A stretch of 64,000 nt of DNA. Source: Actinobacteria bacterium IMCC26077. GTDB taxonomy: Bacteria > Actinomycetota > Actinomycetes > Nanopelagicales > Nanopelagicaceae. The notes under the pieces were generated by a model that worked only from the letters and a program-made list of their open reading frames with translations, searched no databases and was not told the origin of the DNA. The stretch is taken from NCBI GenBank assembly GCA_002284915.1, contig CP015606.1:1302001-1366000 (forward strand). The letters are read 5' to 3'. Below, piece by piece: positions 1-64,000 of this stretch (position 1 is the stretch's first letter; every line of letters starts with the position of its first letter). Position numbers and translations under genes: made by a program.

Positions 1-217
1 GATTCTGTGAGCATACCTTTGCCAAAAATCCAACTTTCTTCCGGCAAATATCAGCCCAGTCTTCCCCAGGATTCTTCGCCATCACCTCAATCTGAAAAGC
101 CACGCCCAGTTTTTTGAGATTCTCTTCGAGTCTTCGAGCATGATTGGAGTAGTACTCGTCTTCGGTATAAAACGAACAGACGATTATTTGGGAATTCGGC
201 GTCGCACTCATTTCCAT
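1..217 (-). CDS. Glycosyltransferase-like protein, N-terminal part, cut by window edge
   Basis: An open frame runs on the minus strand from ATG at 217 (or a second ATG at 211) to the left edge with no stop, giving 72 codons. The N-terminus has a beta-strand like IIVCSFYT followed by a charged helix with YYSNHARRLEE, then DWADICRKK. This pattern resembles the start of GT-A-type nucleotide-diphospho-sugar transferases, where an N-terminal strand is followed by a W...C.K segment. The catalytic DxD region would lie outside the window. The gene is therefore real but its family is only suggested. Confidence 0.55.
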   Translation of the reverse strand, partial: MEMSATPNSQIIVCSFYTEDEYYSNHARRLEENLKKLGVAFQIEVMAKNPGEDWADICRKKVGFLAKVCSQN

Positions 218-289
218 AACGATGCAGGCAGCAGGTTGCACCCTTGGAAATCTCAGGTGAACCGCAGGAATACTCTCTGTGAATTCACA

Positions 290-892
290 TCATGAATACG
301 CACCTTGGTCATACTCCGATTTGATTTTGGCCATCGCCTTCGCCGGTGAAAGGTTTCCCCCTTTTTGCCAAGACTTAAGATATTTATACGGTAGCAATGC
401 CCCCCTACGAATTCTCCAATCACCTTTTCCGGTGGGCCATGACAATCCAAAGTGCAGGTGTGGTGAGGTGCCGCGAGCCGATCCGGAGGTGCCCACCTTG
501 CCCAAGGTCTGCCCAGCGGTAACCGCAACGCCTGATTCGATTCCATCCGCGACTTCCATCAGGTGGGAGCCGTAATAACGCACACCATCGACTCCGATGA
601 CTGAGACGAATAAGCCGCCACGATCTGCGCCGCGATTACTTTTGCCGCTCCACCGATCCACTCTGCTCACCTCATCGACGACCCCATCTACCGGAGAGAG
701 GAATGCGCACCCCTTCTTGGTGATGATGTCGGTAGCCGGGTAATCATGGTGGTACCGCGCAAACTTCACGGCGCATCCTTTGCTCTGCTCGATTGGAAAT
801 ACTCGAGGGCTCTCACCGTGGGCAGGAATCAACCCACTGCCAACGGCGAGGAGAAGCGAGATGATCGAAATCGATAACGAGCGGCGCGACAT
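290..892 (-). CDS. Secreted M23 family metallopeptidase
   Basis: This 200-residue protein is a LytM/M23-type zinc endopeptidase, expected to cut peptidoglycan cross-links outside the membrane. The start at 892 is chosen because it opens a clean signal peptide (MSRRSLSISI, hydrophobic core, cleavage near AHG); a longer frame from 1045 adds a non-signal stretch. The domain shows the M23 metal motifs: H...D around HHDYPATD near residue 45 and the H-x-H of SPHLHFGL near residue 150. The domain is short and has no extra cell-wall binding module. It stands alone and diverges from the dehydratase operon at 1033. A regulatory non-hydrolytic role cannot be excluded, but the metal residues are present. 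Confidence 0.85.
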   Translation of the reverse strand: MSRRSLSISIISLLLAVGSGLIPAHGESPRVFPIEQSKGCAVKFARYHHDYPATDIITKKGCAFLSPVDGVVDEVSRVDRWSGKSNRGADRGGLFVSVIGVDGVRYYGSHLMEVADGIESGVAVTAGQTLGKVGTSGSARGTSPHLHFGLSWPTGKGDWRIRRGALLPYKYLKSWQKGGNLSPAKAMAKIKSEYDQGAYS

Positions 893-1032
893 AGCCTCGA
901 GTATCCCCCAGGCTCTGCCGAAAATGACGGAAATGACTGCTAGCGCCGTCGGGTGAGATTTTTTGGGCAGAGTGGAAAAGAGCCTCGCAATATGGCTGAC
1001 TATTGATAATCCGGACATATAGGCTCGCCGCC

Positions 1033-2250
1033 ATGTCGAAACCAATAACTATTACCAATATCAAAACCATCCTCACCGCTCCTGAGACCATTCCGCTGGT
1101 CGTGGTCAAAATCGAGACCTCAGAGCCTGGCCTCTATGGATTGGGATGTGCGACCTTTACTCAGCGCTATCTCGCAGTAGCAACTGCGATTGATCAATAT
1201 CTCAAGCCCTATTTGATTGGTAAAGATGTTGCCAATATTGAGGATATTTGGCAGACCTGTCAGGTCAATGGTTATTGGCGCAATGGTCCTATTACTAACA
1301 ATGCGCTCTCTGGCGTAGATATGGCTCTCTGGGATATCAAGGGCAAGGTCGCCGGGATGCCGGTCTATGACTTACTCGGTGGCAAGGCGCGCGCCGGCGC
1401 TGCCGTCTATCGCCATGCCGATGGCAAGTCCTTAAGTGAAGTCGAAGAGAATGTCCGTAAATATATGGAGCAAGGTCTGCTCTATATCCGATGCCAATGG
1501 GGCGGGTATGGCGGACGGATCGATCAGATCAAGGCGCCGGAGAACGCTCCGGAGGGAACCTATTTCGATCCTCATGGATATGCTCGCAATACCATCAAGC
1601 TCTTTGATCACATCCGTAACGCCGTCGGTGATGACATTGAATTACTCCATGATGTCCATGAACGCTTAGCGCCGATTGAAGCGGTGCGACTATCAAAAAA
1701 CCTTGAGCCCTATCGACTCTTCTTTCTCGAAGATGCGCTCTCTCCTGAAGCGGTGGACTGGTTTGCCATCATGCGTCAACAAAGCTCAACGCCAATTGCC
1801 ATGGGTGAGCTCTTTACCCATCCGCAAGAGTGGTTGCCGTTGATTCAAAACCGCTTGATCGATTTCATCCGCTGCCATATCAGCACCATTGGTGGCATCA
1901 CTCCGGCGAAGAAGCTTGCTCATCTCTGTGAGGCGTTCGGTATTCGAACTGCTTGGCATGGACCAGGAGATGTCTCCCCCGTCGGCCATGCAGCGAACCT
2001 GCATATCGATTTGAGCTCCTATAACTTCGGTGTCCAGGAGTGGTGGGGACCATCGGATCTGATTAAAGAGGTCTTCCCAGGAACTCCAGAACTTCGCGGT
2101 GGATATCTCTATGCCAATGACAAGCCAGGTCTAGGTATCGATATCGATGAGAAGCTCGCTGCGCAATATCCCCCTGATAACGCCAATGCGATCCGGCCGA
2201 AACTCTGGACCACTGCGCGTACTCCTGATGGCGGGTCGTGGAGGCCGTAA
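1033..2250 (+). CDS. Enolase-superfamily sugar-acid dehydratase, ManD/RspA-like, copy 1
   Basis: This 405-residue protein should dehydrate a C6 aldonic acid such as D-mannonate or D-gluconate to a 2-keto-3-deoxy acid in the cytoplasm. Seen in the sequence: a capping domain at about 1-110 and a TIM barrel, with metal ligands D207, E233 and E259, catalytic H209 in HDVHER and H309 in AWHGPGD, plus R153 and Y159 in the IRCQWGGYGG loop. The loop differs from that of true ManD (21823 gene), so substrate assignment is loose. The start at 1033 matches copy 2; a longer frame from 1003 is unlikely. From codon 97 to the stop the DNA is identical to copy 2. A short duplicated AGTAATGGC lies between the two genes. 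Confidence 0.88.
   Translation: MSKPITITNIKTILTAPETIPLVVVKIETSEPGLYGLGCATFTQRYLAVATAIDQYLKPYLIGKDVANIEDIWQTCQVNGYWRNGPITNNALSGVDMALWDIKGKVAGMPVYDLLGGKARAGAAVYRHADGKSLSEVEENVRKYMEQGLLYIRCQWGGYGGRIDQIKAPENAPEGTYFDPHGYARNTIKLFDHIRNAVGDDIELLHDVHERLAPIEAVRLSKNLEPYRLFFLEDALSPEAVDWFAIMRQQSSTPIAMGELFTHPQEWLPLIQNRLIDFIRCHISTIGGITPAKKLAHLCEAFGIRTAWHGPGDVSPVGHAANLHIDLSSYNFGVQEWWGPSDLIKEVFPGTPELRGGYLYANDKPGLGIDIDEKLAAQYPPDNANAIRPKLWTTARTPDGGSWRP
1321..2250 (+). repeat. 930-bp perfect direct repeat, unit 1
   Basis: Positions 1321-2250 are identical to 2552-3481 (offset 1231). The match begins at ATGGCTCTCTGG in codon 97 of each dehydratase gene and ends exactly with the stop codon. Upstream of it the two genes are clearly diverged. 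No inverted ends or target duplications flank the unit, so it is not a transposon. Confidence 0.95.
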
Positions 2251-2263
2251 GTAATGGCAAGTA

Positions 2264-3481
2264 ATGGCTAAGCCGATAACGATCACTAACGTTCGGACGA
2301 TTCTCACTGCTCCGGAAGTTACGCCGCTCGTTGTCGTAAAGATTGAAACGTCAGAGCCCGGGCTATACGGCCTGGGCTGTGCCACGTTCACTCAGAGGTA
2401 TCTCGCTGTTGCTACCGCGATAGATAAGTATTTGAAAGATTTCCTCATCGGCAAAGATGTCGCGAATGTCGAAGATATCTGGCAGACATCATTCGTCCAC
2501 TCTTCATGGCGAAATGATGCAGTCTTAAGTAACTCGGTATCGGGAATCGACATGGCTCTCTGGGATATCAAGGGCAAGGTCGCCGGGATGCCGGTCTATG
2601 ACTTACTCGGTGGCAAGGCGCGCGCCGGCGCTGCCGTCTATCGCCATGCCGATGGCAAGTCCTTAAGTGAAGTCGAAGAGAATGTCCGTAAATATATGGA
2701 GCAAGGTCTGCTCTATATCCGATGCCAATGGGGCGGGTATGGCGGACGGATCGATCAGATCAAGGCGCCGGAGAACGCTCCGGAGGGAACCTATTTCGAT
2801 CCTCATGGATATGCTCGCAATACCATCAAGCTCTTTGATCACATCCGTAACGCCGTCGGTGATGACATTGAATTACTCCATGATGTCCATGAACGCTTAG
2901 CGCCGATTGAAGCGGTGCGACTATCAAAAAACCTTGAGCCCTATCGACTCTTCTTTCTCGAAGATGCGCTCTCTCCTGAAGCGGTGGACTGGTTTGCCAT
3001 CATGCGTCAACAAAGCTCAACGCCAATTGCCATGGGTGAGCTCTTTACCCATCCGCAAGAGTGGTTGCCGTTGATTCAAAACCGCTTGATCGATTTCATC
3101 CGCTGCCATATCAGCACCATTGGTGGCATCACTCCGGCGAAGAAGCTTGCTCATCTCTGTGAGGCGTTCGGTATTCGAACTGCTTGGCATGGACCAGGAG
3201 ATGTCTCCCCCGTCGGCCATGCAGCGAACCTGCATATCGATTTGAGCTCCTATAACTTCGGTGTCCAGGAGTGGTGGGGACCATCGGATCTGATTAAAGA
3301 GGTCTTCCCAGGAACTCCAGAACTTCGCGGTGGATATCTCTATGCCAATGACAAGCCAGGTCTAGGTATCGATATCGATGAGAAGCTCGCTGCGCAATAT
3401 CCCCCTGATAACGCCAATGCGATCCGGCCGAAACTCTGGACCACTGCGCGTACTCCTGATGGCGGGTCGTGGAGGCCGTAA
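2264..3481 (+). CDS. Enolase-superfamily sugar-acid dehydratase, ManD/RspA-like, copy 2
   Basis: Also 405 residues. Residues 97-405 are identical to copy 1, including every metal ligand (D207, E233, E259) and H209/H309. The first 96 residues differ at 22 positions (77% identity), and the DNA there differs at many silent positions. Differences cluster at residues 76-92, part of the capping domain that in this superfamily helps choose the substrate. The two enzymes may thus share one barrel but act on different aldonic acids. The ATG follows a five-codon mini-frame (ATG at 2254 ending in the TAA that overlaps this gene's GCTAAG). The stop TAA overlaps the next ATG at 3481, so translation is probably coupled. 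Confidence 0.87.
   Translation: MAKPITITNVRTILTAPEVTPLVVVKIETSEPGLYGLGCATFTQRYLAVATAIDKYLKDFLIGKDVANVEDIWQTSFVHSSWRNDAVLSNSVSGIDMALWDIKGKVAGMPVYDLLGGKARAGAAVYRHADGKSLSEVEENVRKYMEQGLLYIRCQWGGYGGRIDQIKAPENAPEGTYFDPHGYARNTIKLFDHIRNAVGDDIELLHDVHERLAPIEAVRLSKNLEPYRLFFLEDALSPEAVDWFAIMRQQSSTPIAMGELFTHPQEWLPLIQNRLIDFIRCHISTIGGITPAKKLAHLCEAFGIRTAWHGPGDVSPVGHAANLHIDLSSYNFGVQEWWGPSDLIKEVFPGTPELRGGYLYANDKPGLGIDIDEKLAAQYPPDNANAIRPKLWTTARTPDGGSWRP
2552..3481 (+). repeat. 930-bp perfect direct repeat, unit 2
   Basis: Second unit of the exact repeat with 1321-2250. It covers the barrel and C-terminal part of the copy 2 dehydratase gene. Recombination between the two units would delete 1231 bp and leave one gene with the copy 1 capping domain. 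Confidence 0.95.
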
Positions 3482-4668
3482 TGAAGATAACCAAAATCCA
3501 ATGCCATGTGCTGCTCGATCCGCACTACGACATCGCAGCGACGAGCTCTGCGCAAGATGATTTAGTAGTCGAAGTCTTCACCGATGAAGGAATAGTCGGA
3601 ATCGGAGAGACCGACCTCAATCCGTGGATCGCACGCGAATGTATCGAAGCGCCCGGCACCCACACGATGGATCAAGGGTTAGGTTCTGTCTTTATTGGTG
3701 AGGACCCACTCGATATCGAACGACTTTGGCTTAAGGCATATCAAGCAACTGCGATGACAGGTCGACGTGGTGCTCTAGTCAATGCGCTTGGCGCAATTGA
3801 TATGGCGCTTTGGGATATCGCAGGTAAGGCCGCGAATAAACCAGTCTGGCAACTCCTTGGTGAGAAGTCGCGTGATCACCTCGGTGCGTATGCATCACTC
3901 CAACCTGAAGTCTCCTCTTTTGATGCCTATCTCTCCTCAATGGTGAAGTGGGCGCATGGCGCAAAAGAGATGGGCTTTCGCGCAGCTAAGTTAGAGACCA
4001 CTTTCTCTGGGCCATACGCCAACATGGGAATTCGCGAAGATGATGAGAAGATGACCGAGGTCATCAAGGCAGTTCGCCAGGCAGTTGGCCCGGACTTCAC
4101 CATCATGGTTGATGTGCAGTACGCATTCGATTCTGTGGCCCGTGCGATTAAAACAATCAATACTTGGCAAGAGTTTGATCTCTTCTTTGTCGAGACTCCA
4201 CTATGGGTTGATGACCTTGATGGCATGGCAGAGCTAGTTGCCAACACTCCAATCCGTATCGCATCTGGCGAGTGGCTCAGCACTCATTACGAATTCAAAG
4301 ATTTGATCCGTTATGGAAATGTCGGCGTGGTGCAACCTGATATTGGTCGAGTTGGTGGACTCTCAGAAGCCCGTAAGGTCTGCAATCTTGCGAAGGAACA
4401 TAACAAATTGGTAGTTCCGCATTTGTGGAAGACTGGAATCTCGGTTGCGGCAGCTGCCCATTTAGCAACTGTGACTCCACATATGCCGTTCTTTGAATTT
4501 CTGCCACCTGCGCTCTGTGAGTCTGCACTACGGAAGCACTTAGTTGTCGATGAGATCACGATGACAGATGGGAAGGTCACAATTCCCCAGAAGCCAGGAC
4601 TTGGCGTAGAAATCAACCGCGATGCGCTGGCAGAGTTTGTTGGTGCAGCGCGAAAACTGCGCCCCTAA
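3481..4668 (+). CDS. Mandelate racemase/muconate lactonizing family dehydratase
   Basis: This 395-residue enolase-superfamily member is the third gene of the operon, starting at the ATG that overlaps the previous TAA. The fold is read from the ALWDIAGKAANKPVWQLLG segment that joins capping domain and barrel. Likely ligands are D211 (MVDVQ), E238 (FVETP) and E264 (ASGEW); D287 and H314 (VPHLWKTGI) would be the acid-base pair, with K170 in AAKLET. The PHLWKTGI signature and single Lys set it apart from DgoD and ManD. An acid-sugar dehydratase role is inferred; the substrate is unknown. No terminator is evident before the tRNA downstream. Confidence 0.82.
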   Translation: MKITKIQCHVLLDPHYDIAATSSAQDDLVVEVFTDEGIVGIGETDLNPWIARECIEAPGTHTMDQGLGSVFIGEDPLDIERLWLKAYQATAMTGRRGALVNALGAIDMALWDIAGKAANKPVWQLLGEKSRDHLGAYASLQPEVSSFDAYLSSMVKWAHGAKEMGFRAAKLETTFSGPYANMGIREDDEKMTEVIKAVRQAVGPDFTIMVDVQYAFDSVARAIKTINTWQEFDLFFVETPLWVDDLDGMAELVANTPIRIASGEWLSTHYEFKDLIRYGNVGVVQPDIGRVGGLSEARKVCNLAKEHNKLVVPHLWKTGISVAAAAHLATVTPHMPFFEFLPPALCESALRKHLVVDEITMTDGKVTIPQKPGLGVEINRDALAEFVGAARKLRP

Positions 4669-4716
4669 TCTCATGAGAATTCACTGGTGCGGTAACCTTG
4701 CCCTATTCCCAGTACT

Positions 4717-4793
4717 GGGGCGGTAGCTCAGTTGGTTAGAGCCCCGGACTCATAATCCGGTCGTCGTCGGTTCGAGCCCGACCCGCCCCACCA
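4717..4793 (+). tRNA. tRNA with CAT anticodon (elongator Met likely, Ile2 possible)
   Basis: The acceptor arms GGGGCGG (4717-4723) and CCGCCCC (4783-4789) pair fully. The D arm GCTC/GAGC, the anticodon arm CCGGA/TCCGG with loop CTCATAA, and the TTCGAGC T-loop are all present, and CCA is encoded at 4791-4793. The CAT anticodon fits elongator Met, or Ile2 if TilS modifies the C. No integrase gene and no repeated 3' end were seen nearby. Confidence 0.95.
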
Positions 4794-5002
4794 GCAGAAA
4801 TTCCCTCGATCGGCGACGGAATCAAAATAACCATTTTGACCATTTTCGAATTTAATTCCGCCTGAAGTACGCATATTGGTCATACCCCAACTTCCTCCCC
4901 GTAAAGGCTAGTAGCTAGGCCACTTTCCTGTGTAACCTCCTCAGAAATTCCCCACCAGAAGTTCATCAATTGGTGACCTGATGGCCACCTGAAAGGACCA
5001 CA
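4794..5002 (+). promoter_or_regulatory. Leader region of the sugar ABC operon
   Basis: No gene is seen here. It holds TGACCA at 4837-4842 and the inverted TTGGTCA at 4876-4882, possible half-sites of a repressor, and ends with the strong ribosome site GAAAGGACC at 4991-4999, three bases before ATG 5003. The same GAAAGGACC-NNN-ATG arrangement precedes the binding-protein gene at 5395. I could not assign -35 and -10 boxes with confidence. Confidence 0.4.
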
Positions 5003-5365
5003 ATGCAATTATCCCGTAATCGGATTGGCAAAACCCGCAAGGCGTTTGCCGCCAGCATTGCCGCTGCGCTGCTTGTCAGTGGTGTTGGTGCATCAGCAGC
5101 TCATGCTGACGCGACAACAGATGCAATCGCAGAAGTTAAAACAGCGGTCACTGAGGTAAAGACTTCAGTAACTGCAGTCAATGACAACGTCAAGGCGCTT
5201 GCAGCACAGGTAACCACCCTTCAGGCGGCTGTAGCTACTTTGATCGACTCATTCGGTGATCAACTTCAACAACTTCTTGACACCCAAGCAACGTTGATTG
5301 CAACGCTTGCCAAGATTCAAGCCCAGATCACCGCTATGCAAAAAGCATCAGCGAAAAAGAAGTAG
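5003..5365 (+). CDS. Small secreted coiled-coil protein
   Basis: This 120-residue protein has a signal peptide (RKAFAASIAAALLVSGVGA, cleavage near AHA). About 75 residues follow of V/L/A-rich heptads (VKTAV, VKTSV, VNDNVKAL, LQAAVATL, LQQLL), then a Lys-rich end AKKK. There is no enzyme motif and no cysteine, so it is neither a lipoprotein nor disulphide-linked. Its signal peptide and ribosome site closely resemble those of the next gene, the sugar-binding protein, which suggests shared origin or matched expression. It could be a periplasm-like scaffold or a helper that holds the binding protein at the cell wall. I do not recognise a family. Confidence 0.8.
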   Translation: MQLSRNRIGKTRKAFAASIAAALLVSGVGASAAHADATTDAIAEVKTAVTEVKTSVTAVNDNVKALAAQVTTLQAAVATLIDSFGDQLQQLLDTQATLIATLAKIQAQITAMQKASAKKK

Positions 5366-5394
5366 CCATGTATCGAAATCACGAAAGGACCAAC

Positions 5395-6798
5395 ATGCAA
5401 GAAACTCGTAAGCGCTTTGGCATCAGCCGCAAGGCTCTTGCCACCGGTGTTGCCGCTGCATTGCTCATTAGCGGAGTAGGCGCTGTCTCTGCTTCAGCTT
5501 CATCTAAGAAGCCAGCAAAGAAGCCTGCTGCCACTAAGCCAGCTGCTGCGAAAGAGATTTATGATTTCTACAATCCAAAGTGTCCTTCCAAGCCGACGAC
5601 ACTTCGTATCGCAACCCCAATTATTCTTGAAGTTGCTGGCGCCGTAGAGCAGCAGATTGCTGATGACTTCATGAAGGCATGTCCAGATGTGAAGGTTCAA
5701 TTCATTGCGATTCCTTCCAATGATTTGCCACAGAAGCTCACCACGATGGCAATCGGTGGAAACATGCCAGACATGTACGTCCACTTCACCTCATTCACCG
5801 GTAAAGCGCTTCAGATGCGCGTATTCGAAGACCTCATTCCGCTACTTGGCAAGGATTACATGAGCGGTTGGGATCCAATGTTCTTCGAAGAGTCTGTAAT
5901 GAACGGCAAAATGATGTTCGCGCCATGGGTTGGAATTCCAACTGCAATCCTCTATCGCAAGGATCTCTGGGCAGCTGCAGGCAACCCTGCATTCCCTAAG
6001 ACTTGGGATGAGTTCCTCGCTGTAGCGAAGAAGCTCACTGTCGACACCGATAAAGATGGCAAGATCGACCAATACGGTTGGGCAATCGTCGGTACACCGA
6101 ATGGTTCTGGCCAAGGTCGCTTCTCACAGGTCGTCCGTAACAGCGGTGGGTACAACTACCGCGAGACTGATGCCGGCAAGTGGGAGTCAGGCGCAATGAC
6201 CAAGGGTTATCTTGATGCTCTCACCTTGTACCAAAATGCAGTCAAGGAAGGCGTTGTTCCTCCGGGATACACCAGCACTGGTTACCCAGAAGCAAGCGCT
6301 CAGATTGCCAACGGCAAGGCTGTCATGATGGTCACCGGTCCTCACTCCATGGGTATCATCATGAAAGCGAACCCAGCACTTGATGGAAAGCTCGCTGGCT
6401 TCCCAATGCCAACAAATAATGGCGCAAAGCCTGTCACCACTCTTGGAAACCTTGGATATGCAGTTGCTAAGTCGGGCAAGAACAAGCCGCTTTGCATCGA
6501 GTACATCAAGTTCCAGCTCTCCACCAAGTATCAATTGGCCTATAACAAGATCGAATGGCGTTTGCCATCACGTTTGAAGGCTCAAAAGGATCCTCAGGTG
6601 ACGGGCGGCATGGCACAAGGCTTCGTAGATGCACTCAAGGGTGGTCTATGGACTGAGCCAACCGCTTCATTCAATGGCAGCATCGTGAAGGTCGATTATG
6701 AGGCCTACTCAGAAGCTTTCCAAGGAAAGAAAACTCCTGAGCAAATTCAGAAAGAAGCAGACGCGAAGATCAAGAAGGTCATCGCCGACAACTCTTGA
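5395..6798 (+). CDS. Sugar ABC transporter substrate-binding protein (family 1)
   Basis: This is a 467-residue extracellular binding protein of the CUT1 type, delivering a sugar or sugar acid to the permeases at 6890 and 7755. The start at 5395 has GAAAGGACC three bases upstream; a longer frame from 5368 is unlikely. The signal peptide ends in an A-x-A site and has no lipobox Cys, and is followed by a Lys/Pro/Ala-rich stretch at about residues 35-52. Mature features include TTMAIGGNMPDMYV and LYRKDLWAAAGNPAFPKTW, both typical of MalE-like proteins. A strong hairpin follows the gene, so the permeases are probably made at a lower level. Confidence 0.9.
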   Translation: MQETRKRFGISRKALATGVAAALLISGVGAVSASASSKKPAKKPAATKPAAAKEIYDFYNPKCPSKPTTLRIATPIILEVAGAVEQQIADDFMKACPDVKVQFIAIPSNDLPQKLTTMAIGGNMPDMYVHFTSFTGKALQMRVFEDLIPLLGKDYMSGWDPMFFEESVMNGKMMFAPWVGIPTAILYRKDLWAAAGNPAFPKTWDEFLAVAKKLTVDTDKDGKIDQYGWAIVGTPNGSGQGRFSQVVRNSGGYNYRETDAGKWESGAMTKGYLDALTLYQNAVKEGVVPPGYTSTGYPEASAQIANGKAVMMVTGPHSMGIIMKANPALDGKLAGFPMPTNNGAKPVTTLGNLGYAVAKSGKNKPLCIEYIKFQLSTKYQLAYNKIEWRLPSRLKAQKDPQVTGGMAQGFVDALKGGLWTEPTASFNGSIVKVDYEAYSEAFQGKKTPEQIQKEADAKIKKVIADNS

Positions 6799-6819
6799 TC
6801 TGAATTCTAGGAAAGTACG

Positions 6820-6856
6820 AAAACTATCGGGTGAAGTCTCTTCACCCGATAGTTTT
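6820..6856 (+). terminator. 17-bp perfect hairpin between binding-protein and permease genes
   Basis: AAAACTATCGGGTGAAG at 6820-6836 pairs without mismatch with 6840-6856 around a TCT loop, and the 3' arm ends in TTTT. This fits a Rho-independent terminator or an RNA stabiliser that favours the upstream gene. Confidence 0.85.
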
Positions 6857-6889
6857 ATCCTCACATAAGTTAGATAGCTAAGGGGAGAA

Positions 6890-7771
6890 ATGAGATCAGC
6901 TTTTGCTAAGCGTGAGTCGCGCTCTGGCTACATCTTTGCCGGCCCAGCAGCGCTCTTCATGTTTGCGCTTGTGGTCTACCCAATGGCCTACGGCATCTTT
7001 ATCAGCACCCAAAAAACAAATCTGATTGATGAATGGGAGTTCGTCGGAGCAAAGTACTACCTCCAATTAATCTCAGATTCAGAATTCTTCTCCACTTTAG
7101 GTACAACCGGGTTATTCGCTGCGCTAGTTGTTGCAGGCAACATGATTATTGGCCTACTCCTGGCAGTGATTGTCAATCAGAAAATCCCGCTAGCCAATTT
7201 CTTCAAAGTAATTTTGATGCTCCCGTGGCTCTTCCCAGAGACTGTAGTAGGTCTAATCTGGAAGTGGATATTTAGTCCACTCTTCGGACTGCTTAATCAT
7301 GCTCTGATGAGTTTCAATTTAATCGAAACCGAAACCGACATTTTAGGTCGCGAGAACACTGCCTTTGCAGGCGTGGTTTTCGTCTGCATCTGGAAGGGCT
7401 ACCCCATCGTCATGTTGATGATGATGGCGGGCATGAAAAATATCCCGCAGGAACGCTACGAAGCTGCTTCCATCGACGGCGCTAATAAGTGGCAACAATT
7501 CCGCCACATCACCATCCCTGGTTTGCGACCAATCATTTTGGTCGCTGTGATTCTTGAGACTGCGTGGTGGTTTAAACACTTCACCATTATTTGGTTGATG
7601 ACTGGCGGTGGACCAGCTGGAAGAACTGAAGTGGTAAGTATCGAGATTTACTTGCAGGCATTTACCAACTTCAATTTCGGGCGAGCTGCTGCCGAATCGG
7701 TAATCATCTTGCTCATTCTCTTGGTCGCAAGCTTCATCTACTCAAGGGTGCTCCGTGATGAATCAGAGTAA
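6890..7771 (+). CDS. Sugar ABC transporter permease, MalF type
   Basis: This 293-residue inner-membrane protein has six predicted membrane spans. It carries the EAA loop of MalF-type permeases near residues 190-210 (YEAASIDGANKWQQF...ITIPGL), which contacts the ATPase. GGGGAGAAATG gives a ribosome site before the ATG. It pairs with the next gene, whose start overlaps this stop. No ATPase gene lies in the operon, so a shared MsmX/MsiK-type ATPase encoded elsewhere is inferred. Confidence 0.92.
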   Translation: MRSAFAKRESRSGYIFAGPAALFMFALVVYPMAYGIFISTQKTNLIDEWEFVGAKYYLQLISDSEFFSTLGTTGLFAALVVAGNMIIGLLLAVIVNQKIPLANFFKVILMLPWLFPETVVGLIWKWIFSPLFGLLNHALMSFNLIETETDILGRENTAFAGVVFVCIWKGYPIVMLMMMAGMKNIPQERYEAASIDGANKWQQFRHITIPGLRPIILVAVILETAWWFKHFTIIWLMTGGGPAGRTEVVSIEIYLQAFTNFNFGRAAAESVIILLILLVASFIYSRVLRDESE

Positions 7772-8630
7772 ACAAAAAACCGGTTTCATGACTAATAAGA
7801 AGAACAACCAATTTGTTACAAGAATTGCCTCCTACGGCATTTTGTTGACGATGACTTTCTTAATTATCGTTCCAGTGCTCTGGATGATCTCGACCTCTCT
7901 CAAGAGTGAGGATGCGATCTGGGATACGCCGATTGAGATAATTCCTTCAGAGCCAACTCTGCACAACTTCAAAAACTTGTGGTCAACGCACCCGTTCTTG
8001 CAGTACTTAGAGAATTCATTAATCGTAGTCTGCAGCTCCACGTTGATTTCCGTAGCAATCTCAACGTTTGCTGGATATGGCATCTCCCGCTTCAAATTCC
8101 GCGGTCGCGGTATGTACATGTCCTTTCTGCTCGCTACCCAACTCTTCCCATCAATTATGTTACTCATCCCTTACTACAAGATCTTCATGACCTTGGGGCT
8201 GATTGACAACATCACTGCATTGGTTATCACCTACGTATCGTTCACTATCCCGTTCTGTACCTGGATGATGCGTGGCTACTTCGCCGGTATATCGAAGGAC
8301 CTCGACCAAGCAGCGTCCATTGATGGCGCTGGACGTATTCGCGTTTTCACCTCCGTGATCCTGCCTATCGCGTGGCCCGGAGTTGCTGCGACGGCGATCT
8401 ACGCCTTCATCGCCGGCTGGAATGAGTATCTCTTTGCAATGGCCTTTATTAATACTGATACTCACAAGACAGTCTCCCTTGGTATCGGACAATTGATCGG
8501 TGAGTACCGCATCCTTTGGGGTGAGTTGATGGCTGGTGCGCTCTATGCGCTCATTCCAATGGCCGTGATCTTCATCTTCTTCAACCGCTACCTTGTAAGC
8601 GGCTTGAGCGCAGGAGCTGTAAAAGAGTAA
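7755..8630 (+). CDS. Sugar ABC transporter permease, MalG type
   Basis: This 291-residue permease is the partner of the 6890 gene. Seen: a first membrane span near residue 25-45, several further spans, the EAA motif LDQAASIDGAGRIRVF...LPIAWPG, and a C-terminus YLVSGLSAGAVKE typical of MalG. The start is GTG 7755 or ATG 7758, both overlapping the upstream stop and preceded by AAGGG; ATG 7788 is a weaker option. It forms the second half of the transmembrane channel. Confidence 0.92.
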   Translation: MMNQSKQKTGFMTNKKNNQFVTRIASYGILLTMTFLIIVPVLWMISTSLKSEDAIWDTPIEIIPSEPTLHNFKNLWSTHPFLQYLENSLIVVCSSTLISVAISTFAGYGISRFKFRGRGMYMSFLLATQLFPSIMLLIPYYKIFMTLGLIDNITALVITYVSFTIPFCTWMMRGYFAGISKDLDQAASIDGAGRIRVFTSVILPIAWPGVAATAIYAFIAGWNEYLFAMAFINTDTHKTVSLGIGQLIGEYRILWGELMAGALYALIPMAVIFIFFNRYLVSGLSAGAVKE

Positions 8631-8679
8631 TTCCACCGCAAGTTTCTTCGACTAGAGATTGGATGCGTGAACTAAAGCC

Positions 8680-9864
8680 ATGAAGATCACCGGATATAAG
8701 TTATTCCCAGCCCCACCTCGTGAGTTGTTCCTCAAGATCGAGACCGACGAAGGGATCGTCGGCTGGGGTGAGCCGGTGCTCGAAGGTAAGACTGACACCG
8801 CAGCGGCATGTGTCGTTGAATTGATGGATACCTTGATTGGTAAAGATCCACGCCAGATCGAGCGTCACTGGCAGCGAATGCTCAAGGGTGGTTTCTATCG
8901 CGGTGGCGCCATTGCTTTCTCCGCTATTTCTGGAATCGACCAAGCGCTCTGGGACATCCTCGGCAAGAGCCTTGGCGTACCTGTTCACCAGTTACTCGGA
9001 GGCGCTGTTCGCGACCGAGTTCGCATCTACGGCCACTTGAACACCAAGACACCTCATCAAGCACAAACGCAAATTCCGCTTAAGCAAGAGATCGAAGAGC
9101 TTCGTGAGATCACTCAACTTCAGATGGATCGTGGGCTCACGGCATTCAAGTTCTGTCCTTCCGATGCGCTCGAGCCGATTGACAACCTCAAAGAGGTGAA
9201 CAAGATTGTTGCGCGCGTTGCTGCAGTTCGCGAACATATTGGTGATGAACGTGACCTCATGCTCGACTTCCATGGTCGATTCAGCTTGGCTAATGCACGC
9301 AGACTCCTACCACTTCTTGAACCATTCAACCTCTTGTTCGTCGAAGAGCCCGTGCTTCCTGAGTACACCAAGCACTTCGGTTTGATCGTGGAATCCACCC
9401 CAATTCCAATCGCAACCGGCGAGCGCCTCTTCCTTCGCACCGACTTCCAGGATGTCTTGCGCACTGGCTTGGCTGTCGCACAGCCTGATATCAGCCACGC
9501 TGGCGGTATCTCAGAGCTCCGCAGGATCGCTGCTATGGCCGAGACCTACAACGTCTTCATGGCGCCACATAGCCCGCTTGGGCCAATCAACTTGGCGGCA
9601 AGCTTGCAGTTGGACTTTGCTACTCCTAACTTCCTTATCCAGGAGCAGGTCCTCGGACTTGGCAACCCAGGCACTGAATCCAATACTCATAAGTTTGTCG
9701 ATTACAGCGACTTCAAGGTCAAGGATGGCTATGTCGAATTGATGACCAAACCTGGTTTGGGTATCGAGGTCGACGAAGAGGCTGTCGCCTATGTTGCGGC
9801 CAATACCAAGCCATGGCATGCACCAGATTGGACTGGCAAAGACGGCGCACTCGCCGAGTGGTAA
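8680..9864 (+). CDS. D-galactonate dehydratase-like enzyme (DgoD type)
   Basis: This 394-residue enolase-superfamily protein is predicted to convert D-galactonate, or a related aldonate, to 2-keto-3-deoxygalactonate. Its pattern follows E. coli DgoD: MKIT start, FLKIETDEGIVGWGEPV, GFYRGG, DQALWDILGK, metal ligands D196, E222 and E248, H198 in LDFHGR, and H297 in APHSPLGP. It is longer than DgoD by an insert at about 120-145 with an IEELREITQLQ helix. It lies 49 bp after the permease and 17 bp before a ROK-type kinase, so uptake, dehydration and phosphorylation of the product may be one operon. The exact aldonate is not proven. Confidence 0.82.
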   Translation: MKITGYKLFPAPPRELFLKIETDEGIVGWGEPVLEGKTDTAAACVVELMDTLIGKDPRQIERHWQRMLKGGFYRGGAIAFSAISGIDQALWDILGKSLGVPVHQLLGGAVRDRVRIYGHLNTKTPHQAQTQIPLKQEIEELREITQLQMDRGLTAFKFCPSDALEPIDNLKEVNKIVARVAAVREHIGDERDLMLDFHGRFSLANARRLLPLLEPFNLLFVEEPVLPEYTKHFGLIVESTPIPIATGERLFLRTDFQDVLRTGLAVAQPDISHAGGISELRRIAAMAETYNVFMAPHSPLGPINLAASLQLDFATPNFLIQEQVLGLGNPGTESNTHKFVDYSDFKVKDGYVELMTKPGLGIEVDEEAVAYVAANTKPWHAPDWTGKDGALAEW

Positions 9865-9881
9865 ATCAGCGCTCTTAAATC

Positions 9882-10649
9882 ATGGCAGAGCCACTCACAC
9901 TCTCGGTTGATTGTGGTGGGCTCTACCTCAAAAGCTCGGTGCTCGATGACGCGGGAACGATGCACTCCAAGCCCAATCGAATCCCCACGCCCTATCCGCT
10001 CTCCCCTGAGCTCTTTGTCGAGACAATTGCTTCGATAGCCTCGGAGTTGCCCCCCGCGTATCGAGCAACAATCGGTATGCCCGGCATGATTCGCAATGGA
10101 GTTGTCGTTGCGATTCCACACTACGTCAACACGAAGGGGCCGAATTCAAAACTCGATCCCGAACTGCTCAATGCGTGGAGTGGTTTCGATGCACAAAGCG
10201 CGATTGCAGCAAAGTTGCGAATTCCCACGCTGGTTCTTAACGATGCCGAAGTCCATGGCGCTGGGATCATCACCGGAACCGGTTACGAAGTTGTCATTAC
10301 CCTCGGTACCGGCTTGGGTTTTGCCATCTTCTATGGTGGAAAATTAGCGCCACATTTCGAACTCTCCCACGCCACTATTCGTCGAAATACCACCATCGAT
10401 AAGTGGATTGGTGAGCACGAACGCAAGCGCCTAGGGACGATTTTCTGGTCGAGGCGAGTACGTCAGTTGATCGAAGAACTCCGCCCAGTATTCAAGTGGG
10501 ATCGCCTGTACATCGGGGGCGGAAATGCACGCTTGATTAGACCTGTTGATCTCGCACGAATGGGCGAGGATGTGGTGATTGTTCCGAACTCAGCCGGCGT
10601 TGCTGGTGGTGCGCGCGCTTGGAGTCTTGAGTATTACCACCGCAATTAG
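9882..10649 (+). CDS. ROK/polyphosphate-glucokinase-like sugar kinase
   Basis: This 255-residue protein has an actin-like ATPase pattern: VDCGGLYLKSSVLD as the phosphate-1 loop, LNDAEVHGAG with the probable catalytic Asp, TLGTGLGFAIF as phosphate-2, and YIGGGNARL as the adenosine loop. GGKLAPHFELSH resembles the polyphosphate-glucokinase subgroup. The cysteine-rich zinc motif of classical ROK proteins is absent. Directly after a DgoD-like dehydratase, the expected substrate is a 2-keto-3-deoxy acid rather than glucose; this is inferred from position only. Confidence 0.7.
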   Translation: MAEPLTLSVDCGGLYLKSSVLDDAGTMHSKPNRIPTPYPLSPELFVETIASIASELPPAYRATIGMPGMIRNGVVVAIPHYVNTKGPNSKLDPELLNAWSGFDAQSAIAAKLRIPTLVLNDAEVHGAGIITGTGYEVVITLGTGLGFAIFYGGKLAPHFELSHATIRRNTTIDKWIGEHERKRLGTIFWSRRVRQLIEELRPVFKWDRLYIGGGNARLIRPVDLARMGEDVVIVPNSAGVAGGARAWSLEYYHRN

Positions 10650-11437
10650 TTAGCGACATCCCGTTTCACAAATAAAGTGGTGGCGATTCCACCGAAAATC
10701 GCGAGGTAGATAGCCGAACCAGCTAAGGCATAGGTATAGCTGATGTCTCCACCCGAGCTCTCTGCAATCAAGCTCATCAATTGTCCGGGTAGCCACTTAT
10801 CTAAACCATCAACGGTGAAGGAGAGGATTCCCTCGAGAATCAATATCCACGCGAGTGAGATGGAGATTGATGAGATAGGTGATCGCAAGATGATGCCCAC
10901 GGCCATACCCACCGTGCCATACGCAATAGCTGAGAGGTAGACATTCCCTACATTGGAGTAGAGCAACTCAAAAGAGGATTGCGTGAACCAGGCATCGGTG
11001 TTGATATCTTTCGTCGGCGCTAAAAGAAGTGAGATTCCAATACTTCCAATTGCGCTCACAATCACCGTTAGTAGGGCAAAGCTGCACATCGCCACATACT
11101 TGCCACCAAGGAGCACCAGTCGTTTTGGCTGGCGTACAAGTAAATTCCGCAAAGTGCCGTTGGTATATTCCAACGCCGTTTGAGCGGCAAATACTGAGAG
11201 CGCAATGGTGCCAAGCAATCCAGCGAAGTTGGTGAAGCCAAGGTAGAGGCCGCTTGGAAGGGCCAAGGTGTCTCTGGTAATCACTCGACCGCGAGGGCCA
11301 TTTCCACCCTCTGAATCGAGAAGGACAAAGAGAAGGGCTGTTATCAGCACGCTCAAACCGAGAACGATGCCAAGAGTTCCAGCAAAAAGCGTTGGGCGTC
11401 GAAGTTTGCGCCATTCGGAGCGAAATACTCGAATCAT
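10646..11437 (-). CDS. ABC-2 type transporter permease
   Basis: This 263-residue protein has about six hydrophobic spans and an N-terminus (IRVFRSEWRKLRRPTLF) common in ABC-2 permeases. It overlaps the ATPase gene upstream by four bases and converges with the kinase gene. Together they form a simple exporter of the DrrAB/Nat type; cargo is unknown. It looks unrelated to the sugar-acid genes around it. Confidence 0.88.
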   Translation of the reverse strand: MIRVFRSEWRKLRRPTLFAGTLGIVLGLSVLITALLFVLLDSEGGNGPRGRVITRDTLALPSGLYLGFTNFAGLLGTIALSVFAAQTALEYTNGTLRNLLVRQPKRLVLLGGKYVAMCSFALLTVIVSAIGSIGISLLLAPTKDINTDAWFTQSSFELLYSNVGNVYLSAIAYGTVGMAVGIILRSPISSISISLAWILILEGILSFTVDGLDKWLPGQLMSLIAESSGGDISYTYALAGSAIYLAIFGGIATTLFVKRDVAN

Positions 11438-12339
11438 TTCTCGCCTCCAGTGATCTCAAAGAAACTCTCTTCGAGCGTTGGCCTGGTGACCTGTAAAAGC
11501 GTGAGGGTAATGCCACTAGCAAATGCTCTCTTGTTGAGCTCTCCAGCAAAGCTCTCTGGTGCAGTGACCACCAATTGCTCATCAGAGATCTCACTGGTGA
11601 ACCCAGCTGCAGTCGCAATATCCTGCAGAAGCCTAAAATCCGTTGGCGAACTCCCCTTCACCGCTAATCGTGGCTTATGTGCGGCCAACAGATCTTTCGT
11701 TGCCCCCTGAAAGAGAACCTTCCCGTGATCGACGACCACCAAATGATCAGCAATTACCTCAAGCTCGCTCAAAATATGTGAAGAGACGAAGATCGAAATC
11801 CCTGAGTCGGCTAATGATCGGAGCAAGTTTCGCACCTCATGGATACCGGCAGGATCTAAACCATTGACCGGCTCATCAAGAATCAGAACTTTTGGATTTG
11901 GAAGGAGTGCCGCAGCTATTCCTAACCGTTGCTTCATGCCGAGTGAATAGGTTTTAAATTTTGATGTTGCTCGGTCTGCCAAACCAACAAGCTCTAGAAG
12001 TTCTTCGACTCGCTCATAGGGAAAATCACCGAGGCGAGCCAGAACTCGTAAGTTCTCCCGCCCTGAAAGGGCAGGATAGAACGCGGGCCCCTCGATCATC
12101 GCACCAACGAATGGAAGATAGGCCTCGGGTTCAGCGATGGAATGTTCCAGGATCCGGGCATTACCTGCAGATGGTTTCACCAGTCCGAGGAGCATCCGAA
12201 TAGTCGTCGTCTTACCAGCGCCATTTGGGCCAACAAAACCGGTGATGGCGCCAGCAGGAATTTCGAAAGAGACATGATCAACTGCGACCAGCTCACCATA
12301 CTTCTTGGTGAGATTTTCAGCTGAGATGATTGCGGCCAT
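11434..12339 (-). CDS. ABC transporter ATP-binding protein, ABC-2 exporter
   Basis: This 301-residue ATPase has Walker A GPNGAGKTTT near residue 37, signature YSLGMKQRLG, Walker B LILDEPVNGLD, and the switch His in SSHILSE. The C-terminal 80 residues follow the DrrA pattern, ending in TRPTLEESFFEITGG. It energises the permease at 10646. Substrate may be a drug, lipid or peptide. Confidence 0.93.
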   Translation of the reverse strand: MAAIISAENLTKKYGELVAVDHVSFEIPAGAITGFVGPNGAGKTTTIRMLLGLVKPSAGNARILEHSIAEPEAYLPFVGAMIEGPAFYPALSGRENLRVLARLGDFPYERVEELLELVGLADRATSKFKTYSLGMKQRLGIAAALLPNPKVLILDEPVNGLDPAGIHEVRNLLRSLADSGISIFVSSHILSELEVIADHLVVVDHGKVLFQGATKDLLAAHKPRLAVKGSSPTDFRLLQDIATAAGFTSEISDEQLVVTAPESFAGELNKRAFASGITLTLLQVTRPTLEESFFEITGGEK

Positions 12340-12434
12340 GCACCCAATTTACCCCATCGAGCGACGAGTTCTCTCACCATTAATCCTCAGGTAATCTACA
12401 GATTCCTGGCCTCGAAGGAGCAGCGATATAAAGT

Positions 12435-12911
12435 ATGGATGCGAATCAAAGTAAAGAAATCCCAAGCGCGTTCCTATATTTTTCGCGAATCATTCTCGTT
12501 GGACTTTTCGGTGCGGTAAGTATGTTGCAACTACTCTCTTTTCCAGGCCAATTTCGATACGAGGCAAGTAATAGCCAAGGCTCGCAGGCCGTCAGATGGT
12601 TCCTCACCTTTATGGTGGGTTTCTGGTTTCTTATCGCTCAAGTGACGATTGTTGCGCTCTGGAATGTACTGAGCGCGATCTATCAGCGAACGATAACCAC
12701 TCCACAAGGTGCTCGATGGATGAATTTGCTGGTCAGAGCCTTAGCGCTTGCTGCTGGTTATGGTGTTGGCGTCACTACCATTGCTTTGGTTTTTACTAAC
12801 GATCCTGGGCCTGTGGTAGTCACAGGAACGCTCACGTCATTTATTTTCACGCTCTACATTGTTGGATATTTCGTGCGCCATCAGATATTGCGTGCAGATT
12901 CTCTGATTTAA
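12435..12911 (+). CDS. Small integral membrane protein, DUF2975-like
   Basis: This 158-residue protein has four predicted membrane helices (about 16-33, 58-80, 96-116 and 126-146) and almost no soluble part. The pattern suggests the DUF2975 family, often linked to small regulators, but this is a weak recognition. It lies 7 bp before the DUF2231-cytochrome b5 gene and is probably co-transcribed. The function is unknown. Confidence 0.65.
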   Translation: MDANQSKEIPSAFLYFSRIILVGLFGAVSMLQLLSFPGQFRYEASNSQGSQAVRWFLTFMVGFWFLIAQVTIVALWNVLSAIYQRTITTPQGARWMNLLVRALALAAGYGVGVTTIALVFTNDPGPVVVTGTLTSFIFTLYIVGYFVRHQILRADSLI

Positions 12912-12918
12912 TTATCTC

Positions 12919-13635
12919 GTGGAGTCACTCTTCGACACTGTTGCGGGTTTGCCCATTCATCCACTCGTGGTCCATTTTGCAGTTGTCCTGCTACCGCTGG
13001 CTGCGGTGGGGGTCATTGCATCTGTCTTTCTCCCCAAAATACGATCCAAGTACTTAGGTTTGAGCGTTCTGGGAGTCTTCTTCGGCACCGGAGCCGCTTT
13101 CGTAGCCAAGCAATCAGGAGAAGCACTTGCCGAACGAGTAGGGCTCCCTGTTCGCCACGCTGATTTAGGCACCTACCTCCTCGTGGCTTCCGGGATTTTC
13201 TCTCTCATCTCTGCGCTCTGGTATTGGCAAGGCCGATCGAAGACGCTTTCAACAACCAATCCCCTCGGGCTGCTATCGAGCGTCGCGGGTATTGCGGTGA
13301 TTGGGTTATCTGTCATCACAGGGCACACCGGCGCTGAGGCAGTTTGGCAGGGCAAGCTCGTTCCCCAATCGGTGGCGTCAACCGGGAGCGCCTCGGGAAC
13401 AATCTCTCTCGCCGAAGTAGCTACCCACAACTCTCCCAGCGACTGCTGGAGCGCAATCGATGGCAAGGTCTACAACCTCACGACGTGGATTGAACGCCAT
13501 CCTGGTGGCGCCGTAGTCATCAAGGCGCTCTGTGGCAAAGATGGCAGCGCTGGTTTCAACGGACAACATCAGGGGCAACGACGCCCTGCTGATGAACTCG
13601 CACGATTCTTAGTCGGTGACTTGAAGAGTAATTAG
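12919..13635 (+). CDS. DUF2231 membrane domain fused to a cytochrome b5-type heme domain
   Basis: This 238-residue protein starts at GTG 12919. Residues 1-145 hold four membrane spans with conserved histidines (PIHPLVVHF near 14-19 and GHTGAEAVW near 136), as in DUF2231. Residues 160-238 form a cytochrome b5-like domain: ISLAEVATHNSPSDCW, GKVYNLT, the heme ligand H194 in HPGG and a second candidate ligand H217. It is likely a membrane-bound electron carrier; partners are not visible here. Its stop overlaps the convergent M81 gene. Confidence 0.85.
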   Translation: MESLFDTVAGLPIHPLVVHFAVVLLPLAAVGVIASVFLPKIRSKYLGLSVLGVFFGTGAAFVAKQSGEALAERVGLPVRHADLGTYLLVASGIFSLISALWYWQGRSKTLSTTNPLGLLSSVAGIAVIGLSVITGHTGAEAVWQGKLVPQSVASTGSASGTISLAEVATHNSPSDCWSAIDGKVYNLTTWIERHPGGAVVIKALCGKDGSAGFNGQHQGQRRPADELARFLVGDLKSN

Positions 13636-15131
13636 CGCCGGTAAATCACAGCTTCTGGTGTGAATTGCACGCCATCATCGAGCGGAAAGACTGGACGCTT
13701 GCAGATGGTGTGACCTAGAGATTTCAAGTTAGCACTCGTCGCTCCAGGTGCGTCAACATTGATATATGTCGTTGCCCATGTGAGGTACATGTGATCCTGG
13801 CAATGTGGTGATTTCACTATAACCAAATCAAATTTCTTCGGATCTTGACCATGCGCATAGAAGAGCGACCGATTATGAAGGCTTACGGGTTTACTCATGA
13901 GAATCACCGTAAAGTTGGCAATTTTCAAAACAGCGCAGTTACCCGCATGCCATGGTTCGCCTTCAACTTCGTTATTGAATTCGCCATCGCTGAGCATATG
14001 CACGATGCCCGTGACTTCAATCGGGGTGTAGCGCGGATCCATCGACCCTCCGATTTTGGTGGTGATCTTGGCACCCACTCCCGCTTTGAATGCTGCTGCG
14101 ACTGCAGGAGCATCGGTGATTGCTACGAGCGAGGTGCCCGAGAAGCCTTGAGCCATCAACTCGGCAAAAACCACATTGCTATCGCCGCAGGCGCCTGAAC
14201 TAGTTGCATCAGCAGCATCGACAAGAATCGTGGTGCCGCCTTTGGTGGCGTAAGCGTCACAGGCTTGGTTGACTGCTTCTTTGACGGGCGTAAGGAACGC
14301 TTGCATCTTCGCGCGATCCCGCCAGAAATCCGCTGCGATTCGCTCAGCGCTCTCCCTGGCAAGTTGCTCATCATCGTTGGTGCAGACGATGACATTCGAT
14401 GCTAAATCGGGAACATCGGTAAATGGATTGCCAATGAAGATTCCCCCAGATAGGCCTTTTGCTGAATTCTCGATAGCAACTGTCTCACTGACGCGCTCAC
14501 CGAAACATCCCGTCTTCGTCTTAAGCTCATCGCCACGTACCAATGCAGGGATACGAACTCGTGCTGTGACTGGTTTCGCCTCACCATCAAGAATCTTCAG
14601 TAATAACCGAGCTGCACGCTCGCCAGTTTCATAAAGGTCAATGTGCGGATAAGTGTGATAGAGAACAATCGCGTTGCAATTTCGCAAGACAGGATCAGTA
14701 ATCACGCCGTGCAGGTCGAAGGATGCCACGATGGGAATCTCTTCACCGACGATTTTACGCGTTTCCACTAGTAGATAACCTTCGGGATCTAATTCGCCAT
14801 CAGCGCCCATCGCGCCATGAAGTGAGAAATAGATGGCGTCAATTTTGCCAGCTGCGCGAATCGAATCGAGAATGTTCTTTGAGATGAACTCCCATGCGCT
14901 CTTGGAGGTAAGGCCTCCCGACGTAATTGAGCTAGCGCCAAAGCCAGCTACTAGCTCGATATCTTTTCGGGTATCGAATTGGCGAAGCGCTCCGGCAATC
15001 GAGGTCCGAAGTGGTCGATGTTCATCAAAAAGTTCCGCTGGAGTGGAGAGGCGGAAACTATCTAGCTGGCTCTGGATTGGGTTGAACGAGGCAATCTCTT
15101 GGGCACACTCAGCAATCAGAATCCGCTTCAT
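13632..15131 (-). CDS. M81 family metallopeptidase (MlrC-like)
   Basis: This 499-residue cytoplasmic protein belongs to the family named for microcystinase MlrC. Candidate zinc residues are seen in SLHGAMGADG, ASFDLHGVITD and YHTYPHIDLYETG, with a C-terminal domain carrying KSPHCQDHMY. The N-terminal signature, usually HETNTFSP, here reads QEIASFNP, so the first His is Gln. It overlaps the upstream mannonate-dehydratase-like gene by ATGA and is the last gene of a sugar ABC operon. In this setting an amide of a sugar acid is more plausible than a cyanotoxin, but the substrate is unknown. Confidence 0.85.
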   Translation of the reverse strand: MKRILIAECAQEIASFNPIQSQLDSFRLSTPAELFDEHRPLRTSIAGALRQFDTRKDIELVAGFGASSITSGGLTSKSAWEFISKNILDSIRAAGKIDAIYFSLHGAMGADGELDPEGYLLVETRKIVGEEIPIVASFDLHGVITDPVLRNCNAIVLYHTYPHIDLYETGERAARLLLKILDGEAKPVTARVRIPALVRGDELKTKTGCFGERVSETVAIENSAKGLSGGIFIGNPFTDVPDLASNVIVCTNDDEQLARESAERIAADFWRDRAKMQAFLTPVKEAVNQACDAYATKGGTTILVDAADATSSGACGDSNVVFAELMAQGFSGTSLVAITDAPAVAAAFKAGVGAKITTKIGGSMDPRYTPIEVTGIVHMLSDGEFNNEVEGEPWHAGNCAVLKIANFTVILMSKPVSLHNRSLFYAHGQDPKKFDLVIVKSPHCQDHMYLTWATTYINVDAPGATSANLKSLGHTICKRPVFPLDDGVQFTPEAVIYRR

Positions 15132-16099
15132 TGCTTACTTACCGCTTCGATCATGGCTTGGATATAGCCATTAGCAAAGGCGCGGCCACGATGTCCCCAT
15201 TCGGTGTCACCGTGGGTATGTGGGACATGATCGTCCATGAAGAAGCCATCGAAATTATGCTTCTTATAGATCTTCATTGCCTTATACATATCGACATAAC
15301 CAGTGTTGATGAATTCCTCTTTGAAGTCTGGTACTGGATTAGAGACATTCCGGAAGTGCACATAGAGGATCTTCCGGCGCGAGGCGAAGTAATCAATCAT
15401 CTCGTAGATGTCATCTTGCATCTCGGAGAAACTTCCTTGGCAGAACTCAATGGCGTTGCTATCGCTCGGGTAGATCTCGATCAATCGCTTATAAGCGGCA
15501 AAGGAGCGGAAGAGGCGCGGCACGCCGCCCAGGGATGGCACTGGTGGATCGCTCGGGTGGATTCCTAATCGAATCCCCTCTTCTTCAGCGATTGGAGTGA
15601 TTATCTTGATCCAATATTCGAGGTTGGCCCACATCTCCTCTTCGGTGTACTCCCGATGATGGGTGAGCGGGTAACTCTTGCCCATCTTCTCGTTGAAGGC
15701 TGTGGCTGGAGAGCCGCCTCGAATCAACTCATAGGGGGTGCGCCACACCAACGATGGTTCCCAGTTGTATCCGAAGATAGGAATGCCAGCTCGAGCGATA
15801 TTGCGGATCGTGTAAATCATGTTATCGATCTGCTCATCGCGGCGCGGGCCATTGAGCATGATGTGGTCGTAGAAGCTACTTGGCACATTTTCTAGCGCAG
15901 TGAGTTTCATCCCGTGGTTCTCGACCTTAAGGCGTAACTTCACAAGATCGTACTTCTCCCACTTCCCGCCGTTATTGGGGATGCCGGAAGTGTCATACGA
16001 CTGGAGCGCAACATCGGTGCAGCCAAATTGCTGGGCGAACTGCAGTACGGCGTCCTCGTGAAAGCCGGTGCTAATCCACACACCCTGTCCAGAACGCAT
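15128..16099 (-). CDS. Mannonate dehydratase family protein, UxuA type, paralogue 1
   Basis: This 323-residue TIM-barrel protein matches the UxuA pattern, which turns D-mannonate into 2-keto-3-deoxygluconate using Mn(II) or Fe(II). Probable ligands are H181 (GIHPSDPP), C220 (EFCQGS), H248 (VHFRNV) and D289/D290 (MDDHVPH). The end GHRGRAFANGYIQAM is also typical. It is shorter than E. coli UxuA (394), as in other short bacterial forms. The next paralogue lies two bases upstream. Both are protein-similar but diverged in DNA, so the duplication is old. Confidence 0.87.
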   Translation of the reverse strand: MRSGQGVWISTGFHEDAVLQFAQQFGCTDVALQSYDTSGIPNNGGKWEKYDLVKLRLKVENHGMKLTALENVPSSFYDHIMLNGPRRDEQIDNMIYTIRNIARAGIPIFGYNWEPSLVWRTPYELIRGGSPATAFNEKMGKSYPLTHHREYTEEEMWANLEYWIKIITPIAEEEGIRLGIHPSDPPVPSLGGVPRLFRSFAAYKRLIEIYPSDSNAIEFCQGSFSEMQDDIYEMIDYFASRRKILYVHFRNVSNPVPDFKEEFINTGYVDMYKAMKIYKKHNFDGFFMDDHVPHTHGDTEWGHRGRAFANGYIQAMIEAVSKQ

Positions 16100-16101
16100 G
16101 A

Positions 16102-17055
16102 TTAACCTTTCTTAACAGCCTCGATCATCGCTTGGATGTATCCGTTGGCAAAGGCACGACCACGATGGCCCCATGGAGTATCGCCATGGGTATGCGGGAC
16201 ATGATCATCGATAAAGAATCCGTCGAAGTTATGTTTGTGATAAATCTTCATCGCTTTGTACATATCGACATAGCCGGTGTTAACGAACTCTTCCCAGAAG
16301 TGTGGCACCTTGCCTGAGACGTTTCGGAAGTGCACGTACAGGATCTTCTTGCGGGAAGCGAAGTAATCGATCATCTCGTAGATGTCATCCTTCATCTCAG
16401 AGAAGGTTCCTTGGCAGAACTCGATGCCATTAGAGTCACTTGGATAGATTTCAATGAGGCGCTTATAGGCATCAAAACTTCGAAGTAGCTGCGGGATGCC
16501 ACCTAGCTTCTCCACCGGTGGATCGCAAGGATGGATACCGAGGCGAATTCCCTCTTCCTCGGCAATTGGCGTGATGATTTTGATCCAGTATTCGAGGTTT
16601 GCCCACATCTCCTCTTCGCTGTACTCGCGATCATGCGTGAGCGGAAGCTTCTCGGCAATCGAGTGATCGTATGCCGTTGCAAGTGCGCCACCGCGGATGT
16701 GCTTAGGCGGTGTCCGCCAGACGTGGGATGGCATCCAGTTGTATCCGAAGATTGGAATACCAGCACGTGCAATATTCCGAACTGTGAAGATCATGTTCTC
16801 AATCTGCTGATCTCGTTTTGGACCGTTGAGCATGATGTGGTCGTAGAAGTTGGTCGGCACATTCTCTAGCGCAGTGAGCTTGAGCCCAAACTGTTCGACG
16901 CGCAAGCGCAGCTTGACGAGGTCGTGGAGTTGCCACTTGCCACCATCACCTGGAATCAGCGGTGTATTAAAGAGAATGTCAGTGGCGCCAAATTGCTGTG
17001 CGAACTGTAGATATTCCTCGCTTGCTACTTGAAACTGGCCAAATCCTGGTCTCAT
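16102..17055 (-). CDS. Mannonate dehydratase family protein, UxuA type, paralogue 2
   Basis: This 317-residue protein has the same metal set as paralogue 1 (H175 in GIHPCDPP, the Cys of EFCQGT, the His of VHFRNV, the Asp of IDDHVPH). The main differences lie in the N-terminal 40 residues and in the loop after HIRGGALATAYD. The ribosome site AGGAG precedes ATG 17055. Two such enzymes behind one transporter suggest two stereoisomeric substrates or a heteromer. Lying after the permease genes, it is probably part of their transcript. Confidence 0.87.
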   Translation of the reverse strand: MRPGFGQFQVASEEYLQFAQQFGATDILFNTPLIPGDGGKWQLHDLVKLRLRVEQFGLKLTALENVPTNFYDHIMLNGPKRDQQIENMIFTVRNIARAGIPIFGYNWMPSHVWRTPPKHIRGGALATAYDHSIAEKLPLTHDREYSEEEMWANLEYWIKIITPIAEEEGIRLGIHPCDPPVEKLGGIPQLLRSFDAYKRLIEIYPSDSNGIEFCQGTFSEMKDDIYEMIDYFASRKKILYVHFRNVSGKVPHFWEEFVNTGYVDMYKAMKIYHKHNFDGFFIDDHVPHTHGDTPWGHRGRAFANGYIQAMIEAVKKG

Positions 17056-17088
17056 CGTCGCTGCTCCTTTGCTCGTTTGGTTGACTCG

Positions 17089-17922
17089 TTAGCCCTTAAC
17101 TGAACCGGTTTGAAGACCCTCGACAACAAACCGTTGTCCGAGGAAGTAAAGCACCATGATCGGGATGGCAGCGACTGATGAATAAGCCATCGTGCGCCCC
17201 CATGGAACTTCATCTGCCACTGAAAGGTTTAGAATTGCCACCGGCACCGTGCGGACACTCGGTGAGACGTTGATAACCAACGAATAGAGAAGTTCGTTAT
17301 ACGCACCAGTGAAGGTGATGATTGCAACAGAAATCAAACCAGGTGCAATCAATGGCACGAGTACAAACCAGAGCGCTTGCAAGCGGTTTGCACCGTCGAT
17401 TCGCGCTGCCTCTTCCAGCTCCGGAGGCAACGATCTAAAGAAGCCGAGCAGAAGATAGGTAGCCAGGGGCACCATGAAGCTGAGGTAAACCAGCACCAAA
17501 CCCTTGAGTGAATTCGAAAGGTTGAGGTTGGCCATGATTACTGCAAATGGAATAAACAGCAGCGCGCCAGGAGTTAAGAAAGCGATGATGATGACTCGTC
17601 CCATCGTATCTCGCCCTCTAAACTTGAGGATGGTGAGCGAATAGGCCGCCATCACTCCAAATACCAGCGCAAGTATCGTTGCTGAACTACAGACAATCAC
17701 GCTGTTCTTTAGCGAAGTGGTGAATTCAACGCTGGCAAATGCAGCCCGGTAGTTCTCGAGTGAGGAATCTGATGCTGGCAGGAGGGTTGGATTGCTCCAC
17801 AATGAAGCTTGCGAACGAAGAGACAAAGTGATCATGTAGTACACGGGATAGAGCACAAAAATTGCAACGAACATCAGCATTGTGTACTTAAAGAGCGAGA
17901 ATTTCACATTCTTACGAGCCAT
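17089..17922 (-). CDS. Sugar ABC transporter permease, MalG type
   Basis: This 277-residue permease has six predicted spans, the EAA loop LEEAARIDGANRLQALW...PLIAPG and the terminal FVVEGLQTGSVKG typical of MalG proteins. It overlaps the MalF-type gene by one base (TAATG). It belongs with the binding protein at 18972; no ATPase gene is present. Confidence 0.92.
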   Translation of the reverse strand: MARKNVKFSLFKYTMLMFVAIFVLYPVYYMITLSLRSQASLWSNPTLLPASDSSLENYRAAFASVEFTTSLKNSVIVCSSATILALVFGVMAAYSLTILKFRGRDTMGRVIIIAFLTPGALLFIPFAVIMANLNLSNSLKGLVLVYLSFMVPLATYLLLGFFRSLPPELEEAARIDGANRLQALWFVLVPLIAPGLISVAIITFTGAYNELLYSLVINVSPSVRTVPVAILNLSVADEVPWGRTMAYSSVAAIPIMVLYFLGQRFVVEGLQTGSVKG

Positions 17923-18851
17923 TATTGATCCTTCTTCATTCGCTTCAAGATGAAATAAGTGAAAATTAAGGCAACTGGCACCAAGCTAAGCGCTGCTGCA
18001 GCAGATTGACCGATGTTGAAGGAGGTCAAACCCCTGTAGGCGAAGATTGGCAGAATGACTGTAGCGTCGCTTGGGCCGCCAGCAGTAGTCAGCCATATAG
18101 CTTCGAAGGAATTAATCGTGTTGATTGTCGAAATTAAGAAGACCACCAAGACTACGGGGCGGATTCCAGGGAGTGAAATATTTTTAAAACGCTGCCATGC
18201 ATTAGCGCCATCTACGGCAGCAGCTTCGTATAACTCCTTGGGCACTGCTTGTAGCGCAGCCAAGAACATGATTGCCCAGAAGGGAAAACCACGCCAAATG
18301 GTCGCGAAGATTACGGCGGGCATCGCCCAATCACGGTCACCAAGGAAAGCTATGGGAGCATCAATCAAACCTATTTTCGTAAGAATAATATTGAGTGAAC
18401 CTACGTCAGGGTTATAGAACAATTTCCATACGAGATACGCAACGAAGCCCGGCATTGCATAAGGCACAAGCACAACCGCGCGCCAGAACCCACGGGCAAC
18501 TAACTTTTGGTGGAGCAATATTGCAATTCCAAGTCCGAGGACGAACTTTCCTAGTTGAACTGCCGTTACATAAACAAAGGAATTCTTCGCCGCAGTAAGA
18601 AATTCAGGATCTGCGAGCAAACTACCATAATTATCAAAGCCAATGAACTTAGCGTCATTGCCCAACGTCATATCGGTCAAGCTTGAGTAAATCTCAAAAC
18701 CAAGTGGATATGCGAAGAAGAGGATGAGTACCACCATCGCAGGGAGCATCATGAAGTAGCCCAGGATGCTGGTCGGATCAAAGATGCCGCCGCGACGACG
18801 GGATTTCTTCACCTTTACCGCAGGTGTTGAAGTCTCACTAACTGTTGCCAC
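17922..18851 (-). CDS. Sugar ABC transporter permease, MalF type
   Basis: This 309-residue permease begins with a basic cytoplasmic tail (VKVKKSRRRGG) and has six spans and an EAA loop LYEAAAVDGANAWQRFKNI..PGIRP. Start is GTG 18851 with GGGAG upstream. A hairpin at 18901-18931 separates it from the binding-protein gene. Confidence 0.92.
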   Translation of the reverse strand: MATVSETSTPAVKVKKSRRRGGIFDPTSILGYFMMLPAMVVLILFFAYPLGFEIYSSLTDMTLGNDAKFIGFDNYGSLLADPEFLTAAKNSFVYVTAVQLGKFVLGLGIAILLHQKLVARGFWRAVVLVPYAMPGFVAYLVWKLFYNPDVGSLNIILTKIGLIDAPIAFLGDRDWAMPAVIFATIWRGFPFWAIMFLAALQAVPKELYEAAAVDGANAWQRFKNISLPGIRPVVLVVFLISTINTINSFEAIWLTTAGGPSDATVILPIFAYRGLTSFNIGQSAAAALSLVPVALIFTYFILKRMKKDQ

Positions 18852-18900
18852 GTAGCTCCCGTCGAATAAAAATATTTAAATTCTTGACCGTTATTAGTAA

Positions 18901-18931
18901 GTGGGTGGAGACAAAATCTGCCTCCACCCAC
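18901..18931 (-). terminator. Hairpin between binding-protein and permease genes
   Basis: GTGGGTGGAG at 18901-18910 pairs with CTCCACCCAC at 18922-18931 around an 11-base loop. On the minus strand it follows the stop at 18972 and precedes the permease start at 18851. There is no long T run, so it could be an RNA 3'-end stabiliser as well as a terminator. Confidence 0.7.
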
Positions 18932-18971
18932 CTCTGTGATGCTATTTCATCAGATTACGAACGAACGCCAA

Positions 18972-20417
18972 CTACTTGTTGTTCGCGTCGTAAATCTTCT
19001 GACATGCAGCTTGTGCTTCAGCAATGGTCTTGTCTGCGCTATCCCCGTCGAGGAGGTGGCGCTGGACCATCTTGGAGAGCTGGAATTCAGTTCCAAATTG
19101 TGCATAAGCAGCATTATTGACATCTGGGAAGGAAGATGAAGTACCCGCCGTGGCCAGGTCGAAGAGACCACCATGGACTGGATCGACATTCTCATCCCAG
19201 TATTCGAACTTGTTGTAGCCCTTGAGAGCAGGTCCATAGATTGCCCACTCGTAGTAGACATCAATGTTCTCAGGCTTCATCAAGTAGCGGATGAGGTCCT
19301 GAGCAAGCTCTGGGTACTTGGTGGTAGCAGAGACTGCGCGAAGCCAACCGTTTGAAGGAGCTACGCGGGTTACTGGACCGCCAGGAAGCGCAGAGAAACC
19401 AGTGTTCTTGGCAAGTGTTGGGTTCTTTGGCCAGGCAGCCGATCCATTAACCATGGTGGTGTACACCGAACCTGGGTTGGCAATGAAGACTGTCTTGCCA
19501 CCTAGGTAAAGGTTGTTATCCCAACCACCATCAGTAGTTACAGCGCTTGGTGAGTAAGCACCCTTGTCGTACCACTTCTTGACGAATCCAAGGAAATCAC
19601 GAGTTGCCTTGCTATCGATGGTGCACTTCTTGCCTGCATCATCTGCATAGCGACCGCCGTAACCGACGAATTGTGCGCGGAACACTGATTCAGCATCACC
19701 CACGTTACCGAGAGCGAAGCCTGCGCCACCAACCTTCATGGTCTTAGTTGCTGAATCCATCAACTCTTCCCATGTCTTTGGAGCCGTGGTCTTTGCGCCA
19801 GCTTCCTTAAGTAGATCGAGTCGACGATTAATTAAGTTGCCGGAGATTCCATAAGGAACGCCCAGACCCTTACCTGCGTAATCTGCCTTATCGAAGTTTG
19901 CAGCAGCTTGATTCCAACCACCATAAACGCGAGCAAGTTCGTTGCTCAAAGCTTGAACGTTTAGAAGGTTTTTTGAACCCAATTGCAACATCAAGGTGTC
20001 GCTGATATCGAGTGCATCTGGCATCGTTCCTGCAGCAACTGCAGCGGTGACGTTTGCGGCGAGGTTGTTCTGGTTAACGAGCACTGGCTCTACTTTGATT
20101 CCTCGCGACTTGCCCCAGGCAAGAATCTGTCCTGTTGCAGCACTGTTTGCAATGTCAGAGAAGATCAAGCCAACCCAATATTGAAATGGTTTGCCTGAAG
20201 CTTTAAGCGCAGCAATTTCTTTCTCCATGGCAATCTGCTGCGCGGTCTTCACCGGTGCAGCTGGTGAAGCCGCAACGCTTGGCTTCGCTGCTGGCTTCTT
20301 TGTTGTTGTTTTCTTTGCTGGTTTCTTTTCAGCTGCTGAAGCGCTGAGCGCACTTGTGCCACCCATGAGTAGCCCGAGCGCTGCGACGACAGCAATCAAT
20401 TTCTTGTTGATTCTCAA
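18972..20417 (-). CDS. Sugar ABC transporter substrate-binding protein
   Basis: This is an extracellular CUT1-type binding protein. I place the start at TTG 20417 because GAAAGG with near-identical spacing to the 5003 and 5395 genes lies just upstream. GTG 20441 would add eight residues and has no ribosome site. The protein has a signal peptide (KKLIAVVAALGLLMGG) with an AxA site and no lipobox. A Lys/Pro/Ala-rich linker (EKKPAKKTTTKKPAAK) follows, then a binding-protein fold with PKTWEELMDSATKTMK. It is the first gene of the operon reaching to the M81 gene. The long linker resembles that of the 5395 protein. Confidence 0.88.
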   Translation of the reverse strand: MRINKKLIAVVAALGLLMGGTSALSASAAEKKPAKKTTTKKPAAKPSVAASPAAPVKTAQQIAMEKEIAALKASGKPFQYWVGLIFSDIANSAATGQILAWGKSRGIKVEPVLVNQNNLAANVTAAVAAGTMPDALDISDTLMLQLGSKNLLNVQALSNELARVYGGWNQAAANFDKADYAGKGLGVPYGISGNLINRRLDLLKEAGAKTTAPKTWEELMDSATKTMKVGGAGFALGNVGDAESVFRAQFVGYGGRYADDAGKKCTIDSKATRDFLGFVKKWYDKGAYSPSAVTTDGGWDNNLYLGGKTVFIANPGSVYTTMVNGSAAWPKNPTLAKNTGFSALPGGPVTRVAPSNGWLRAVSATTKYPELAQDLIRYLMKPENIDVYYEWAIYGPALKGYNKFEYWDENVDPVHGGLFDLATAGTSSSFPDVNNAAYAQFGTEFQLSKMVQRHLLDGDSADKTIAEAQAACQKIYDANNK

Positions 20418-20526
20418 GAAGGACCCTTTCTCTTTAGCCACTGGTAATTAGTGATGGCTTGTGGCAAAAAGTACTGATTTACTAGGTAAAGTCAATGAAT
20501 CTAGCGGCTTCCAGAAAACTGACCGC

Positions 20527-20534
20527 CAAGACCA
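20527..20534 (-). promoter_or_regulatory. Possible repressor half-site upstream of the second sugar ABC operon
   Basis: CAAGACCA at 20527-20534 is followed by TGACCA at 20537-20542. The octamer matches one arm of the perfect palindrome at 41533-41553. It lies about 110 bases before the binding-protein start, in a 271-base gap with no gene and one short GGGC/GCCC hairpin near 20562-20577. The link is speculative. Confidence 0.3.
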
Positions 20535-20688
20535 AATGACCAAAATAACTACCTTGGGCGGAGGGCTGAAATGCCCTGTCCAGCGCCTAAGCAACCTTGT
20601 GAAATCCCCTATGACTGTTTTGCCCATATCGAGGCGGCGTTATTTTCGCACCTGTGAAAATTGTTATCTCTACTTAACCGAAATCTGG

Positions 20689-21735
20689 CTAATCCGTCGC
20701 CAACGCGACGAGCACCTTCCCTGAACGCTGTGCATCTTTGGCCCTCTCAAAAGCATCAAGGACCTCCGTCATGTCAAAAGTATGGCTTATACATTTTTCG
20801 AATTCAGGAAATTCATGCAGAAGTTTGAGAGCCTGATCCATCTCATTGTTAAATCGAAATGCACCATTAACTCGTAATTCTTTAGTAACAATCGCACCAA
20901 AATCAATCTGATGCAAACCAGAACCCAACATGCCAATCTGAACTATCACACCACCACGTTGTGCAGCAGCGATGGCACTATTAACTGCGCGCGGACTGCC
21001 ACTGCATTCCAATACAACATCAAAACTATTCTCTGGAAGCGATTCAACGCCAACGTTGATTGTCGAATCAGCTCCAACTTCTCGTGCGCGCGTAAGCGCT
21101 TCATCAAATAGATCAGTTGCGGTAATAGATTGAGCGCCAACGCTTCGAGCTGCAACAATCGATAGCAATCCGATAGGTCCAGAACCAGAGACTAAAACAT
21201 TTTTACCTGTTAGGTCGCCCGCAAGATGCACTCCATGGAGCGCAACAGCGAGTGGCTCGGCTAGCGCTCCAACGGATAGCGATACTCCGCCTGGCAATAA
21301 CTTGACCATCGATCGCTTGACGCTGATGTATTGCGCCATCCCCCCTTGGGTATGGGGAGTAGTAGCAGCGCTTCCCATGTATCGCACTCCATGCCATAAG
21401 TGCGGTCGATCAGATAAGCCGCTAATCGCTACCCCCGCTTGAGCAGGAAAGATTGCTACCGCAGATCCAACAGAAAACTCTCTGAGAGGATCAACATCAA
21501 TACGACCGGAAATCTCGTGGCCAGGTATCAGTGGCTCCTTAATGGCGAAACTGCCATTGGCGCCTTCGAAGTAATAATGTAAATCTGAGCCGCAAATTCC
21601 CACGTATGCGACCTTGACTCTCACCTCATCAGCAGCGGGCTCGAGCAGCGGCATGTCAACGATCTGGCCATCACGCTTACCCCGAATCACAAATGCGCGA
21701 TTAATCTGAGGTTCATGCTGCGAAGATGAAGTCAC
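20689..21735 (-). CDS. Zinc alcohol dehydrogenase, L-idonate 5-dehydrogenase-like
   Basis: This 348-residue medium-chain dehydrogenase has the catalytic zinc motif GICGSDLHYY (Cys near 49), GHEISGR, and the nucleotide-binding GSGPIGLLSIVAA near residue 170. The LHYYFEG segment is typical of the IdnD/sorbitol branch. The structural-zinc cysteine cluster is missing in the region near residues 95-115, where one would expect four Cys. It would oxidise a polyol or sugar acid such as L-idonate with NAD(P). It diverges from manD, with a GGTATACC palindrome between them. Confidence 0.82.
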   Translation of the reverse strand: MTSSSQHEPQINRAFVIRGKRDGQIVDMPLLEPAADEVRVKVAYVGICGSDLHYYFEGANGSFAIKEPLIPGHEISGRIDVDPLREFSVGSAVAIFPAQAGVAISGLSDRPHLWHGVRYMGSAATTPHTQGGMAQYISVKRSMVKLLPGGVSLSVGALAEPLAVALHGVHLAGDLTGKNVLVSGSGPIGLLSIVAARSVGAQSITATDLFDEALTRAREVGADSTINVGVESLPENSFDVVLECSGSPRAVNSAIAAAQRGGVIVQIGMLGSGLHQIDFGAIVTKELRVNGAFRFNNEMDQALKLLHEFPEFEKCISHTFDMTEVLDAFERAKDAQRSGKVLVALATD

Positions 21736-21744
21736 GCTGGCAAG

Positions 21745-21752
21745 GGTATACC
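21745..21752. promoter_or_regulatory. GGTATACC palindrome, UxuR/ExuR-like operator core
   Basis: The 87-base gap between the divergent dehydrogenase and manD starts holds the perfect palindrome GGTATACC. The E. coli hexuronate repressors UxuR and ExuR, of the GntR family, bind sites centred on TTGGTATACCAA. The flanks here (AAG/GCT) do not extend the symmetry, so the match is to the core only. No GntR gene lies in the window. Confidence 0.45.
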
Positions 21753-21822
21753 GCTCTTGGTGAGTGTGAAAGAATCCATCGTCACTGCTTTTTTCACAAC
21801 AACCACTTTGGGGGCTCTAGCT

Positions 21823-23040
21823 ATGACCGCGCGTATCGACAAAGTAGATATAATTGTCTCTAGCCCCAGTCGCAACTTCGTGACAATCAAAATTACCACG
21901 AGTGATGGAATCGTAGGGTGGGGAGATGCAACGCTCAACGGACGCGAACTAGCAGTCTCCTCATATCTGCAAGATCACGTCGCTCCCCTTTTAATTGGAC
22001 TCGACCCTGATCGCATCGAAGATATCTGGCAATTTCTCTACCGTGGCGTTTACTGGCGCCGCGGCCCGGTGACGATGGCTGCAATTGGTGGCATTGACCT
22101 TGCCCTCTGGGATATCAAAGGTAAATCTGTTAATCGCCCCGTCTACCAATTACTTGGCGGCGCCGTTCGCGAAAAAATCTTGACGTACACCCACACCGTT
22201 GGTTGGGATATCTCAGCACTTAAAGATGCTCTCGATGTGAACCTGGACCGCGGCTTCAAAGCGCTACGCATTCAAAGTGGAGTCCCAGGTTTAGATTCGG
22301 TGTATGGCGTGACGCAAGGCGCTGGCGGATACGAACCGGCTTCCCGTGGTGCTTATCCAAAACTGGAAATGTGGGATTCCGGAAAATATCTACGGCATGT
22401 CCCGAAAGTTATCGAAGCTGCACGAGAGCACGTCGGACCAGATATCGAACTTTTACATGATGCGCATCATCGCCTTACGCCCATTCAAGCAGCGCAACTA
22501 GGAAAATCACTGGAACCATTTGGATTATTCTGGCTCGAAGATGTCACTCCTGGAGAGAATCAGGAGGCCTTGAAGTTAATTAGAGAACATTCCACCATTC
22601 CTCTTGCGATTGGTGAAGTATTTAATACGATTTGGGATTTCAAAGATCTAATCATCAATCAACAGCTCGACTACGTTCGATGTTCCGTAATGCATGCGGG
22701 AGGAATCTCACATACTCGAAGAATTTTTGATCTCGCGGCGCTTTATGGCGTCAAGTTCGGTCCACATGGACCTTCAGATATTTCTCCCATCACTATGTCC
22801 GCGTCACTTCACGTTGATATCGCAACGCCAAATCTAGGAATTCAAGAATTCATGGGTTACGACCCGCTCGTCAGCGAGGTATTCCATTCAAGCTACACAT
22901 TGATCGATGGCTACCTTCATCCCGGAGATAACCCAGGTTTAGGCGTGGAATTCGACGAAAAAGCTGCCGCCAAATTCCCCTACGCACCGGCCTACCTGCC
23001 CTATGCGAGATCACTCGATGGCACGGTCACAGATTGGTGA
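21823..23040 (+). CDS. manD: D-mannonate dehydratase, enolase superfamily
   Basis: This 405-residue protein fits true ManD closely. The known active-site set maps with a steady offset: R149 and Y161 (QSGVPGLDSVYGV), metal ligands D213, E239 and E265, H215 in HDAHHR, and H315 in GPHGPSD. It dehydrates D-mannonate to 2-keto-3-deoxygluconate. I chose ATG 21823 because ManD proteins begin at this point; the frame upstream to 21757 would add 22 atypical residues. The next gene, a fructuronate reductase-like enzyme, makes D-mannonate, so these two are consecutive steps. Confidence 0.9.
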   Translation: MTARIDKVDIIVSSPSRNFVTIKITTSDGIVGWGDATLNGRELAVSSYLQDHVAPLLIGLDPDRIEDIWQFLYRGVYWRRGPVTMAAIGGIDLALWDIKGKSVNRPVYQLLGGAVREKILTYTHTVGWDISALKDALDVNLDRGFKALRIQSGVPGLDSVYGVTQGAGGYEPASRGAYPKLEMWDSGKYLRHVPKVIEAAREHVGPDIELLHDAHHRLTPIQAAQLGKSLEPFGLFWLEDVTPGENQEALKLIREHSTIPLAIGEVFNTIWDFKDLIINQQLDYVRCSVMHAGGISHTRRIFDLAALYGVKFGPHGPSDISPITMSASLHVDIATPNLGIQEFMGYDPLVSEVFHSSYTLIDGYLHPGDNPGLGVEFDEKAAAKFPYAPAYLPYARSLDGTVTDW

Positions 23041-23045
23041 TAGAT

Positions 23046-24524
23046 ATGTTGAGGTTGACCAGAGATAGTGCACCAAGCTCTGCCACAATTTTGAGCAAGG
23101 CGCCGGAGCTTGGAATTGTTCATATTGGTCTAGGAAATTTCCATCGCGCGCATTTTGCAGTACATACTGCTCAAGCCATCGCGCACTCCGGTGGAGACTG
23201 GGGAATCTATGGTTACTCACTGCGTAGTTCGACAATTGCGGAGAAGTTAGCAGCGCAAGATTTCCTCTACTCGGTCGTTGATATCCACCCTGATTCAGAG
23301 CAAACGCTCATCCCTGGCATTCACGTTGGCGCCTCTGGTGGTCCAGAAGCGCTCGCGGAGGTCTTGAACTTTCTCGTCGATGAGAGAACTCGAATCATCT
23401 CGCTCACCATCACCGAATCTGGCTATTGCTACTCGACCGAAACCGGTGGACTTGATGAATGTCGCATCGAGATCATCCACGACCTCGAGGATTTAACTGC
23501 GCCGCACTCTGTCATCGGGCTACTTGCTAAAGCGTTGATTATGCGAGCAGCACAAGAGCGCGGCCCAGTGACAATACTCAGTTGCGATAACCTCACATCC
23601 AATGGAGCCACTACAAAAAGAGTGCTCCTGGAATTTGCCGCAAAACTCTCTGCCCCTGATTCGCAACTTCTCACTCAATACATCAATAACAAAGCTTCGT
23701 TTCCAAATTCAATGGTCGATCGAATTGTGCCAAGTACCGAAGAGCGCCATCGCGAACTAGTTGCGGCACGGTTAAATATCGCAGATCAAATCCCAGTGCC
23801 AGCAGAGAAGTTCTCTATGTGGGTCTTAGAAGACAACTTCATCGCCGGTCGTCCTGCCTGGGAGCACGCAGGGGTACTATTTAGCACGGAAGTCGACCGA
23901 TTTGAAACGATGAAATTACGTCTACTCAACGGCTCTCATTCTTTGCTCGCGTATGTCGGGGCTTTAGCGGGTAAAGAGACAGTGCCGCAGGCGCGCTTTA
24001 CTCCTTATATAGAGAGTGCCGTCCGCGCCTTTATGAAAAAGGAGATGCTGCCTACCTTTGCCATGCCAAGCCAAGTCGATGCGGATCAATACATTGAGGA
24101 TCTCTTCTCGAGATGGTCAAACACGGTTCTCTCCGATACGACAGCGCGTATTGGATCTGACGGCTCGATAAAACTTCCGCCGCGAATCACGCAAACCAGC
24201 CTCTGGCATGGCCAGGCAGGAAATGCCACCCCATTAACGGCGCTCATTCTTGCGGCTTGGCTAGCGTGCGTTGCACCGCCGCGAGGATTTGAGCCCGGCC
24301 CCATTGCTCGGGCGATGAAGGATACTGCGCTGGGTTACCTTGGAGAGTTGAGCTCAGCAGGGCAAACGCCAGAGCAGATAGTGGAGTCCTTATTTAGTGA
24401 AGGGCGGATATTCACAAAAGAATTAAACGCTCTCGCTCGATTGAAAAAAGATGTCACGCACTGTTTCGAAAAAATCCAAAGTGAAGGTATCGAATCAGCA
24501 ACGCTCGATGCGCTCAATCAGTAA
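23046..24524 (+). CDS. Mannitol dehydrogenase family protein, probable fructuronate reductase
   Basis: This 492-residue polyol-dehydrogenase family protein has the N-terminal GLGNFHRAHFAVHTAQ nucleotide-binding segment, SCDNLTSNG, PNSMVDRIVP and the catalytic KLRLLNGSHSLLAY motif. With manD directly upstream, fructuronate reductase (UxuB: D-fructuronate to D-mannonate) is the best guess; mannitol or altronate dehydrogenase cannot be excluded. The start ATG 23046 has GGTGA five bases upstream; TTG 23034 would overlap manD. The uronate isomerase UxaC is not in the window. Confidence 0.85.
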   Translation: MLRLTRDSAPSSATILSKAPELGIVHIGLGNFHRAHFAVHTAQAIAHSGGDWGIYGYSLRSSTIAEKLAAQDFLYSVVDIHPDSEQTLIPGIHVGASGGPEALAEVLNFLVDERTRIISLTITESGYCYSTETGGLDECRIEIIHDLEDLTAPHSVIGLLAKALIMRAAQERGPVTILSCDNLTSNGATTKRVLLEFAAKLSAPDSQLLTQYINNKASFPNSMVDRIVPSTEERHRELVAARLNIADQIPVPAEKFSMWVLEDNFIAGRPAWEHAGVLFSTEVDRFETMKLRLLNGSHSLLAYVGALAGKETVPQARFTPYIESAVRAFMKKEMLPTFAMPSQVDADQYIEDLFSRWSNTVLSDTTARIGSDGSIKLPPRITQTSLWHGQAGNATPLTALILAAWLACVAPPRGFEPGPIARAMKDTALGYLGELSSAGQTPEQIVESLFSEGRIFTKELNALARLKKDVTHCFEKIQSEGIESATLDALNQ

Positions 24525-24541
24525 AAACGAGTGCAGCTCAG

Positions 24542-26338
24542 TTAGCGCTTCGAGTACCCGGATGGACACTTCGGCGCAGTTCCTGAAACCTTCTTCACCA
24601 CTTTCCCCTTCACGCAAGTGATTGAAATTCGCTTCGCTGGCTTTGTCGGCTGAGCAGACTGTGCAGGCTGTGTAGTAGTGGGCTTCGTTGGCTGCGCGCT
24701 CTGAGCACTCGGCGCCGGTTGTGCAGGAGCAGTTGGAGATCCTTGACTCAATTTAATTTTCAACGTTGGCGATGAGAAGGTAAACCCACGAGCTTTCAAG
24801 CGCAGCCAACCGCCCTCTTCTTTCACGCTCTCGGTAGCTAACGTACTCTCGCCACCATCGCTATTGACCACTGAGACCGTTGCGTAGAGCGGGCCAGCGC
24901 CTTCGAAACCATAAATACATCGGGCAATCTTTGAACTCATTACGAGGTCATACGATCCCTGGAAGATTGAGTTATCTGGATTGAGGTGCAGGCCTGCGAC
25001 TTTGTAATTTAGGAATCCATCGCTGTACTTGGGTGGTCCTGCGGCGTAGGTCAATGAATTTGTCGTCACTAATCCAATTAACGAACTTACCGAATCTGTT
25101 CCGAGGATCGCCCCAACAACCTGACTTGCTTCAGGGACACACTTCGCAGCGCTCGCACCAAGGCCAGTGATATCGCTAATTGATTTATTACCTGACGTTA
25201 ATGGGTTACTCAGCCCGCCCAAACCGCCCAAGCCACCAGCGCCGCCGCCACCAAGTACAGAAGAGATACTTCCTAGTGGATTACTCACGCCCAAGTTATC
25301 TGCAGCTGAGCTTGCTACAGACTCGACGCCCAAGGACCTAAACGACCACACTTCATCGAGCACGGTTGCCTTTTTGTTAAAAAAGTTTTCAAAGAAGAGG
25401 AATTGCTCTAACGAGGTATCTTGAGATGAATCGTATTTAATCCCCCCACCATCTTGGAGCGGAGTCTTTCCAGGAATAATTTCGGTGTTTGCCGTGCCTT
25501 TAACCCCCGGCACCACAACTGGTTTGCCAGAGACGGTAAGCGTGTTCTGTCTCTGATCTAATTGTGCAATCGACACCGTTGGCTCAGCTAATCTCCCATG
25601 CAACCACGAGGTTAAATAATTGCCGATATGGAGTTTGAGCGTGACTGTTGCATCGGCAGGAAACGCCTTCTCACGTCCACATTCACCAGACTTAACCCAG
25701 AGGCAAGTGATATCTCCACCGGTACCTCTGATCGAAGATCGCCCTAGCGGGTTTATATAATTAGAGAGCACGCTATCTGCTGCTGATGTAGTGCCAATCT
25801 CGTACGGCGTAACAATGGCAGAGAATGATGTTGCCTTCACTCCCACTACTGGAATCTTCTGGAGTTCAACGCGAACCTTGACTCCGAATGTTGATTGCAG
25901 ACCAGCGCTCTTTAGGGCTGGGACTTCAAAGAGCGACCAATTTGCACCTGCCGGTAATCCATTTGCAGGGTCTGCTTCAAAGACTTTATTTCCGACTGTC
26001 CGCAGATACGTCGCAGCTCCAGAACTCACCCGTGGCGTGGTGACGGCGAGAGACTCCACGCAATTTGCTTCGTTGGCGCTCTGACAAAAAGGAAGTACTG
26101 CAAAGACCGTGGCAGTCATCGCACAGTTGGGATCTGATAGAGAGGTGCATAGTCGCTCTCCTTGTACGTTATAGCCTGGAACGCCACTCGATATATATGA
26201 ATTCTCCAAACCGCCGGTCACGCCGTAATGGTCGCGGAACTCAACGGAGTAGGTGATTGCGGCGAGCGCGCTGGATGCGGTTGTAAGCGCCATAAGTATC
26301 GCAACGCTCAGAGCTAGAGGTTTGATTCGCATGCGCAT
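24542..26338 (-). CDS. Large secreted protein with Pro/Gln tail, unknown function
   Basis: This 598-residue protein has a signal peptide (MRMRIKPLAL to SALA). A beta-rich body with several cysteines follows, then a Gly-rich loop near 370-385, a Pro/Gln/Thr-rich spacer near 535-570, and a basic end with two cysteines (ITCVKGKVVKK...PKCPSGYSKR). I associate that ending with secreted proteins of Nanopelagicales-like actinobacteria. No enzyme motif is seen. It may be a surface or adhesion protein held by the basic tail. Its start is only 17 bp from the divergent MFS start, so promoters must overlap the coding regions. Confidence 0.8.
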   Translation of the reverse strand: MRMRIKPLALSVAILMALTTASSALAAITYSVEFRDHYGVTGGLENSYISSGVPGYNVQGERLCTSLSDPNCAMTATVFAVLPFCQSANEANCVESLAVTTPRVSSGAATYLRTVGNKVFEADPANGLPAGANWSLFEVPALKSAGLQSTFGVKVRVELQKIPVVGVKATSFSAIVTPYEIGTTSAADSVLSNYINPLGRSSIRGTGGDITCLWVKSGECGREKAFPADATVTLKLHIGNYLTSWLHGRLAEPTVSIAQLDQRQNTLTVSGKPVVVPGVKGTANTEIIPGKTPLQDGGGIKYDSSQDTSLEQFLFFENFFNKKATVLDEVWSFRSLGVESVASSAADNLGVSNPLGSISSVLGGGGAGGLGGLGGLSNPLTSGNKSISDITGLGASAAKCVPEASQVVGAILGTDSVSSLIGLVTTNSLTYAAGPPKYSDGFLNYKVAGLHLNPDNSIFQGSYDLVMSSKIARCIYGFEGAGPLYATVSVVNSDGGESTLATESVKEEGGWLRLKARGFTFSSPTLKIKLSQGSPTAPAQPAPSAQSAQPTKPTTTQPAQSAQPTKPAKRISITCVKGKVVKKVSGTAPKCPSGYSKR

Positions 26339-26355
26339 GGATGTACCTTACCTAA

Positions 26356-27579
26356 GTGCGTAAATATGGGGAATTGTTAGCGATCAGAAACACGAAAATA
26401 CTGCTGCTGACCTCATTTCCTGCTCGTGTGGCATATGCAATGGTGGGGCTAGCGCTATTTTTCAAAGTCGAACGTTTGACCGACTCGGTCGCATACGCTG
26501 GCGTCGCTTTGGGCCTTAATACCTTTGCCAATTCCGTTACTGCAGGTCTGCGCGGTGCGGCTCTTGATCGGTGGGGACAGAAGTGGCCAATTCGAATTCT
26601 CGTCCCGCTTTATGCCTCTGGTTTGCTCGTGCTGGAATTCACCACCAGCAAAAGTTTGATCCTGCCGCTCTCGCTGCTCATGGGATTAGTCTCACCGCCA
26701 ATTAATCTCTCGGTCCGTCCACTCTGGAAAGTCGCTGTTCCTGAAAGTTCGCTCCGCACTGCCTATGCGCTCGATACCTCTGTTATTAACGCGACCCGAG
26801 TTTTTGGCCCACTACTTGCGTCAACGCTTGCGCTCTCTCCTTATCCCAGCAGCGCGCTAGTTCTCTGCGCGCTCTTCATCGCAGTCGGCGGACTCTCCCT
26901 CGGATTTACAAAAATCTCATCCTCGTGGGTTCCGGAGAAAAAGAGCGAGTCACATGTGGCAATCTGGCGACTGCCAGCAATGCGACTATTAATGCTGGAG
27001 GCGATGTTTGTCGGTTTTGGCTGGGGCGCATTTGATGTAGGAATCCCCGCATTTGCTACTTTGGAAAAAATCCCGGGATGGAGCGGCCCAATTTTTGCGT
27101 GCTTGGCGATAACTTCGGTAGCAGGAGGTTTGGTTGCGGGATTGATCTCGAGAAAGACCTCCGCCCTAAAAGGTTTACTTCGCACATACGCGCTCTGGAT
27201 GGTAGCCACTATTCCACTTGCACTCACTTACCCCGGATGGAGTATGGCGTTTATCGCGCTCTTCATTGGCTTCTTCGGCGGTGCAGTGCAGGTCTTCTAT
27301 TGGGAGGTACTTGAAGCGGTACGACCAAAAGGAACTGCGGTCAGCGCTCTTGGTTGGATCTGGACAGTCGATGGTTCATTTATGGCGTTAGGTGCAGCTC
27401 TTGGCGGCATCATCGCCAGCCAATTCTCGCCACGACTGACGCTGCTAAGCACGACTCTCGCAGTCTCGATTGGCCTACTTGTGCTCACTTTTGGCAGAAG
27501 AATACTCGAACCCGCTAATCGCATTACTTCAGAAGAAGAAGATCGAAGTGCGATTGAAAATAGTGCGCCGCCGCAATAA
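26356..27579 (+). CDS. MFS transporter
   Basis: This 407-residue carrier has about twelve predicted spans. The loop between spans 2 and 3 contains GAALDRWGQKWPIR, the MFS motif A pattern. Start is GTG 26356 with no clear ribosome site, so leaderless translation is possible. The C-terminus is acidic (TSEEEDRSAIE). It converges with the histidine kinase gene. Cargo is unknown; export of a metabolite or drug is as likely as uptake. Confidence 0.87.
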   Translation: MRKYGELLAIRNTKILLLTSFPARVAYAMVGLALFFKVERLTDSVAYAGVALGLNTFANSVTAGLRGAALDRWGQKWPIRILVPLYASGLLVLEFTTSKSLILPLSLLMGLVSPPINLSVRPLWKVAVPESSLRTAYALDTSVINATRVFGPLLASTLALSPYPSSALVLCALFIAVGGLSLGFTKISSSWVPEKKSESHVAIWRLPAMRLLMLEAMFVGFGWGAFDVGIPAFATLEKIPGWSGPIFACLAITSVAGGLVAGLISRKTSALKGLLRTYALWMVATIPLALTYPGWSMAFIALFIGFFGGAVQVFYWEVLEAVRPKGTAVSALGWIWTVDGSFMALGAALGGIIASQFSPRLTLLSTTLAVSIGLLVLTFGRRILEPANRITSEEEDRSAIENSAPPQ

Positions 27580-27589
27580 TTTCTTCGGC

Positions 27590-28945
27590 TTAATTCTCGC
27601 TTAGAGGAAAGAGGATTTCGATCTCTAATCCACCAAAGCGGCTCTTACGAAGCTCCATAACACCTTTATGTTCTGCGACAATCGCACGCATAATGCTGAT
27701 GCCAAGACCGGAACCACCACTCTCTCTCGAACGTGACGTATCGAATCGTTGAAATTGCTGCACACCTCGTTCGTACACTTCGAGCGGGAGCCCAGGACCA
27801 CCATCGCCGATACGAATGCGCACACCCTCAGCCACATAATCAAGTTGGACATAGAGAGGTGAGTCTTTTGGAGTATGGCGTCTGATATTCGAAAATATGT
27901 TAGCTAGCAATTGCTGCATATGTGGCAAGTTGCCGATTATAAAAACTTCTGGCGTTATTGAATCTTCGATTTCTCGACCGGGGTCCAGAAGTTTCAGATC
28001 GGTTAATTGAATTCGCAGGAGATCAGAGACGTTTACCGCATCCTCTAGTGTGCTCTGTCGCTCGCCAATCTCCGCCAAAAATAGTAAGTCGGAGATTAAT
28101 CTCTCCATGCGACCTATTTCTGTCGTCAATCGATCGATTGCGCGTTTCTTTCCTTCACCATCTAACTGCTCTGATTGCGCTAGCAACTCAACATAACCCT
28201 TGATGACCGTGAGTGGCGTTCGAAGCTCATGTGATGCATCTCCGATAAATTCTTGCATCTTATGGCTGTTGCGTCGCTCACCTTCCAGCGCATTCTGTAG
28301 GTATCCCACCATCTGATTGAGCGCTCTACTTAAATCATTTACCTCTGAGTTTCCTTTTTCAACAGATTCGAGCTCCCACTTTCGACCATTTGCGATTTCG
28401 CGAGCTCGTGCAGCAAGACGTTCGATTTTCCGCATATCAGGGCGGATCAACAGTTGCGTGACAGCAAATGCTAAGAGAAGTGCCGCAGCTAAAAAGAGCG
28501 CCAATCGCTCGACATTTATCAATCTGTTGTCATAAATATCGCTGATTGGGTGGGCAAGCACAAGATAAGAATTTTGAGGAAGTTTGATAGTTTCGACACG
28601 ATACTTTTCATCCTCACCGAGGGTTTCAAGATTGTTCAGTTGTGCAGTCACTTCAGATGCAGGGAGTTCTAATATGTCCCCTTGTGCAGAGCTTCGTACG
28701 GTGATGAGCTCTCCCGAACTATCTAAGAGCGCCACTAGTAATTCAGAGTCGCTCTCATCAGCCAAGAAAACGGCGCTTGATAGTGGATCCTTGGGATCTA
28801 ATTGTGCTGAAACTTTCGACATCAACTCATCTACTCGATTAATCTCAGAGTTGAATGCAGTTGAAATTGCAAAATAACCGATTGATAACGAGACAAGCGT
28901 GGTAATCGCACCAGCGATCAGTGCGAATCGAGTTGGTAATCTCAC
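27590..28945 (-). CDS. Sensor histidine kinase
   Basis: This 451-residue kinase has two membrane spans (about 10-30 and 145-165) around an extracellular sensor region, then a HAMP domain, the phospho-acceptor segment ASHELRTPLTVIKGY, the N box NIFSNIRRHTP and the ATP lid IGDGGPGLP...GGSGLGISI. It overlaps its response regulator by four bases. The sensor region has no recognised fold and no cysteines. The pair is the only regulatory gene set in the window. Confidence 0.95.
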   Translation of the reverse strand: MRLPTRFALIAGAITTLVSLSIGYFAISTAFNSEINRVDELMSKVSAQLDPKDPLSSAVFLADESDSELLVALLDSSGELITVRSSAQGDILELPASEVTAQLNNLETLGEDEKYRVETIKLPQNSYLVLAHPISDIYDNRLINVERLALFLAAALLLAFAVTQLLIRPDMRKIERLAARAREIANGRKWELESVEKGNSEVNDLSRALNQMVGYLQNALEGERRNSHKMQEFIGDASHELRTPLTVIKGYVELLAQSEQLDGEGKKRAIDRLTTEIGRMERLISDLLFLAEIGERQSTLEDAVNVSDLLRIQLTDLKLLDPGREIEDSITPEVFIIGNLPHMQQLLANIFSNIRRHTPKDSPLYVQLDYVAEGVRIRIGDGGPGLPLEVYERGVQQFQRFDTSRSRESGGSGLGISIMRAIVAEHKGVMELRKSRFGGLEIEILFPLSEN

Positions 28946-29643
28946 GCAGGTTCCACGATTTGGTAGCCGACGCCACGCACCGTTCGAATAAATTCCAGGC
29001 CGTCCCGATTTAATTTCTTTCGTAAGTAGGAAATGTAGGTATCCAAGACGCTCGTTTCGGTTTCGAAATCAATCTCCCACACATCTCGAAGTAGCGCAGA
29101 TTTAGTGAGAACTCGACCTTTGCTTCGCATCAACTCTTGCAATAGTTTGAATTCGGTAGGCGAAAGTTCAATCTCCTCTTCACCGTAGAAGACTTTGTGC
29201 TGGTCTTCATCGAGCGCAAGGGCGCCGCATCGAAGAACGCTGTTCTCTACTATCAAAGCCTTTGTTCGTCGCAGAATCGCACCAACTCGAAGGAGGAGCT
29301 CTTCTAATCCGAAGGGTTTGGTTACGTAATCATCAGCGCCTAAACGTAGGCCTCGAGTGATATCGGCCTTCTCACCTCGAGCGCTAAGCATGAGCGCCGG
29401 CGTCAGGTCGCCCTTCTTACGTAATTGCTCCAATAGCTCGAATCCATCCATGACTGGCATATTGATATCGATAATCAAGAGATCGGCCGCAGCGCTGCGA
29501 AGCGCCGTCAGGGCCGACATGCCATCAGGTGCAGCAGAGACCGAGTACCCAGCTACCCGTAACGCATCACCCAGTAGGTCGCGGACTCCCGCCTCGTCAT
29601 CTACTACAAGGATATGAGCGCTACCTGAGCCCGCATTTGCCAT
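28942..29643 (-). CDS. OmpR-family response regulator
   Basis: This 233-residue protein has a receiver domain (VDDEAGVRDLL, phospho-acceptor Asp in LIIDINMPVMDG, Lys in YVTKPFG) and a C-terminal winged helix with LSPTEFKLLQELM and RTVRGVGYQI. It is transcribed before its kinase. A pair of TTCACA boxes spaced by 11 bp lies upstream between it and the 29793 gene and may be its own binding site. Confidence 0.95.
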   Translation of the reverse strand: MANAGSGSAHILVVDDEAGVRDLLGDALRVAGYSVSAAPDGMSALTALRSAAADLLIIDINMPVMDGFELLEQLRKKGDLTPALMLSARGEKADITRGLRLGADDYVTKPFGLEELLLRVGAILRRTKALIVENSVLRCGALALDEDQHKVFYGEEEIELSPTEFKLLQELMRSKGRVLTKSALLRDVWEIDFETETSVLDTYISYLRKKLNRDGLEFIRTVRGVGYQIVEPA

Positions 29644-29724
29644 ATGGCAAGGCTACTGGGAAGCACCTGCGAAGAGGAGGGGTTGGGTCCTATTCGAGCA
29701 AACTCCAACGTTCTCGATACAGTT

Positions 29725-29741
29725 TTCACAGAGTCTTCACA
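29725..29741. promoter_or_regulatory. TTCACA direct repeat with 11-bp period, candidate response-regulator box
   Basis: TTCACA occurs at 29725-29730 and 29736-29741, one helical turn apart, in the divergent region between the regulator gene (start 29643) and the secreted-protein gene (start 29793). Tandem sites with this period are typical of OmpR/PhoB-type regulators. Confidence 0.5.
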
Positions 29742-29792
29742 AATTCCCAGGCGAATATTGAGCCAAGAAATTAATGAAAGGTCGGGATTTCA

Positions 29793-30554
29793 ATGGCAGA
29801 GACAACCACCTCTCCGCGCACTATCTCCGGGGTTCTAGTTGTCGCACTCTCGCTCGCATTGGGCGGACTATCCGCAACTTCCGCAAGTGCCAACGAAACC
29901 TCTGGCGGAACTTCTTCCGCCACTCCAACGCCGAGCGCTTCGCCATCACCATCGGCGACGCCACAGACTTATCAACAACAACTTGATGCTTACAAAATCA
30001 AACTTGAAGAGTTCAAAGTAGCGCTCGAAAAATGGAATGCGCTACGAAAAGCTGCTGAGGATGCGTTCAAGATTGAGATGGATAAATTCAAAGTTGCCCG
30101 CGATGCTTGGGATAATGCGAACCGTAGCCTCATCGAAGAGATTAATGATGATTTCAAGAAAGATATCAACAAAGCGCGCGCAGATTTCAAAACAGCGTTC
30201 ACGAATGCAAAAAGCACTGAAGCTAAAGCTGCAGCTCGGAATGCGCTTGGCGCAGCAACTCTTGCCGCAACAACCGCTCGACAAATTGCGTTAGAAGCTT
30301 TGGGTGAGCCGCCAACTCCACCTGCGCGACCTAATATTCCAATGCGTCCAATGGAGCCAATCAAACCGATTGATCCCGCTCTAGCGAAAAATGGCAAGCG
30401 TCAAATACAACCTATTCAGCCTATTCAGCCTGGCCAGCCACAACCAAATCCACGCGGCAAGCAAGAGAAGCCCGAGAAGCCCGAGAAACAAGAGCGCCAG
30501 AAACAGCAGCTAGCGCAGTCAGGTGAAAGTAGCTCTACTGCCGCTTCTGCTTAA
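29793..30554 (+). CDS. Secreted charged helical protein with Pro/Gln-rich tail
   Basis: This 253-residue protein has a signal peptide ending near SASA, a Ser/Thr/Pro linker, and a long charged helix (residues about 65-170) rich in Lys, Glu and Asp with regular aromatic positions. A Pro-rich tail follows with repeats such as IQPIQPGQP and EKPEKPEK. There is no enzyme motif. It is divergent from the two-component genes and has the TTCACA boxes about 55 bp upstream, so it is a likely target of that system. It may be an envelope-spanning or wall-bound structural protein. Confidence 0.78.
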   Translation: MAETTTSPRTISGVLVVALSLALGGLSATSASANETSGGTSSATPTPSASPSPSATPQTYQQQLDAYKIKLEEFKVALEKWNALRKAAEDAFKIEMDKFKVARDAWDNANRSLIEEINDDFKKDINKARADFKTAFTNAKSTEAKAAARNALGAATLAATTARQIALEALGEPPTPPARPNIPMRPMEPIKPIDPALAKNGKRQIQPIQPIQPGQPQPNPRGKQEKPEKPEKQERQKQQLAQSGESSSTAASA

Positions 30555-30580
30555 TCTTCATACCTGCTACCTTCGCAGCT

Positions 30581-31372
30581 ATGAGTAACCATATTGATCT
30601 CTCTGATTTTGACCTCACTGGTAAGCGCGCCCTGGTTACAGGTGGTGGCGATGGTTTAGGGCGGCAATTCACGCAAGCGCTCTTAGATGCTGGCGCAGAG
30701 GTCATTATTGCCAGCCGACGAAAAGAGTTCCTCGATACCGTGGTAGCAGAGTTACGCGGAACCTACGAGAAGATTTCAGCGGAACGATGTGATGTCACAA
30801 ATTATGACGACGTTGTAGCACTGGCGCAGCGGGTCGGACATATCGATATTTTGGTAAACAGTTCTGGGTTGGCACACCGTGCGCCGTGGTGGGAAGAGCA
30901 ATCTATTGACTGGAAGCGCATCATGACGCTCAATGTTGAGGCGCCATTCTGGCTCTCTCAGCTTCTGCTGCCGGGGATGATCGAGAATAATTGGGGAAGA
31001 ATCATCAATATCTCCTCAATTTATGGGGTTGTTGCAGGGGATGAGAGTCGATACCCGGGACTTGGCGTCCACATGCCCTCATACTTCACCAGCAAGCATG
31101 CGCTCATTGGTTTGACCAAGTTCCTCGCTGCACAGGTGGCAAAGTCTGGAGTCACCGTCAACGCGCTCTGCCCAGGGAGCTTCGATAGCCCAGCTAATCG
31201 CCAGTACTTCTCCCCTGGTCCGCTCCTTGATGCCGTCTCTGAAGCAACACCGATGGGAAGGATTGGTAGCGATCGGGAACTCCGTACTGCGATTCTCTTC
31301 CTCGCCGCTCCTGGCTCATCATTCATTACCGGACAGGCGTTGGTCGTCGATGGCGGTTGGACTATTTGGTAA
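30581..31372 (+). CDS. SDR family oxidoreductase, gluconate 5-dehydrogenase-like
   Basis: This 263-residue enzyme has the cofactor motif TGGGDGLGRQF, NSSGLAHR, active Ser in NISSIYG, and YFTSK (Tyr-xxx-Lys). ASRR after the second strand suggests NADP preference. The pattern DLTGKRALVTGG is common in 5-keto-gluconate reductases (IdnO type), which would fit with the idonate-like dehydrogenase at 20689; this is inferred. It begins a run of small genes on the same strand. Confidence 0.85.
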   Translation: MSNHIDLSDFDLTGKRALVTGGGDGLGRQFTQALLDAGAEVIIASRRKEFLDTVVAELRGTYEKISAERCDVTNYDDVVALAQRVGHIDILVNSSGLAHRAPWWEEQSIDWKRIMTLNVEAPFWLSQLLLPGMIENNWGRIINISSIYGVVAGDESRYPGLGVHMPSYFTSKHALIGLTKFLAAQVAKSGVTVNALCPGSFDSPANRQYFSPGPLLDAVSEATPMGRIGSDRELRTAILFLAAPGSSFITGQALVVDGGWTIW

Positions 31373-31381
31373 ATTGAAGTC

Positions 31382-31603
31382 ATGACCAACGTTCGACTGA
31401 TTGGATACACCGCACTTGCCGTCGGGCTTATTAATTGGCGCTATATTGATTTCAACGCCGGTAGCTTCGCACTCGCTCTTGGTCTCCTTGTCCTCCTTGC
31501 CTCGCTGATAAAGCCACTTCACGCAAAGATTGAAAAGGGTGCGGGTTTCTTTCTCATCGTTGCTCTCGCTGGAATTGCAATCATCTACTCGTTCCTCGCT
31601 TAG
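31382..31603 (+). CDS. Small membrane protein, unknown
   Basis: This 73-residue protein has two or three hydrophobic helices (about 7-22, 26-42, 52-72) and few charges. It sits 9 bp after the SDR gene and 8 bp before the DnaX-like gene. I do not recognise a family. Confidence 0.6.
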   Translation: MTNVRLIGYTALAVGLINWRYIDFNAGSFALALGLLVLLASLIKPLHAKIEKGAGFFLIVALAGIAIIYSFLA

Positions 31604-31611
31604 AGCCTAAG

Positions 31612-31872
31612 GTGACTTTAGAAGAGGTCAAATCTCGCTGGAACGAAGTACTCGATGAGATTCTTCGTCAAGACCGAATCCTCTGGTTAGCGCTCTTTGA
31701 TGCGCGCCTAGCTAATCTCTCTAATGGGGTGCTCACTCTTGATTATCTCGATTCGGGAAAACTAGCGGGCGAACATGATTACTCCTTTATCAGAGGAGCG
31801 GAGCAATTGAGAAAAGTTCAATCAATTGCCCAAAATATTCTAGGAGTAGAGCTGACCATCGTAATAAAGTAA
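31612..31872 (+). CDS. Stand-alone DnaX C-terminal-domain-like protein
   Basis: This 86-residue protein starts at GTG 31612. The pattern VKSRWNEVLDEILRQDRILWLALFDA, NGVLTLDY and a closing ILGVELTIVIK follows domain III of the actinobacterial DNA polymerase III gamma/tau subunit, which reads W..VL..VK.R...W.LL..A, then L.LGF, then ALGV..RI. Here it is free of the ATPase part. It could bind the alpha or delta subunits of the clamp-loader complex, or be a domain remnant. Neighbours give no clue. Confidence 0.6.
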   Translation: MTLEEVKSRWNEVLDEILRQDRILWLALFDARLANLSNGVLTLDYLDSGKLAGEHDYSFIRGAEQLRKVQSIAQNILGVELTIVIK

Positions 31873-31877
31873 GTGAA

Positions 31878-32996
31878 GTGAAGACCGAGCGGGAGAACTT
31901 TCGCGCGTTGCTAACTATGGCGGCGATTGGCTCCTATTTACTTTGGTCGGCAGGGGCCGCAATTCCACTCCTTCGCCTTGATTTAGATATCAGCCGCACC
32001 CTTGCAGGGTTGCACAACATTGCGGTGGGAATCGGTGCAACCTCGGGGGCGCGCCTGGCGGTGCCGCTGATCAAAAGATTCGGGCGCGAGTGGGTGATGC
32101 GCTCGATGCTCCTGGTGATGTTCATTGGCGTGATGGGACTCGTGACCGCTCCGACCATCATCATTTCAATCCCAGCTATCGGCATTGCTGCCTTCTCTCA
32201 GACGACAGTCAACGCAATCAGTCTCGCACAGATTTCGCACCACTCAGCGCCTTCAATGCGACGGATGATGATTCAAACTGGCATCCAAGCAACCGTTGGC
32301 GCGACCGCTATTTTGTTAATTAGCGCCTCGCTCCATGCTGGACAAGGGTGGCGACTTCCGATAATTCTCGGGGCATTGATTCTTACGCCAATCTCACTTC
32401 TAAACATTTGGCGCGTGAAGTTCATTGCACCAGAAGCAACTCATGCCCATACCGGCACAGTATTTACGCGCGCCCTAGAGATAAAACTATTCACTTTTGG
32501 TGCGGTGAATTGCATCCTCGAAATTGGCGTGGGGTTTTGGGCGCTCGATCTCTTGGTCAGTCGGAATGCACCAGTAGCACTTGGAGCTTTGGGTTCTGCG
32601 ATTCTCAGCTACGGCATTGCATTAAGCAGGCTTTCGCTCGCATTCCTCCAACCTCGCCCTTTGATAACCATGCGCTCAGCTACGGCCTCCATCATTACCG
32701 GGGTTCTCATCATCTGTTTCTTCCACGACCCAATCATCACGATGGTGGGGTTGACTATCGCAGCCTTTGGTATCGCGCCCCTTTTTGGGCTCGGCGCATT
32801 TCGAGTTTCCGAAGGGTTTACCCACGCAGACTTTCGTATCTCTCGATACATGATGGGTTCCTCGTTCTCATTTGGTTTTGCTCCATTTATTCTTGCGATT
32901 GTTTACGACAATCTTGGCTACGTGGTGGGGTATGCAGTATTGCTACCCGTAGCGTTCCTCAGCTACAAGCTCTGGAAATCCAACGGGAGCGATTGA
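31878..32996 (+). CDS. MFS transporter, CynX/NimT-like
   Basis: This 372-residue carrier starts at GTG 31878, six bases after the previous stop. It has ten to twelve predicted spans; the first loop carries ISRTLAGLHNIAVGIGA, as in the cyanate/nitroimidazole (CP) branch of MFS. It converges with the dehydratase at 33000. The substrate is unknown; an organic anion is plausible. Confidence 0.83.
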   Translation: MKTERENFRALLTMAAIGSYLLWSAGAAIPLLRLDLDISRTLAGLHNIAVGIGATSGARLAVPLIKRFGREWVMRSMLLVMFIGVMGLVTAPTIIISIPAIGIAAFSQTTVNAISLAQISHHSAPSMRRMMIQTGIQATVGATAILLISASLHAGQGWRLPIILGALILTPISLLNIWRVKFIAPEATHAHTGTVFTRALEIKLFTFGAVNCILEIGVGFWALDLLVSRNAPVALGALGSAILSYGIALSRLSLAFLQPRPLITMRSATASIITGVLIICFFHDPIITMVGLTIAAFGIAPLFGLGAFRVSEGFTHADFRISRYMMGSSFSFGFAPFILAIVYDNLGYVVGYAVLLPVAFLSYKLWKSNGSD

Positions 32997-32999
32997 CGC

Positions 33000-34163
33000 T
33001 TACCAATCAGCAACGGATCCATCACCGTGGAACCACTGCGCCGGAGCATCTTGCTTGTAAGGGTGTTTAGCTGCCTCAACATCATTAATCGTTGCGCCAA
33101 TTCCAATACTCGATGGCGGAAGGATATGACCTGCCACGATGTCAGGTGTTCCCTGAACGACATCCTTTCGCCAAGGGACATCGGCGCGCATCACCTCTTG
33201 AATTAAGAAATTAGGGGTCACTAATCCCAAGTGCACATTGACCATCGTTGCTATGGGACCGAGTGGATTATGCGGGGCCATCACAACACCGAATGCATCG
33301 CAGAGCGCAGCAATCTTCCGTAGGCCGGTTATTCCGCCGGCGTGGCATACATCAGGTTGTGCTACCTCGAAGACGCCCGATTTGAGGAAGGGCAAGAAAT
33401 CTTGTTGGGTGTAGAGACGCTCGCCCGCTGCCAACGGAATCGAAACTTTTTCTTTCACTCGTCGCATCGCTTCATACTGCTCCGGCTGTACTACCTCTTC
33501 GAGGAAAAACGGCTTATATGGTGCGAGAACTTCGGCGAATTGAATCGCCATCGCCGCTGAGGTGCGACCGTGAAAGTCGACCATGATGTCGATGTCATCG
33601 CCACCAGCCTCACGTGCGGCGCGCATCAATGTGTCAGCGTGCTTTAACTTCTTGGCGCCTTCGAGCGGAGCAGCCTGTGGCACTGCAAGGATCTTTACTG
33701 CGGTGAAACCCATCTCTTTACTCTCGAGCATTTTTTCAGCAAACGACTGTGCAGTATCTGAGTCATAAACCGCTTCAGAACTTCCGCCACCCAGATGGTC
33801 GTATAGGCGTACGCGATCGCGAGCCAACCCACCGAGAGCTCGCCAGAGTGGGACTCCCATATTTTTCGCATGAATATCCCAGAGCGCCTGGTCGATACCG
33901 CTCAGTGCCGACATCGAAACCACGCCACCTTTGAAGAATGGATGGCGATAGACAATCTGCCAGTTTCGCTCAATTTCGAGGGGGTTTCTGCCGATGATTA
34001 GCGGTGCAACCGACTTCACTGCGCCGACAACTGCCTCAGTTTGGAATTCGACAGTCGCTTCGCCAAGCCCATAGAGACCTGGCTCGTCGGTATCGACTCG
34101 AACGATGACCCAGTTACGCAAATCAGCGTTAATTACTGTCGTCGATATCTTCGTGATCTTCAT
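33000..34163 (-). CDS. Enolase-superfamily dehydratase, galactonate dehydratase-like
   Basis: This 387-residue protein starts with MKITKI and shows GIDQALWDIHAK at the domain junction, metal ligands D196 (VDFHGR), E222 and E248 (AAGERL), H198 and H298 (APHNPLGP), with K157 in AVKIL. It is of the DgoD branch, as is the 8680 gene, but only distantly alike. It lies 8 bp after an SDR gene on the same transcript, which suggests a dehydrogenase-dehydratase pair that converts a sugar through its aldonate. The substrate is unknown. Confidence 0.84.
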   Translation of the reverse strand: MKITKISTTVINADLRNWVIVRVDTDEPGLYGLGEATVEFQTEAVVGAVKSVAPLIIGRNPLEIERNWQIVYRHPFFKGGVVSMSALSGIDQALWDIHAKNMGVPLWRALGGLARDRVRLYDHLGGGSSEAVYDSDTAQSFAEKMLESKEMGFTAVKILAVPQAAPLEGAKKLKHADTLMRAAREAGGDDIDIMVDFHGRTSAAMAIQFAEVLAPYKPFFLEEVVQPEQYEAMRRVKEKVSIPLAAGERLYTQQDFLPFLKSGVFEVAQPDVCHAGGITGLRKIAALCDAFGVVMAPHNPLGPIATMVNVHLGLVTPNFLIQEVMRADVPWRKDVVQGTPDIVAGHILPPSSIGIGATINDVEAAKHPYKQDAPAQWFHGDGSVADW

Positions 34164-34171
34164 CTGCGCCT

Positions 34172-35002
34172 CTATTCCGCTAGACCGGTCTCTGAATTCA
34201 AACCATAACTTCGAGCCAATTCAGGGTCCAAATCGATGGCTCCCAGCGCCGATGTCCAAGCGCCTTCGACGGCAAGACTTTGCCCGGATACATACGAAGC
34301 CTTATCCGAAAGGAGAAATGCCACAACCTCTGCGATTTCTGCAGCATCGGCGATTCGCTTCAAGGGAGTGAGCGCTTCAAGGGAGTGTTGTCGCGCTGCT
34401 GGATCTGGCGCATCGGCAAAACTCTTGGCAAGTGCCGGTGTCATCACTGCGCCCGGAGCAACCGCGTTACATCGAATTCCATAGGGTCCGTAAGTCACAG
34501 CAACATTGCGAGTGAGCGCATCCACGGCCGCCTTAGTCATTTCATACAGAGCATGATCGCGCCATGCTCGTCTGCCATGAACCGAAGAGATATTGACAAT
34601 TGCACCGCGTATCTTTTGGCTGACAAAGGAATGCAGAGCTTCGGCACATCCCCAAAAAGTTCCGTTTTGATTTGTTGCGATGAGCTCTTCAAACAGTTTT
34701 GGATCATTGGGAAAATCATGAAGCGCAGCACCCCGAGTCCAGCCGGCACAATTAACCCATGCCACCAAAGTTCCATTTACCGCGGCTAATTCGCGCGCTT
34801 TGATGTGAGTTGCCCTGTCGGCGACATCTCCGACAATCGATTGCGCATGAAAGCCTTGAGTTGCAATCTCGCGCTCTACAGCGGCGAGATTCTCACCGTT
34901 AATATCAACATTGATCAACGCATACTCTGCAGCAAGTTTCATCGCAATCGCGCGGCCAATGCCAGAGCCAGCCCCGGTCACCACAGCGACTCTTTTCGAC
35001 AT
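34172..35002 (-). CDS. SDR family oxidoreductase
   Basis: This 276-residue enzyme has TGAGSGIGRAI, the cofactor-choosing Asp in NVDINGEN (NAD), SSVHGR with the active Ser, and YEMTK. The C-terminal part is long by about 20 residues. It precedes the dehydratase at 33000 and may oxidise the sugar that this enzyme later dehydrates, or oxidise its 2-keto-3-deoxy product. It diverges from the M14 gene. Confidence 0.85.
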   Translation of the reverse strand: MSKRVAVVTGAGSGIGRAIAMKLAAEYALINVDINGENLAAVEREIATQGFHAQSIVGDVADRATHIKARELAAVNGTLVAWVNCAGWTRGAALHDFPNDPKLFEELIATNQNGTFWGCAEALHSFVSQKIRGAIVNISSVHGRRAWRDHALYEMTKAAVDALTRNVAVTYGPYGIRCNAVAPGAVMTPALAKSFADAPDPAARQHSLEALTPLKRIADAAEIAEVVAFLLSDKASYVSGQSLAVEGAWTSALGAIDLDPELARSYGLNSETGLAE

Positions 35003-35123
35003 TTGCTCGCCCCATCGACTCGAACACAGCTGGAATACGCTCCTGCCGAATAACCCTATCTCTTCACTTAGAAATCTCCTAGAAGAACTTCCCTTGGGAA
35101 ATAGGTGCTTCTATAGTGGGCAC

Positions 35124-36173
35124 GTGTCGACGACCGTGTCAATCTCTTTTGATCTCAACGCATCTGGCAAAAATACTGGTTATCTAGTTGTTGGCGACTC
35201 CACCAATAACAGTGGATGGGCTACCCATCGAGTGCCCATCATCTCGTTCAAAAATGGCGAAGGGCCAACTGTGCTCCTTGTTGGTGGAACTCATGGTGAT
35301 GAATATGAAGGACAGATTGCCGCTGCATCGCTCTCACGATCACTTGATATCAATGATGTCACCGGTCGAATCATCATCATCCCGTGCATCTCAATGGAAG
35401 CGGCGCGAAATGGAAATCGACTATGGAACGATGGCGCTAATTTTAATCGAGTCTTTCCAGGTAACGAGAACGGCGGCATCCACGGCAAGCTCGCACATTT
35501 CTTGAGTTCAGAGCTCTTCCCGCAGTGCGATGGCGTAGTTGATATGCATTCGGGTGGCCGGAGTATGTACTTCATCCCAAGTTCAAATATGACGTGGGTC
35601 AAGGATAAGAATCAACGCGCAAAATTAATCAAGAACATGGTCGCTTGGAATACTGAAGTTCATATGATTGGTGGCGAGCAACCTAATACCGATCCTTATT
35701 CATTACTCAACCGGAATGCCGAAGCGCAAGGTAAGTCGGTTTCTACTGGAGAGTTTGGTGGGATTGGCACTACGACTCCGCAAAGCATGCGCATCATCAA
35801 AGAGGGCTTGGCGAACTTCCTTCGAGCATTTGGCGTTTTAAAAGGTGCAGTGAAAACTCGAGACGAGATGGGACGTGGTCCTGTCTCAATCATCGATTTT
35901 CGAGATGGCAATAAGTTCATCAACGCTCCACGTGCTGGAATCTACGAGAATCTTGTGGCGCTTGGCGCTGAGGTTAAAAAGGGCGACATTGTTGGCCAGA
36001 TTCACGATGTCGATCATCCCGATGTTCCACCAGTTCAAGTGCGCACCGCAACCGATGGCGTAGTGGGAGTGATTCGAGGATTTCCTCCAGTAGTCACCGG
36101 CGACTGCGTTTGCGTGGTCGGAAAGAAATGGGACTCACTGGATGCCATCGAGAATGAGGAGACTCGCGCATGA
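35124..36173 (+). CDS. DoeB-like M14 family N-acyl deacylase, copy 1
   Basis: This 349-residue zinc hydrolase matches the succinylglutamate desuccinylase/aspartoacylase group, closest in pattern to DoeB (N-acetyl-diaminobutyrate deacetylase). Zinc ligands are H57 and E60 (GTHGDEYEG) and H142 (MHSGG); NFNR holds the substrate-binding Arg. The GTG 35124 start aligns with copy 2; the open frame to 34911 overlaps the SDR and is rejected. It shares ATGA with copy 2. No ectoine hydrolase (DoeA) is nearby, so another N-acyl substrate is likely. Confidence 0.85.
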   Translation: MSTTVSISFDLNASGKNTGYLVVGDSTNNSGWATHRVPIISFKNGEGPTVLLVGGTHGDEYEGQIAAASLSRSLDINDVTGRIIIIPCISMEAARNGNRLWNDGANFNRVFPGNENGGIHGKLAHFLSSELFPQCDGVVDMHSGGRSMYFIPSSNMTWVKDKNQRAKLIKNMVAWNTEVHMIGGEQPNTDPYSLLNRNAEAQGKSVSTGEFGGIGTTTPQSMRIIKEGLANFLRAFGVLKGAVKTRDEMGRGPVSIIDFRDGNKFINAPRAGIYENLVALGAEVKKGDIVGQIHDVDHPDVPPVQVRTATDGVVGVIRGFPPVVTGDCVCVVGKKWDSLDAIENEETRA

Positions 36174-37213
36174 GCACCACTGTCTCCTGTTCCATCGACC
36201 TCGATTCACCCGGGAAATCAACTGGTTACCTGAAAATCGGCGACTCAACCAATCAAAGCGGCTGGGCTACGTACATGGTGCCGATCATCAAGTACAAGAA
36301 TGGCGAAGGTCCAACTGTGTTGGTGCTCGCTGGCAACCACGGCGATGAGTATGAAGGGCAATTCGCAGCACGAGATCTCGCAAACAATCTCGACATGAAT
36401 GAAGTCACCGGACGAATCATCATCATCCCGTGTCTTTCGCAACCAGCAGCGAAAGCTGGCACGCGGCTTTGGCCTGATGGCACTAATTTCAATCGCATCT
36501 TCCCTGGAAATGAGAATGGCGCCGTCCACGGAAAACTTGCCTACTACTTGAGCACCGAGCTCTTCCACCAAGTCGACGCAGTATTCGAACTTCATAGCGG
36601 AGGTCGTGGACACCACTTCGTTCCCTGCTCTCACATGGTCTGGTCTTCCGATGTCACTCAACGGAAGCGAATGATCGAAGGAATGAAGAGTTACAACACC
36701 TCTCATCACATGATCTTTCCCGAGCAACCTGGAACCGATCCGACCACACTCCTACCTGGACTCGTTGAGCGGTTAGGTAAAGGTTTGGTCACGACCGAAC
36801 TTGGCGGTTCAGGTATCGCCACCTTCGAAAGCACCACCATTGCCAAAGATGGCCTTCGCAATGGGTTGCGTTTCTTCAAAGCGATAAAGGGCGAGAGCAA
36901 GACTCGAGCCGAACTTGGGCTCAAGCCTCCCATCTTTCTCGACTTACGAAGCTCTAAGTCTTATCACTCGGCAACTCATGTGGGTCTGTACGAGAACATC
37001 AAAGGTGCAGGCGATGCAGTCGAGAAGGGCGAGGTCATTGGTCTGATCCACGACATGGATCACCCAGATACCCCCGCTGTTGAGATACGTGCGCAACAAT
37101 CGGGAGTAATTGGCGTCATGCGCGGATTTCCCCGAGTCAACATTGGTGATGTTGTCGCAGTTTTGGGCCCTGCATACGCTTCAACAGACCTATTTCCAGA
37201 GAATCCCGACTAA
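36170..37213 (+). CDS. DoeB-like M14 family N-acyl deacylase, copy 2
   Basis: This 347-residue paralogue of the previous gene keeps zinc ligands H57, E60 and H142 (ELHSGG) and ends in the same C-terminal beta domain (PAVEIRAQQSGVIGVMRGFP). The DNA of the two copies has diverged, so the duplication is not recent. Two joined copies suggest a hetero-oligomer or two acyl chains. It converges with the ceramidase-like operon. Confidence 0.85.
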   Translation: MSTTVSCSIDLDSPGKSTGYLKIGDSTNQSGWATYMVPIIKYKNGEGPTVLVLAGNHGDEYEGQFAARDLANNLDMNEVTGRIIIIPCLSQPAAKAGTRLWPDGTNFNRIFPGNENGAVHGKLAYYLSTELFHQVDAVFELHSGGRGHHFVPCSHMVWSSDVTQRKRMIEGMKSYNTSHHMIFPEQPGTDPTTLLPGLVERLGKGLVTTELGGSGIATFESTTIAKDGLRNGLRFFKAIKGESKTRAELGLKPPIFLDLRSSKSYHSATHVGLYENIKGAGDAVEKGEVIGLIHDMDHPDTPAVEIRAQQSGVIGVMRGFPRVNIGDVVAVLGPAYASTDLFPENPD

Positions 37214-37230
37214 GAAAAGCTAACCACTAC

Positions 37231-38640
37231 TTAGCGCTTGATAATTTTGGGTAAGCGAGAGATTGCGCTAGATACTTCATCGGTAATCAATTCCAAACCA
37301 CCTTCGGCAAGAAGCGTTTGCCATGCCTGGTATCGAAGTCTCTTGTATGCCTCGGGAGTTGGCAGATACATATATCCCGGTCCGTTAGTGCAATTGAGGA
37401 CAAAGATCACGCGATCTGGGTGGCGCCGACGTAATTCCATTTGGAAATAGGAGTAAGCCTCACCAGGTTGACCAACAATCACAGCATCGCCCCATTGCCA
37501 GATCCAGACCGGATGGGTTGCGCGACCGCCTTCGAGGACATAACCGGCGCGAAGCTTCATCGCTCGGTTGATACGCGTCTCCCGAGCCCCTTCTTCGACA
37601 TCCTTCCATCGCTCACGCAGCTCTTCGATAGTTGGAAGTTTCTGTAGTGGTACTTCGATATCTAATCGGGTCGCAGCGGTGATGTTCGGCGCCGAATGAT
37701 CTACCTCTTCCCAATCACCCAAGAGCGCTCCCGATTCGACTGCTTCGAGAAATCGCATTTTCTTCCCTGATGTAATCATTTTCTCTAACGTGGCAAGCGC
37801 GGCATAACCCAAAATTCGTCCATTTTTGTCGGCTACTTCGGTATCTCCTGAATTTCCATCTCGTGGTGCGAGATCGCCAGATGCACCCTGCAAGAAGAGC
37901 ATCGGTGCGCCGGTCTTTGCTTGAATGATGTCGCGAGCCTCTCCGACAAAATCGGGCGATACCTTGCTGTTCTTCCACGCCAAAGTGGTTGGGTGGCATG
38001 CGTAATTAACGACCGTGCCAATTATCTTCCCGCTGCTATCGCACAGTCGACCCACGGTCAACGTGTCATCAGCAGGTTCTCCTGGATTAAAACCGACGAT
38101 ATCGATTTCACCACAAGGAAGTTCGCGATTGATTGCTAGATCGCACTTTCCATAAGACCAAGTAATTGTGGATGCGACTGCCTTGGCGGAAGCTTCTTTG
38201 CAAGCCGCGATAATCTCAGCTGTGGCAAACTTGTGATAGTCCGCAACGAACTCGCCACCCTCTAAATGCGCAATATCCGATGCCGTGGATGGGCCAGCAT
38301 GGGTATGGGTCAGATGAAGTTGAAGTTGATTCTCCTCAATCCCTAACTCCTGCAAAACCACGCCCCGAACTGCTAGGTCATCTGCCTTGCCTTGCCACCA
38401 ACCCCAATCAACGGTGACTAGATATTGAAACTTTCCGCCATCAACTTTGACTGCCATCGCGGTTGTTGTGATGTTGTTATGAATACCCGTTGCAACATGA
38501 ATCTTCGCCGCACCCCAGCTTGCTGCGCGAATTCCAATAGGTGGATTGATGATTCGCTGTGCCATACCTGCCGTAAGCGATGCGGCAAGAGGTAGGTGAA
38601 CAGACTTTGCCTTCGGAGGTTGAAGATCAGGTCTAGCCAT
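37231..38640 (-). CDS. Ceramidase-like amidohydrolase (neutral ceramidase N-terminal family), copy A
   Basis: This 469-residue protein has the zinc pattern of neutral ceramidases: H112/H114 (THTHAGP), H216 (YACHPTT), the Glu of QPGEAYSY and the Tyr region MYLPTPEAY. It has no signal peptide, so it acts in the cytoplasm, and it lacks the extra C-terminal domain of true ceramidases. The nucleophile motif GDxSP reads GDLAP (A258), so the usual Ser is missing. A ceramide substrate is unlikely; it may cut a small amide or act on a sugar-acid derivative. Start overlaps copy B by one base. Confidence 0.8.
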   Translation of the reverse strand: MARPDLQPPKAKSVHLPLAASLTAGMAQRIINPPIGIRAASWGAAKIHVATGIHNNITTTAMAVKVDGGKFQYLVTVDWGWWQGKADDLAVRGVVLQELGIEENQLQLHLTHTHAGPSTASDIAHLEGGEFVADYHKFATAEIIAACKEASAKAVASTITWSYGKCDLAINRELPCGEIDIVGFNPGEPADDTLTVGRLCDSSGKIIGTVVNYACHPTTLAWKNSKVSPDFVGEARDIIQAKTGAPMLFLQGASGDLAPRDGNSGDTEVADKNGRILGYAALATLEKMITSGKKMRFLEAVESGALLGDWEEVDHSAPNITAATRLDIEVPLQKLPTIEELRERWKDVEEGARETRINRAMKLRAGYVLEGGRATHPVWIWQWGDAVIVGQPGEAYSYFQMELRRRHPDRVIFVLNCTNGPGYMYLPTPEAYKRLRYQAWQTLLAEGGLELITDEVSSAISRLPKIIKR

Positions 38641-40049
38641 TACTTACCCCCTGTTATTCGCTTGATGACTGCATCGGCTGAATCGATGACTGAATCGAGC
38701 GAGCCAGCAGCTAACAGCGTTTGCCATGCTTGATAAGCAGGTGCGTTGTAGGCGCTCTTGATGGGTAGATAGAAAAGCCCAGGGGCATTAGTAAGGTTCA
38801 TCACGAAGATGATCTTCCCTGGATTCTTTCTCCGAAGTTCGGTCTGAATGAAGGAATAGGCCTCGCCGGGTTGCGCTACGAATATCGCCTCGCCCCATTG
38901 CCACACCCATACTGGATGATCCACTTCGGCATTCGACTCATACCCAATTCTTAATCGCTCCGCACGCGAAATACGCTCTTCGAGCGCGCCTGCATCAATG
39001 CCCGACCACTCTTCGCGAAGTTGTGCGATTGATTTCAACTCTTTAACGCGCACAGTGGCATTAATTCGCTCTTCGTGGCAGAGATCTGAACCGCGCACCG
39101 GCATTTCGTGCCATTCGCCAAGCAAGGCACCAGATTCCACGATTCCATTCCACCGAAGCCCATGGCCTGGTGATTGCATGGATGCCAACGTGGAGAGGAT
39201 TGCGTGCCCCAACATCGTGCCATTCTTGTCGGCAAGGGAGGTATCACCGCTGTATTGGTTGCGCGGTGAAAGCTCACCAGATGCTCCTTGAAGAAACATC
39301 ATAGGTGCGCCAGTTACTTTCTCTACCAAGATTCGAGCCATACCTATGTAATCGGGTGAAACCGCCATGTTCTCCCAGGCCAGTGTCGTGGGATGGCACG
39401 CGTAATTCGCGATGGTGCCGATGACTTTTCCGGCGCGATTGGAAATCCGTCCCACTACCAACGTGTCGTCAGCGACTATCTCTGGATTGAATGCAACCAC
39501 CTCTTGTGAACCACAGGGAAGGTCGCGATTGACAGCAAGATCGCAGTGGCCATAGCCCCACGTCACATCAACATCTTCGATCTTAGATGCCGCTTCTTTG
39601 CATGCTTCGATGGTCTTAGCGATGATATTCGCGCGGAAAGCAGGAATTAATTCAGATCCCTCTTTTTGCGAGCGATGCAAGCACGGTAGCGGCACGGCGT
39701 GAGTGTGGCTTGATGAGAAGAGAATCTGGTCGCGCGCAACACCAACACCGACCGCAATCTGGTCGAGGAGATCGTGAGCGCATTCAACGCAACCCAATAC
39801 ACATAGATCTATCCCCACGATAAAACTTTTCGCGCCACTCTTATCCTCGCGTGCGACTGCTGTAAGGAAAAGTCCGATGTGAATCGACTCGGATTTAAAC
39901 TTCTTTGCCGCACCCCAAATGCCAGACATGATTCCTACTGGAGGGGTGAATTCACGTTGGGCAACGCCACAACGAAGCGCACTCATCGGTTCGCGCCAGG
40001 TGGTTTGCTTCGGGGTTAGATGAGCATTCGGAGAGTCAATGGAGGCCAT
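38640..40049 (-). CDS. Ceramidase-like amidohydrolase, copy B
   Basis: This 469-residue paralogue has H115/H117 (SSHTHAVP), H219 (YACHPTT), the Glu of QPGEAYSF, and a GELSP motif with S261 at the nucleophile position, so unlike copy A it keeps the serine. It has no signal peptide. It lies between an MFS gene and copy A on one transcript. The pair may form a mixed complex with one active and one altered site. Confidence 0.8.
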   Translation of the reverse strand: MASIDSPNAHLTPKQTTWREPMSALRCGVAQREFTPPVGIMSGIWGAAKKFKSESIHIGLFLTAVAREDKSGAKSFIVGIDLCVLGCVECAHDLLDQIAVGVGVARDQILFSSSHTHAVPLPCLHRSQKEGSELIPAFRANIIAKTIEACKEAASKIEDVDVTWGYGHCDLAVNRDLPCGSQEVVAFNPEIVADDTLVVGRISNRAGKVIGTIANYACHPTTLAWENMAVSPDYIGMARILVEKVTGAPMMFLQGASGELSPRNQYSGDTSLADKNGTMLGHAILSTLASMQSPGHGLRWNGIVESGALLGEWHEMPVRGSDLCHEERINATVRVKELKSIAQLREEWSGIDAGALEERISRAERLRIGYESNAEVDHPVWVWQWGEAIFVAQPGEAYSFIQTELRRKNPGKIIFVMNLTNAPGLFYLPIKSAYNAPAYQAWQTLLAAGSLDSVIDSADAVIKRITGGK

Positions 40050-40096
40050 TTGGCTATCTAAGCACTGAGGAAATTGACTGTCTATGAAGCGCTAAA

Positions 40097-41317
40097 TTAT
40101 TCGGGAGTGCGAAATCGCGCCCGCAAAAAGAGGCTCATCATGACCGCCATGCTCGCACCGAACGCAATCGCTCCCCGAGGCGAAATCAAGTCGGCGAGAA
40201 ATCCAAGTGCAATTCCCCCGAGTGCGATCATCGTTTGCCACGCGAAGATGTATATCCCCCATGCTCGCCCATAGAAATCTGGGGTGGCGTATCTTCGGAT
40301 TCCACCGTTGCCTGAGATATTCACGCCCATCGAGAAGTATCCGCAGCCGAAAAGGGCAACTAGGTAAAGCCAATAGTTCGGTGCAATAGACGCTGCTAGC
40401 CAGATTCCTGCCATATAAAAGGAACGTTTAGTTAGCAAATCGATTGACGGAAGCGTCTTATGTCGTGCAAATGAGAGCGCTCCCACAATTGCTCCTGCGG
40501 CGATAGCTGAACCCATCAAACCGAATCCGGAAGCGCTTCCTTGAAAAACTTGCTTTGCCATCAAGGCCGATGTGAACTGCATATCTTGCCCCCACATAGC
40601 AAGAAACGAGACCGCAAAGATGGAGTAGAAAAGTCGTTTCTGTGCAAAGACGTATGAGAAGCCATCTCGCAGGCGAACTGGTAGGCCATCTCTTCGATTA
40701 TTTATGTATTGGTAATCTGCAGGATTGATCGAGAAAAGTGAGAGCGCACACAAAAGATAGCTGATGGAATTGAAGAGAAAGGCCTCGCCAATCCCAAGGT
40801 TGTCGATTACAAAACCCGCGAGCGCGGGGCCGAACAATCTTCCGAAATTTATATTGGCAGAGTTCAAACTCAGCGCGCTGGGTAATTTCTCTTCACCAAC
40901 CAAGGTCACGTAGTAGCTCTGACGAATTGGTCCATCAATCGCATTGGTGATTCCCAGCAATAAAGCTGCAAGCACCACATGAGCGCTCACTACTTGATCT
41001 GCTAACACAAGCGTTGCCAGTATTGCCGCAATGGCAAAGGCTGAAAGATTGCAGAGAATAAGAGCGCGCTTTGGGTTGACCTTGTCGGCCAACTTTCCAG
41101 CATGAAGACTAAAGAAGAAACCTGGAAGAAATTGCGCTGCTACCACCACTCCAAGCAGTTGCGCACTATCGGTGAGGTTAAGAATCAACCAATCCTGAGC
41201 AACACGATGCGCCCAATTTCCAGAGTTGGAAATAGCGGTACCAAAGAAATAATTTCGATAATTACGCTCGGACAAGGCAACGAATCGATTTCCGAATTTA
41301 CTACGACGCTCTGCCAT
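40097..41317 (-). CDS. MFS transporter, DHA3-like
   Basis: This 406-residue carrier has twelve predicted spans and the motif A-like loop GKLADKVNPKRAL between spans 2 and 3. The pattern SERNYRNYFFGTAISNSGNWAHRVAQDWL is typical of the Bcr/EntS/TetV-like group, mostly exporters. It is the first gene of the transcript with the two ceramidase-like genes, 47 bp upstream. It could export or import their substrate. Confidence 0.85.
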   Translation of the reverse strand: MAERRSKFGNRFVALSERNYRNYFFGTAISNSGNWAHRVAQDWLILNLTDSAQLLGVVVAAQFLPGFFFSLHAGKLADKVNPKRALILCNLSAFAIAAILATLVLADQVVSAHVVLAALLLGITNAIDGPIRQSYYVTLVGEEKLPSALSLNSANINFGRLFGPALAGFVIDNLGIGEAFLFNSISYLLCALSLFSINPADYQYINNRRDGLPVRLRDGFSYVFAQKRLFYSIFAVSFLAMWGQDMQFTSALMAKQVFQGSASGFGLMGSAIAAGAIVGALSFARHKTLPSIDLLTKRSFYMAGIWLAASIAPNYWLYLVALFGCGYFSMGVNISGNGGIRRYATPDFYGRAWGIYIFAWQTMIALGGIALGFLADLISPRGAIAFGASMAVMMSLFLRARFRTPE

Positions 41318-41532
41318 CGCAACAAAGTACCCGAGCTAATACCGAGCAGAGGAGAGCTCCAATTCGGTTAAGCCGAAAGGTCACAAATTGTTACTAAGTT
41401 ACCCTCAGATAACCCGCTGGAGCCTTAGAAAATGGCTCGTTGTCCTGGCTCTGCTGGCGGACCAATTCTCAGCATCATTCTCGGCAGAAAATCGTTGCCA
41501 GCGCCTTTTTTGGTAAGTAGCATTTTGCGCCA

Positions 41533-41553
41533 TCAAGACCACATTGGTCTTGA
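41533..41553. promoter_or_regulatory. 21-bp perfect palindrome upstream of the Dpp-type operon
   Basis: Arms TCAAGACCA and TGGTCTTGA are separated by CAT. The palindrome ends 34 bases before ATG 41588, a repressor position at or just after the promoter. It could also fold as an RNA hairpin in the leader. The arm CAAGACCA recurs at 20527-20534. The rest of the 41318-41587 gap shows no gene. Confidence 0.55.
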
Positions 41554-41587
41554 AGTATGTGCTTAGCCCTCCGGAAAGGTACTAAGA

Positions 41588-43210
41588 ATGACATCAAAGA
41601 AAATGCGAAATGTTGTCTTCGCATTTGCATCCGCTTCGCTCATGGGTTCACTGCTCATCGGCGTTCCGGCTGCAAAGGCAGCAACAGGCGCAAACTGTAA
41701 GTTAACGACTCCGACTGCAAAAGCTGAATGCGATGCAATCACAGTTGGAGCTGTCGGTAAGGTCACTTCACTTGATCCTTCCAACAGCCTTCGTACATCG
41801 AATCAAAATTACATCTCAAAATTCCTCATTTCAGGCATGTTGTGGCGAATCGCCTCTGACGGCAAGCCAAAGAAGGATCTGCTCAGCGATGCTAAGCAAT
41901 CTTCCGATGGTTTAACTTGGACGCTTACCCTCAAGAACATCAAGTACTCCGACGGCAAGACTCAAGTAGTTGCCGATGATGCGGTCTTCATGTTCGAACT
42001 ACTCAAGAAAGCACCAGTTCCACAACTTGCTGTTATTGAGGACATCTCTGCTCCTGATGCCAAGACGATTGTCATCAAGACCAAGAGTCGCTTCAACGAT
42101 CTCCCTTACGCGATGGCCGGCATCTACTTCTGGATGCATCCTCGCGCTCTCGCATCTGATCCCAAGTACTGGGAAGCACCGCTGAGTGCAGGCCCTTACC
42201 GCATCAAGGAGTGGAAGCTTGGCGATGACAAGATGGTTGTCGAGGCGAACCCAAATTACTGGGCTAAGCCTGCTGTAAAGCAAGTAACCTACTTGGCAAT
42301 CCCAGATCCAGTGACTCGTGTTATCGCTCTCCGCCAAGGAACGATCGATTACGCATTCGATCTACCTGCTGCAATCGCTCGCGGACAGCTCGCTGATAAG
42401 AACGTCTTCCGTTGGCAGCCAACCCAACTCCAAGGAACATTCACCTTGGACTTCAACCTCCGCGATATGGAAGGTTGCAAAGATAAGGTTGTCTCTGCAG
42501 CTAGCTGCTTACCGGTGAAAGCACAGCCATGGCATAACCCCAAGGTCCGCCAAGCTCTTTCAATGGCAGTGAACCGCAAGGCCATGGGCGACATCGCATT
42601 CTTCGGCGATGTGAAGCCAAGTTGCGCACTTACCTGGCCAGGACACCCTGCCTACAAGTGCCAAAACCCAGATCGCACCAAGCAGAATCTAGCTGGCGCG
42701 AAGAAGCTCCTTGCTGAAGCTGGTTATCCAGATGGTTTCCCCATCACTATCACCGTCTTCAACCGACCAGGTTGGGCTGACGCAATCAGCATCATTGCTG
42801 CTGATTGGCGCAAGCTCGGCTCCAAGATGGTTGTCACGACTGAGCCTCAGACTGATGCCGTCGGTGGCGCTCGCCAAACCTCTGGTGAGTACCAAGTTCA
42901 ATTCTCCGGTGCAACCGGTGCCCTCCCAGCGCAACTCCTCAATATCTATTGGGGTAAGGGTGGCGCATGGCAGAACTGGTCTGCTTCATCATCCAATAGC
43001 GCAGACCTTGCCGCGCTCGATGCAGCAGTAACCGAGAAGGATCAAATCGCCCTCGTGGCTGCAATCGAGAAGAAGATCTGGGAAGAATCAGCACACATCC
43101 CTGTTGGGCAACGTGCTGTCTTCGGCGCAAGCCGTCTTCCAGCAAACGTCTTCTCCAACGTCAAGGGCAACGATCACTACTTCGTGAAGCAATCTCCTCC
43201 ACTTTCATAA
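41588..43210 (+). CDS. ABC transporter substrate-binding protein, family 5 (peptide/oligosaccharide)
   Basis: This 540-residue protein has a signal peptide with an A-x-A cut near AKAA, no lipobox, and the family-5 body: LTWTLTLKNIKYSDG, the anchoring PYRIKEWK, and VRQALSMAVNRKAM. It captures peptides, glycans or other oligomers. It heads a complete importer with two permeases and two ATPases, plus a ceramidase-like hydrolase that may process the cargo. GGAAAGG precedes the ATG. Two hairpins follow before the permease gene. Confidence 0.92.
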   Translation: MTSKKMRNVVFAFASASLMGSLLIGVPAAKAATGANCKLTTPTAKAECDAITVGAVGKVTSLDPSNSLRTSNQNYISKFLISGMLWRIASDGKPKKDLLSDAKQSSDGLTWTLTLKNIKYSDGKTQVVADDAVFMFELLKKAPVPQLAVIEDISAPDAKTIVIKTKSRFNDLPYAMAGIYFWMHPRALASDPKYWEAPLSAGPYRIKEWKLGDDKMVVEANPNYWAKPAVKQVTYLAIPDPVTRVIALRQGTIDYAFDLPAAIARGQLADKNVFRWQPTQLQGTFTLDFNLRDMEGCKDKVVSAASCLPVKAQPWHNPKVRQALSMAVNRKAMGDIAFFGDVKPSCALTWPGHPAYKCQNPDRTKQNLAGAKKLLAEAGYPDGFPITITVFNRPGWADAISIIAADWRKLGSKMVVTTEPQTDAVGGARQTSGEYQVQFSGATGALPAQLLNIYWGKGGAWQNWSASSSNSADLAALDAAVTEKDQIALVAAIEKKIWEESAHIPVGQRAVFGASRLPANVFSNVKGNDHYFVKQSPPLS

Positions 43211-43233
43211 AGTGGTCGAGCGCTTTTGAAGAT

Positions 43234-43258
43234 GCTAAACAACTAAATGTTGTTTAGC
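43234..43258 (+). terminator. 10-bp hairpin after the binding-protein gene
   Basis: GCTAAACAAC (43234-43243) pairs with GTTGTTTAGC (43249-43258) around TAAAT. It is the first of two hairpins in the 139-base gap before the permease gene. Confidence 0.6.
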
Positions 43259-43269
43259 GAGAAAGTTGT

Positions 43270-43304
43270 GAAACAAGGTGGGGCGCAATGCCCCACCTTG
43301 TTTC
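43270..43304 (+). terminator. 15-bp hairpin between binding-protein and permease genes
   Basis: GAAACAAGGTGGGGC pairs with GCCCCACCTTGTTTC around the loop GCAAT without mismatch. The 3' arm contains TTT. It fits a terminator or RNA stabiliser. Confidence 0.8.
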
Positions 43305-43349
43305 CGCTAATAGGTAGAGTCATAATCACCGCGCGAAAGGACTCCCCGA

Positions 43350-44360
43350 GTGACTGATTCACAGCAAACCGCTGCCGCACAAGATGCGCAGATGGTGGTA
43401 GAAAAAGATCGAAATCGCGCAGCGCTGCGCAAGACTTTCTACGGCCGAATTCTCCGTTCGGTCATAGTGGGTTTTTGGGTGATGGTGATTGCCTTCTCGC
43501 TCATGCGGTTGAGCCCTGGCGATCCGGTCCGCTTGGCTCTTGGCGCGGATGTCACGGAGGAAGCGGTCGACGCCTTTCGAACTCAACTCGGACTGGACAA
43601 ACCTTTCTACATTCAATTTTGGGATTACTTCACCGGCATTTTCCGCGGGGACCTCGGTTACTCCTATTTCTCTGGTCGTGATGTCACCGAAATCATCGGG
43701 ACCCACCTTCCCGTCACCTTGATGATTATTGGACTATCGATTCTCTTTGCTGCGCTGATCTCATTACCGTTGGCTCTTTTTGTTGCAACGAGCAAGAGCA
43801 ACACAGTCAATTACATGTTCCGAGCGCTGACTTCAGTTTCCCTCGCCATCCCGGGCTTTTTTCTTGCGCTCCTTGGGTTGCTCGTATTCGGTGTCTATTT
43901 CAATATCGCACCAGCTGCAGGGTATGAAGGCGCATTCCCGGGGAATTTGAAATATCTATGGCTCCCCGCGCTAGCCAATTGTGGGTCACTGGTCCCGGTC
44001 CTCTCGCGCGTACTTCACTCCTCACTTGTGGATACCCTCGATGAAGAATTTGTTGAGACTGGAGTAATCCGTGGGGTCCGAAAGGGCCGGTTCTACTGGT
44101 CATACCTGTTGCGCCCCTCGTTGGCGCCAACAGTCGTCCTGCTCAGTTACATGGTTGGCGTGATGATTGGTGGCACGGTCATCATGGAAACTATCTTCTC
44201 GTTACCAGGTATCGGTCGAGAGCTCATAACTGCAGTCGATGGCCGCGACTACCCAGTGGTACAAAGTATTGCCATGATCTTCGGATTGATTGTCGTATTT
44301 TTCAGTTTCATTGGCGACCTCACTGGATACCTTCTGGATCGGAGGGTGACGCTCTCATGA
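43350..44360 (+). CDS. ABC transporter permease, DppB type
   Basis: This 336-residue inner-membrane protein has six predicted spans and the DppB pattern: VIAFSLMRLSPGDPVRLALG in the first periplasm-side loop, and ETGVIRGVRKGRFYWSYLLR in the EAA-like loop. It overlaps the DppC-type gene by ATGA. Confidence 0.92.
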   Translation: MTDSQQTAAAQDAQMVVEKDRNRAALRKTFYGRILRSVIVGFWVMVIAFSLMRLSPGDPVRLALGADVTEEAVDAFRTQLGLDKPFYIQFWDYFTGIFRGDLGYSYFSGRDVTEIIGTHLPVTLMIIGLSILFAALISLPLALFVATSKSNTVNYMFRALTSVSLAIPGFFLALLGLLVFGVYFNIAPAAGYEGAFPGNLKYLWLPALANCGSLVPVLSRVLHSSLVDTLDEEFVETGVIRGVRKGRFYWSYLLRPSLAPTVVLLSYMVGVMIGGTVIMETIFSLPGIGRELITAVDGRDYPVVQSIAMIFGLIVVFFSFIGDLTGYLLDRRVTLS

Positions 44361-45217
44361 GCAGCAACGTCGAAACCCAAGAAAAACCGAAAAAGAGATT
44401 TATCAAAGAGGGAACCTTTGGTATCTACACCGGCTTCTTCATGCTCGGTTCCCTCATCGTTGCCGGCGCGATCATTCCAAGGATTAGCAAGTACGGCGCA
44501 GATGACCTGGCCGCTATCCCTCTTGCGCCACCAAGTCGAGCGAACTTCTTCGGAACCGACGTCCTAGGGCGCGATGTATTTGTCCGAGTCTTTGATGCGG
44601 TCTTCATTGACCTCGGTACAGCAATCATCGGAGTTTCAATTCCGTTGATTGTTGGAACTATTATCGGGACGTTGCTTGGGATCTCTCAGAGCAAGCGGAT
44701 CAATGCAGTGGTCGGCTCGTTAATCGATGGAATCAACGCCTTCCCGTTTCTCATTTTCGTCATTGCGCTTATTGCGTTCATTGGTCCGGGAGTGGGAAGC
44801 ATTGTCCTGGCAATTTCATTGGTCAACTGGGCACGTTACGCCCGTATCGCACGTACGCGTGCAGTCGTCGTCAATAAACAGGGATATATTGAGGCAGCAC
44901 GAACTTTGGGGTATTCGAAGAAGCGAATTCTCTTTAAGCACATCATTCCCAACGTCTCCTCAGAGACGCGCGCATATGCGTTAAGCGATTTCATTATCGT
45001 GATCATCGCAGTAGCTGCCCTCTCGTTCCTTGGACTTGGCATCAAACCTCCGCAAGCGGAGTGGGGTGGCATGATCCGCGACGGAAAAGATCTGCTCACA
45101 GTGGGATTCTGGTGGCCAACGGTATTTCCAGGTTTGGCGCTCTGCTGGGCGGGAATTGCCGTTGCCTTCATCTCAGAAGGCCTTACTCGCCGGATGCGAG
45201 AGGTAGGAACTCGATGA
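44357..45217 (+). CDS. ABC transporter permease, DppC type
   Basis: This 286-residue permease carries FFGTDVLGRDVFVRV after the first span and the EAA loop YIEAARTLGYSKKRILFKHIIPN, both diagnostic of DppC. Its stop overlaps the ATPase start at 45214. Confidence 0.92.
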   Translation: MSSNVETQEKPKKRFIKEGTFGIYTGFFMLGSLIVAGAIIPRISKYGADDLAAIPLAPPSRANFFGTDVLGRDVFVRVFDAVFIDLGTAIIGVSIPLIVGTIIGTLLGISQSKRINAVVGSLIDGINAFPFLIFVIALIAFIGPGVGSIVLAISLVNWARYARIARTRAVVVNKQGYIEAARTLGYSKKRILFKHIIPNVSSETRAYALSDFIIVIIAVAALSFLGLGIKPPQAEWGGMIRDGKDLLTVGFWWPTVFPGLALCWAGIAVAFISEGLTRRMREVGTR

Positions 45218-46203
45218 GCGCTTCCAATACCCCACTTATTCAAGTTCGCGATGTTGTAATCGGCATACCGCATAAGCGGCGACCAACATTAACAATCGTC
45301 AACAAAGCTAACTTTGATATCAACTACGGTGAAATGGTTGGAATCGTTGGTGAGTCTGGCTCAGGTAAAACGATGATTTGTCGAACGATGATTGGCACTC
45401 TGGAACGTCGGGGCGGAAAGATCCTCTCTGGCGATGTTCTTTTCGAGGGAGAGAGCCTTGCCCGGGCCTCCGAGTCTGACTGGAAGAAGCTCCGCGGAAA
45501 ATCCATTGGTTACGTCCCGCAGAGCGCGCTCGCTGGTCCTAATCCAGTACTCACCATCGAAGCGCAACTTGCTGAGGCTCTTCGAAATACTGGTGACACA
45601 AAAAACATCAAGTCGCGTTCAAAAGAACTTCTCGAACTGGTGAAGATTCGACGCGTCGATACCGTCCTCAAGCAATACCCCTACCAACTATCTGGTGGAA
45701 TGCGCCAACGCGTAATGATTGCATGCGCGCTCGCTACTAGCCCTAAATTACTTATCGCCGATGAGCCGACTACTGGACTAGATGTGACGGTCCAATCCCA
45801 AATCATGGATCTTCTCAAAGAGATTCGTTCCACTATGGGAACTGCCATCGTTCTGATCTCCCACGACCTTGCACTCATTGATGAGGTATGCGATCGAGTG
45901 GTAGTAATGCATGCCGGTGCGACAGTTGAAGTTGGCTCAGTCAAAGAGCTTGTAAAGCCTCGCCATCCATACACGATTGCGCTCAATTCATCGCGCATTG
46001 ATATCGCACAACCTGGAAGCGAACTCGTCACTATCAAAGGGAATGCCCCTTCAGTCGGCGAATGGAATCCTGGCTGCCGATTTGCCGATCGTTGTTCGAT
46101 TGTGCAAGCCGATTGTCGAACTGGCGAACATCCTGAATTGATTGGAGCGAGCGGAACCCATCAAACTGCTTGCATTCACACCGAACTTTTGGAGCGAATC
46201 TAA
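45214..46203 (+). CDS. ABC transporter ATP-binding protein, DppD type
   Basis: This 329-residue ATPase has Walker A GESGSGKT, LSGGMRQRV, Walker B LIADEPTTGLD and the C-terminal cysteine-rich GCRFADRCSIVQADC of Dpp/Opp ATPases, a possible Fe-S site. I use ATG 45214, which overlaps the upstream TGA; the frame reaching back to 45061 runs inside the permease gene. It overlaps the DppF-type gene by TAATG. Confidence 0.94.
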   Translation: MSASNTPLIQVRDVVIGIPHKRRPTLTIVNKANFDINYGEMVGIVGESGSGKTMICRTMIGTLERRGGKILSGDVLFEGESLARASESDWKKLRGKSIGYVPQSALAGPNPVLTIEAQLAEALRNTGDTKNIKSRSKELLELVKIRRVDTVLKQYPYQLSGGMRQRVMIACALATSPKLLIADEPTTGLDVTVQSQIMDLLKEIRSTMGTAIVLISHDLALIDEVCDRVVVMHAGATVEVGSVKELVKPRHPYTIALNSSRIDIAQPGSELVTIKGNAPSVGEWNPGCRFADRCSIVQADCRTGEHPELIGASGTHQTACIHTELLERI

Positions 46204-47003
46204 TGGCTGATTTCCTTCTCGAAGCTAAAAATGTCAGCGTGACTTTTGGATCTGGTTCAACCAAAGTCGAAGCGGTGAAGAACGTTTCGCTCACATTGCG
46301 AGCAGGCGAACCGATAGGCATCGTTGGCGAATCCGGAAGTGGAAAATCAACTTTGGCCCGAGTTCTCGCGGGGTTGCAAGTTCCAACGGAAGGCGAAATC
46401 CTCTTCAACGGAGAGTCGGTCTACAAAGGTTCGAAGGCCTACACCGGTGAGGCGCGACGTCAGGTTCAAATGGTCTTTCAGGATCCATACGGCAGCCTCA
46501 ATCCGCAGTTGACCGGTTTAAATGCCGTTGCTGAAGCAGTTCGAATACACGATAAAACGAGTAAGGAGCTCTCTGAAGAGCGAGCCCTGCAATTACTCCG
46601 TCGAATGGGAATTGCAGAACTTGATGCAATCAAGAAACCCCGACAGCTCTCAGGAGGGCAAAGGCAACGCGTCAGCGTCGCAAGAGCTCTCTCTGCAAGC
46701 CCCACGGTCTTACTCGCCGATGAACCGACCTCTGCCATCGACCAAAGTGCTCAAGCGCAGCTGCTCAATCTCTTTCGAGGTCTTCTCGATGAAGGTCTAG
46801 CAATTGTGCTCGTATCGCATGATCTGGGAGTCATTCGCTATCTCACCAAGCGCGTTTATGTCATGAAGGACGGCGTCTTCGTTGAGTCAGGAGTTACAGA
46901 GGAAATATTTAATGACCCACGAGAGGAGTACACGAAACTTCTCCTTGCCTCTATCCCTGGAGATCTTGGTGTAGCTGCTCGACAGAAACTCAACAAGAGC
47001 TGA
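46203..47003 (+). CDS. ABC transporter ATP-binding protein, DppF type, short
   Basis: This 266-residue ATPase has Walker A GESGSGKST, LSGGQRQRV and LLADEPTSAID. It is about 60 residues shorter than usual DppF and lacks the C-terminal cysteine-rich segment that its partner keeps. It completes the importer. The next gene follows after 16 bp. Confidence 0.93.
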   Translation: MADFLLEAKNVSVTFGSGSTKVEAVKNVSLTLRAGEPIGIVGESGSGKSTLARVLAGLQVPTEGEILFNGESVYKGSKAYTGEARRQVQMVFQDPYGSLNPQLTGLNAVAEAVRIHDKTSKELSEERALQLLRRMGIAELDAIKKPRQLSGGQRQRVSVARALSASPTVLLADEPTSAIDQSAQAQLLNLFRGLLDEGLAIVLVSHDLGVIRYLTKRVYVMKDGVFVESGVTEEIFNDPREEYTKLLLASIPGDLGVAARQKLNKS

Positions 47004-47019
47004 GTGCGTAGGAACTGAC

Positions 47020-48465
47020 ATGCCTGGTCGAGGTCTACGCGCTGGTGCTGTCAACCTCACCATCAATCCAGAGCTCGGCATGGCCAAGGGTGGGCTCCGT
47101 CTTTTTGGCAGCCCCATCGAAAAAGTTGATGATGATCTCTATCTTGGAGTGCTAGTCCTCGAATCACAAGGTACGACCCTCGCACTTATCGCATGCGATC
47201 TTGGAAACTCCAGAACAGAAGAGGCGCTCGCAATTCGAAGTGGTGTCGCGCAGGCCCTTGATGTTCCAGTCGTAAACGTGATGTTCAACCTGAGCCACAA
47301 CCACAGCGCCGCTGACTTGCCAACCATGCTCCATGGGAATGCAGATGAAGAGGCAATCGCTCGTAGCGAAGGATATTTTGATTTTGTTATCGAGCAGGCG
47401 GTCCAAGCCGCGATTACCGCGCAAGCGCAGCTTCGACCCGCTCGCATGGCGCACGCCTGGGGTAAAAGCGATTTGAACATCTACCGTCGTGAGTGGAATG
47501 GTGATCAAGATATCTTGGGCGAAGTTCCTGACCATCCTGTTGACGACTCAGTGGGAGTGATTCGATTCGATGATCTCGAGGGTAATCCCATTGCGATCCT
47601 CTTCCGCTACTCCTGCCATCCAGTAGTAAATGGCGCCCAATCCCCCACGCTCTCAGCAGACTTCCCTGGTCCAGCCCGAAAGATCATCGAGAAGAACGTT
47701 GGCGGCACCGTCCTCTTCCTCCAAGGTTGTGGTGGAAACATCAACCCCCAAGTTGGTATTGGTTACGAGAAAGATTGCTCTGAAGAGGTCTACCGGGTAG
47801 GTACTGCACTTGGTGCCGAAGTCGTTCGCATCGCACTCGGTCTCCGAACAAATAAGTATCAGAGCGATCGAGTCCTGCTACATAACGTTCCGAATATCCT
47901 CTTCAAGCCCTGGGAAGAGCGCAATGACCATCCTACAATTACACTGAATGCAAGTCACGAGACAGCACACTTTAATTTCGTACCACTACCCTCGCCGACT
48001 GAAGCTCAAGAATTGCAACGATATTGGGAGAGTGAAATCGTTGCTCGGGAAGCTCGAGGCGCACTCACTTGGGAGATTCGGGTCGCAAAGAAGATGAAGC
48101 TTTGGGCCGATTCGGTAGTCGCGAGCTCTCGAGAGAAGAATCCCACGCGAGAATTTGAAGCACACGCCTTTCGCATAGGTGATATCGCAATTGTGGGTTT
48201 GAACGTCGAGGCCTTCTTCGAAAGTGGAGAGCAAATAAAAGCCCACTCTCCATGGCCGGACACTTTCGTACTTGGCTACACAAATGGCACCATCATGTAT
48301 CTGCCGCGGGCCGAGGATTATCCAAAGGGCGGTTGGAAGTGGCCAAATAGCCATGCGCTTCCTGATTTCTTGCCACAGTCGTATTGCCAACCAGCTCAGT
48401 GGCATCCAGATTCGGAACAGAAAGCGGTCAGAGCGGCATTGAACGCGCTCGAAAAATTAAAGTAG
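47020..48465 (+). CDS. Ceramidase-like amidohydrolase, copy C
   Basis: This 481-residue protein is a third member of the neutral ceramidase N-terminal family, with H93/H95 (LSHNHSA), H200 (YSCHPVV), the Glu of GLNVEAFFE and IMYLPRAEDY. The nucleophile site reads GNINP (N242), so the serine is absent. It has no signal peptide. It lies at the end of the Dpp-type importer operon and is therefore the likely first enzyme on the imported compound. It is far from copies A and B in sequence. Confidence 0.78.
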   Translation: MPGRGLRAGAVNLTINPELGMAKGGLRLFGSPIEKVDDDLYLGVLVLESQGTTLALIACDLGNSRTEEALAIRSGVAQALDVPVVNVMFNLSHNHSAADLPTMLHGNADEEAIARSEGYFDFVIEQAVQAAITAQAQLRPARMAHAWGKSDLNIYRREWNGDQDILGEVPDHPVDDSVGVIRFDDLEGNPIAILFRYSCHPVVNGAQSPTLSADFPGPARKIIEKNVGGTVLFLQGCGGNINPQVGIGYEKDCSEEVYRVGTALGAEVVRIALGLRTNKYQSDRVLLHNVPNILFKPWEERNDHPTITLNASHETAHFNFVPLPSPTEAQELQRYWESEIVAREARGALTWEIRVAKKMKLWADSVVASSREKNPTREFEAHAFRIGDIAIVGLNVEAFFESGEQIKAHSPWPDTFVLGYTNGTIMYLPRAEDYPKGGWKWPNSHALPDFLPQSYCQPAQWHPDSEQKAVRAALNALEKLK

Positions 48466-48469
48466 GGAT

Positions 48470-49231
48470 CTACACGCGCAAATCTATTGTTGCGCCGCCA
48501 TCGACCACTATTGTTTGGCCGTTGATGTATGAAGCTTTCTTCGAAGCTAAGAAAATCACGACTGCTGCCTGTTCTTCTGGTCGACCCATCCGTTTCATCG
48601 GCACCGCTTGCGCAAATGCCTCGTGCGTGACCTCTTTCCCATCGACAAAGATCCGATTGGCAGTTTTTGTAAACCCAGGGGCGACCGCAACTACGCGAAT
48701 ATTCTCTGGCGCCCACTCCACCGCTAGTACGCGGGTCAACGCTTCAAGTCCAGCCTTCGACACCGAATACGAGAGTCTGCCGGGTAATCCAATGCGCGCT
48801 GCTACTGAAGCGATTGAGATGATGGTCGGATATGGAGATTTCGCTAAATACGGGTATGCGGCACGACAACAACGAAAAGCGCCATCTAAGTGCACATTGG
48901 TAATGAATCGCCAATCCTCGTCGCTATAACTCTTCGTTAAACCCTGTCGAAAGTTCCCGGCGTTATTTACCAACACATCCAGGCGGCCAAACCGTTCGAT
49001 GATGGTCTTGATGCCAGCGTCTACAGAATCCGTTGAGCCAACATCTATCGCAACGGAGAGCACGTGATTGCCAGAGGGATCGAAGGCGCGAGCCACTTCA
49101 TCCGCTGCCTCTGCGCGCAGATCCGAGACGACGACATCGTAGCCATCTGCGAGGAATTGCTTGCACATCTCTGAGCCGAGTGCACCAGCGCTTCCAGTGA
49201 CCAAGGCGACAGGACGATTAGATGTTGACAT
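48470..49231 (-). CDS. SDR family oxidoreductase
   Basis: This 253-residue enzyme has TGSAGALGSEM as the cofactor loop, the Asp of VVSDLRAE (NAD), NNAGNFRQG, active Ser in SIASVAARIG, and YSVSK. It stands as a single gene, divergent from the SDR at 49367 and converging with copy C. The substrate is unknown; a sugar or hydroxy acid fits the setting. Confidence 0.85.
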   Translation of the reverse strand: MSTSNRPVALVTGSAGALGSEMCKQFLADGYDVVVSDLRAEAADEVARAFDPSGNHVLSVAIDVGSTDSVDAGIKTIIERFGRLDVLVNNAGNFRQGLTKSYSDEDWRFITNVHLDGAFRCCRAAYPYLAKSPYPTIISIASVAARIGLPGRLSYSVSKAGLEALTRVLAVEWAPENIRVVAVAPGFTKTANRIFVDGKEVTHEAFAQAVPMKRMGRPEEQAAVVIFLASKKASYINGQTIVVDGGATIDLRV

Positions 49232-49366
49232 GTCTGAAAGTCAATCATCGCCCGTCAAGTAAGACAAGTCTTTTCGGGAGCCACGAATTTCACGTCTTGA
49301 ATGGTTATTTCATCTCCGTGAACGCCCTTATTTATTTGGCTCGGTAATGCAGGTAAGGTAGCGGCT

Positions 49367-50119
49367 ATGGGAAATTTCGATGGTCAAGTCGTAGTCGTCG
49401 CAGGGGGCGGAGCCGGCATTGGCGCCGCTGCCTCCACTTTGATTGCCGCACGTGGCGGAACAGTTGTCGTTGCCGATGTTGTCCGAGCCAACGCTGAGAG
49501 CGTTTCAGCTCAAATAAAAAGCGCCGGTGGAAAATCTGTCGCACGTGAGCTCAATGTCGCCGACCAAGTGGGAGTCGCTCAATTTCTTAATTCAGTTTTC
49601 CAAGAGTTTGGCCGGCTTGATGCAATCGTCAATAGCGCAGGAATAGTAGGGCCAACTAATACGCCGCTTGAGAAGATCACTGCTGCAGATATCGAAAAGG
49701 TGCTCTCAATAAATCTCCTCGGTGCAATTTGGTTGACTCAGGCAGCGTTACCGATAATGAAAACTGCGAAGTACGGCCGGATTGTTCATGTCGCATCGAT
49801 TGCAGGTAAAGAGGGAAATCCTGGAATGACGCCTTACGTCTTGTCGAAATCGGCGATGATCGGATTTGTAAAGGCGGTGGCGAAGGAAGTCGCTACCGAA
49901 GGAATTACCATCAACTCGATAGCGCCAGCTGTTATCAAGACTCCGATGAACGCAAATACGAGTGAAGAGACGCTCAAGTACATGATCTCTCGAATCCCGA
50001 TGGGTCGACTTGGTGAGGCTGACGAAGTTGCTGAGATGATTGCCTTCGCGGCATCAAGCGCCTGTTCATTTACGACTGGCTTCTGTTTTGATACCTCAGG
50101 TGGAAGAGCCACCTACTAG
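49367..50119 (+). CDS. SDR family oxidoreductase
   Basis: This 250-residue enzyme shows AGGGAGIGAAA, VVADVVR with the Asp for NAD, NSAGIVGPT, active Ser in HVASIAGKEG, YVLSK and a C-terminal FCFDTSGGRATY. Its stop codon lies inside the first unit of an 11-bp tandem repeat. It converges with the MLE-like gene and may oxidise a related substrate. Confidence 0.86.
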   Translation: MGNFDGQVVVVAGGGAGIGAAASTLIAARGGTVVVADVVRANAESVSAQIKSAGGKSVARELNVADQVGVAQFLNSVFQEFGRLDAIVNSAGIVGPTNTPLEKITAADIEKVLSINLLGAIWLTQAALPIMKTAKYGRIVHVASIAGKEGNPGMTPYVLSKSAMIGFVKAVAKEVATEGITINSIAPAVIKTPMNANTSEETLKYMISRIPMGRLGEADEVAEMIAFAASSACSFTTGFCFDTSGGRATY

Positions 50120-50151
50120 CCACCTACTAGCCACCTACTAGGCAACTACTT
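50108..50151. repeat. 11-bp tandem repeat covering the stops of two convergent genes
   Basis: GCCACCTACTA is repeated three times exactly (50108-50140), then once in decayed form (50141-50151). Each junction has CTAG, a stop on both strands. The plus-strand SDR stops in unit 1 and the minus-strand MLE-like gene stops in unit 4. Confidence 0.9.
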
Positions 50152-51258
50152 AAGATTGAAAGCGCTCCAATCGGGGTCGCTATCAATTCCCATAAGCGTG
50201 TCCGGCAATTCAGGGAGCGCGAATTTCCAACCAGTCGTTGGATAGTTATTCTCGGCTCGAGACCTGGCAACGATAAGTTCGGCGAGCGCATCCACACTTG
50301 CTCCAGGTGCTGAATACTCGATGGAAATACTCGCTACATCGAGTATTGATGCCACTTGACTATGCCATGCGTCATAAACATGCCACGAAACTGGAAGGTT
50401 CTTTTCGGCGAGATAATCGTTGAGCCGAATCAATCGTGAGAGACCACCTTGACAGGTGGTGTCTAGGCGCAAGATGTCGACGGCTCCAGTCTCAACGAAT
50501 GCTTGCGGATGATAAAGATGAGTCTCATCATCCCCGCTGGCTAACGGCGAAGAGAGCAGCGACCGTAATTTCTTCAATTCCATCAAGCTGCCTGAGACAA
50601 AAGGATCTTCCACCCAAGCAAGATCAAGTCCACCGACAATCTTCATCGCATCTTCTGCGCTCTGACACGAAAAGGCGAGATCTGTAGAGACTGGACAGAG
50701 TTTGGTATCAAGCGCAGCAATAATTCGCTCTCGCGTCAATTCTGGAGTAAGTCCAACGGGTAGTTTCACGCCTTGCGCACCTGCTGCAACTGCCGCTTTG
50801 ACTTCCCAAGCAATATCCTCTGGACCACGTGATGGCGGGTAACCAATAACTGCCCATTGCGAAATTTTCTTTTCGCTCTTTCCAAAACGAGCAGTGACCG
50901 TTTTCCCTTCGCTCTTGGCCACTGCCTCATGGGCGGCCAAGTCGACGAGTGAGAATCCGCGTAGCGCAGCTCCTGCTGAGAGCGGCGCACTTGCGCGCCG
51001 GTAAACAAGATCCCATGTGCTCAACGGATCGCCTGTGAAGAGCTCTTTATAGAGCGGAGCAATTATTGAGTTAACGCATTCAGCAACCGGAACGCCGCGA
51101 TCTAATCCATACGCGTGGCCAACGCTCCCATCGCTCAAGCGAACTGTGGTTACGCAATATCCGCGGGCTTTGATGAGGTACTCACCAAGTTGAACGGGGC
51201 GCGGAAGGGTGATGGTGACTCTGCGCGCCGAGACTTCAACTATTTTGGGTCGCTCCAT
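50146..51258 (-). CDS. Enolase-superfamily protein, muconate-cycloisomerase-like
   Basis: This 370-residue protein is a distant superfamily member. Probable metal ligands are D193 (STDLAF), E217 (WVEDPF) and D243 in ASGDDETH, where MR-type enzymes have Glu but MLE-type have Asp. K165 (GVKLPVG), D266 and H293 (SWHVYDAW) may be the acid-base residues. I use ATG 51258; a frame from 51303 adds an atypical extension. It diverges from the ABC operon at 51537. Dehydratase or epimerase activity is possible. Confidence 0.78.
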   Translation of the reverse strand: MERPKIVEVSARRVTITLPRPVQLGEYLIKARGYCVTTVRLSDGSVGHAYGLDRGVPVAECVNSIIAPLYKELFTGDPLSTWDLVYRRASAPLSAGAALRGFSLVDLAAHEAVAKSEGKTVTARFGKSEKKISQWAVIGYPPSRGPEDIAWEVKAAVAAGAQGVKLPVGLTPELTRERIIAALDTKLCPVSTDLAFSCQSAEDAMKIVGGLDLAWVEDPFVSGSLMELKKLRSLLSSPLASGDDETHLYHPQAFVETGAVDILRLDTTCQGGLSRLIRLNDYLAEKNLPVSWHVYDAWHSQVASILDVASISIEYSAPGASVDALAELIVARSRAENNYPTTGWKFALPELPDTLMGIDSDPDWSAFNLK

Positions 51259-51536
51259 AGCCTCACCTTTTCGCTCCCAGCCACCCCGAGTCAAATGCCC
51301 CAACCAACGCCGCTCACGGCTTTTTGAGGCGTTTTCTCGTATTCCGAGGGTCGCTTCGAGGAGGCTTTATTAATAATTCGTGTACCCCAAACGTTATGAA
51401 AAATACACATTTTTTCTGGGCAAATACCTTGATTCAGCGATGAGAAACATGGTGGGCTAAGCACACCTAAGGGCTCCGGAAGGGCCCTGACTTGAGCTCC
51501 ATTTCACTTGGCGCCAACTGAGTTAGGAGATAGTAA

Positions 51537-52790
51537 ATGAAGAAATTCCGTACCCGCAGAATTGCGGCCGTTGCAGCTCTTGGCTTTGCAACGTCGTTCG
51601 CAGTTGCGGCTGTGCCATCACAGGCAGCAGATGTGACCTTGAAGTTGGTCATGGCGGCCTACACCGATGACATGGTCGACTACTACGACGGTCTCTCCCA
51701 AGACTTCGAAAACGCAAACCCTGGTATCAAGGTTGAAGTTGACGTCGTAGCGTGGCCAGAAATCGGCCAGAAGGTAAAGACCCTGATCGCCTCCGGACAG
51801 AGCCCAGATATCGTCAACAATGACGAGTTCGCCGGCGAAGCCGCAGCAGGTCTGCTCTATCGCGCAGATCAGATTGTCGACGCTGCAACTCTTAAAGACA
51901 TCATCCCGGCATTTATGGACAACTCCAAGTACAAGGGAACTGCATACGCAGTGCCAGATCTCGCATCTGCACGAGCATTCTTCTGGAATAAGGAGATCAT
52001 CGCTGCAGCAGGAATCAAGAAGGCACCTAAGACTTGGCCAGAGTTCCTTGCAGCCGCTAAGGCAATTAAGAAGAGCTCACCAGGTGTCTATCCTTACTGC
52101 CTCCCACTAGGTCCTGAAGAGGCTCAGATGCCATTCACCACATGGGGTGGCGGCAATGGCGCTCGTCTCTATGACGAGAAGACCAAGAAGTACACAATCA
52201 ACACCAAGCTCTTCAAGGAATCGACTGATTTCATGAAGTCCCTCGTTGATCAGAAACTCACTCAGCCAAACCCAGGAAAGACCCAACGTACTGATGGCTG
52301 CTGGGCGCTATTTGCCAAGGGCAAAGTTGGATTCGTTGATGGTGGTGTCTTCCTACCAGATTGGCTCTCCAAGAATGGTGGTGAGAACATCGACTGGGCA
52401 GCGGGCGCATTCCCACACGCTCCAGGTAAGACTGACGTCACTGTTGGCGTCCAGGATTACTTCAAGGGTTACAAGGCCGGTGGAAAGCAGAAGGAAATTC
52501 AGAAGTTCCTCACCTTCCTCTTCCAGCCAGATAACTACGCGGGATTCTTGAAGGCTGCTGGCGGATTCATTCCTGCCACCAAGTCCGCTGGAAAGATCGC
52601 TGAAGCTGACCCAATCATCGGGCCATACATCAAGCTTCTTCCCAAGGCGATCTTCTACCCAGGAACTGTTGGTTCATGGCAGGCATGTAAGGCCGCCATC
52701 GTGACCTACATGGGTAACGCGATGAGCAATACATCAAAGGCTCTCTCGAGCATCCAGGCAAAGTGCGACGCAGCAAACAAGAAGGCGTAA
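51537..52790 (+). CDS. Sugar ABC transporter substrate-binding protein (family 1)
   Basis: This 417-residue binding protein has a signal peptide (RRIAAVAALGFATSFAVAAVPSQA) with an A-x-A cut and no lipobox. The body shows ENANPGIKVEVDVVAWPEIGQK and SGQSPDIVNNDE, typical of CUT1 proteins. The end is Lys-rich (CDAANKKA), and the long Lys/Pro linker of the 5395 and 18972 proteins is missing. AGGAG precedes the ATG. A 13-bp hairpin separates it from the permease genes. Confidence 0.91.
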   Translation: MKKFRTRRIAAVAALGFATSFAVAAVPSQAADVTLKLVMAAYTDDMVDYYDGLSQDFENANPGIKVEVDVVAWPEIGQKVKTLIASGQSPDIVNNDEFAGEAAAGLLYRADQIVDAATLKDIIPAFMDNSKYKGTAYAVPDLASARAFFWNKEIIAAAGIKKAPKTWPEFLAAAKAIKKSSPGVYPYCLPLGPEEAQMPFTTWGGGNGARLYDEKTKKYTINTKLFKESTDFMKSLVDQKLTQPNPGKTQRTDGCWALFAKGKVGFVDGGVFLPDWLSKNGGENIDWAAGAFPHAPGKTDVTVGVQDYFKGYKAGGKQKEIQKFLTFLFQPDNYAGFLKAAGGFIPATKSAGKIAEADPIIGPYIKLLPKAIFYPGTVGSWQACKAAIVTYMGNAMSNTSKALSSIQAKCDAANKKA

Positions 52791-52828
52791 GCCCGAAAAA
52801 CTGCTAGCAACTGGAAAAGTAGAAGCGC

Positions 52829-52858
52829 AGAGGCAAGGCCCATTCGGGTCTTGCCTCT
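52829..52858 (+). terminator. 13-bp hairpin between binding-protein and permease genes
   Basis: AGAGGCAAGGCCC pairs with GGGTCTTGCCTCT, with one G-T pair, around ATTC, and is followed by CCTTCT. It lies 38 bases after the binding-protein stop. Confidence 0.75.
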
Positions 52859-52895
52859 CCTTCTAGGTAGAATTTCGTGTGAAGGATGTGATCTG

Positions 52896-53792
52896 ATGGC
52901 TGGCGCTCCAGTGAAGAAGGAACCTTTCTATAAGGCTCTCCCATGGCTCAGCGGCACCATCGTTCTGATTGTTGGCTTTGTCCTCTGGCCAACTCTTGAA
53001 CTCTTCCTCATGTCTATCCGGAGTATCGACATCTCCGGCGTAATTGAAGGATGGGCCGGACTTGAGAATTACCGAGCGCTCATCGCCAATATCGATTTGC
53101 CGGCGGTTTTACGCCGAACAGTAGTGTGGCTCGTTGTCGTCGTGGGAATGACATTGGCAATCTCGCTCCCACTAGCTCAGCTCATGAACGCAAAATTCCG
53201 GGGACAGAAGTTCCTGCGCTACTCGATCATCATTCCCTGGGCAGCATCGCTGGTCATCACCGCAACATCATTTAAGTGGATCCTCGATCCCTATTACGGA
53301 ATGATGAATCTCATCCTGAAGGATTTAGGTATCATCAAAGAGGATGTCGATTTATTAGGAAATCCCTCGACATCATTTATCGTGCTCCTAGTCGTTGCGA
53401 TATTCGTCTCGCTCCCCTTCACTAGCTATGTACTTCTCGCCGGATTGCAATCAATCCCTGGTGAGGTGCTCGAGGCTGCCAAAGTTGACGGCGCTGGCGC
53501 ATGGAAGGGCTACTGGACGATCATTTTCCCATTGTTGCGCCCCGCATTCCTCGTTGCCGCGGTCATTAACGCGGTATATGTCTTTAATTCATTCCCGATT
53601 ATCTGGGTGATGACGCAAGGTGGGCCAGGTTACGAAACCGATACCACCACGACCTTCTCTTACAAAGTTGCTTTCCGTGACCAAGATATCGGCCAGTCGG
53701 CGGCCCTTGCCGTTGGAAACTTCATAGTGATCTTCATCTTCATCATGCTCTTCTTGAGATTATCGAAATGGCGAGAGGCGGATCAATCATGA
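52896..53792 (+). CDS. Sugar ABC transporter permease, MalF type
   Basis: This 298-residue permease has six spans and an EAA loop VLEAAKVDGAGAWKGYWTI. I use ATG 52896; a frame from 52851 would begin inside the hairpin arm. It overlaps the MalG-type gene by ATGA. Confidence 0.91.
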   Translation: MAGAPVKKEPFYKALPWLSGTIVLIVGFVLWPTLELFLMSIRSIDISGVIEGWAGLENYRALIANIDLPAVLRRTVVWLVVVVGMTLAISLPLAQLMNAKFRGQKFLRYSIIIPWAASLVITATSFKWILDPYYGMMNLILKDLGIIKEDVDLLGNPSTSFIVLLVVAIFVSLPFTSYVLLAGLQSIPGEVLEAAKVDGAGAWKGYWTIIFPLLRPAFLVAAVINAVYVFNSFPIIWVMTQGGPGYETDTTTTFSYKVAFRDQDIGQSAALAVGNFIVIFIFIMLFLRLSKWREADQS

Positions 53793-54634
53793 GCGTGCCC
53801 GCAATAATCGTCAAACGACGAATCAAAGGTCTAATTCTCTCAATCGTTGGCTTCGCAACGGCTTTCCTCTTTCTCTTTCCTTATGTGACGATGTTTAGCA
53901 CCGCCCTAAAACCTAAGGGCGACATCACCGATATTCCTCCGACTTACCTGCCTCAGCATTGGATCTGGAGCAATTTCGTCAAAGTCTTCACCGAGATTGA
54001 ATTCGGCACATACATGAAGAACACCATCATCATCGCGCTAGCGACGATGGTCATTGGTTTGATTGCATCCATCCCTGCCGGCTACTACGTCGCCCGCCAC
54101 TACTTCCGCGGTCGAACTCTCTTCCTTCTTGTCGTACTTGTCACACAAATGTTTTCACCTACCACTTTGCTTATCGGTATCTATCGAGAGATGTCAGTCC
54201 TCAACCTTGTTAACACTTATAAAGGGTTGATTCTGGTTAATGCCGCATTCAACTTGGCATTTGCCGTCTGGATTCTCTCCAGCTTCTTCCGCTCCATTCC
54301 AAAAGAGATCGAAGAGGCGGCTCAAATTGATGGATGTAGCAAATTCCAAGCATTCCGGAAGGTCGCTCTCCCTCTAGCGCTGCCAGGCATCGTGACAACA
54401 GCTATCTTCATCTTTATTGCTGCCTGGAACGAATTCGTCGTCGCCTATACCCTCGCAAGCCAGCCAGCGAAACAGCCCTTCTCAGTTGGCCTCTCGCTCC
54501 TTACGGGCTACTACGAAGTGAAGTGGAATTACCTCTTCGCCGGATCTTTGATCGCCATCATTCCCGTTATTCTCCTCTTCATCTTCATCGAGAAATATCT
54601 CGTCAGCGGACTTACTGCCGGTAGCGTGAAGTAA
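53789..54634 (+). CDS. Sugar ABC transporter permease, MalG type
   Basis: This 281-residue permease has six spans, the EAA loop IEEAAQIDGCSKFQAFRKV..PLALPG and the terminal KYLVSGLTAGSVK. ATG 53789 overlaps the upstream TGA. The next gene starts two bases after the stop, so it is on the same transcript. No ATPase is encoded here. Confidence 0.92.
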   Translation: MSVPAIIVKRRIKGLILSIVGFATAFLFLFPYVTMFSTALKPKGDITDIPPTYLPQHWIWSNFVKVFTEIEFGTYMKNTIIIALATMVIGLIASIPAGYYVARHYFRGRTLFLLVVLVTQMFSPTTLLIGIYREMSVLNLVNTYKGLILVNAAFNLAFAVWILSSFFRSIPKEIEEAAQIDGCSKFQAFRKVALPLALPGIVTTAIFIFIAAWNEFVVAYTLASQPAKQPFSVGLSLLTGYYEVKWNYLFAGSLIAIIPVILLFIFIEKYLVSGLTAGSVK

Positions 54635-54636
54635 CG

Positions 54637-55824
54637 ATGGGGCGTCACAACGCCTTTACCTTTCCCTTTACCTTCTTTCGTCAACCCGCTTCAGTAGTGA
54701 TTCCTGAGCTACAAGAGATTGGTTTCACCGGGATAAATTTGGCCCTTAACTACCATGCAAGTAGAGATTTCCTGCTTCGCCAAGGTCCAGCCCTTGAGTA
54801 CCTCGCTGATGGATTCCATTACTACCAACCTAATCTCGCTCACTACCCAAATGGCGCGATTACACCTAATGCCAAAGATGCTTTGGTCGACGACAAAATG
54901 GTAAATGGCGTTCTCGAAGTCGCTAAGGCGCAGGGTTTTGAGCTCAATGCATGGGCAGTCTTCATGCATAACTCAGCGCTCGGCTATCAACATCCACATC
55001 TGACTGTGACCAACTGCTTTGGCAATCGATTTCTCTCCGAACTCTGTCCGAGCGCTCCGCAAATCGCTGGGTATATCGCCGGACTAAGCGCCGATCTCTG
55101 CAATCGAAGCATCTCGTGCATCGCGATTGAATCGCTCCACTTCCATGGCGCCCATCATGGCGAACACCACGAACGATTCTTCTTGGAGATGAGCGAGATA
55201 ACCTCGTTCTTGTTTGCGCTCTGCTTCTGTCCATCCTGTATCGAGAATTTCTCTGGTGATGGTCAGGCGCTTAAAGCCCGTGTGGCTGGCGTTCTGCAGC
55301 CCTTCCTTCAAGATTCCGATCCTTGGCTAGGTCTTGCCCTGACAAAAGCAAACTTGGCCACCATTGTGGGCGATGCGATTCTTGACTATCTATCTGCCCG
55401 CGAGCAGACCGTTGCCCAGCGATACCGGGAAGTGGGCCAGATCGCAGCCAGCTACGGAGTTCGTACGAAGTTTGTGGATCAAGCACCGTTGATCGCTGGC
55501 TCTGGTAGCGCTCCCCTTGATCAAAGTTGGCAGGTAGGGATCGACAACTCCCTCATCGACGAGATCGTCGATATCTATGAACCGCTGATCTATCGAGATA
55601 GCCCCGCTCAAGTCGGTGAGATTGGCAGCCATTATCGAAGCGAGCTCCAGAGCGAAATCACGGCGATTTTGCGCCCGACATTTCCCGATAATCGATCAGA
55701 AGAATCACTACTAGCTAAGGTTGCAGCGCTTCGCGAACATTCAATCGTTGATATCGATTTCTATCTGCTCGATGCGATGCGTCCTCGAGATTTACAGTGG
55801 ATTTCGCGGGCGATTACTTCTTGA
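54637..55824 (+). CDS. Unknown TIM-barrel-like protein with CxCxxC motif, glycosidase-like
   Basis: This 395-residue cytoplasmic protein follows the permease by two bases. The N-terminus FTFPFTFFRQPASVVIPELQEIGFTGINLAL looks like the first strand and helix of a barrel of the GH-A/hypothetical glycosidase type. Motifs include LNAWAVFMHN (105-112), ELCPS (near 135), AIESLHFHGAHHGEHHE with E165, and CFCPSC (196-201). Cys and His could bind a metal. In glycosidase-like proteins of this kind, E165 would be acid-base. It may act on the imported sugar; no family can be named. It overlaps the convergent SDR gene by 11 bases. Confidence 0.72.
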   Translation: MGRHNAFTFPFTFFRQPASVVIPELQEIGFTGINLALNYHASRDFLLRQGPALEYLADGFHYYQPNLAHYPNGAITPNAKDALVDDKMVNGVLEVAKAQGFELNAWAVFMHNSALGYQHPHLTVTNCFGNRFLSELCPSAPQIAGYIAGLSADLCNRSISCIAIESLHFHGAHHGEHHERFFLEMSEITSFLFALCFCPSCIENFSGDGQALKARVAGVLQPFLQDSDPWLGLALTKANLATIVGDAILDYLSAREQTVAQRYREVGQIAASYGVRTKFVDQAPLIAGSGSAPLDQSWQVGIDNSLIDEIVDIYEPLIYRDSPAQVGEIGSHYRSELQSEITAILRPTFPDNRSEESLLAKVAALREHSIVDIDFYLLDAMRPRDLQWISRAITS

Positions 55825-56587
55825 TCCATGGAATACGTTTCGGCGTGAAGCCACCGTCTATCGTCAAGATTTCCCCCGTGATGTAGCTAGCATCATCAGA
55901 GAGTAAGAACTTCACTCCGCGAGCTATCTCATCAGGCTCACCAAAGCGATTCATGGCATGCATTCCTTGGATCGAAGGATCGAGAAAGCCATTCTTTGTC
56001 GCATTGACCACCAACGGAGTGTTGATATATCCAGGAGCGATGGCATTGATGCGGATCCCAAACTCAGCCCACTCCACGGCAAGGGTGCGGGTGATTGCAT
56101 CGATTCCAGATTTTGCTACCGAATATGGAAGCCGTCTTGGCCAACCGAAGTTGTGGGCTAATGATGAGAAGTTCACGAAGGCCCCAGGTTTGCCGCCCTT
56201 AATCAAGTATCTTGCAACCGCTTGATTCATGAAAAAGTGGCCATCGAGATGGACATCAAGAACTTCACGCCATTGCTCTGGCGTCATATCAATGCTCGCA
56301 TGGTTGGTGCTATTTCCCGCGCAGCAGACCAATCCTGAAATATCGCCTGCCCAGGCGTGCGTCTTCTCGACGACCGCTGCCGCTCCAGGCGCGGTAGTGA
56401 TAATCGACTCGATAAATAGTGCGCGGCCCGGAAAGCGCTCTGCCAACTCGCCAAAACCGCCCTCGTGTAAGTCGGCTGAAACCACCTTGACCTGGGGCCA
56501 ATCAGTAAGCAACCGCTCTGCCGTTGCCAAGCCAATACCGCTTCCGCCACCAGTGATGATGACGCAGGAATGCTCAGACATAGTCAA
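55814..56587 (-). CDS. SDR family oxidoreductase
   Basis: This 257-residue enzyme has TGGGSGIGLAT, the Asp of VSADLHE (NAD), CAGNSTNHA, NFSSLAHNFG and YSVAK. It is the last gene of the operon that starts at 62521, five bases after the RidA stop. The start is ATG 56587 or 56581. It may oxidise a sugar or hydroxy acid. Confidence 0.85.
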   Translation of the reverse strand: MTMSEHSCVIITGGGSGIGLATAERLLTDWPQVKVVSADLHEGGFGELAERFPGRALFIESIITTAPGAAAVVEKTHAWAGDISGLVCCAGNSTNHASIDMTPEQWREVLDVHLDGHFFMNQAVARYLIKGGKPGAFVNFSSLAHNFGWPRRLPYSVAKSGIDAITRTLAVEWAEFGIRINAIAPGYINTPLVVNATKNGFLDPSIQGMHAMNRFGEPDEIARGVKFLLSDDASYITGEILTIDGGFTPKRIPWIKK

Positions 56588-56592
56588 CGCTC

Positions 56593-56979
56593 CTATTCAA
56601 CCCAGAGCGTAGCTTCGACTTCTACGCATAACTCCGGAAGCATCAGTCGACTGGCCTCAACAAAGGAACAGGCGGGCAAGATATTGGCGAAGAACTCACC
56701 ATGGGCTTTGGCAACTCCTGGCCAATCTTCGATGTTGGTAAGAAAGACTCGAGTACGAATCGTGTTCTCGTAAGTTGCACCCAGTTCCTTCACCGCTTTT
56801 TCGATTTCGGTGAGGATGTATTTCATCTGCCCGTAAGCGTCATGCGGGAACATCACTTGTCCATCGCGCGTCGTTGCGCTCGTGCCACTTACCTCGATGA
56901 GATTCCCCATTCGAACGGCGCGGGAGTAGCCAACAATCGGCGCCCATGGGCGATTTCCATCAACGCGACCAACTTCCAT
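56593..56979 (-). CDS. RidA family protein lacking the catalytic Arg
   Basis: This 128-residue RidA/YjgF fold protein shows VGYSRAVRMGNLIEVSGT and EIEKAVKELGATYENTIRTRVFLTN. At the site where RidA enamine/imine deaminases have Arg in PxR, this protein has PAC (C104). Subfamilies without the Arg lack deaminase activity. I chose ATG 56979, ten bases after GAAAGGG; TTG 56988 is too close. It sits between the amidohydrolase and SDR genes. Confidence 0.85.
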   Translation of the reverse strand: MEVGRVDGNRPWAPIVGYSRAVRMGNLIEVSGTSATTRDGQVMFPHDAYGQMKYILTEIEKAVKELGATYENTIRTRVFLTNIEDWPGVAKAHGEFFANILPACSFVEASRLMLPELCVEVEATLWVE

Positions 56980-57004
56980 CGGACTCAATCCCTTTCACTT
57001 TTTT

Positions 57005-58588
57005 TTAGGCGAGACGAACTGCTTGTCCCGGAAGGCTAGCTGTTCGCTTGCCATCCCACAATGTTGATATTCCGTCTATCCAAACGTGGACAAAGCCTGC
57101 AGCTGGAAGACGAGGGTCTTCGTATGTTGAACGATCGAGCACTGACTCGCGATGAAGTAAGACTAGATCTGCGCGGTAGCCACTCTTTACTAAACCGCGA
57201 TCCTTCAACTTCAATCGTGCGGCTGGACGTCCAGTCATCCGCGCAACGGCGCCTTCGAAGGTGAGTACGTGTTCGTCTCTGCCATACACACCTAAATACC
57301 GAGCGAATGTGCCAAAACCACGTGGATGTGGCCGGTTACCGACCAAGATGCCATCGCTACCCACCATATGTTTTGGATGCTGCATGATGGCGCGCACATT
57401 TGGCTCATGGCCACCGTGTAGCACTGCCGAGACCTTGTAATTCTCTGCATCAAGGAAATCAAGATAGAACTCAATAGGTTCTTTACCAGCTCGCTTCGCT
57501 GCCTCATCAAAGCGCATGCCCACAAATTCAGTTGCCTTCTCAACCCCGGCAATGACGATAGTTTCGAAGTTGAGTGTATTGCCATGAGCTCCATCGGAAC
57601 CGGTCACCATCAACTCATGAATTACCCGCTTACGGATCTCAGGTTCACGCAAACGTGCTCGCATGTTCTCGATACCGCCAGCCTGGACCCACGATGGCAA
57701 AAGCGCATGGAGGTAAGTCATTCCGGCAAGGTATGGATAGGTATCTAAGGTGATATCGACGCCGCGCCGAGCGCCATCAGCGATGAGATCAAAGAGTAGC
57801 TCTGTTCGACCATGGAATTGTGGCGAGCTCATATGGCAATGAGTCAGATGGAGCGCTGCGCCAGATTCTTCTGCGATGTGAATACAGTCGCCCACGGCAG
57901 TTAAGAAATCTCGTCCATAGTTACGATGGTGCGGCGCGTAGAAGCCCCCGAATTTGGCAACCACTGAATTAAGCGCAATCAACTCGTTGTCATCGGCATA
58001 CATCGCTGGGGTGTAAGTCAATCCAGCAGAGAGCCCAACGGCCCCCTCGCGCATACCTTGTTCCACGATCGCTTTCATCGCGGTTAACTCCTCTGGAGTT
58101 GCAATTCCAGGTTCGCTTCCCTTGACCAACATCCGCACATTTCCATGTGGAATCAAGAATGCGACATTGACCGGAGCGCCACGGTCGATATAACCCAAAT
58201 AATCAGCGACTGATTTAAAGCGCCAATCAATACTCGCTGCATCGCCATTCCAGCCATAGAGCTGTTCTCGAATCTCATGTTGAGTAGCTTCAGTTGTTGG
58301 GGCGTAGCTCAGACCGTCTTGCCCAACTACCTCAAGGGTCACCCCTTGTGTCACCTTTGCTAGATGATCGGGGTCAGCCAATACTGCCAAGTCGGAGTGG
58401 GCATGCATATCGATGAAGCCAGGGGTGATTGTTAACTCGGAACCATCGATAACTTTCCCACGCTCATCGCCTTTAAGAACGTCCCCGACCGTGGCGATGA
58501 CACCATCAATGACCTGAACATCAGCCTTGAAAGCGGCACGCTCGCTTCCATCGATGACGCTACCCCCGCGAATGAGAAAAGTGCTCAA
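57005..58588 (-). CDS. D-aminoacylase-like amidohydrolase
   Basis: This 527-residue enzyme belongs to the N-acyl-D-amino-acid deacylase group of amidohydrolases. Metal residues are H62/H64 (IDMHAHSD), HH of APHHRNYG, HLTHCH, and GSDGILVGN near 390. The residue that bridges the metals in D-aminoacylases (Cys in GNCG) is Asp here (GQDG, D91). Start is TTG 58588, which overlaps the SDR stop as TTGA and has AAGGA upstream. It probably removes an acyl group from a D-amino acid or an amino sugar acid. Confidence 0.83.
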   Translation of the reverse strand: MSTFLIRGGSVIDGSERAAFKADVQVIDGVIATVGDVLKGDERGKVIDGSELTITPGFIDMHAHSDLAVLADPDHLAKVTQGVTLEVVGQDGLSYAPTTEATQHEIREQLYGWNGDAASIDWRFKSVADYLGYIDRGAPVNVAFLIPHGNVRMLVKGSEPGIATPEELTAMKAIVEQGMREGAVGLSAGLTYTPAMYADDNELIALNSVVAKFGGFYAPHHRNYGRDFLTAVGDCIHIAEESGAALHLTHCHMSSPQFHGRTELLFDLIADGARRGVDITLDTYPYLAGMTYLHALLPSWVQAGGIENMRARLREPEIRKRVIHELMVTGSDGAHGNTLNFETIVIAGVEKATEFVGMRFDEAAKRAGKEPIEFYLDFLDAENYKVSAVLHGGHEPNVRAIMQHPKHMVGSDGILVGNRPHPRGFGTFARYLGVYGRDEHVLTFEGAVARMTGRPAARLKLKDRGLVKSGYRADLVLLHRESVLDRSTYEDPRLPAAGFVHVWIDGISTLWDGKRTASLPGQAVRLA

Positions 58589-59376
58589 GGCTTACGTCCT
58601 TCAATGGTGTTGAACATTGGCGTGTAACCAGCGAGTAATCCACCATCCACGACTAATTCGGCGCCAGAGATCCATTCGCTCCGATCGGAGATGAGGAAGA
58701 GGACCATTTCGGTAATATCTTTGGGAGTACCAACGCGGCCCATCGGGTACCAGGGTTTGAGATCTTCGAAAACTTGAGGGTTTGCCTTTGCTCGTTCAAT
58801 CCAAGCTTCGGTAGCAATTGTTCCGGGGACAACCGTGTTACATCGGATTCCATACTCCCCATAACGCACTGCGATAGAACGAGTCAATTGATGCACGCCA
58901 GCTTTTGCTACCGAGTAAGCATCGCTACCAAACATCCCCTTCGCGTTTACGGTTCCAATATTGATGATGTTTCCCCGTTTACGAGACATGAACATCGGCA
59001 AGACCTCTTTGACGCAGAGAAAGGTTCCAGTCAGCGTGATTTTCAGCGAGTTATTCCATGATTCGAGCGAAGTCTCGTGGAGCGCTTCAGCTTCATGAAC
59101 CATCGCGTTATTGACGAGCACATCTATTTCGCCGATATCTTGCGCGATTTTCTTGAAAGTCGCTTTCACTGCCTGTTCGTCGCCGAGATCCAATTGATAA
59201 CCGTAAGCTTTTCCACCTTTTTCATGGATATCACTAAGAGTCTTAGCCAGTGTGTTCGGGTCGATTTCAATCAGCGCAACGGTTGCGCCATCTGCACACG
59301 CTCGCAGGGCCATCTCGCGTCCAATGCCACGTCCAGCACCAGTGATGACGACTTTCTTGCCAGTAATATCACTCAC
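58585..59376 (-). CDS. SDR family oxidoreductase
   Basis: This 263-residue enzyme has TGAGRGIGREM, LIEIDPN with an acidic NAD-type residue, NNAMVHEAE, active Ser replaced by Thr in INIGTVNAKG, and YSVAK. The usual Ser of the triad is thus Thr or absent, which may alter activity. Start is GTG 59376 after GAGGAG. It lies between the RidA and amidohydrolase genes. Confidence 0.83.
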   Translation of the reverse strand: MSDITGKKVVITGAGRGIGREMALRACADGATVALIEIDPNTLAKTLSDIHEKGGKAYGYQLDLGDEQAVKATFKKIAQDIGEIDVLVNNAMVHEAEALHETSLESWNNSLKITLTGTFLCVKEVLPMFMSRKRGNIINIGTVNAKGMFGSDAYSVAKAGVHQLTRSIAVRYGEYGIRCNTVVPGTIATEAWIERAKANPQVFEDLKPWYPMGRVGTPKDITEMVLFLISDRSEWISGAELVVDGGLLAGYTPMFNTIEGRKP

Positions 59377-59402
59377 GTTCTCTCCTCTTTTTTAAGACTT
59401 GC

Positions 59403-59789
59403 CTACAACGCTACGACGAAATCGATTTCGACCAAGATATTTGCCAAGTCGGATCCAACGGTGGTCCGTACCGGAAATGGCGCTGAGAAAAACTCTTGGT
59501 AGACCTTGTTATAGGCAGCAAAATCTCGGTTGACGTGTTGGAGATGGGCGGTCACTTTAACAACTTGATCGAGTGTGGCTCCCTTTTCCGCCAAGATTGC
59601 CTGAAGATTCCTGAGCACCTGTCGCGTCTGCTCTTCGATTCCTTCAACTTCGACTTTGTTGGTAACCGGGTCAGCTGGTCCCATACCGCAGGTGTAGAGA
59701 AATCCGTGAGCCACCACACCATGGGAGTACGCCCCTCCGGGATTCGGCGCTTTACTTGAGAAGTAGTGCTCAATCTTTGGCTTGGACAT
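59403..59789 (-). CDS. RidA family protein with catalytic Arg
   Basis: This 128-residue RidA-fold protein shows GGAYSHGVVAHGFLYTCG and PFPVRTTVGSDL, with R108 at the catalytic site. It should hydrolyse reactive imines or enamines in the cytoplasm. A second RidA in the same operon (56593) lacks this Arg. AAGGAG precedes the ATG. Confidence 0.88.
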   Translation of the reverse strand: MSKPKIEHYFSSKAPNPGGAYSHGVVAHGFLYTCGMGPADPVTNKVEVEGIEEQTRQVLRNLQAILAEKGATLDQVVKVTAHLQHVNRDFAAYNKVYQEFFSAPFPVRTTVGSDLANILVEIDFVVAL

Positions 59790-59808
59790 ATCTCTTTCTC
59801 CTTAACTC

Positions 59809-60777
59809 TTAGTTCACGCGTTCGAGTGGATGTTCAGTATCGATGATCCGGATTGTTCGAGATTTACTTCGCATCACAATCGACTGGCTTCGCATACCTG
59901 AGGTCGTGTATCGAACCCCTTTAAGGAGCTCACCATCGGTGATGCCTGTGGCGGCAAAGAAATGATCGTCGCCTGAGACCAAATCGTTGGTTCGATAGAC
60001 CTGATTGAGATCAAATCCCGCGTTTGCTGCAGCCTCTCGTTCTTGTTCGGAACGTGGATGGAGCTTTCCTTGGATCTCACCGCCCATGCACTTCATTGCA
60101 CATGCCGCGATGATGCCCTCAGGTGTTCCACCGATACCCATCAACACATCAACTCCTGTATCAGGTCGCGCAGCCATTACCGCGCCAGCGACATCGCCAT
60201 CGGTGATGAACTTGATTCGTGCGCCAGCGGCTCGCACCTCAGCGGAGAGTTGATCATGGCGCGGTCGATCGAGCATGACAACAGTCAGCGCACTTACCGA
60301 GACCTTCTTCGCTGCTGCGATAGCGCGTAGGTTCTCGCCGGTGCCCTTGTTGATGTCAATGACACCAGCAGCTTCAGGTCCAACAACCAATTTATTCATA
60401 TAGAAGACTGCTGATGGATCAAACATCGAATTTCGTGGCGCCACTGCGATGACGCTGATTGCATTGTTCATCCCTTTGGCGGTCAGTGTGGTGCCATCGA
60501 TTGGATCGACTGCGACATCGCAGGAAGGTCCGGTGCCATCGCCTACCTGCTCGCCATTAAAGAGCATGGGCGCCTCATCCTTCTCGCCCTCTCCGATGAC
60601 AACCACGCCATTCATCGAGACCGATGAGATCATCCTTCGCATCGCATCAACGGCGGCTTTATCAGCAAGATTCTTCTCGCCCATACCAATCCAGCGCGAA
60701 GCCGCGATGGCAGCAGTCTCGGTGACGCGAACCAACTCCAGTGCGAGATTTCGCGAGGAGATTGGTGAATTACTCAT
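59809..60777 (-). CDS. glpX: Fructose-1,6-bisphosphatase, class II (GlpX)
   Basis: This 322-residue enzyme has the GlpX set: [31 protein letters not shown], and [12 protein letters not shown] for metal binding. It makes fructose-6-phosphate in gluconeogenesis. I use ATG 60777, four bases after the dehydratase stop; TTG 60801 would overlap that gene. Position within an operon for sugar-acid use suggests it serves growth on pyruvate-yielding substrates. Confidence 0.93.
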
Positions 60778-60781
60778 AGAA

Positions 60782-62521
60782 CTAATGTGAGTGTCGGCCA
60801 ACCCAGTTACCCGAGCTTCCTACAAGGAAGTCGAGGTCTGCGCCAAGATGCGATTGGTTGACATGGTCGAAGTAGAGCTTGACCCAGCCGCGAGGTTCTG
60901 GAGAGGTTGGGGCGACCCACTTCTTCTTCCGTTCCTCTAATACTTCGGGGGCGACCAGAAGATCTAGTCGACGATTTGCCACATCCATTTCAATCTCATC
61001 ACCGGTCTCGACCAAAGCAAGCGGTCCACCAACTGCTGCCTCTGGCGATACGTGCAAGACCACTGTGCCATATGCCGTGCCGCTCATGCGTGCATCGGAA
61101 ATGCGAATCATGTCGGTAATGCCTTTCGCTAAGAGCGATTTTGGCATCGATGCGTTGGCAACTTCAGGGAATCCTGGATATCCCTTCGGACCAGCATTTT
61201 GAATGACGAGAATGTCATTCTCATCGACAATGAAATCCTCACGATCAGCATCAGCAACATAATCTTCGATTGCAGAATAAACCAGCGCCTTGCCACGATG
61301 CTTGAGAAGGTGTGGGGATGCAGCAGAGACTTTGATGACTGCGCCATTAGGAGCCAGTGAGCCAAAGAGGACAGCCGTAGCCCCGCCCGGCTTTTGGAAT
61401 GGTTCTGCGACGGAGGTAATAACCTCACGGTTCCAATTCTTCACACCTTCGATATTTTGCGCGACCGTCTTTCCGGTGACCGTGATGTGATCGCGATGGA
61501 TCAGATCGCCCAACTCCTGCATTACAGCTGGGATTCCGCCTGCGTAGTAGAAGTCCTCCATGAGGTACTTACCTGACGGCATCAGATTTGCCAACACTGG
61601 CAAGTCTTTCGTCAATGTATCGAACTCTTTGAGATCTAAATCGACACCAATACGACGTGATACTGCGAGGAGGTGAACAACCGCATTAGTCGAACCGCCA
61701 ATGGCGCCGACAATCTTGATTGCATTCTCAAATGCTTTCTTGTTGAGGATTTTCGAGAGCGTGAGATCTTCCTCGACCATTTTCACGATACGACGGCCAA
61801 CAAGCTGTGCGGTTGCATAACGACGAGAATCAACTGCAGGAATCGCGGCGCTACCTGGAAGTTGTAGACCAAGCGCTTCAGTGACCGATGCCATAGTCGA
61901 AGCGGTACCCATAGTCATACAGTGGCCAGCGCTTCGTGACATACATGTCTCGGCCTCAGTGAATTCCTCTTCGGTCATCGTGCCAGCACGTACCTCTTCA
62001 GCGAACTTCCACACATCGGTTCCAGAGCCAATATCTTTGCCACGGAATTTTCCGTTGAGCATTGGGCCACCGGTCATCATGATGGTCGGGATATCGACGC
62101 TGGCTGCCCCCATCAACATGCCCGGGGTGGTCTTATCGCAGCCGGAGAGCAGAACTACGCCATCAATCGGATTAGCACGGATCAACTCTTCAGTTTCGAG
62201 CGCGAGCAAATTTCGGTACAACATCGTCGTGGGTCGCATCGTTACTTCGCCGAGTGACATCGCGGCAAACTCCAGTGGAAATCCACCCATCTCCCATACG
62301 CCGCGTTTGACTGATTCGGCAACGCGACGAAGGTGCGCATTGCATGGAGTAAATTCCGACCAGGTTGTTCCAATGCCGATCACCGGACGACCATCCATCA
62401 CATCGGGCGCGAAGCCTTGGTTGCGCATCCATGAACGATGGATAAAACCATTCTTTCCCTCAGCGCCAAACCATTCGCGACTTCGTAGACCGGTGGGTTG
62501 AGTTCGGTGATGTGCTGGCAT
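60782..62521 (-). CDS. IlvD/Edd family pentonate (L-arabinonate-type) dehydratase
   Basis: This 579-residue enzyme has Cys ligands for an Fe-S cluster at C60 (TPCNAH), C128 (SGCDKT) and C201 ([12 protein letters not shown]). The length and signatures follow the sugar-acid subgroup (L-arabinonate or D-xylonate dehydratase) rather than valine-pathway IlvD. It produces a 2-keto-3-deoxy pentonate. GGAGGAAAG precedes the ATG. It is the first gene of the seven-gene operon. Confidence 0.88.
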
Positions 62522-62663
62522 TGCTCTTTCCTCCTGATGATGAGCGCTAAATGCGGGCGGGCTGTGGTCAAAAACTCTTCGCCAAACCTATCGGAGGATG
62601 GCCCAAACCCATAAGATTTGAGCTCGCACAGGAATCTCTCACCCGCAATATCTAGGAGCTGCT

Positions 62664-63512
62664 ATGAAGTTTGCCCGCCTTGGTGTTAAAGGCCAGGAAA
62701 AGCCCGCTGTAATGGTCTCTGAGAGCGAGGCGATCTTCGTTGACCATCTGATCTCTGATTGGAATCGAAGCGAGCTAGAGGGTGGAGCGATAGCTAAAGT
62801 CGCTGCCGCCGACCTGAGCTCCCTGCCCCGGGTGAAAGTTTCGGATTACCGAATCGGCTCCCCGCTCGCTCGCCCGACCAACATCATCTGCGTCGGTTTG
62901 AACTATGCCAAGCATGCCGCCGAATCGGGAATGACCCCTCCGCCCGAGCCGGTGGTTTTCACCAAAGCTCCGGACACTGCAATTGGCCCGAACGATGACA
63001 TCATCATTCCCCCTAACAGCGTCAAAACCGATTATGAAGTTGAAATCGCGATTGTGATTGGAAAGAAAGCGTCATATCTAGCAAGCGTCGACGATGCTCC
63101 CAAGTACATCGCTGGCTACACAATCAGCCAAGATGTCAGCGAACGACATTGGCAAATTGAGCGCGCTGGCCAATGGACGAAGGGAAAGTCATTCCCATCA
63201 TTTAATCCATTTGGACCAGTGGTTGTTACATCAGACTCCTTTGACCCACATAACGTCCGCGTCTGGTGCACAGTCGATGGCGAGAAGCGCCAGGATTCAT
63301 CAACGAGTGATTTGATCTTTGGTATCAATCACATCGTTTGGTACATCAGCCAATTTATGGAGCTCCACCCTGGCGACATCATCAACACTGGAACGCCTGA
63401 AGGTGTCGGCATGGGCTTTAAGCCAGAGAAGTACCTACGCGCCGGTCAGACTGTCGTTACCGGTATCGAAGGCATCGGCCAATTCACCAACAAAGTGGTG
63501 GCGCACAAGTAA
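62664..63512 (+). CDS. Fumarylacetoacetate hydrolase family protein, diketo-acid hydrolase-like
   Basis: This 282-residue enzyme has GLNYAKHAAE, metal ligands in the DYEVEIAIVIGK area, QDVSERHWQIERAGQW and NTGTPEGVGMG. The DVSER.WQ segment resembles 2,4-diketo-3-deoxy-L-fuconate/rhamnonate hydrolases, which cleave to pyruvate and lactate. It could be the final step after the dehydratases and SDRs of the window; acylpyruvase activity is an option. AGGAG precedes the ATG. Confidence 0.85.
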   Translation: MKFARLGVKGQEKPAVMVSESEAIFVDHLISDWNRSELEGGAIAKVAAADLSSLPRVKVSDYRIGSPLARPTNIICVGLNYAKHAAESGMTPPPEPVVFTKAPDTAIGPNDDIIIPPNSVKTDYEVEIAIVIGKKASYLASVDDAPKYIAGYTISQDVSERHWQIERAGQWTKGKSFPSFNPFGPVVVTSDSFDPHNVRVWCTVDGEKRQDSSTSDLIFGINHIVWYISQFMELHPGDIINTGTPEGVGMGFKPEKYLRAGQTVVTGIEGIGQFTNKVVAHK

Positions 63513-63525
63513 GTGAATTGCTGAG

Positions 63526-64000
63526 TTAGATGATGTCACCGGCGACGATGACATTCTCCAATTGTTGACCTGCCGCTAGTCGAGCAAGTTGTCCCTCAAC
63601 TAGTCGGCGCGCTCGCGGTTCGAAGGCCGAAGTATTCCCACCAACATGAGGTGCGATCAAAACTCCAGGTGCGCTCCAGAGCGGATGTCCAGCGGGCAAC
63701 GGCTCCGGATCGGTCACATCCAACGCTGCAGTAATTCGCCCTGAGTTGAGCTCAGCGACCAACGCATCGGTATCGATGATACCACCTCGAGCAACATTGA
63801 CTAGTAGCGCTCCATCTTTGAGAAGTGCGAGCCTTCGTTTGTCGAATAATTTCCGTGACTCATCGTTGAGCGGAAGAATGAGGATTACTACATCGAAAGT
63901 TGGTAGATGGTTATCGAGCTCTTCAATTTTTACCGCGCCATCAGCGCCAGAGCGAGAGAAGGGCACCACGGTGACATCGAAACCAGAGAGATTTTGCACC
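63526..64000 (-). CDS. D-2-hydroxyacid dehydrogenase, C-terminal part, cut by window edge
   Basis: The frame is open to the right edge, so the true start lies outside. The 157 residues seen include the end of the NAD fold, VNVARGGIID with its Arg, ALDVTDPEPLP with the catalytic Glu, and APHVGGNTS with the catalytic His. This is the glycerate/hydroxypyruvate reductase type. It converges with the FAH-family gene and may reduce an oxo-acid product. Confidence 0.87.
   Translation of the reverse strand, partial: VQNLSGFDVTVVPFSRSGADGAVKIEELDNHLPTFDVVILILPLNDESRKLFDKRRLALLKDGALLVNVARGGIIDTDALVAELNSGRITAALDVTDPEPLPAGHPLWSAPGVLIAPHVGGNTSAFEPRARRLVEGQLARLAAGQQLENVIVAGDII

Follow-up and report, generated by a model that had tools for sequence, protein, structure and literature searches.

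Do the paired deacylase genes and the paired ceramidase-like genes that face each other in the genome of an actinobacterium, IMCC26077, belong to one pathway? An original prediction, made from the DNA alone, proposed that two DoeB-like M14 enzymes and two ceramidase-like hydrolases, together with further amide hydrolases of the region, could serve N-acylated sugar acids or amino acids. The freshwater Nanopelagicaceae (acI) are scavengers with small genomes, and a dedicated route for amide-linked amino sugars would bear on the dissolved organic nitrogen that acI bacteria use.

Gene organization of the locus

Coordinates are positions in the window, the whole 64,000-nt stretch that was analysed (Actinobacteria bacterium IMCC26077, CP015606.1 positions 1,302,001-1,366,000, forward strand). 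The predicted layout, in which two M14 genes converge on an MFS_3 gene and two ceramidase-like genes, was borne out by five open reading frames, all in the expected places. The core genes, with the third ceramidase-like gene, are:

35124-36173, +: M14a, AstE/AspA-type zinc deacylase (GTG start; PF24827, 109.4 bits; TIGR02994, 238.6)
36170-37213, +: M14b, paralogue of M14a, 54-55% identical (PF24827, 103.9 bits; TIGR02994, 247.9)
37231-38640, -: CerB, ceramidase-fold zinc hydrolase with a single catalytic domain (AF2 model, match to 2zws)
38640-40049, -: CerA, paralogue of CerB, 44-46% identical (PF04734, 30.8 bits vs 32.1; tree)
40097-41317, -: MFS_3 transporter, first gene of the CerA-CerB run, upstream of CerA (PF05977, 151 bits)
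47020-48465, +: Cer3, third ceramidase-fold hydrolase, directly downstream of OppF (PF04734, 18.4 bits; model)

M14a and M14b overlap by 4 bp (ATGA), CerA and the start of CerB have one base in common (TAATG), and the stop codons of the convergent M14 pair (+) and MFS_3-CerA-CerB run (-) lie 17 bp apart. The MFS_3 gene is kept alongside Cer and M14 genes in relatives. The window is crowded with further sugar genes.

The M14 proteins are deacylase relatives distinct from DoeB

Both M14 proteins pass the cut-off of 25 for PF24827 (AstE_AspA_cat), and the HxxE...H motif, which we take to bind zinc, is invariant in the alignment of profile A2 (H57, E60 and H142, 9/9 rows). Their description as DoeB-like holds as a statement of likeness, DoeB (TIGR02994) being the best NCBIfam match of each, but not as one of identity: both scores fall far below the curated cut-off of 402.7, and a search of the genome for the ectoine hydrolase DoeA gave at best 21.2 bits vs 613. 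In the tree, the clade of the window's M14 proteins excludes true DoeB with a support of 100/99, and two true DoeB genes on plasmids adjoin doeA and eutB. On these grounds an ectoine pathway was rejected.

CerB and Cer3 have the predicted fold of neutral ceramidases

The ceramidase-like proteins just miss or fall below the gathering score of 32.1 for Ceramidase_alk (PF04734), at 30.8 for CerA, 28.9 for CerB and 18.4 for Cer3; against NF041649, CerA scores 23.9 vs 1200, and CerB and Cer3 give no match. Despite these sub-threshold Pfam scores, the models clearly predict a ceramidase fold for CerB and Cer3. The AF2 model of CerB (pLDDT 93.8) superposes on 2zws with a Z score of 34.2 over 389 aligned residues at 4.1 A, and the weaker model of Cer3 (pLDDT 70.7) does so with a Z score of 28.8 over 380 residues at 3.8 A, which upholds the proposal that the protein encoded at 47020 is a third ceramidase-like enzyme. 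The genome has a fourth ceramidase-fold gene at a distance from these, near 1413194. Residues H112, H216, E394 and Y425 of CerB align with H97, H204, E411 and Y448 of 2zws, presumably the zinc ligands of that enzyme. In the alignment, H112 is conserved in 41/45 rows and the other three in 45/45, and the equivalent positions of Cer3 are invariant in 10/10 rows. A suspected loss of the catalytic serine in CerB (the Ser of the G-D/E-L-S/A-P motif) was dropped as a candidate, since the motif aligns near residue 250 of 2zws and not with residue 274, which we assume to be that serine.

CerB is 469 residues long, vs 630-672 in solved ceramidase chains, and inspection of the translations by eye revealed no signal peptide in M14a, M14b, CerA or CerB. 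The sub-threshold PF04734 and NF041649 scores and the short length led us to reject a lipid ceramidase. Two adjacent ceramidase-like genes are indeed present, as predicted, but the pair is not the original unit: relatives carry an array of three (A, B and C), and the window's CerA-CerB pair is the remnant of such an array. Of the two Cer trees, the second omitted 12 rows of the first.

Cer and M14 genes occur together in two actinobacterial families

The co-occurrence of the two gene groups was surveyed in 296 genomes of the order, counting strong matches (Cer above 400 bits, M14 above 200 bits) and leaving out weak matches (Cer in 2 genomes, M14 in 11). Cer was found in 22 genomes and M14 in 22; 20 had both, 2 had Cer without M14 and 2 had M14 without Cer (Fisher p 9e-27, uncorrected for shared ancestry). 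In half of the M14 genomes (11/22), a CerA/B/C-type gene directly adjoins M14b.

A second actinobacterial family (f67) repeats the association. Any M14 match was present in 22 of its 101 genomes and a strong one in 9; a ceramidase-fold gene lies within the M14 clusters of all 9, by tblastn with the protein of genome G490 (the Pfam ceramidase model matches 8/9 and passes its cut-off in 5), and 8 carry two M14 copies. The other genes recorded in these 9 genomes, where contig ends truncate some of the loci, were a class-III aminotransferase (9), enolase-superfamily (9), MFS_3 (7), a GntG-type aldolase (6), a D-aminoacylase-like gene (5) and Opp (4); one locus was scanned with Pfam and NCBIfam and the others by tblastn. 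The GntG-type PLP enzyme near f67 M14 scores 318.6 vs a cut-off of 230, and in G490 an S15-type peptidase gene ends the cluster. The joint occurrence of the two pairs elsewhere, the test attached to the original prediction, was thus observed both in the order (20/296) and in the second family (9/9 genomes with strong M14). According to the tree, M14 was duplicated separately in the window's family and in f67. This separate duplication, in both cases beside ceramidase-fold genes, suggests a need for two M14 enzymes, which could form a heteromer or handle two substrates.

Each enzyme also occurs without the other

Ceramidase-fold genes were followed outside the window's lineage in 63 wide loci (78 minus L046-L058, L063 and L064, which belong to that lineage), drawn from the best 80 of at least 559 relatives, that is, from the closest ones, and extending at most 10 kb either way, less where contigs end. 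Within these limits, no M14 gene was found at any of the 63. A sugar-acid-dehydratase-type gene is present at 56/63 of these loci from the best 80 of at least 559; the 7 without it are L068, L083 (only 4.1 kb long), L092, L096, L104, L108 and L119. They include the 3 Chloroflexota loci of the same sample, where no dehydratase-type gene was seen and the neighbours are unrelated (at L092, a nucleoside hydrolase, a tRNA synthetase, a glycosyltransferase and a PfkB kinase). Again among the 63 loci from the best 80 of at least 559, a match to SDR34 at E 1e-12, a level at which any related SDR counts, occurs at 40, an SGL lactonase-type gene at 27, FAA hydrolase homologues at 21, a class-III aminotransferase at 21 and IlvD/EDD homologues at 8. 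MR_MLE genes lie near Cer at 13 of 16 hand-picked wide loci vs 0.64 expected, tblastn hits being set here against a Pfam-based expectation. Finally, 5 of 35 plasmid records with distant Cer relatives were inspected; two (Devosia and Nitratireductor) resemble operons for amino sugars, in that they contain amidohydrolase, SIS and NagB-type genes, and amino-sugar genes are absent from the other three.

Conversely, Cereibacter and Martelella carry an operon with one M14 gene, M81, two MR_MLE, two SDR and Opp genes, and no ceramidase-fold gene. The M81 gene directly follows M14 and its product is 47-50% identical to the window's M81, which lends substance to the proposal that the M81 enzyme is part of the set. 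We found no description of this operon in open-licence PubMed Central full text. On plasmids, where 14 M14 neighbourhoods out of 482 records were inspected, together with another stretch of one record, several M14 relatives stand beside ectoine-type or unrelated genes. PLP enzymes of the beta-hydroxy amino acid type recur near M14 relatives, of the GntG type in f67 and as distant relatives of BhcC in two alphaproteobacteria (76 and 121.8 vs 690). Since M14 is absent from all 63 wide Cer loci (from the best 80 of at least 559) and Cer from the Cereibacter and Martelella operons, neither enzyme requires the other.

Importer, dehydrogenase and dehydratase genes around the core

The neighbouring features considered here are:

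13632-15131, -: M81 family metallohydrolase (PF07364, 255.1 bits)
33000-34163, -: MLE33, enolase-superfamily dehydratase, galactonate dehydratase by model (NF010624, 336.7 vs cut-off 311)
34172-35002, -: SDR34, short-chain dehydrogenase, divergent from M14a (PF13561, 157.7 bits)
41533-41553, no strand: candidate operator, perfect 9-3-9 palindrome upstream of OppA (sequence)
41588-43210, +: OppA, family-5 solute-binding protein (PF00496, 220.6 bits; 6hlx AgaA, E 7.6e-23)
43350-47003, +: OppB, OppC, OppD and OppF (match to annotated Cereibacter permeases and oligopeptide ATPases)
48470-49231, -: SDR48 dehydrogenase (SDR matches in PDB; synteny)
49367-50119, +: SDR49 dehydrogenase (38-40% to one SDR of the Cereibacter/Martelella M14 operon)
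50146-51303, -: MLE50, diverged enolase-superfamily protein (PF13378, 59.8 bits; 3bjs, E 1e-14)
55814-56587, -: SDR55 dehydrogenase (near the M14 pair in other genera)
56593-56988, -: Rid-like protein lacking the expected arginine (alignment)
57005-58588, -: D-aminoacylase-like amidohydrolase, Amidohydro_3 (PF07969, 103.5 bits; PRK09061, 165.4 vs cut-off 340)
60782-62521, -: IlvD/EDD dehydratase (PF00920; PRK13016, 833.2 vs 882)
62664-63512, +: FAA hydrolase (PF01557; NF053535, 271.1 vs 500)

The reading frames of the importer are OppB 43350-44360, OppC 44357-45217, OppD 45061-46203 and OppF 46170-47003; OppD and OppF probably start later than their frames do. AgaA (6hlx) is a binding protein for agropinic acid; similarity across the OppA binding-protein family is too weak for a ligand to be deduced from this match. 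MLE33 passes the D-galactonate dehydratase model NF010624. MLE50, SDR55 and the Rid-like protein lie near the M14 pair in other genera; the PDB matches of SDR48 gave no hint of a substrate, and MLE50 had no match among plasmids. The D-aminoacylase-like protein has a 32% identical counterpart in f67, and its inclusion in the set agrees with the presence of such a gene in 5 of the 9 f67 genomes with strong M14. The class-III aminotransferase had no visible counterpart in the surroundings of the window's cluster; its top match in the genome (37%) is located elsewhere and is likely HemL.

The Rid-like protein at 56593-56988 has no NCBIfam match at 1e-15, and in 7/7 aligned family members a Cys or Ser occupies the position that we take to be that of the RidA arginine. 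According to PMC4433059, imine-hydrolysing RidA requires a conserved arginine. Its lack speaks against a role of the Rid-like protein as a hydrolase of imines formed after dehydration, and the protein was therefore left out of the module proposed below. In a second Rid protein (59403-59789), the arginine is present. The M81 protein falls short of the MlrC model NF041767 (153.7 vs 999), and microcystin degradation of the MlrC type was rejected.

A proposed route for amide-linked amino compounds

The folds, the zinc-ligand positions, the packing of the genes and the recurrence of the set were established by computation, and a functional linkage of the Cer/M14 set is well supported. We infer, beyond this, a shared substrate, amide chemistry and an order of steps. 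The set would act in the cytoplasm as a module for the catabolism of polyhydroxylated amino compounds that are N-acylated and either amino-sugar-like or amino-sugar-acid-like; we give this proposal, steps included, an even chance of being correct. The Opp-type ABC importer would take up an amide-linked conjugate, whose amide bonds CerA, CerB, Cer3 and M14a/M14b would cut in the cytoplasm, M14 acting where the amine bears a carboxylate (an N-acyl alpha-amino acid) and Cer on amides of amino-polyols. The hydroxy or amino acid set free would next pass through the SDR dehydrogenases and through dehydratases, either IlvD or members of the enolase superfamily, to yield 2-keto-3-deoxy-type acids. The FAA hydrolase may split these acids, and MFS_3 may export a by-product. 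The ceramidase-fold proteins could instead cleave an ester or a lactone. The neighbouring genes (dehydratases for sugar acids, SDRs, Opp and, in other lineages, PLP enzymes of the beta-hydroxy amino acid type) agree with the substrate class named in the original prediction, N-acylated sugar acids or amino acids. Its overall reading is partly supported: the joint occurrence stood (20/296 and 9/9); the lack of M14 at the wide Cer loci (0/63, from the best 80 of at least 559) speaks against a strict pairing. As it had also anticipated, we found no described pathway with this set in open-licence PubMed Central full text.

More tentatively, and as a possibility that stops short of probable, we propose a new route, parts of which would occur in several phyla, with ceramidase-fold zinc enzymes as soluble hydrolases of the amide bonds in amino-sugar-like compounds. 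At least two families of actinobacteria would have joined to them separately duplicated twin AspA-type deacylases and a D-aminoacylase-like enzyme, MFS_3 and Opp, with N-acyl 2-amino-3-hydroxy acids or sugar-amino-acid amides as the substrate. No dedicated pathway for these compounds was found in open-licence PubMed Central full text, nor, in the same corpus, a relevant paper on bacterial ceramidase-like enzymes in sugar routes. If the proposal is true, such compounds are a pool of dissolved organic nitrogen served by this route. The recurrence of a closely similar set in an unrelated family points to a new way of using amide-linked compounds as food. Proteins annotated as "neutral/alkaline non-lysosomal ceramidase" are found in many bacteria and some archaea; where neighbourhoods of these proteins were inspected, the genes showed no sign of ceramide use, and the conserved sugar-acid context offers a testable non-lipid role.

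Alternative explanations

The two groups might serve two pathways at one locus. In one, Cer would cleave an ester or a lactone as part of a non-phosphorylative route for sugar acids; in the other, the M14 pair would deacylate N-acyl amino acids, and the two would be adjacent through a common scavenging role. The lack of M14 at all 63 wide Cer loci (from the best 80 of at least 559), the resemblance of some of these to plain sugar-acid operons with IlvD, DHDPS-family and SGL genes, and the M14 genes without Cer in Cereibacter and Martelella all speak for such a division. However, Cer and M14 are joined repeatedly in two families in which M14 was duplicated separately, and an SGL lactonase-type gene is already present at 27/63 wide Cer loci (from the best 80 of at least 559), where Cer therefore need not be the lactonase; we regard this explanation as rather unlikely. 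We consider it improbable that the locus degrades peptides or cyanopeptides, with Opp importing peptides, M81 and M14 acting as peptidases and the D-aminoacylase-like enzyme acting on D-residues in a host living beside cyanobacteria. The Opp, M81 and D-aminoacylase-like genes do share one region, the f67 cluster in G490 ends in an S15-type peptidase gene, and uptake of di- and oligopeptides by acI bacteria is predicted in PMC5574706. Yet M81 is far from MlrC, and the constant partners are sugar-acid dehydratases and SDRs, not peptidases.

A chance neighbourhood within a sugar-use island, to which the many other sugar genes of the window and the four genomes with only one of the two groups might point, is highly improbable and was rejected: it is largely refuted by the recurrence in f67 with the same partners, to which are added the co-occurrence in the order (with its p value uncorrected for ancestry) and the frequency of MR_MLE near Cer. 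The view that these are true lipid ceramidases draws on the fold match of CerB to neutral ceramidase at Z 34; given the length, the profile scores, the apparent lack of a signal peptide and neighbours of the sugar-acid type, this is extremely improbable. Breakdown of ectoine or hydroxyectoine by DoeB-type deacetylases, suggested by the best NCBIfam match, is at pathway level largely refuted by the scores, the clade and the true DoeB neighbourhoods described above, and has next to no chance of being right. Our preferred reading is the cytoplasmic module proposed above.

Comparison with known systems

With DoeB (6twl, 6twm), the window's M14 proteins share the AstE/AspA family and its zinc motif; profile A2 matches these structures at 235 bits, second to its best solved match, 3cdx, at 276 bits. 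They differ in lying below the curated cut-off, in a separate clade, with neither DoeA nor adjoining ectoine genes seen. CerB resembles the neutral ceramidases of P. aeruginosa (2zws) and human (4wgk) in fold (Z 32.8-34.2 over 386-389 residues) and in the aligned ligand residues, but is only 16-19% identical to them; the window enzymes are single-domain proteins below the Pfam cut-off and cytoplasmic by eye, Cer genes lie mostly among sugar-acid genes, and the window's family has tandem copies. The Cereibacter/Martelella operon shares Opp, SDR, enolase-superfamily, M14 and M81 genes with the window, and differs in its single M14 and lack of Cer. Non-phosphorylative sugar-acid routes of the L-fucose/L-rhamnose type end in an FAA hydrolase or an aldolase. 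Cer has genes for SDRs, dehydratases and FAA hydrolases in its vicinity that recall such routes, to which the Cer/M14 set adds amide-hydrolase genes and an Opp importer and, in other lineages, a class-III aminotransferase.

Arrangement of the block and identity of its M14 genes

The window, which spans 1302001-1366000 in a complete genome of 1.55 Mb, holds at 35124-41317 a block of two M14 genes, two ceramidase-like genes and a transporter gene:

35124-36173, plus strand, M14a, deacylase
36170-37213, plus strand, M14b, deacylase
37231-38640, minus strand, CerB, ceramidase-fold hydrolase
38640-40049, minus strand, CerA, ceramidase-fold hydrolase
40097-41317, minus strand, MFS_3

The M14 genes overlap by 4 bp and run head-on into the CerB-CerA pair, with 17 bp between the stop codons; CerB and CerA have one base in common, and MFS_3 lies upstream of them. 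By Pfam, both M14 proteins are of the AstE/AspA type. Of the named models DoeB matches them best, with scores of 238.6 and 247.9 bits (cut-off 402.7), and no DoeA scores above 21.2 bits in this genome. Two true DoeB genes that were opened have doeA and eutB as neighbors, and both fall outside the clade that holds the M14 genes of the window and of a second actinobacterial family, f67 (support 100/99). On these grounds a role of the M14 pair in ectoine breakdown was rejected.

Two further features of the window were recorded. A perfect 9-3-9 palindrome, TCAAGACCA-CAT-TGGTCTTGA (41533-41553), lies 34 bp upstream of OppA; no other part of the window fits the pattern with 3 or fewer mismatches (0.01 expected). 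The site is partially conserved in two relatives and is a candidate operator. The Pro/Lys/Ala/Gln-rich protein encoded at 29793-30554, adjoining a two-component system, has no Pfam match and by eye looks secreted.

Ceramidase fold and zinc site

CerA and CerB score slightly under the Pfam ceramidase cut-off. The predicted structure of CerB (pLDDT 93.8) matches neutral ceramidase with Z 32.8-34.2 and an rmsd of 3.4-4.1 Å over 386-389 residues, the next match being at Z 5.6. Residues H112, H216, E394 and Y425 of CerB align with residues 97, 204, 411 and 448 of 2zws, which we take to be the zinc ligands of neutral ceramidase. The last three positions are identical in 45/45 relatives; the first is His in 41 and Gln in the remaining 4. 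In a separate alignment, the rows with Gln are CerC paralogues:

CerC paralogues with Gln for the first zinc-ligand His in the alignment
L025, 2215-3603
L027, 89-1516
L028, 7855-9216
L029, 9901-11289

Given this substitution, one member of each tandem Cer array may have changed or lost its metal chemistry. The third ceramidase-like enzyme that had been proposed at 47020, Cer3, was borne out: its model, although weaker (pLDDT 70.7), has the same fold as CerB (Z 28.8, 380 aligned residues, 3.8 Å).

Co-occurrence of Cer and M14 genes

The original prediction, an amide-conjugate pathway, depended on the two pairs occurring together elsewhere, and they do so both in the window's order and in f67. 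Counting strong matches only among 296 genomes of the order, we found Cer in 22, M14 in 22 and both in 20 (Fisher p 9e-27, computed without correction for shared ancestry). Sixteen of the 22 M14 genomes carry two M14 copies and five carry one; the remaining genome is interrupted by a contig end. A CerA/B/C-type gene directly adjoins M14b in half of these genomes (11/22). CerA, CerB and CerC form a single clade of within-family duplicates (support 100/97 and 100/98 in two trees). In relatives CerC lies between CerB and M14b, and four of them (G003, G004, G007, G022) have CerD; the window genome has neither. Four genomes belonging to other genera (G231, G235, G221, G096) have a different arrangement: next to the M14 pair are the Rid-like gene and the dehydrogenase and enolase-superfamily genes SDR55 and MLE50, with Cer3/Cer4-type genes nearby, Opp genes further along in 3/4 and SDR48 in 2/4. 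Separately, two tandem UxuA-like genes (15128-17055) directly adjoin the window's M81 gene, and in other genomes of the family (loci L125 and L133) ~7-8 kb separate a similar pair from a lone M14 gene.

A phylum-wide sample of 296 genomes gave one strong M14 match besides the window genome, G490, in whose family, f67, such a match was present in 9/101 genomes. The Pfam and NCBIfam assignments come from G490 alone, and the other f67 loci are tblastn matches to it. In all nine genomes the M14 clusters (spread across two contigs in G689) contain a ceramidase-fold gene, a class-III aminotransferase and an enolase-superfamily gene; two M14 copies are found in 8/9, MFS_3 in 7/9, a GntG-type aldolase in 6/9, a D-aminoacylase-like gene in 5/9 and Opp in 4/9, with contig ends truncating several of the loci. 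Thus, the gene list of the original prediction recurs almost entirely in another lineage. In the tree, the two f67 M14 genes group together, and so do the two from the window's family; trees grouping 'a' or 'b' copies across families were rejected (p 7.8e-5 and 1.1e-4). M14 was thus either duplicated twice in parallel or homogenized within each lineage. The G490 ceramidase-fold gene falls outside the CerA/B/C clade. Near 5.2 kb of L164, a locus of the f67 genome G678, the M14 cluster has immediately past MFS_3 a fragment with 44% identity to CerB; a CerB-type gene may have joined this cluster too.

Cer and M14 genes in separate settings

We surveyed, up to 10 kb each side, 63 Cer loci outside the window's lineage (Actinomycetota, Bacteroidota, Chloroflexota and Verrucomicrobiota). 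M14 was found in 0/63, a sugar-acid-dehydratase-type gene in 56, an SDR matched by the window's SDR34 in 40, an SGL lactonase-type gene in 27, and an FAA hydrolase and a class-III aminotransferase in 21 each. Enolase-superfamily genes near Cer were in excess (13 seen vs 0.64 expected, for 16 of the 63 loci). Typical Bacteroidota operons read aminotransferase, MR_MLE, SDR, Cer and sodium symporter; at L069, MLE33-SDR34 diverges from aminotransferase-Opp-Cer-FAA. The three Chloroflexota loci all belong to the seven that lack a dehydratase-type gene, and the one of them that was scanned had unrelated neighbors; the sugar-acid setting of Cer is therefore not universal. Five distant plasmid Cer neighborhoods resembled an amino-sugar operon in two cases and not in three.

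Conversely, M14 occurs without Cer on plasmids of Cereibacter and Martelella, which carry beside it Opp and M81 genes and a pair each of SDR and MR_MLE genes. Their M81 is 47-50% identical to that of the window, and all 12 plasmid M81 records at E 1e-60 or better come from these two genera. Other plasmid M14 neighborhoods differ: two have ectoine-type transporter genes, two lack a clear partner, one has a threonine/serine dehydratase, one an amino acid deaminase and Rid, and two Rid and a racemase-annotated PLP enzyme. One of the latter enzymes, and a PLP enzyme ~4 kb from another plasmid M14, are distant BhcC relatives (76 and 121.8 bits vs a cut-off of 690). The window also encodes at 54637-55824 a 395-residue protein with no Pfam or NCBIfam match; in Rhizobium leguminosarum (L143) a 25% homologue is the immediate neighbor of an M14 gene.

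Functional reading

The Rid-like protein (56593-56988, minus strand) was considered as a pathway step and set aside, as the expected arginine is missing. It is conserved with SDR55 and MLE50 in several genera, has Cys/Ser where imine-hydrolyzing Rid proteins have Arg, and is possibly a Rid subtype of other role.

A search of open-licence PubMed Central papers found no description of such a gene set. An importer, sugar-acid dehydratases and SDRs recur as partners in the different lineages, joined in part by PLP enzymes of hydroxy-amino acids. Among known systems, M14 enzymes of the AspA/AstE type deacylate N-acyl amino acids, and ceramidase cleaves an amide on a 2-amino-1,3-diol. Taken with the shared partners, this chemistry suggests that the substrates may be amide-linked, polyhydroxylated amino compounds. 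In this inferred scheme the Cer enzymes would cleave an amide, although they may instead cleave an ester.
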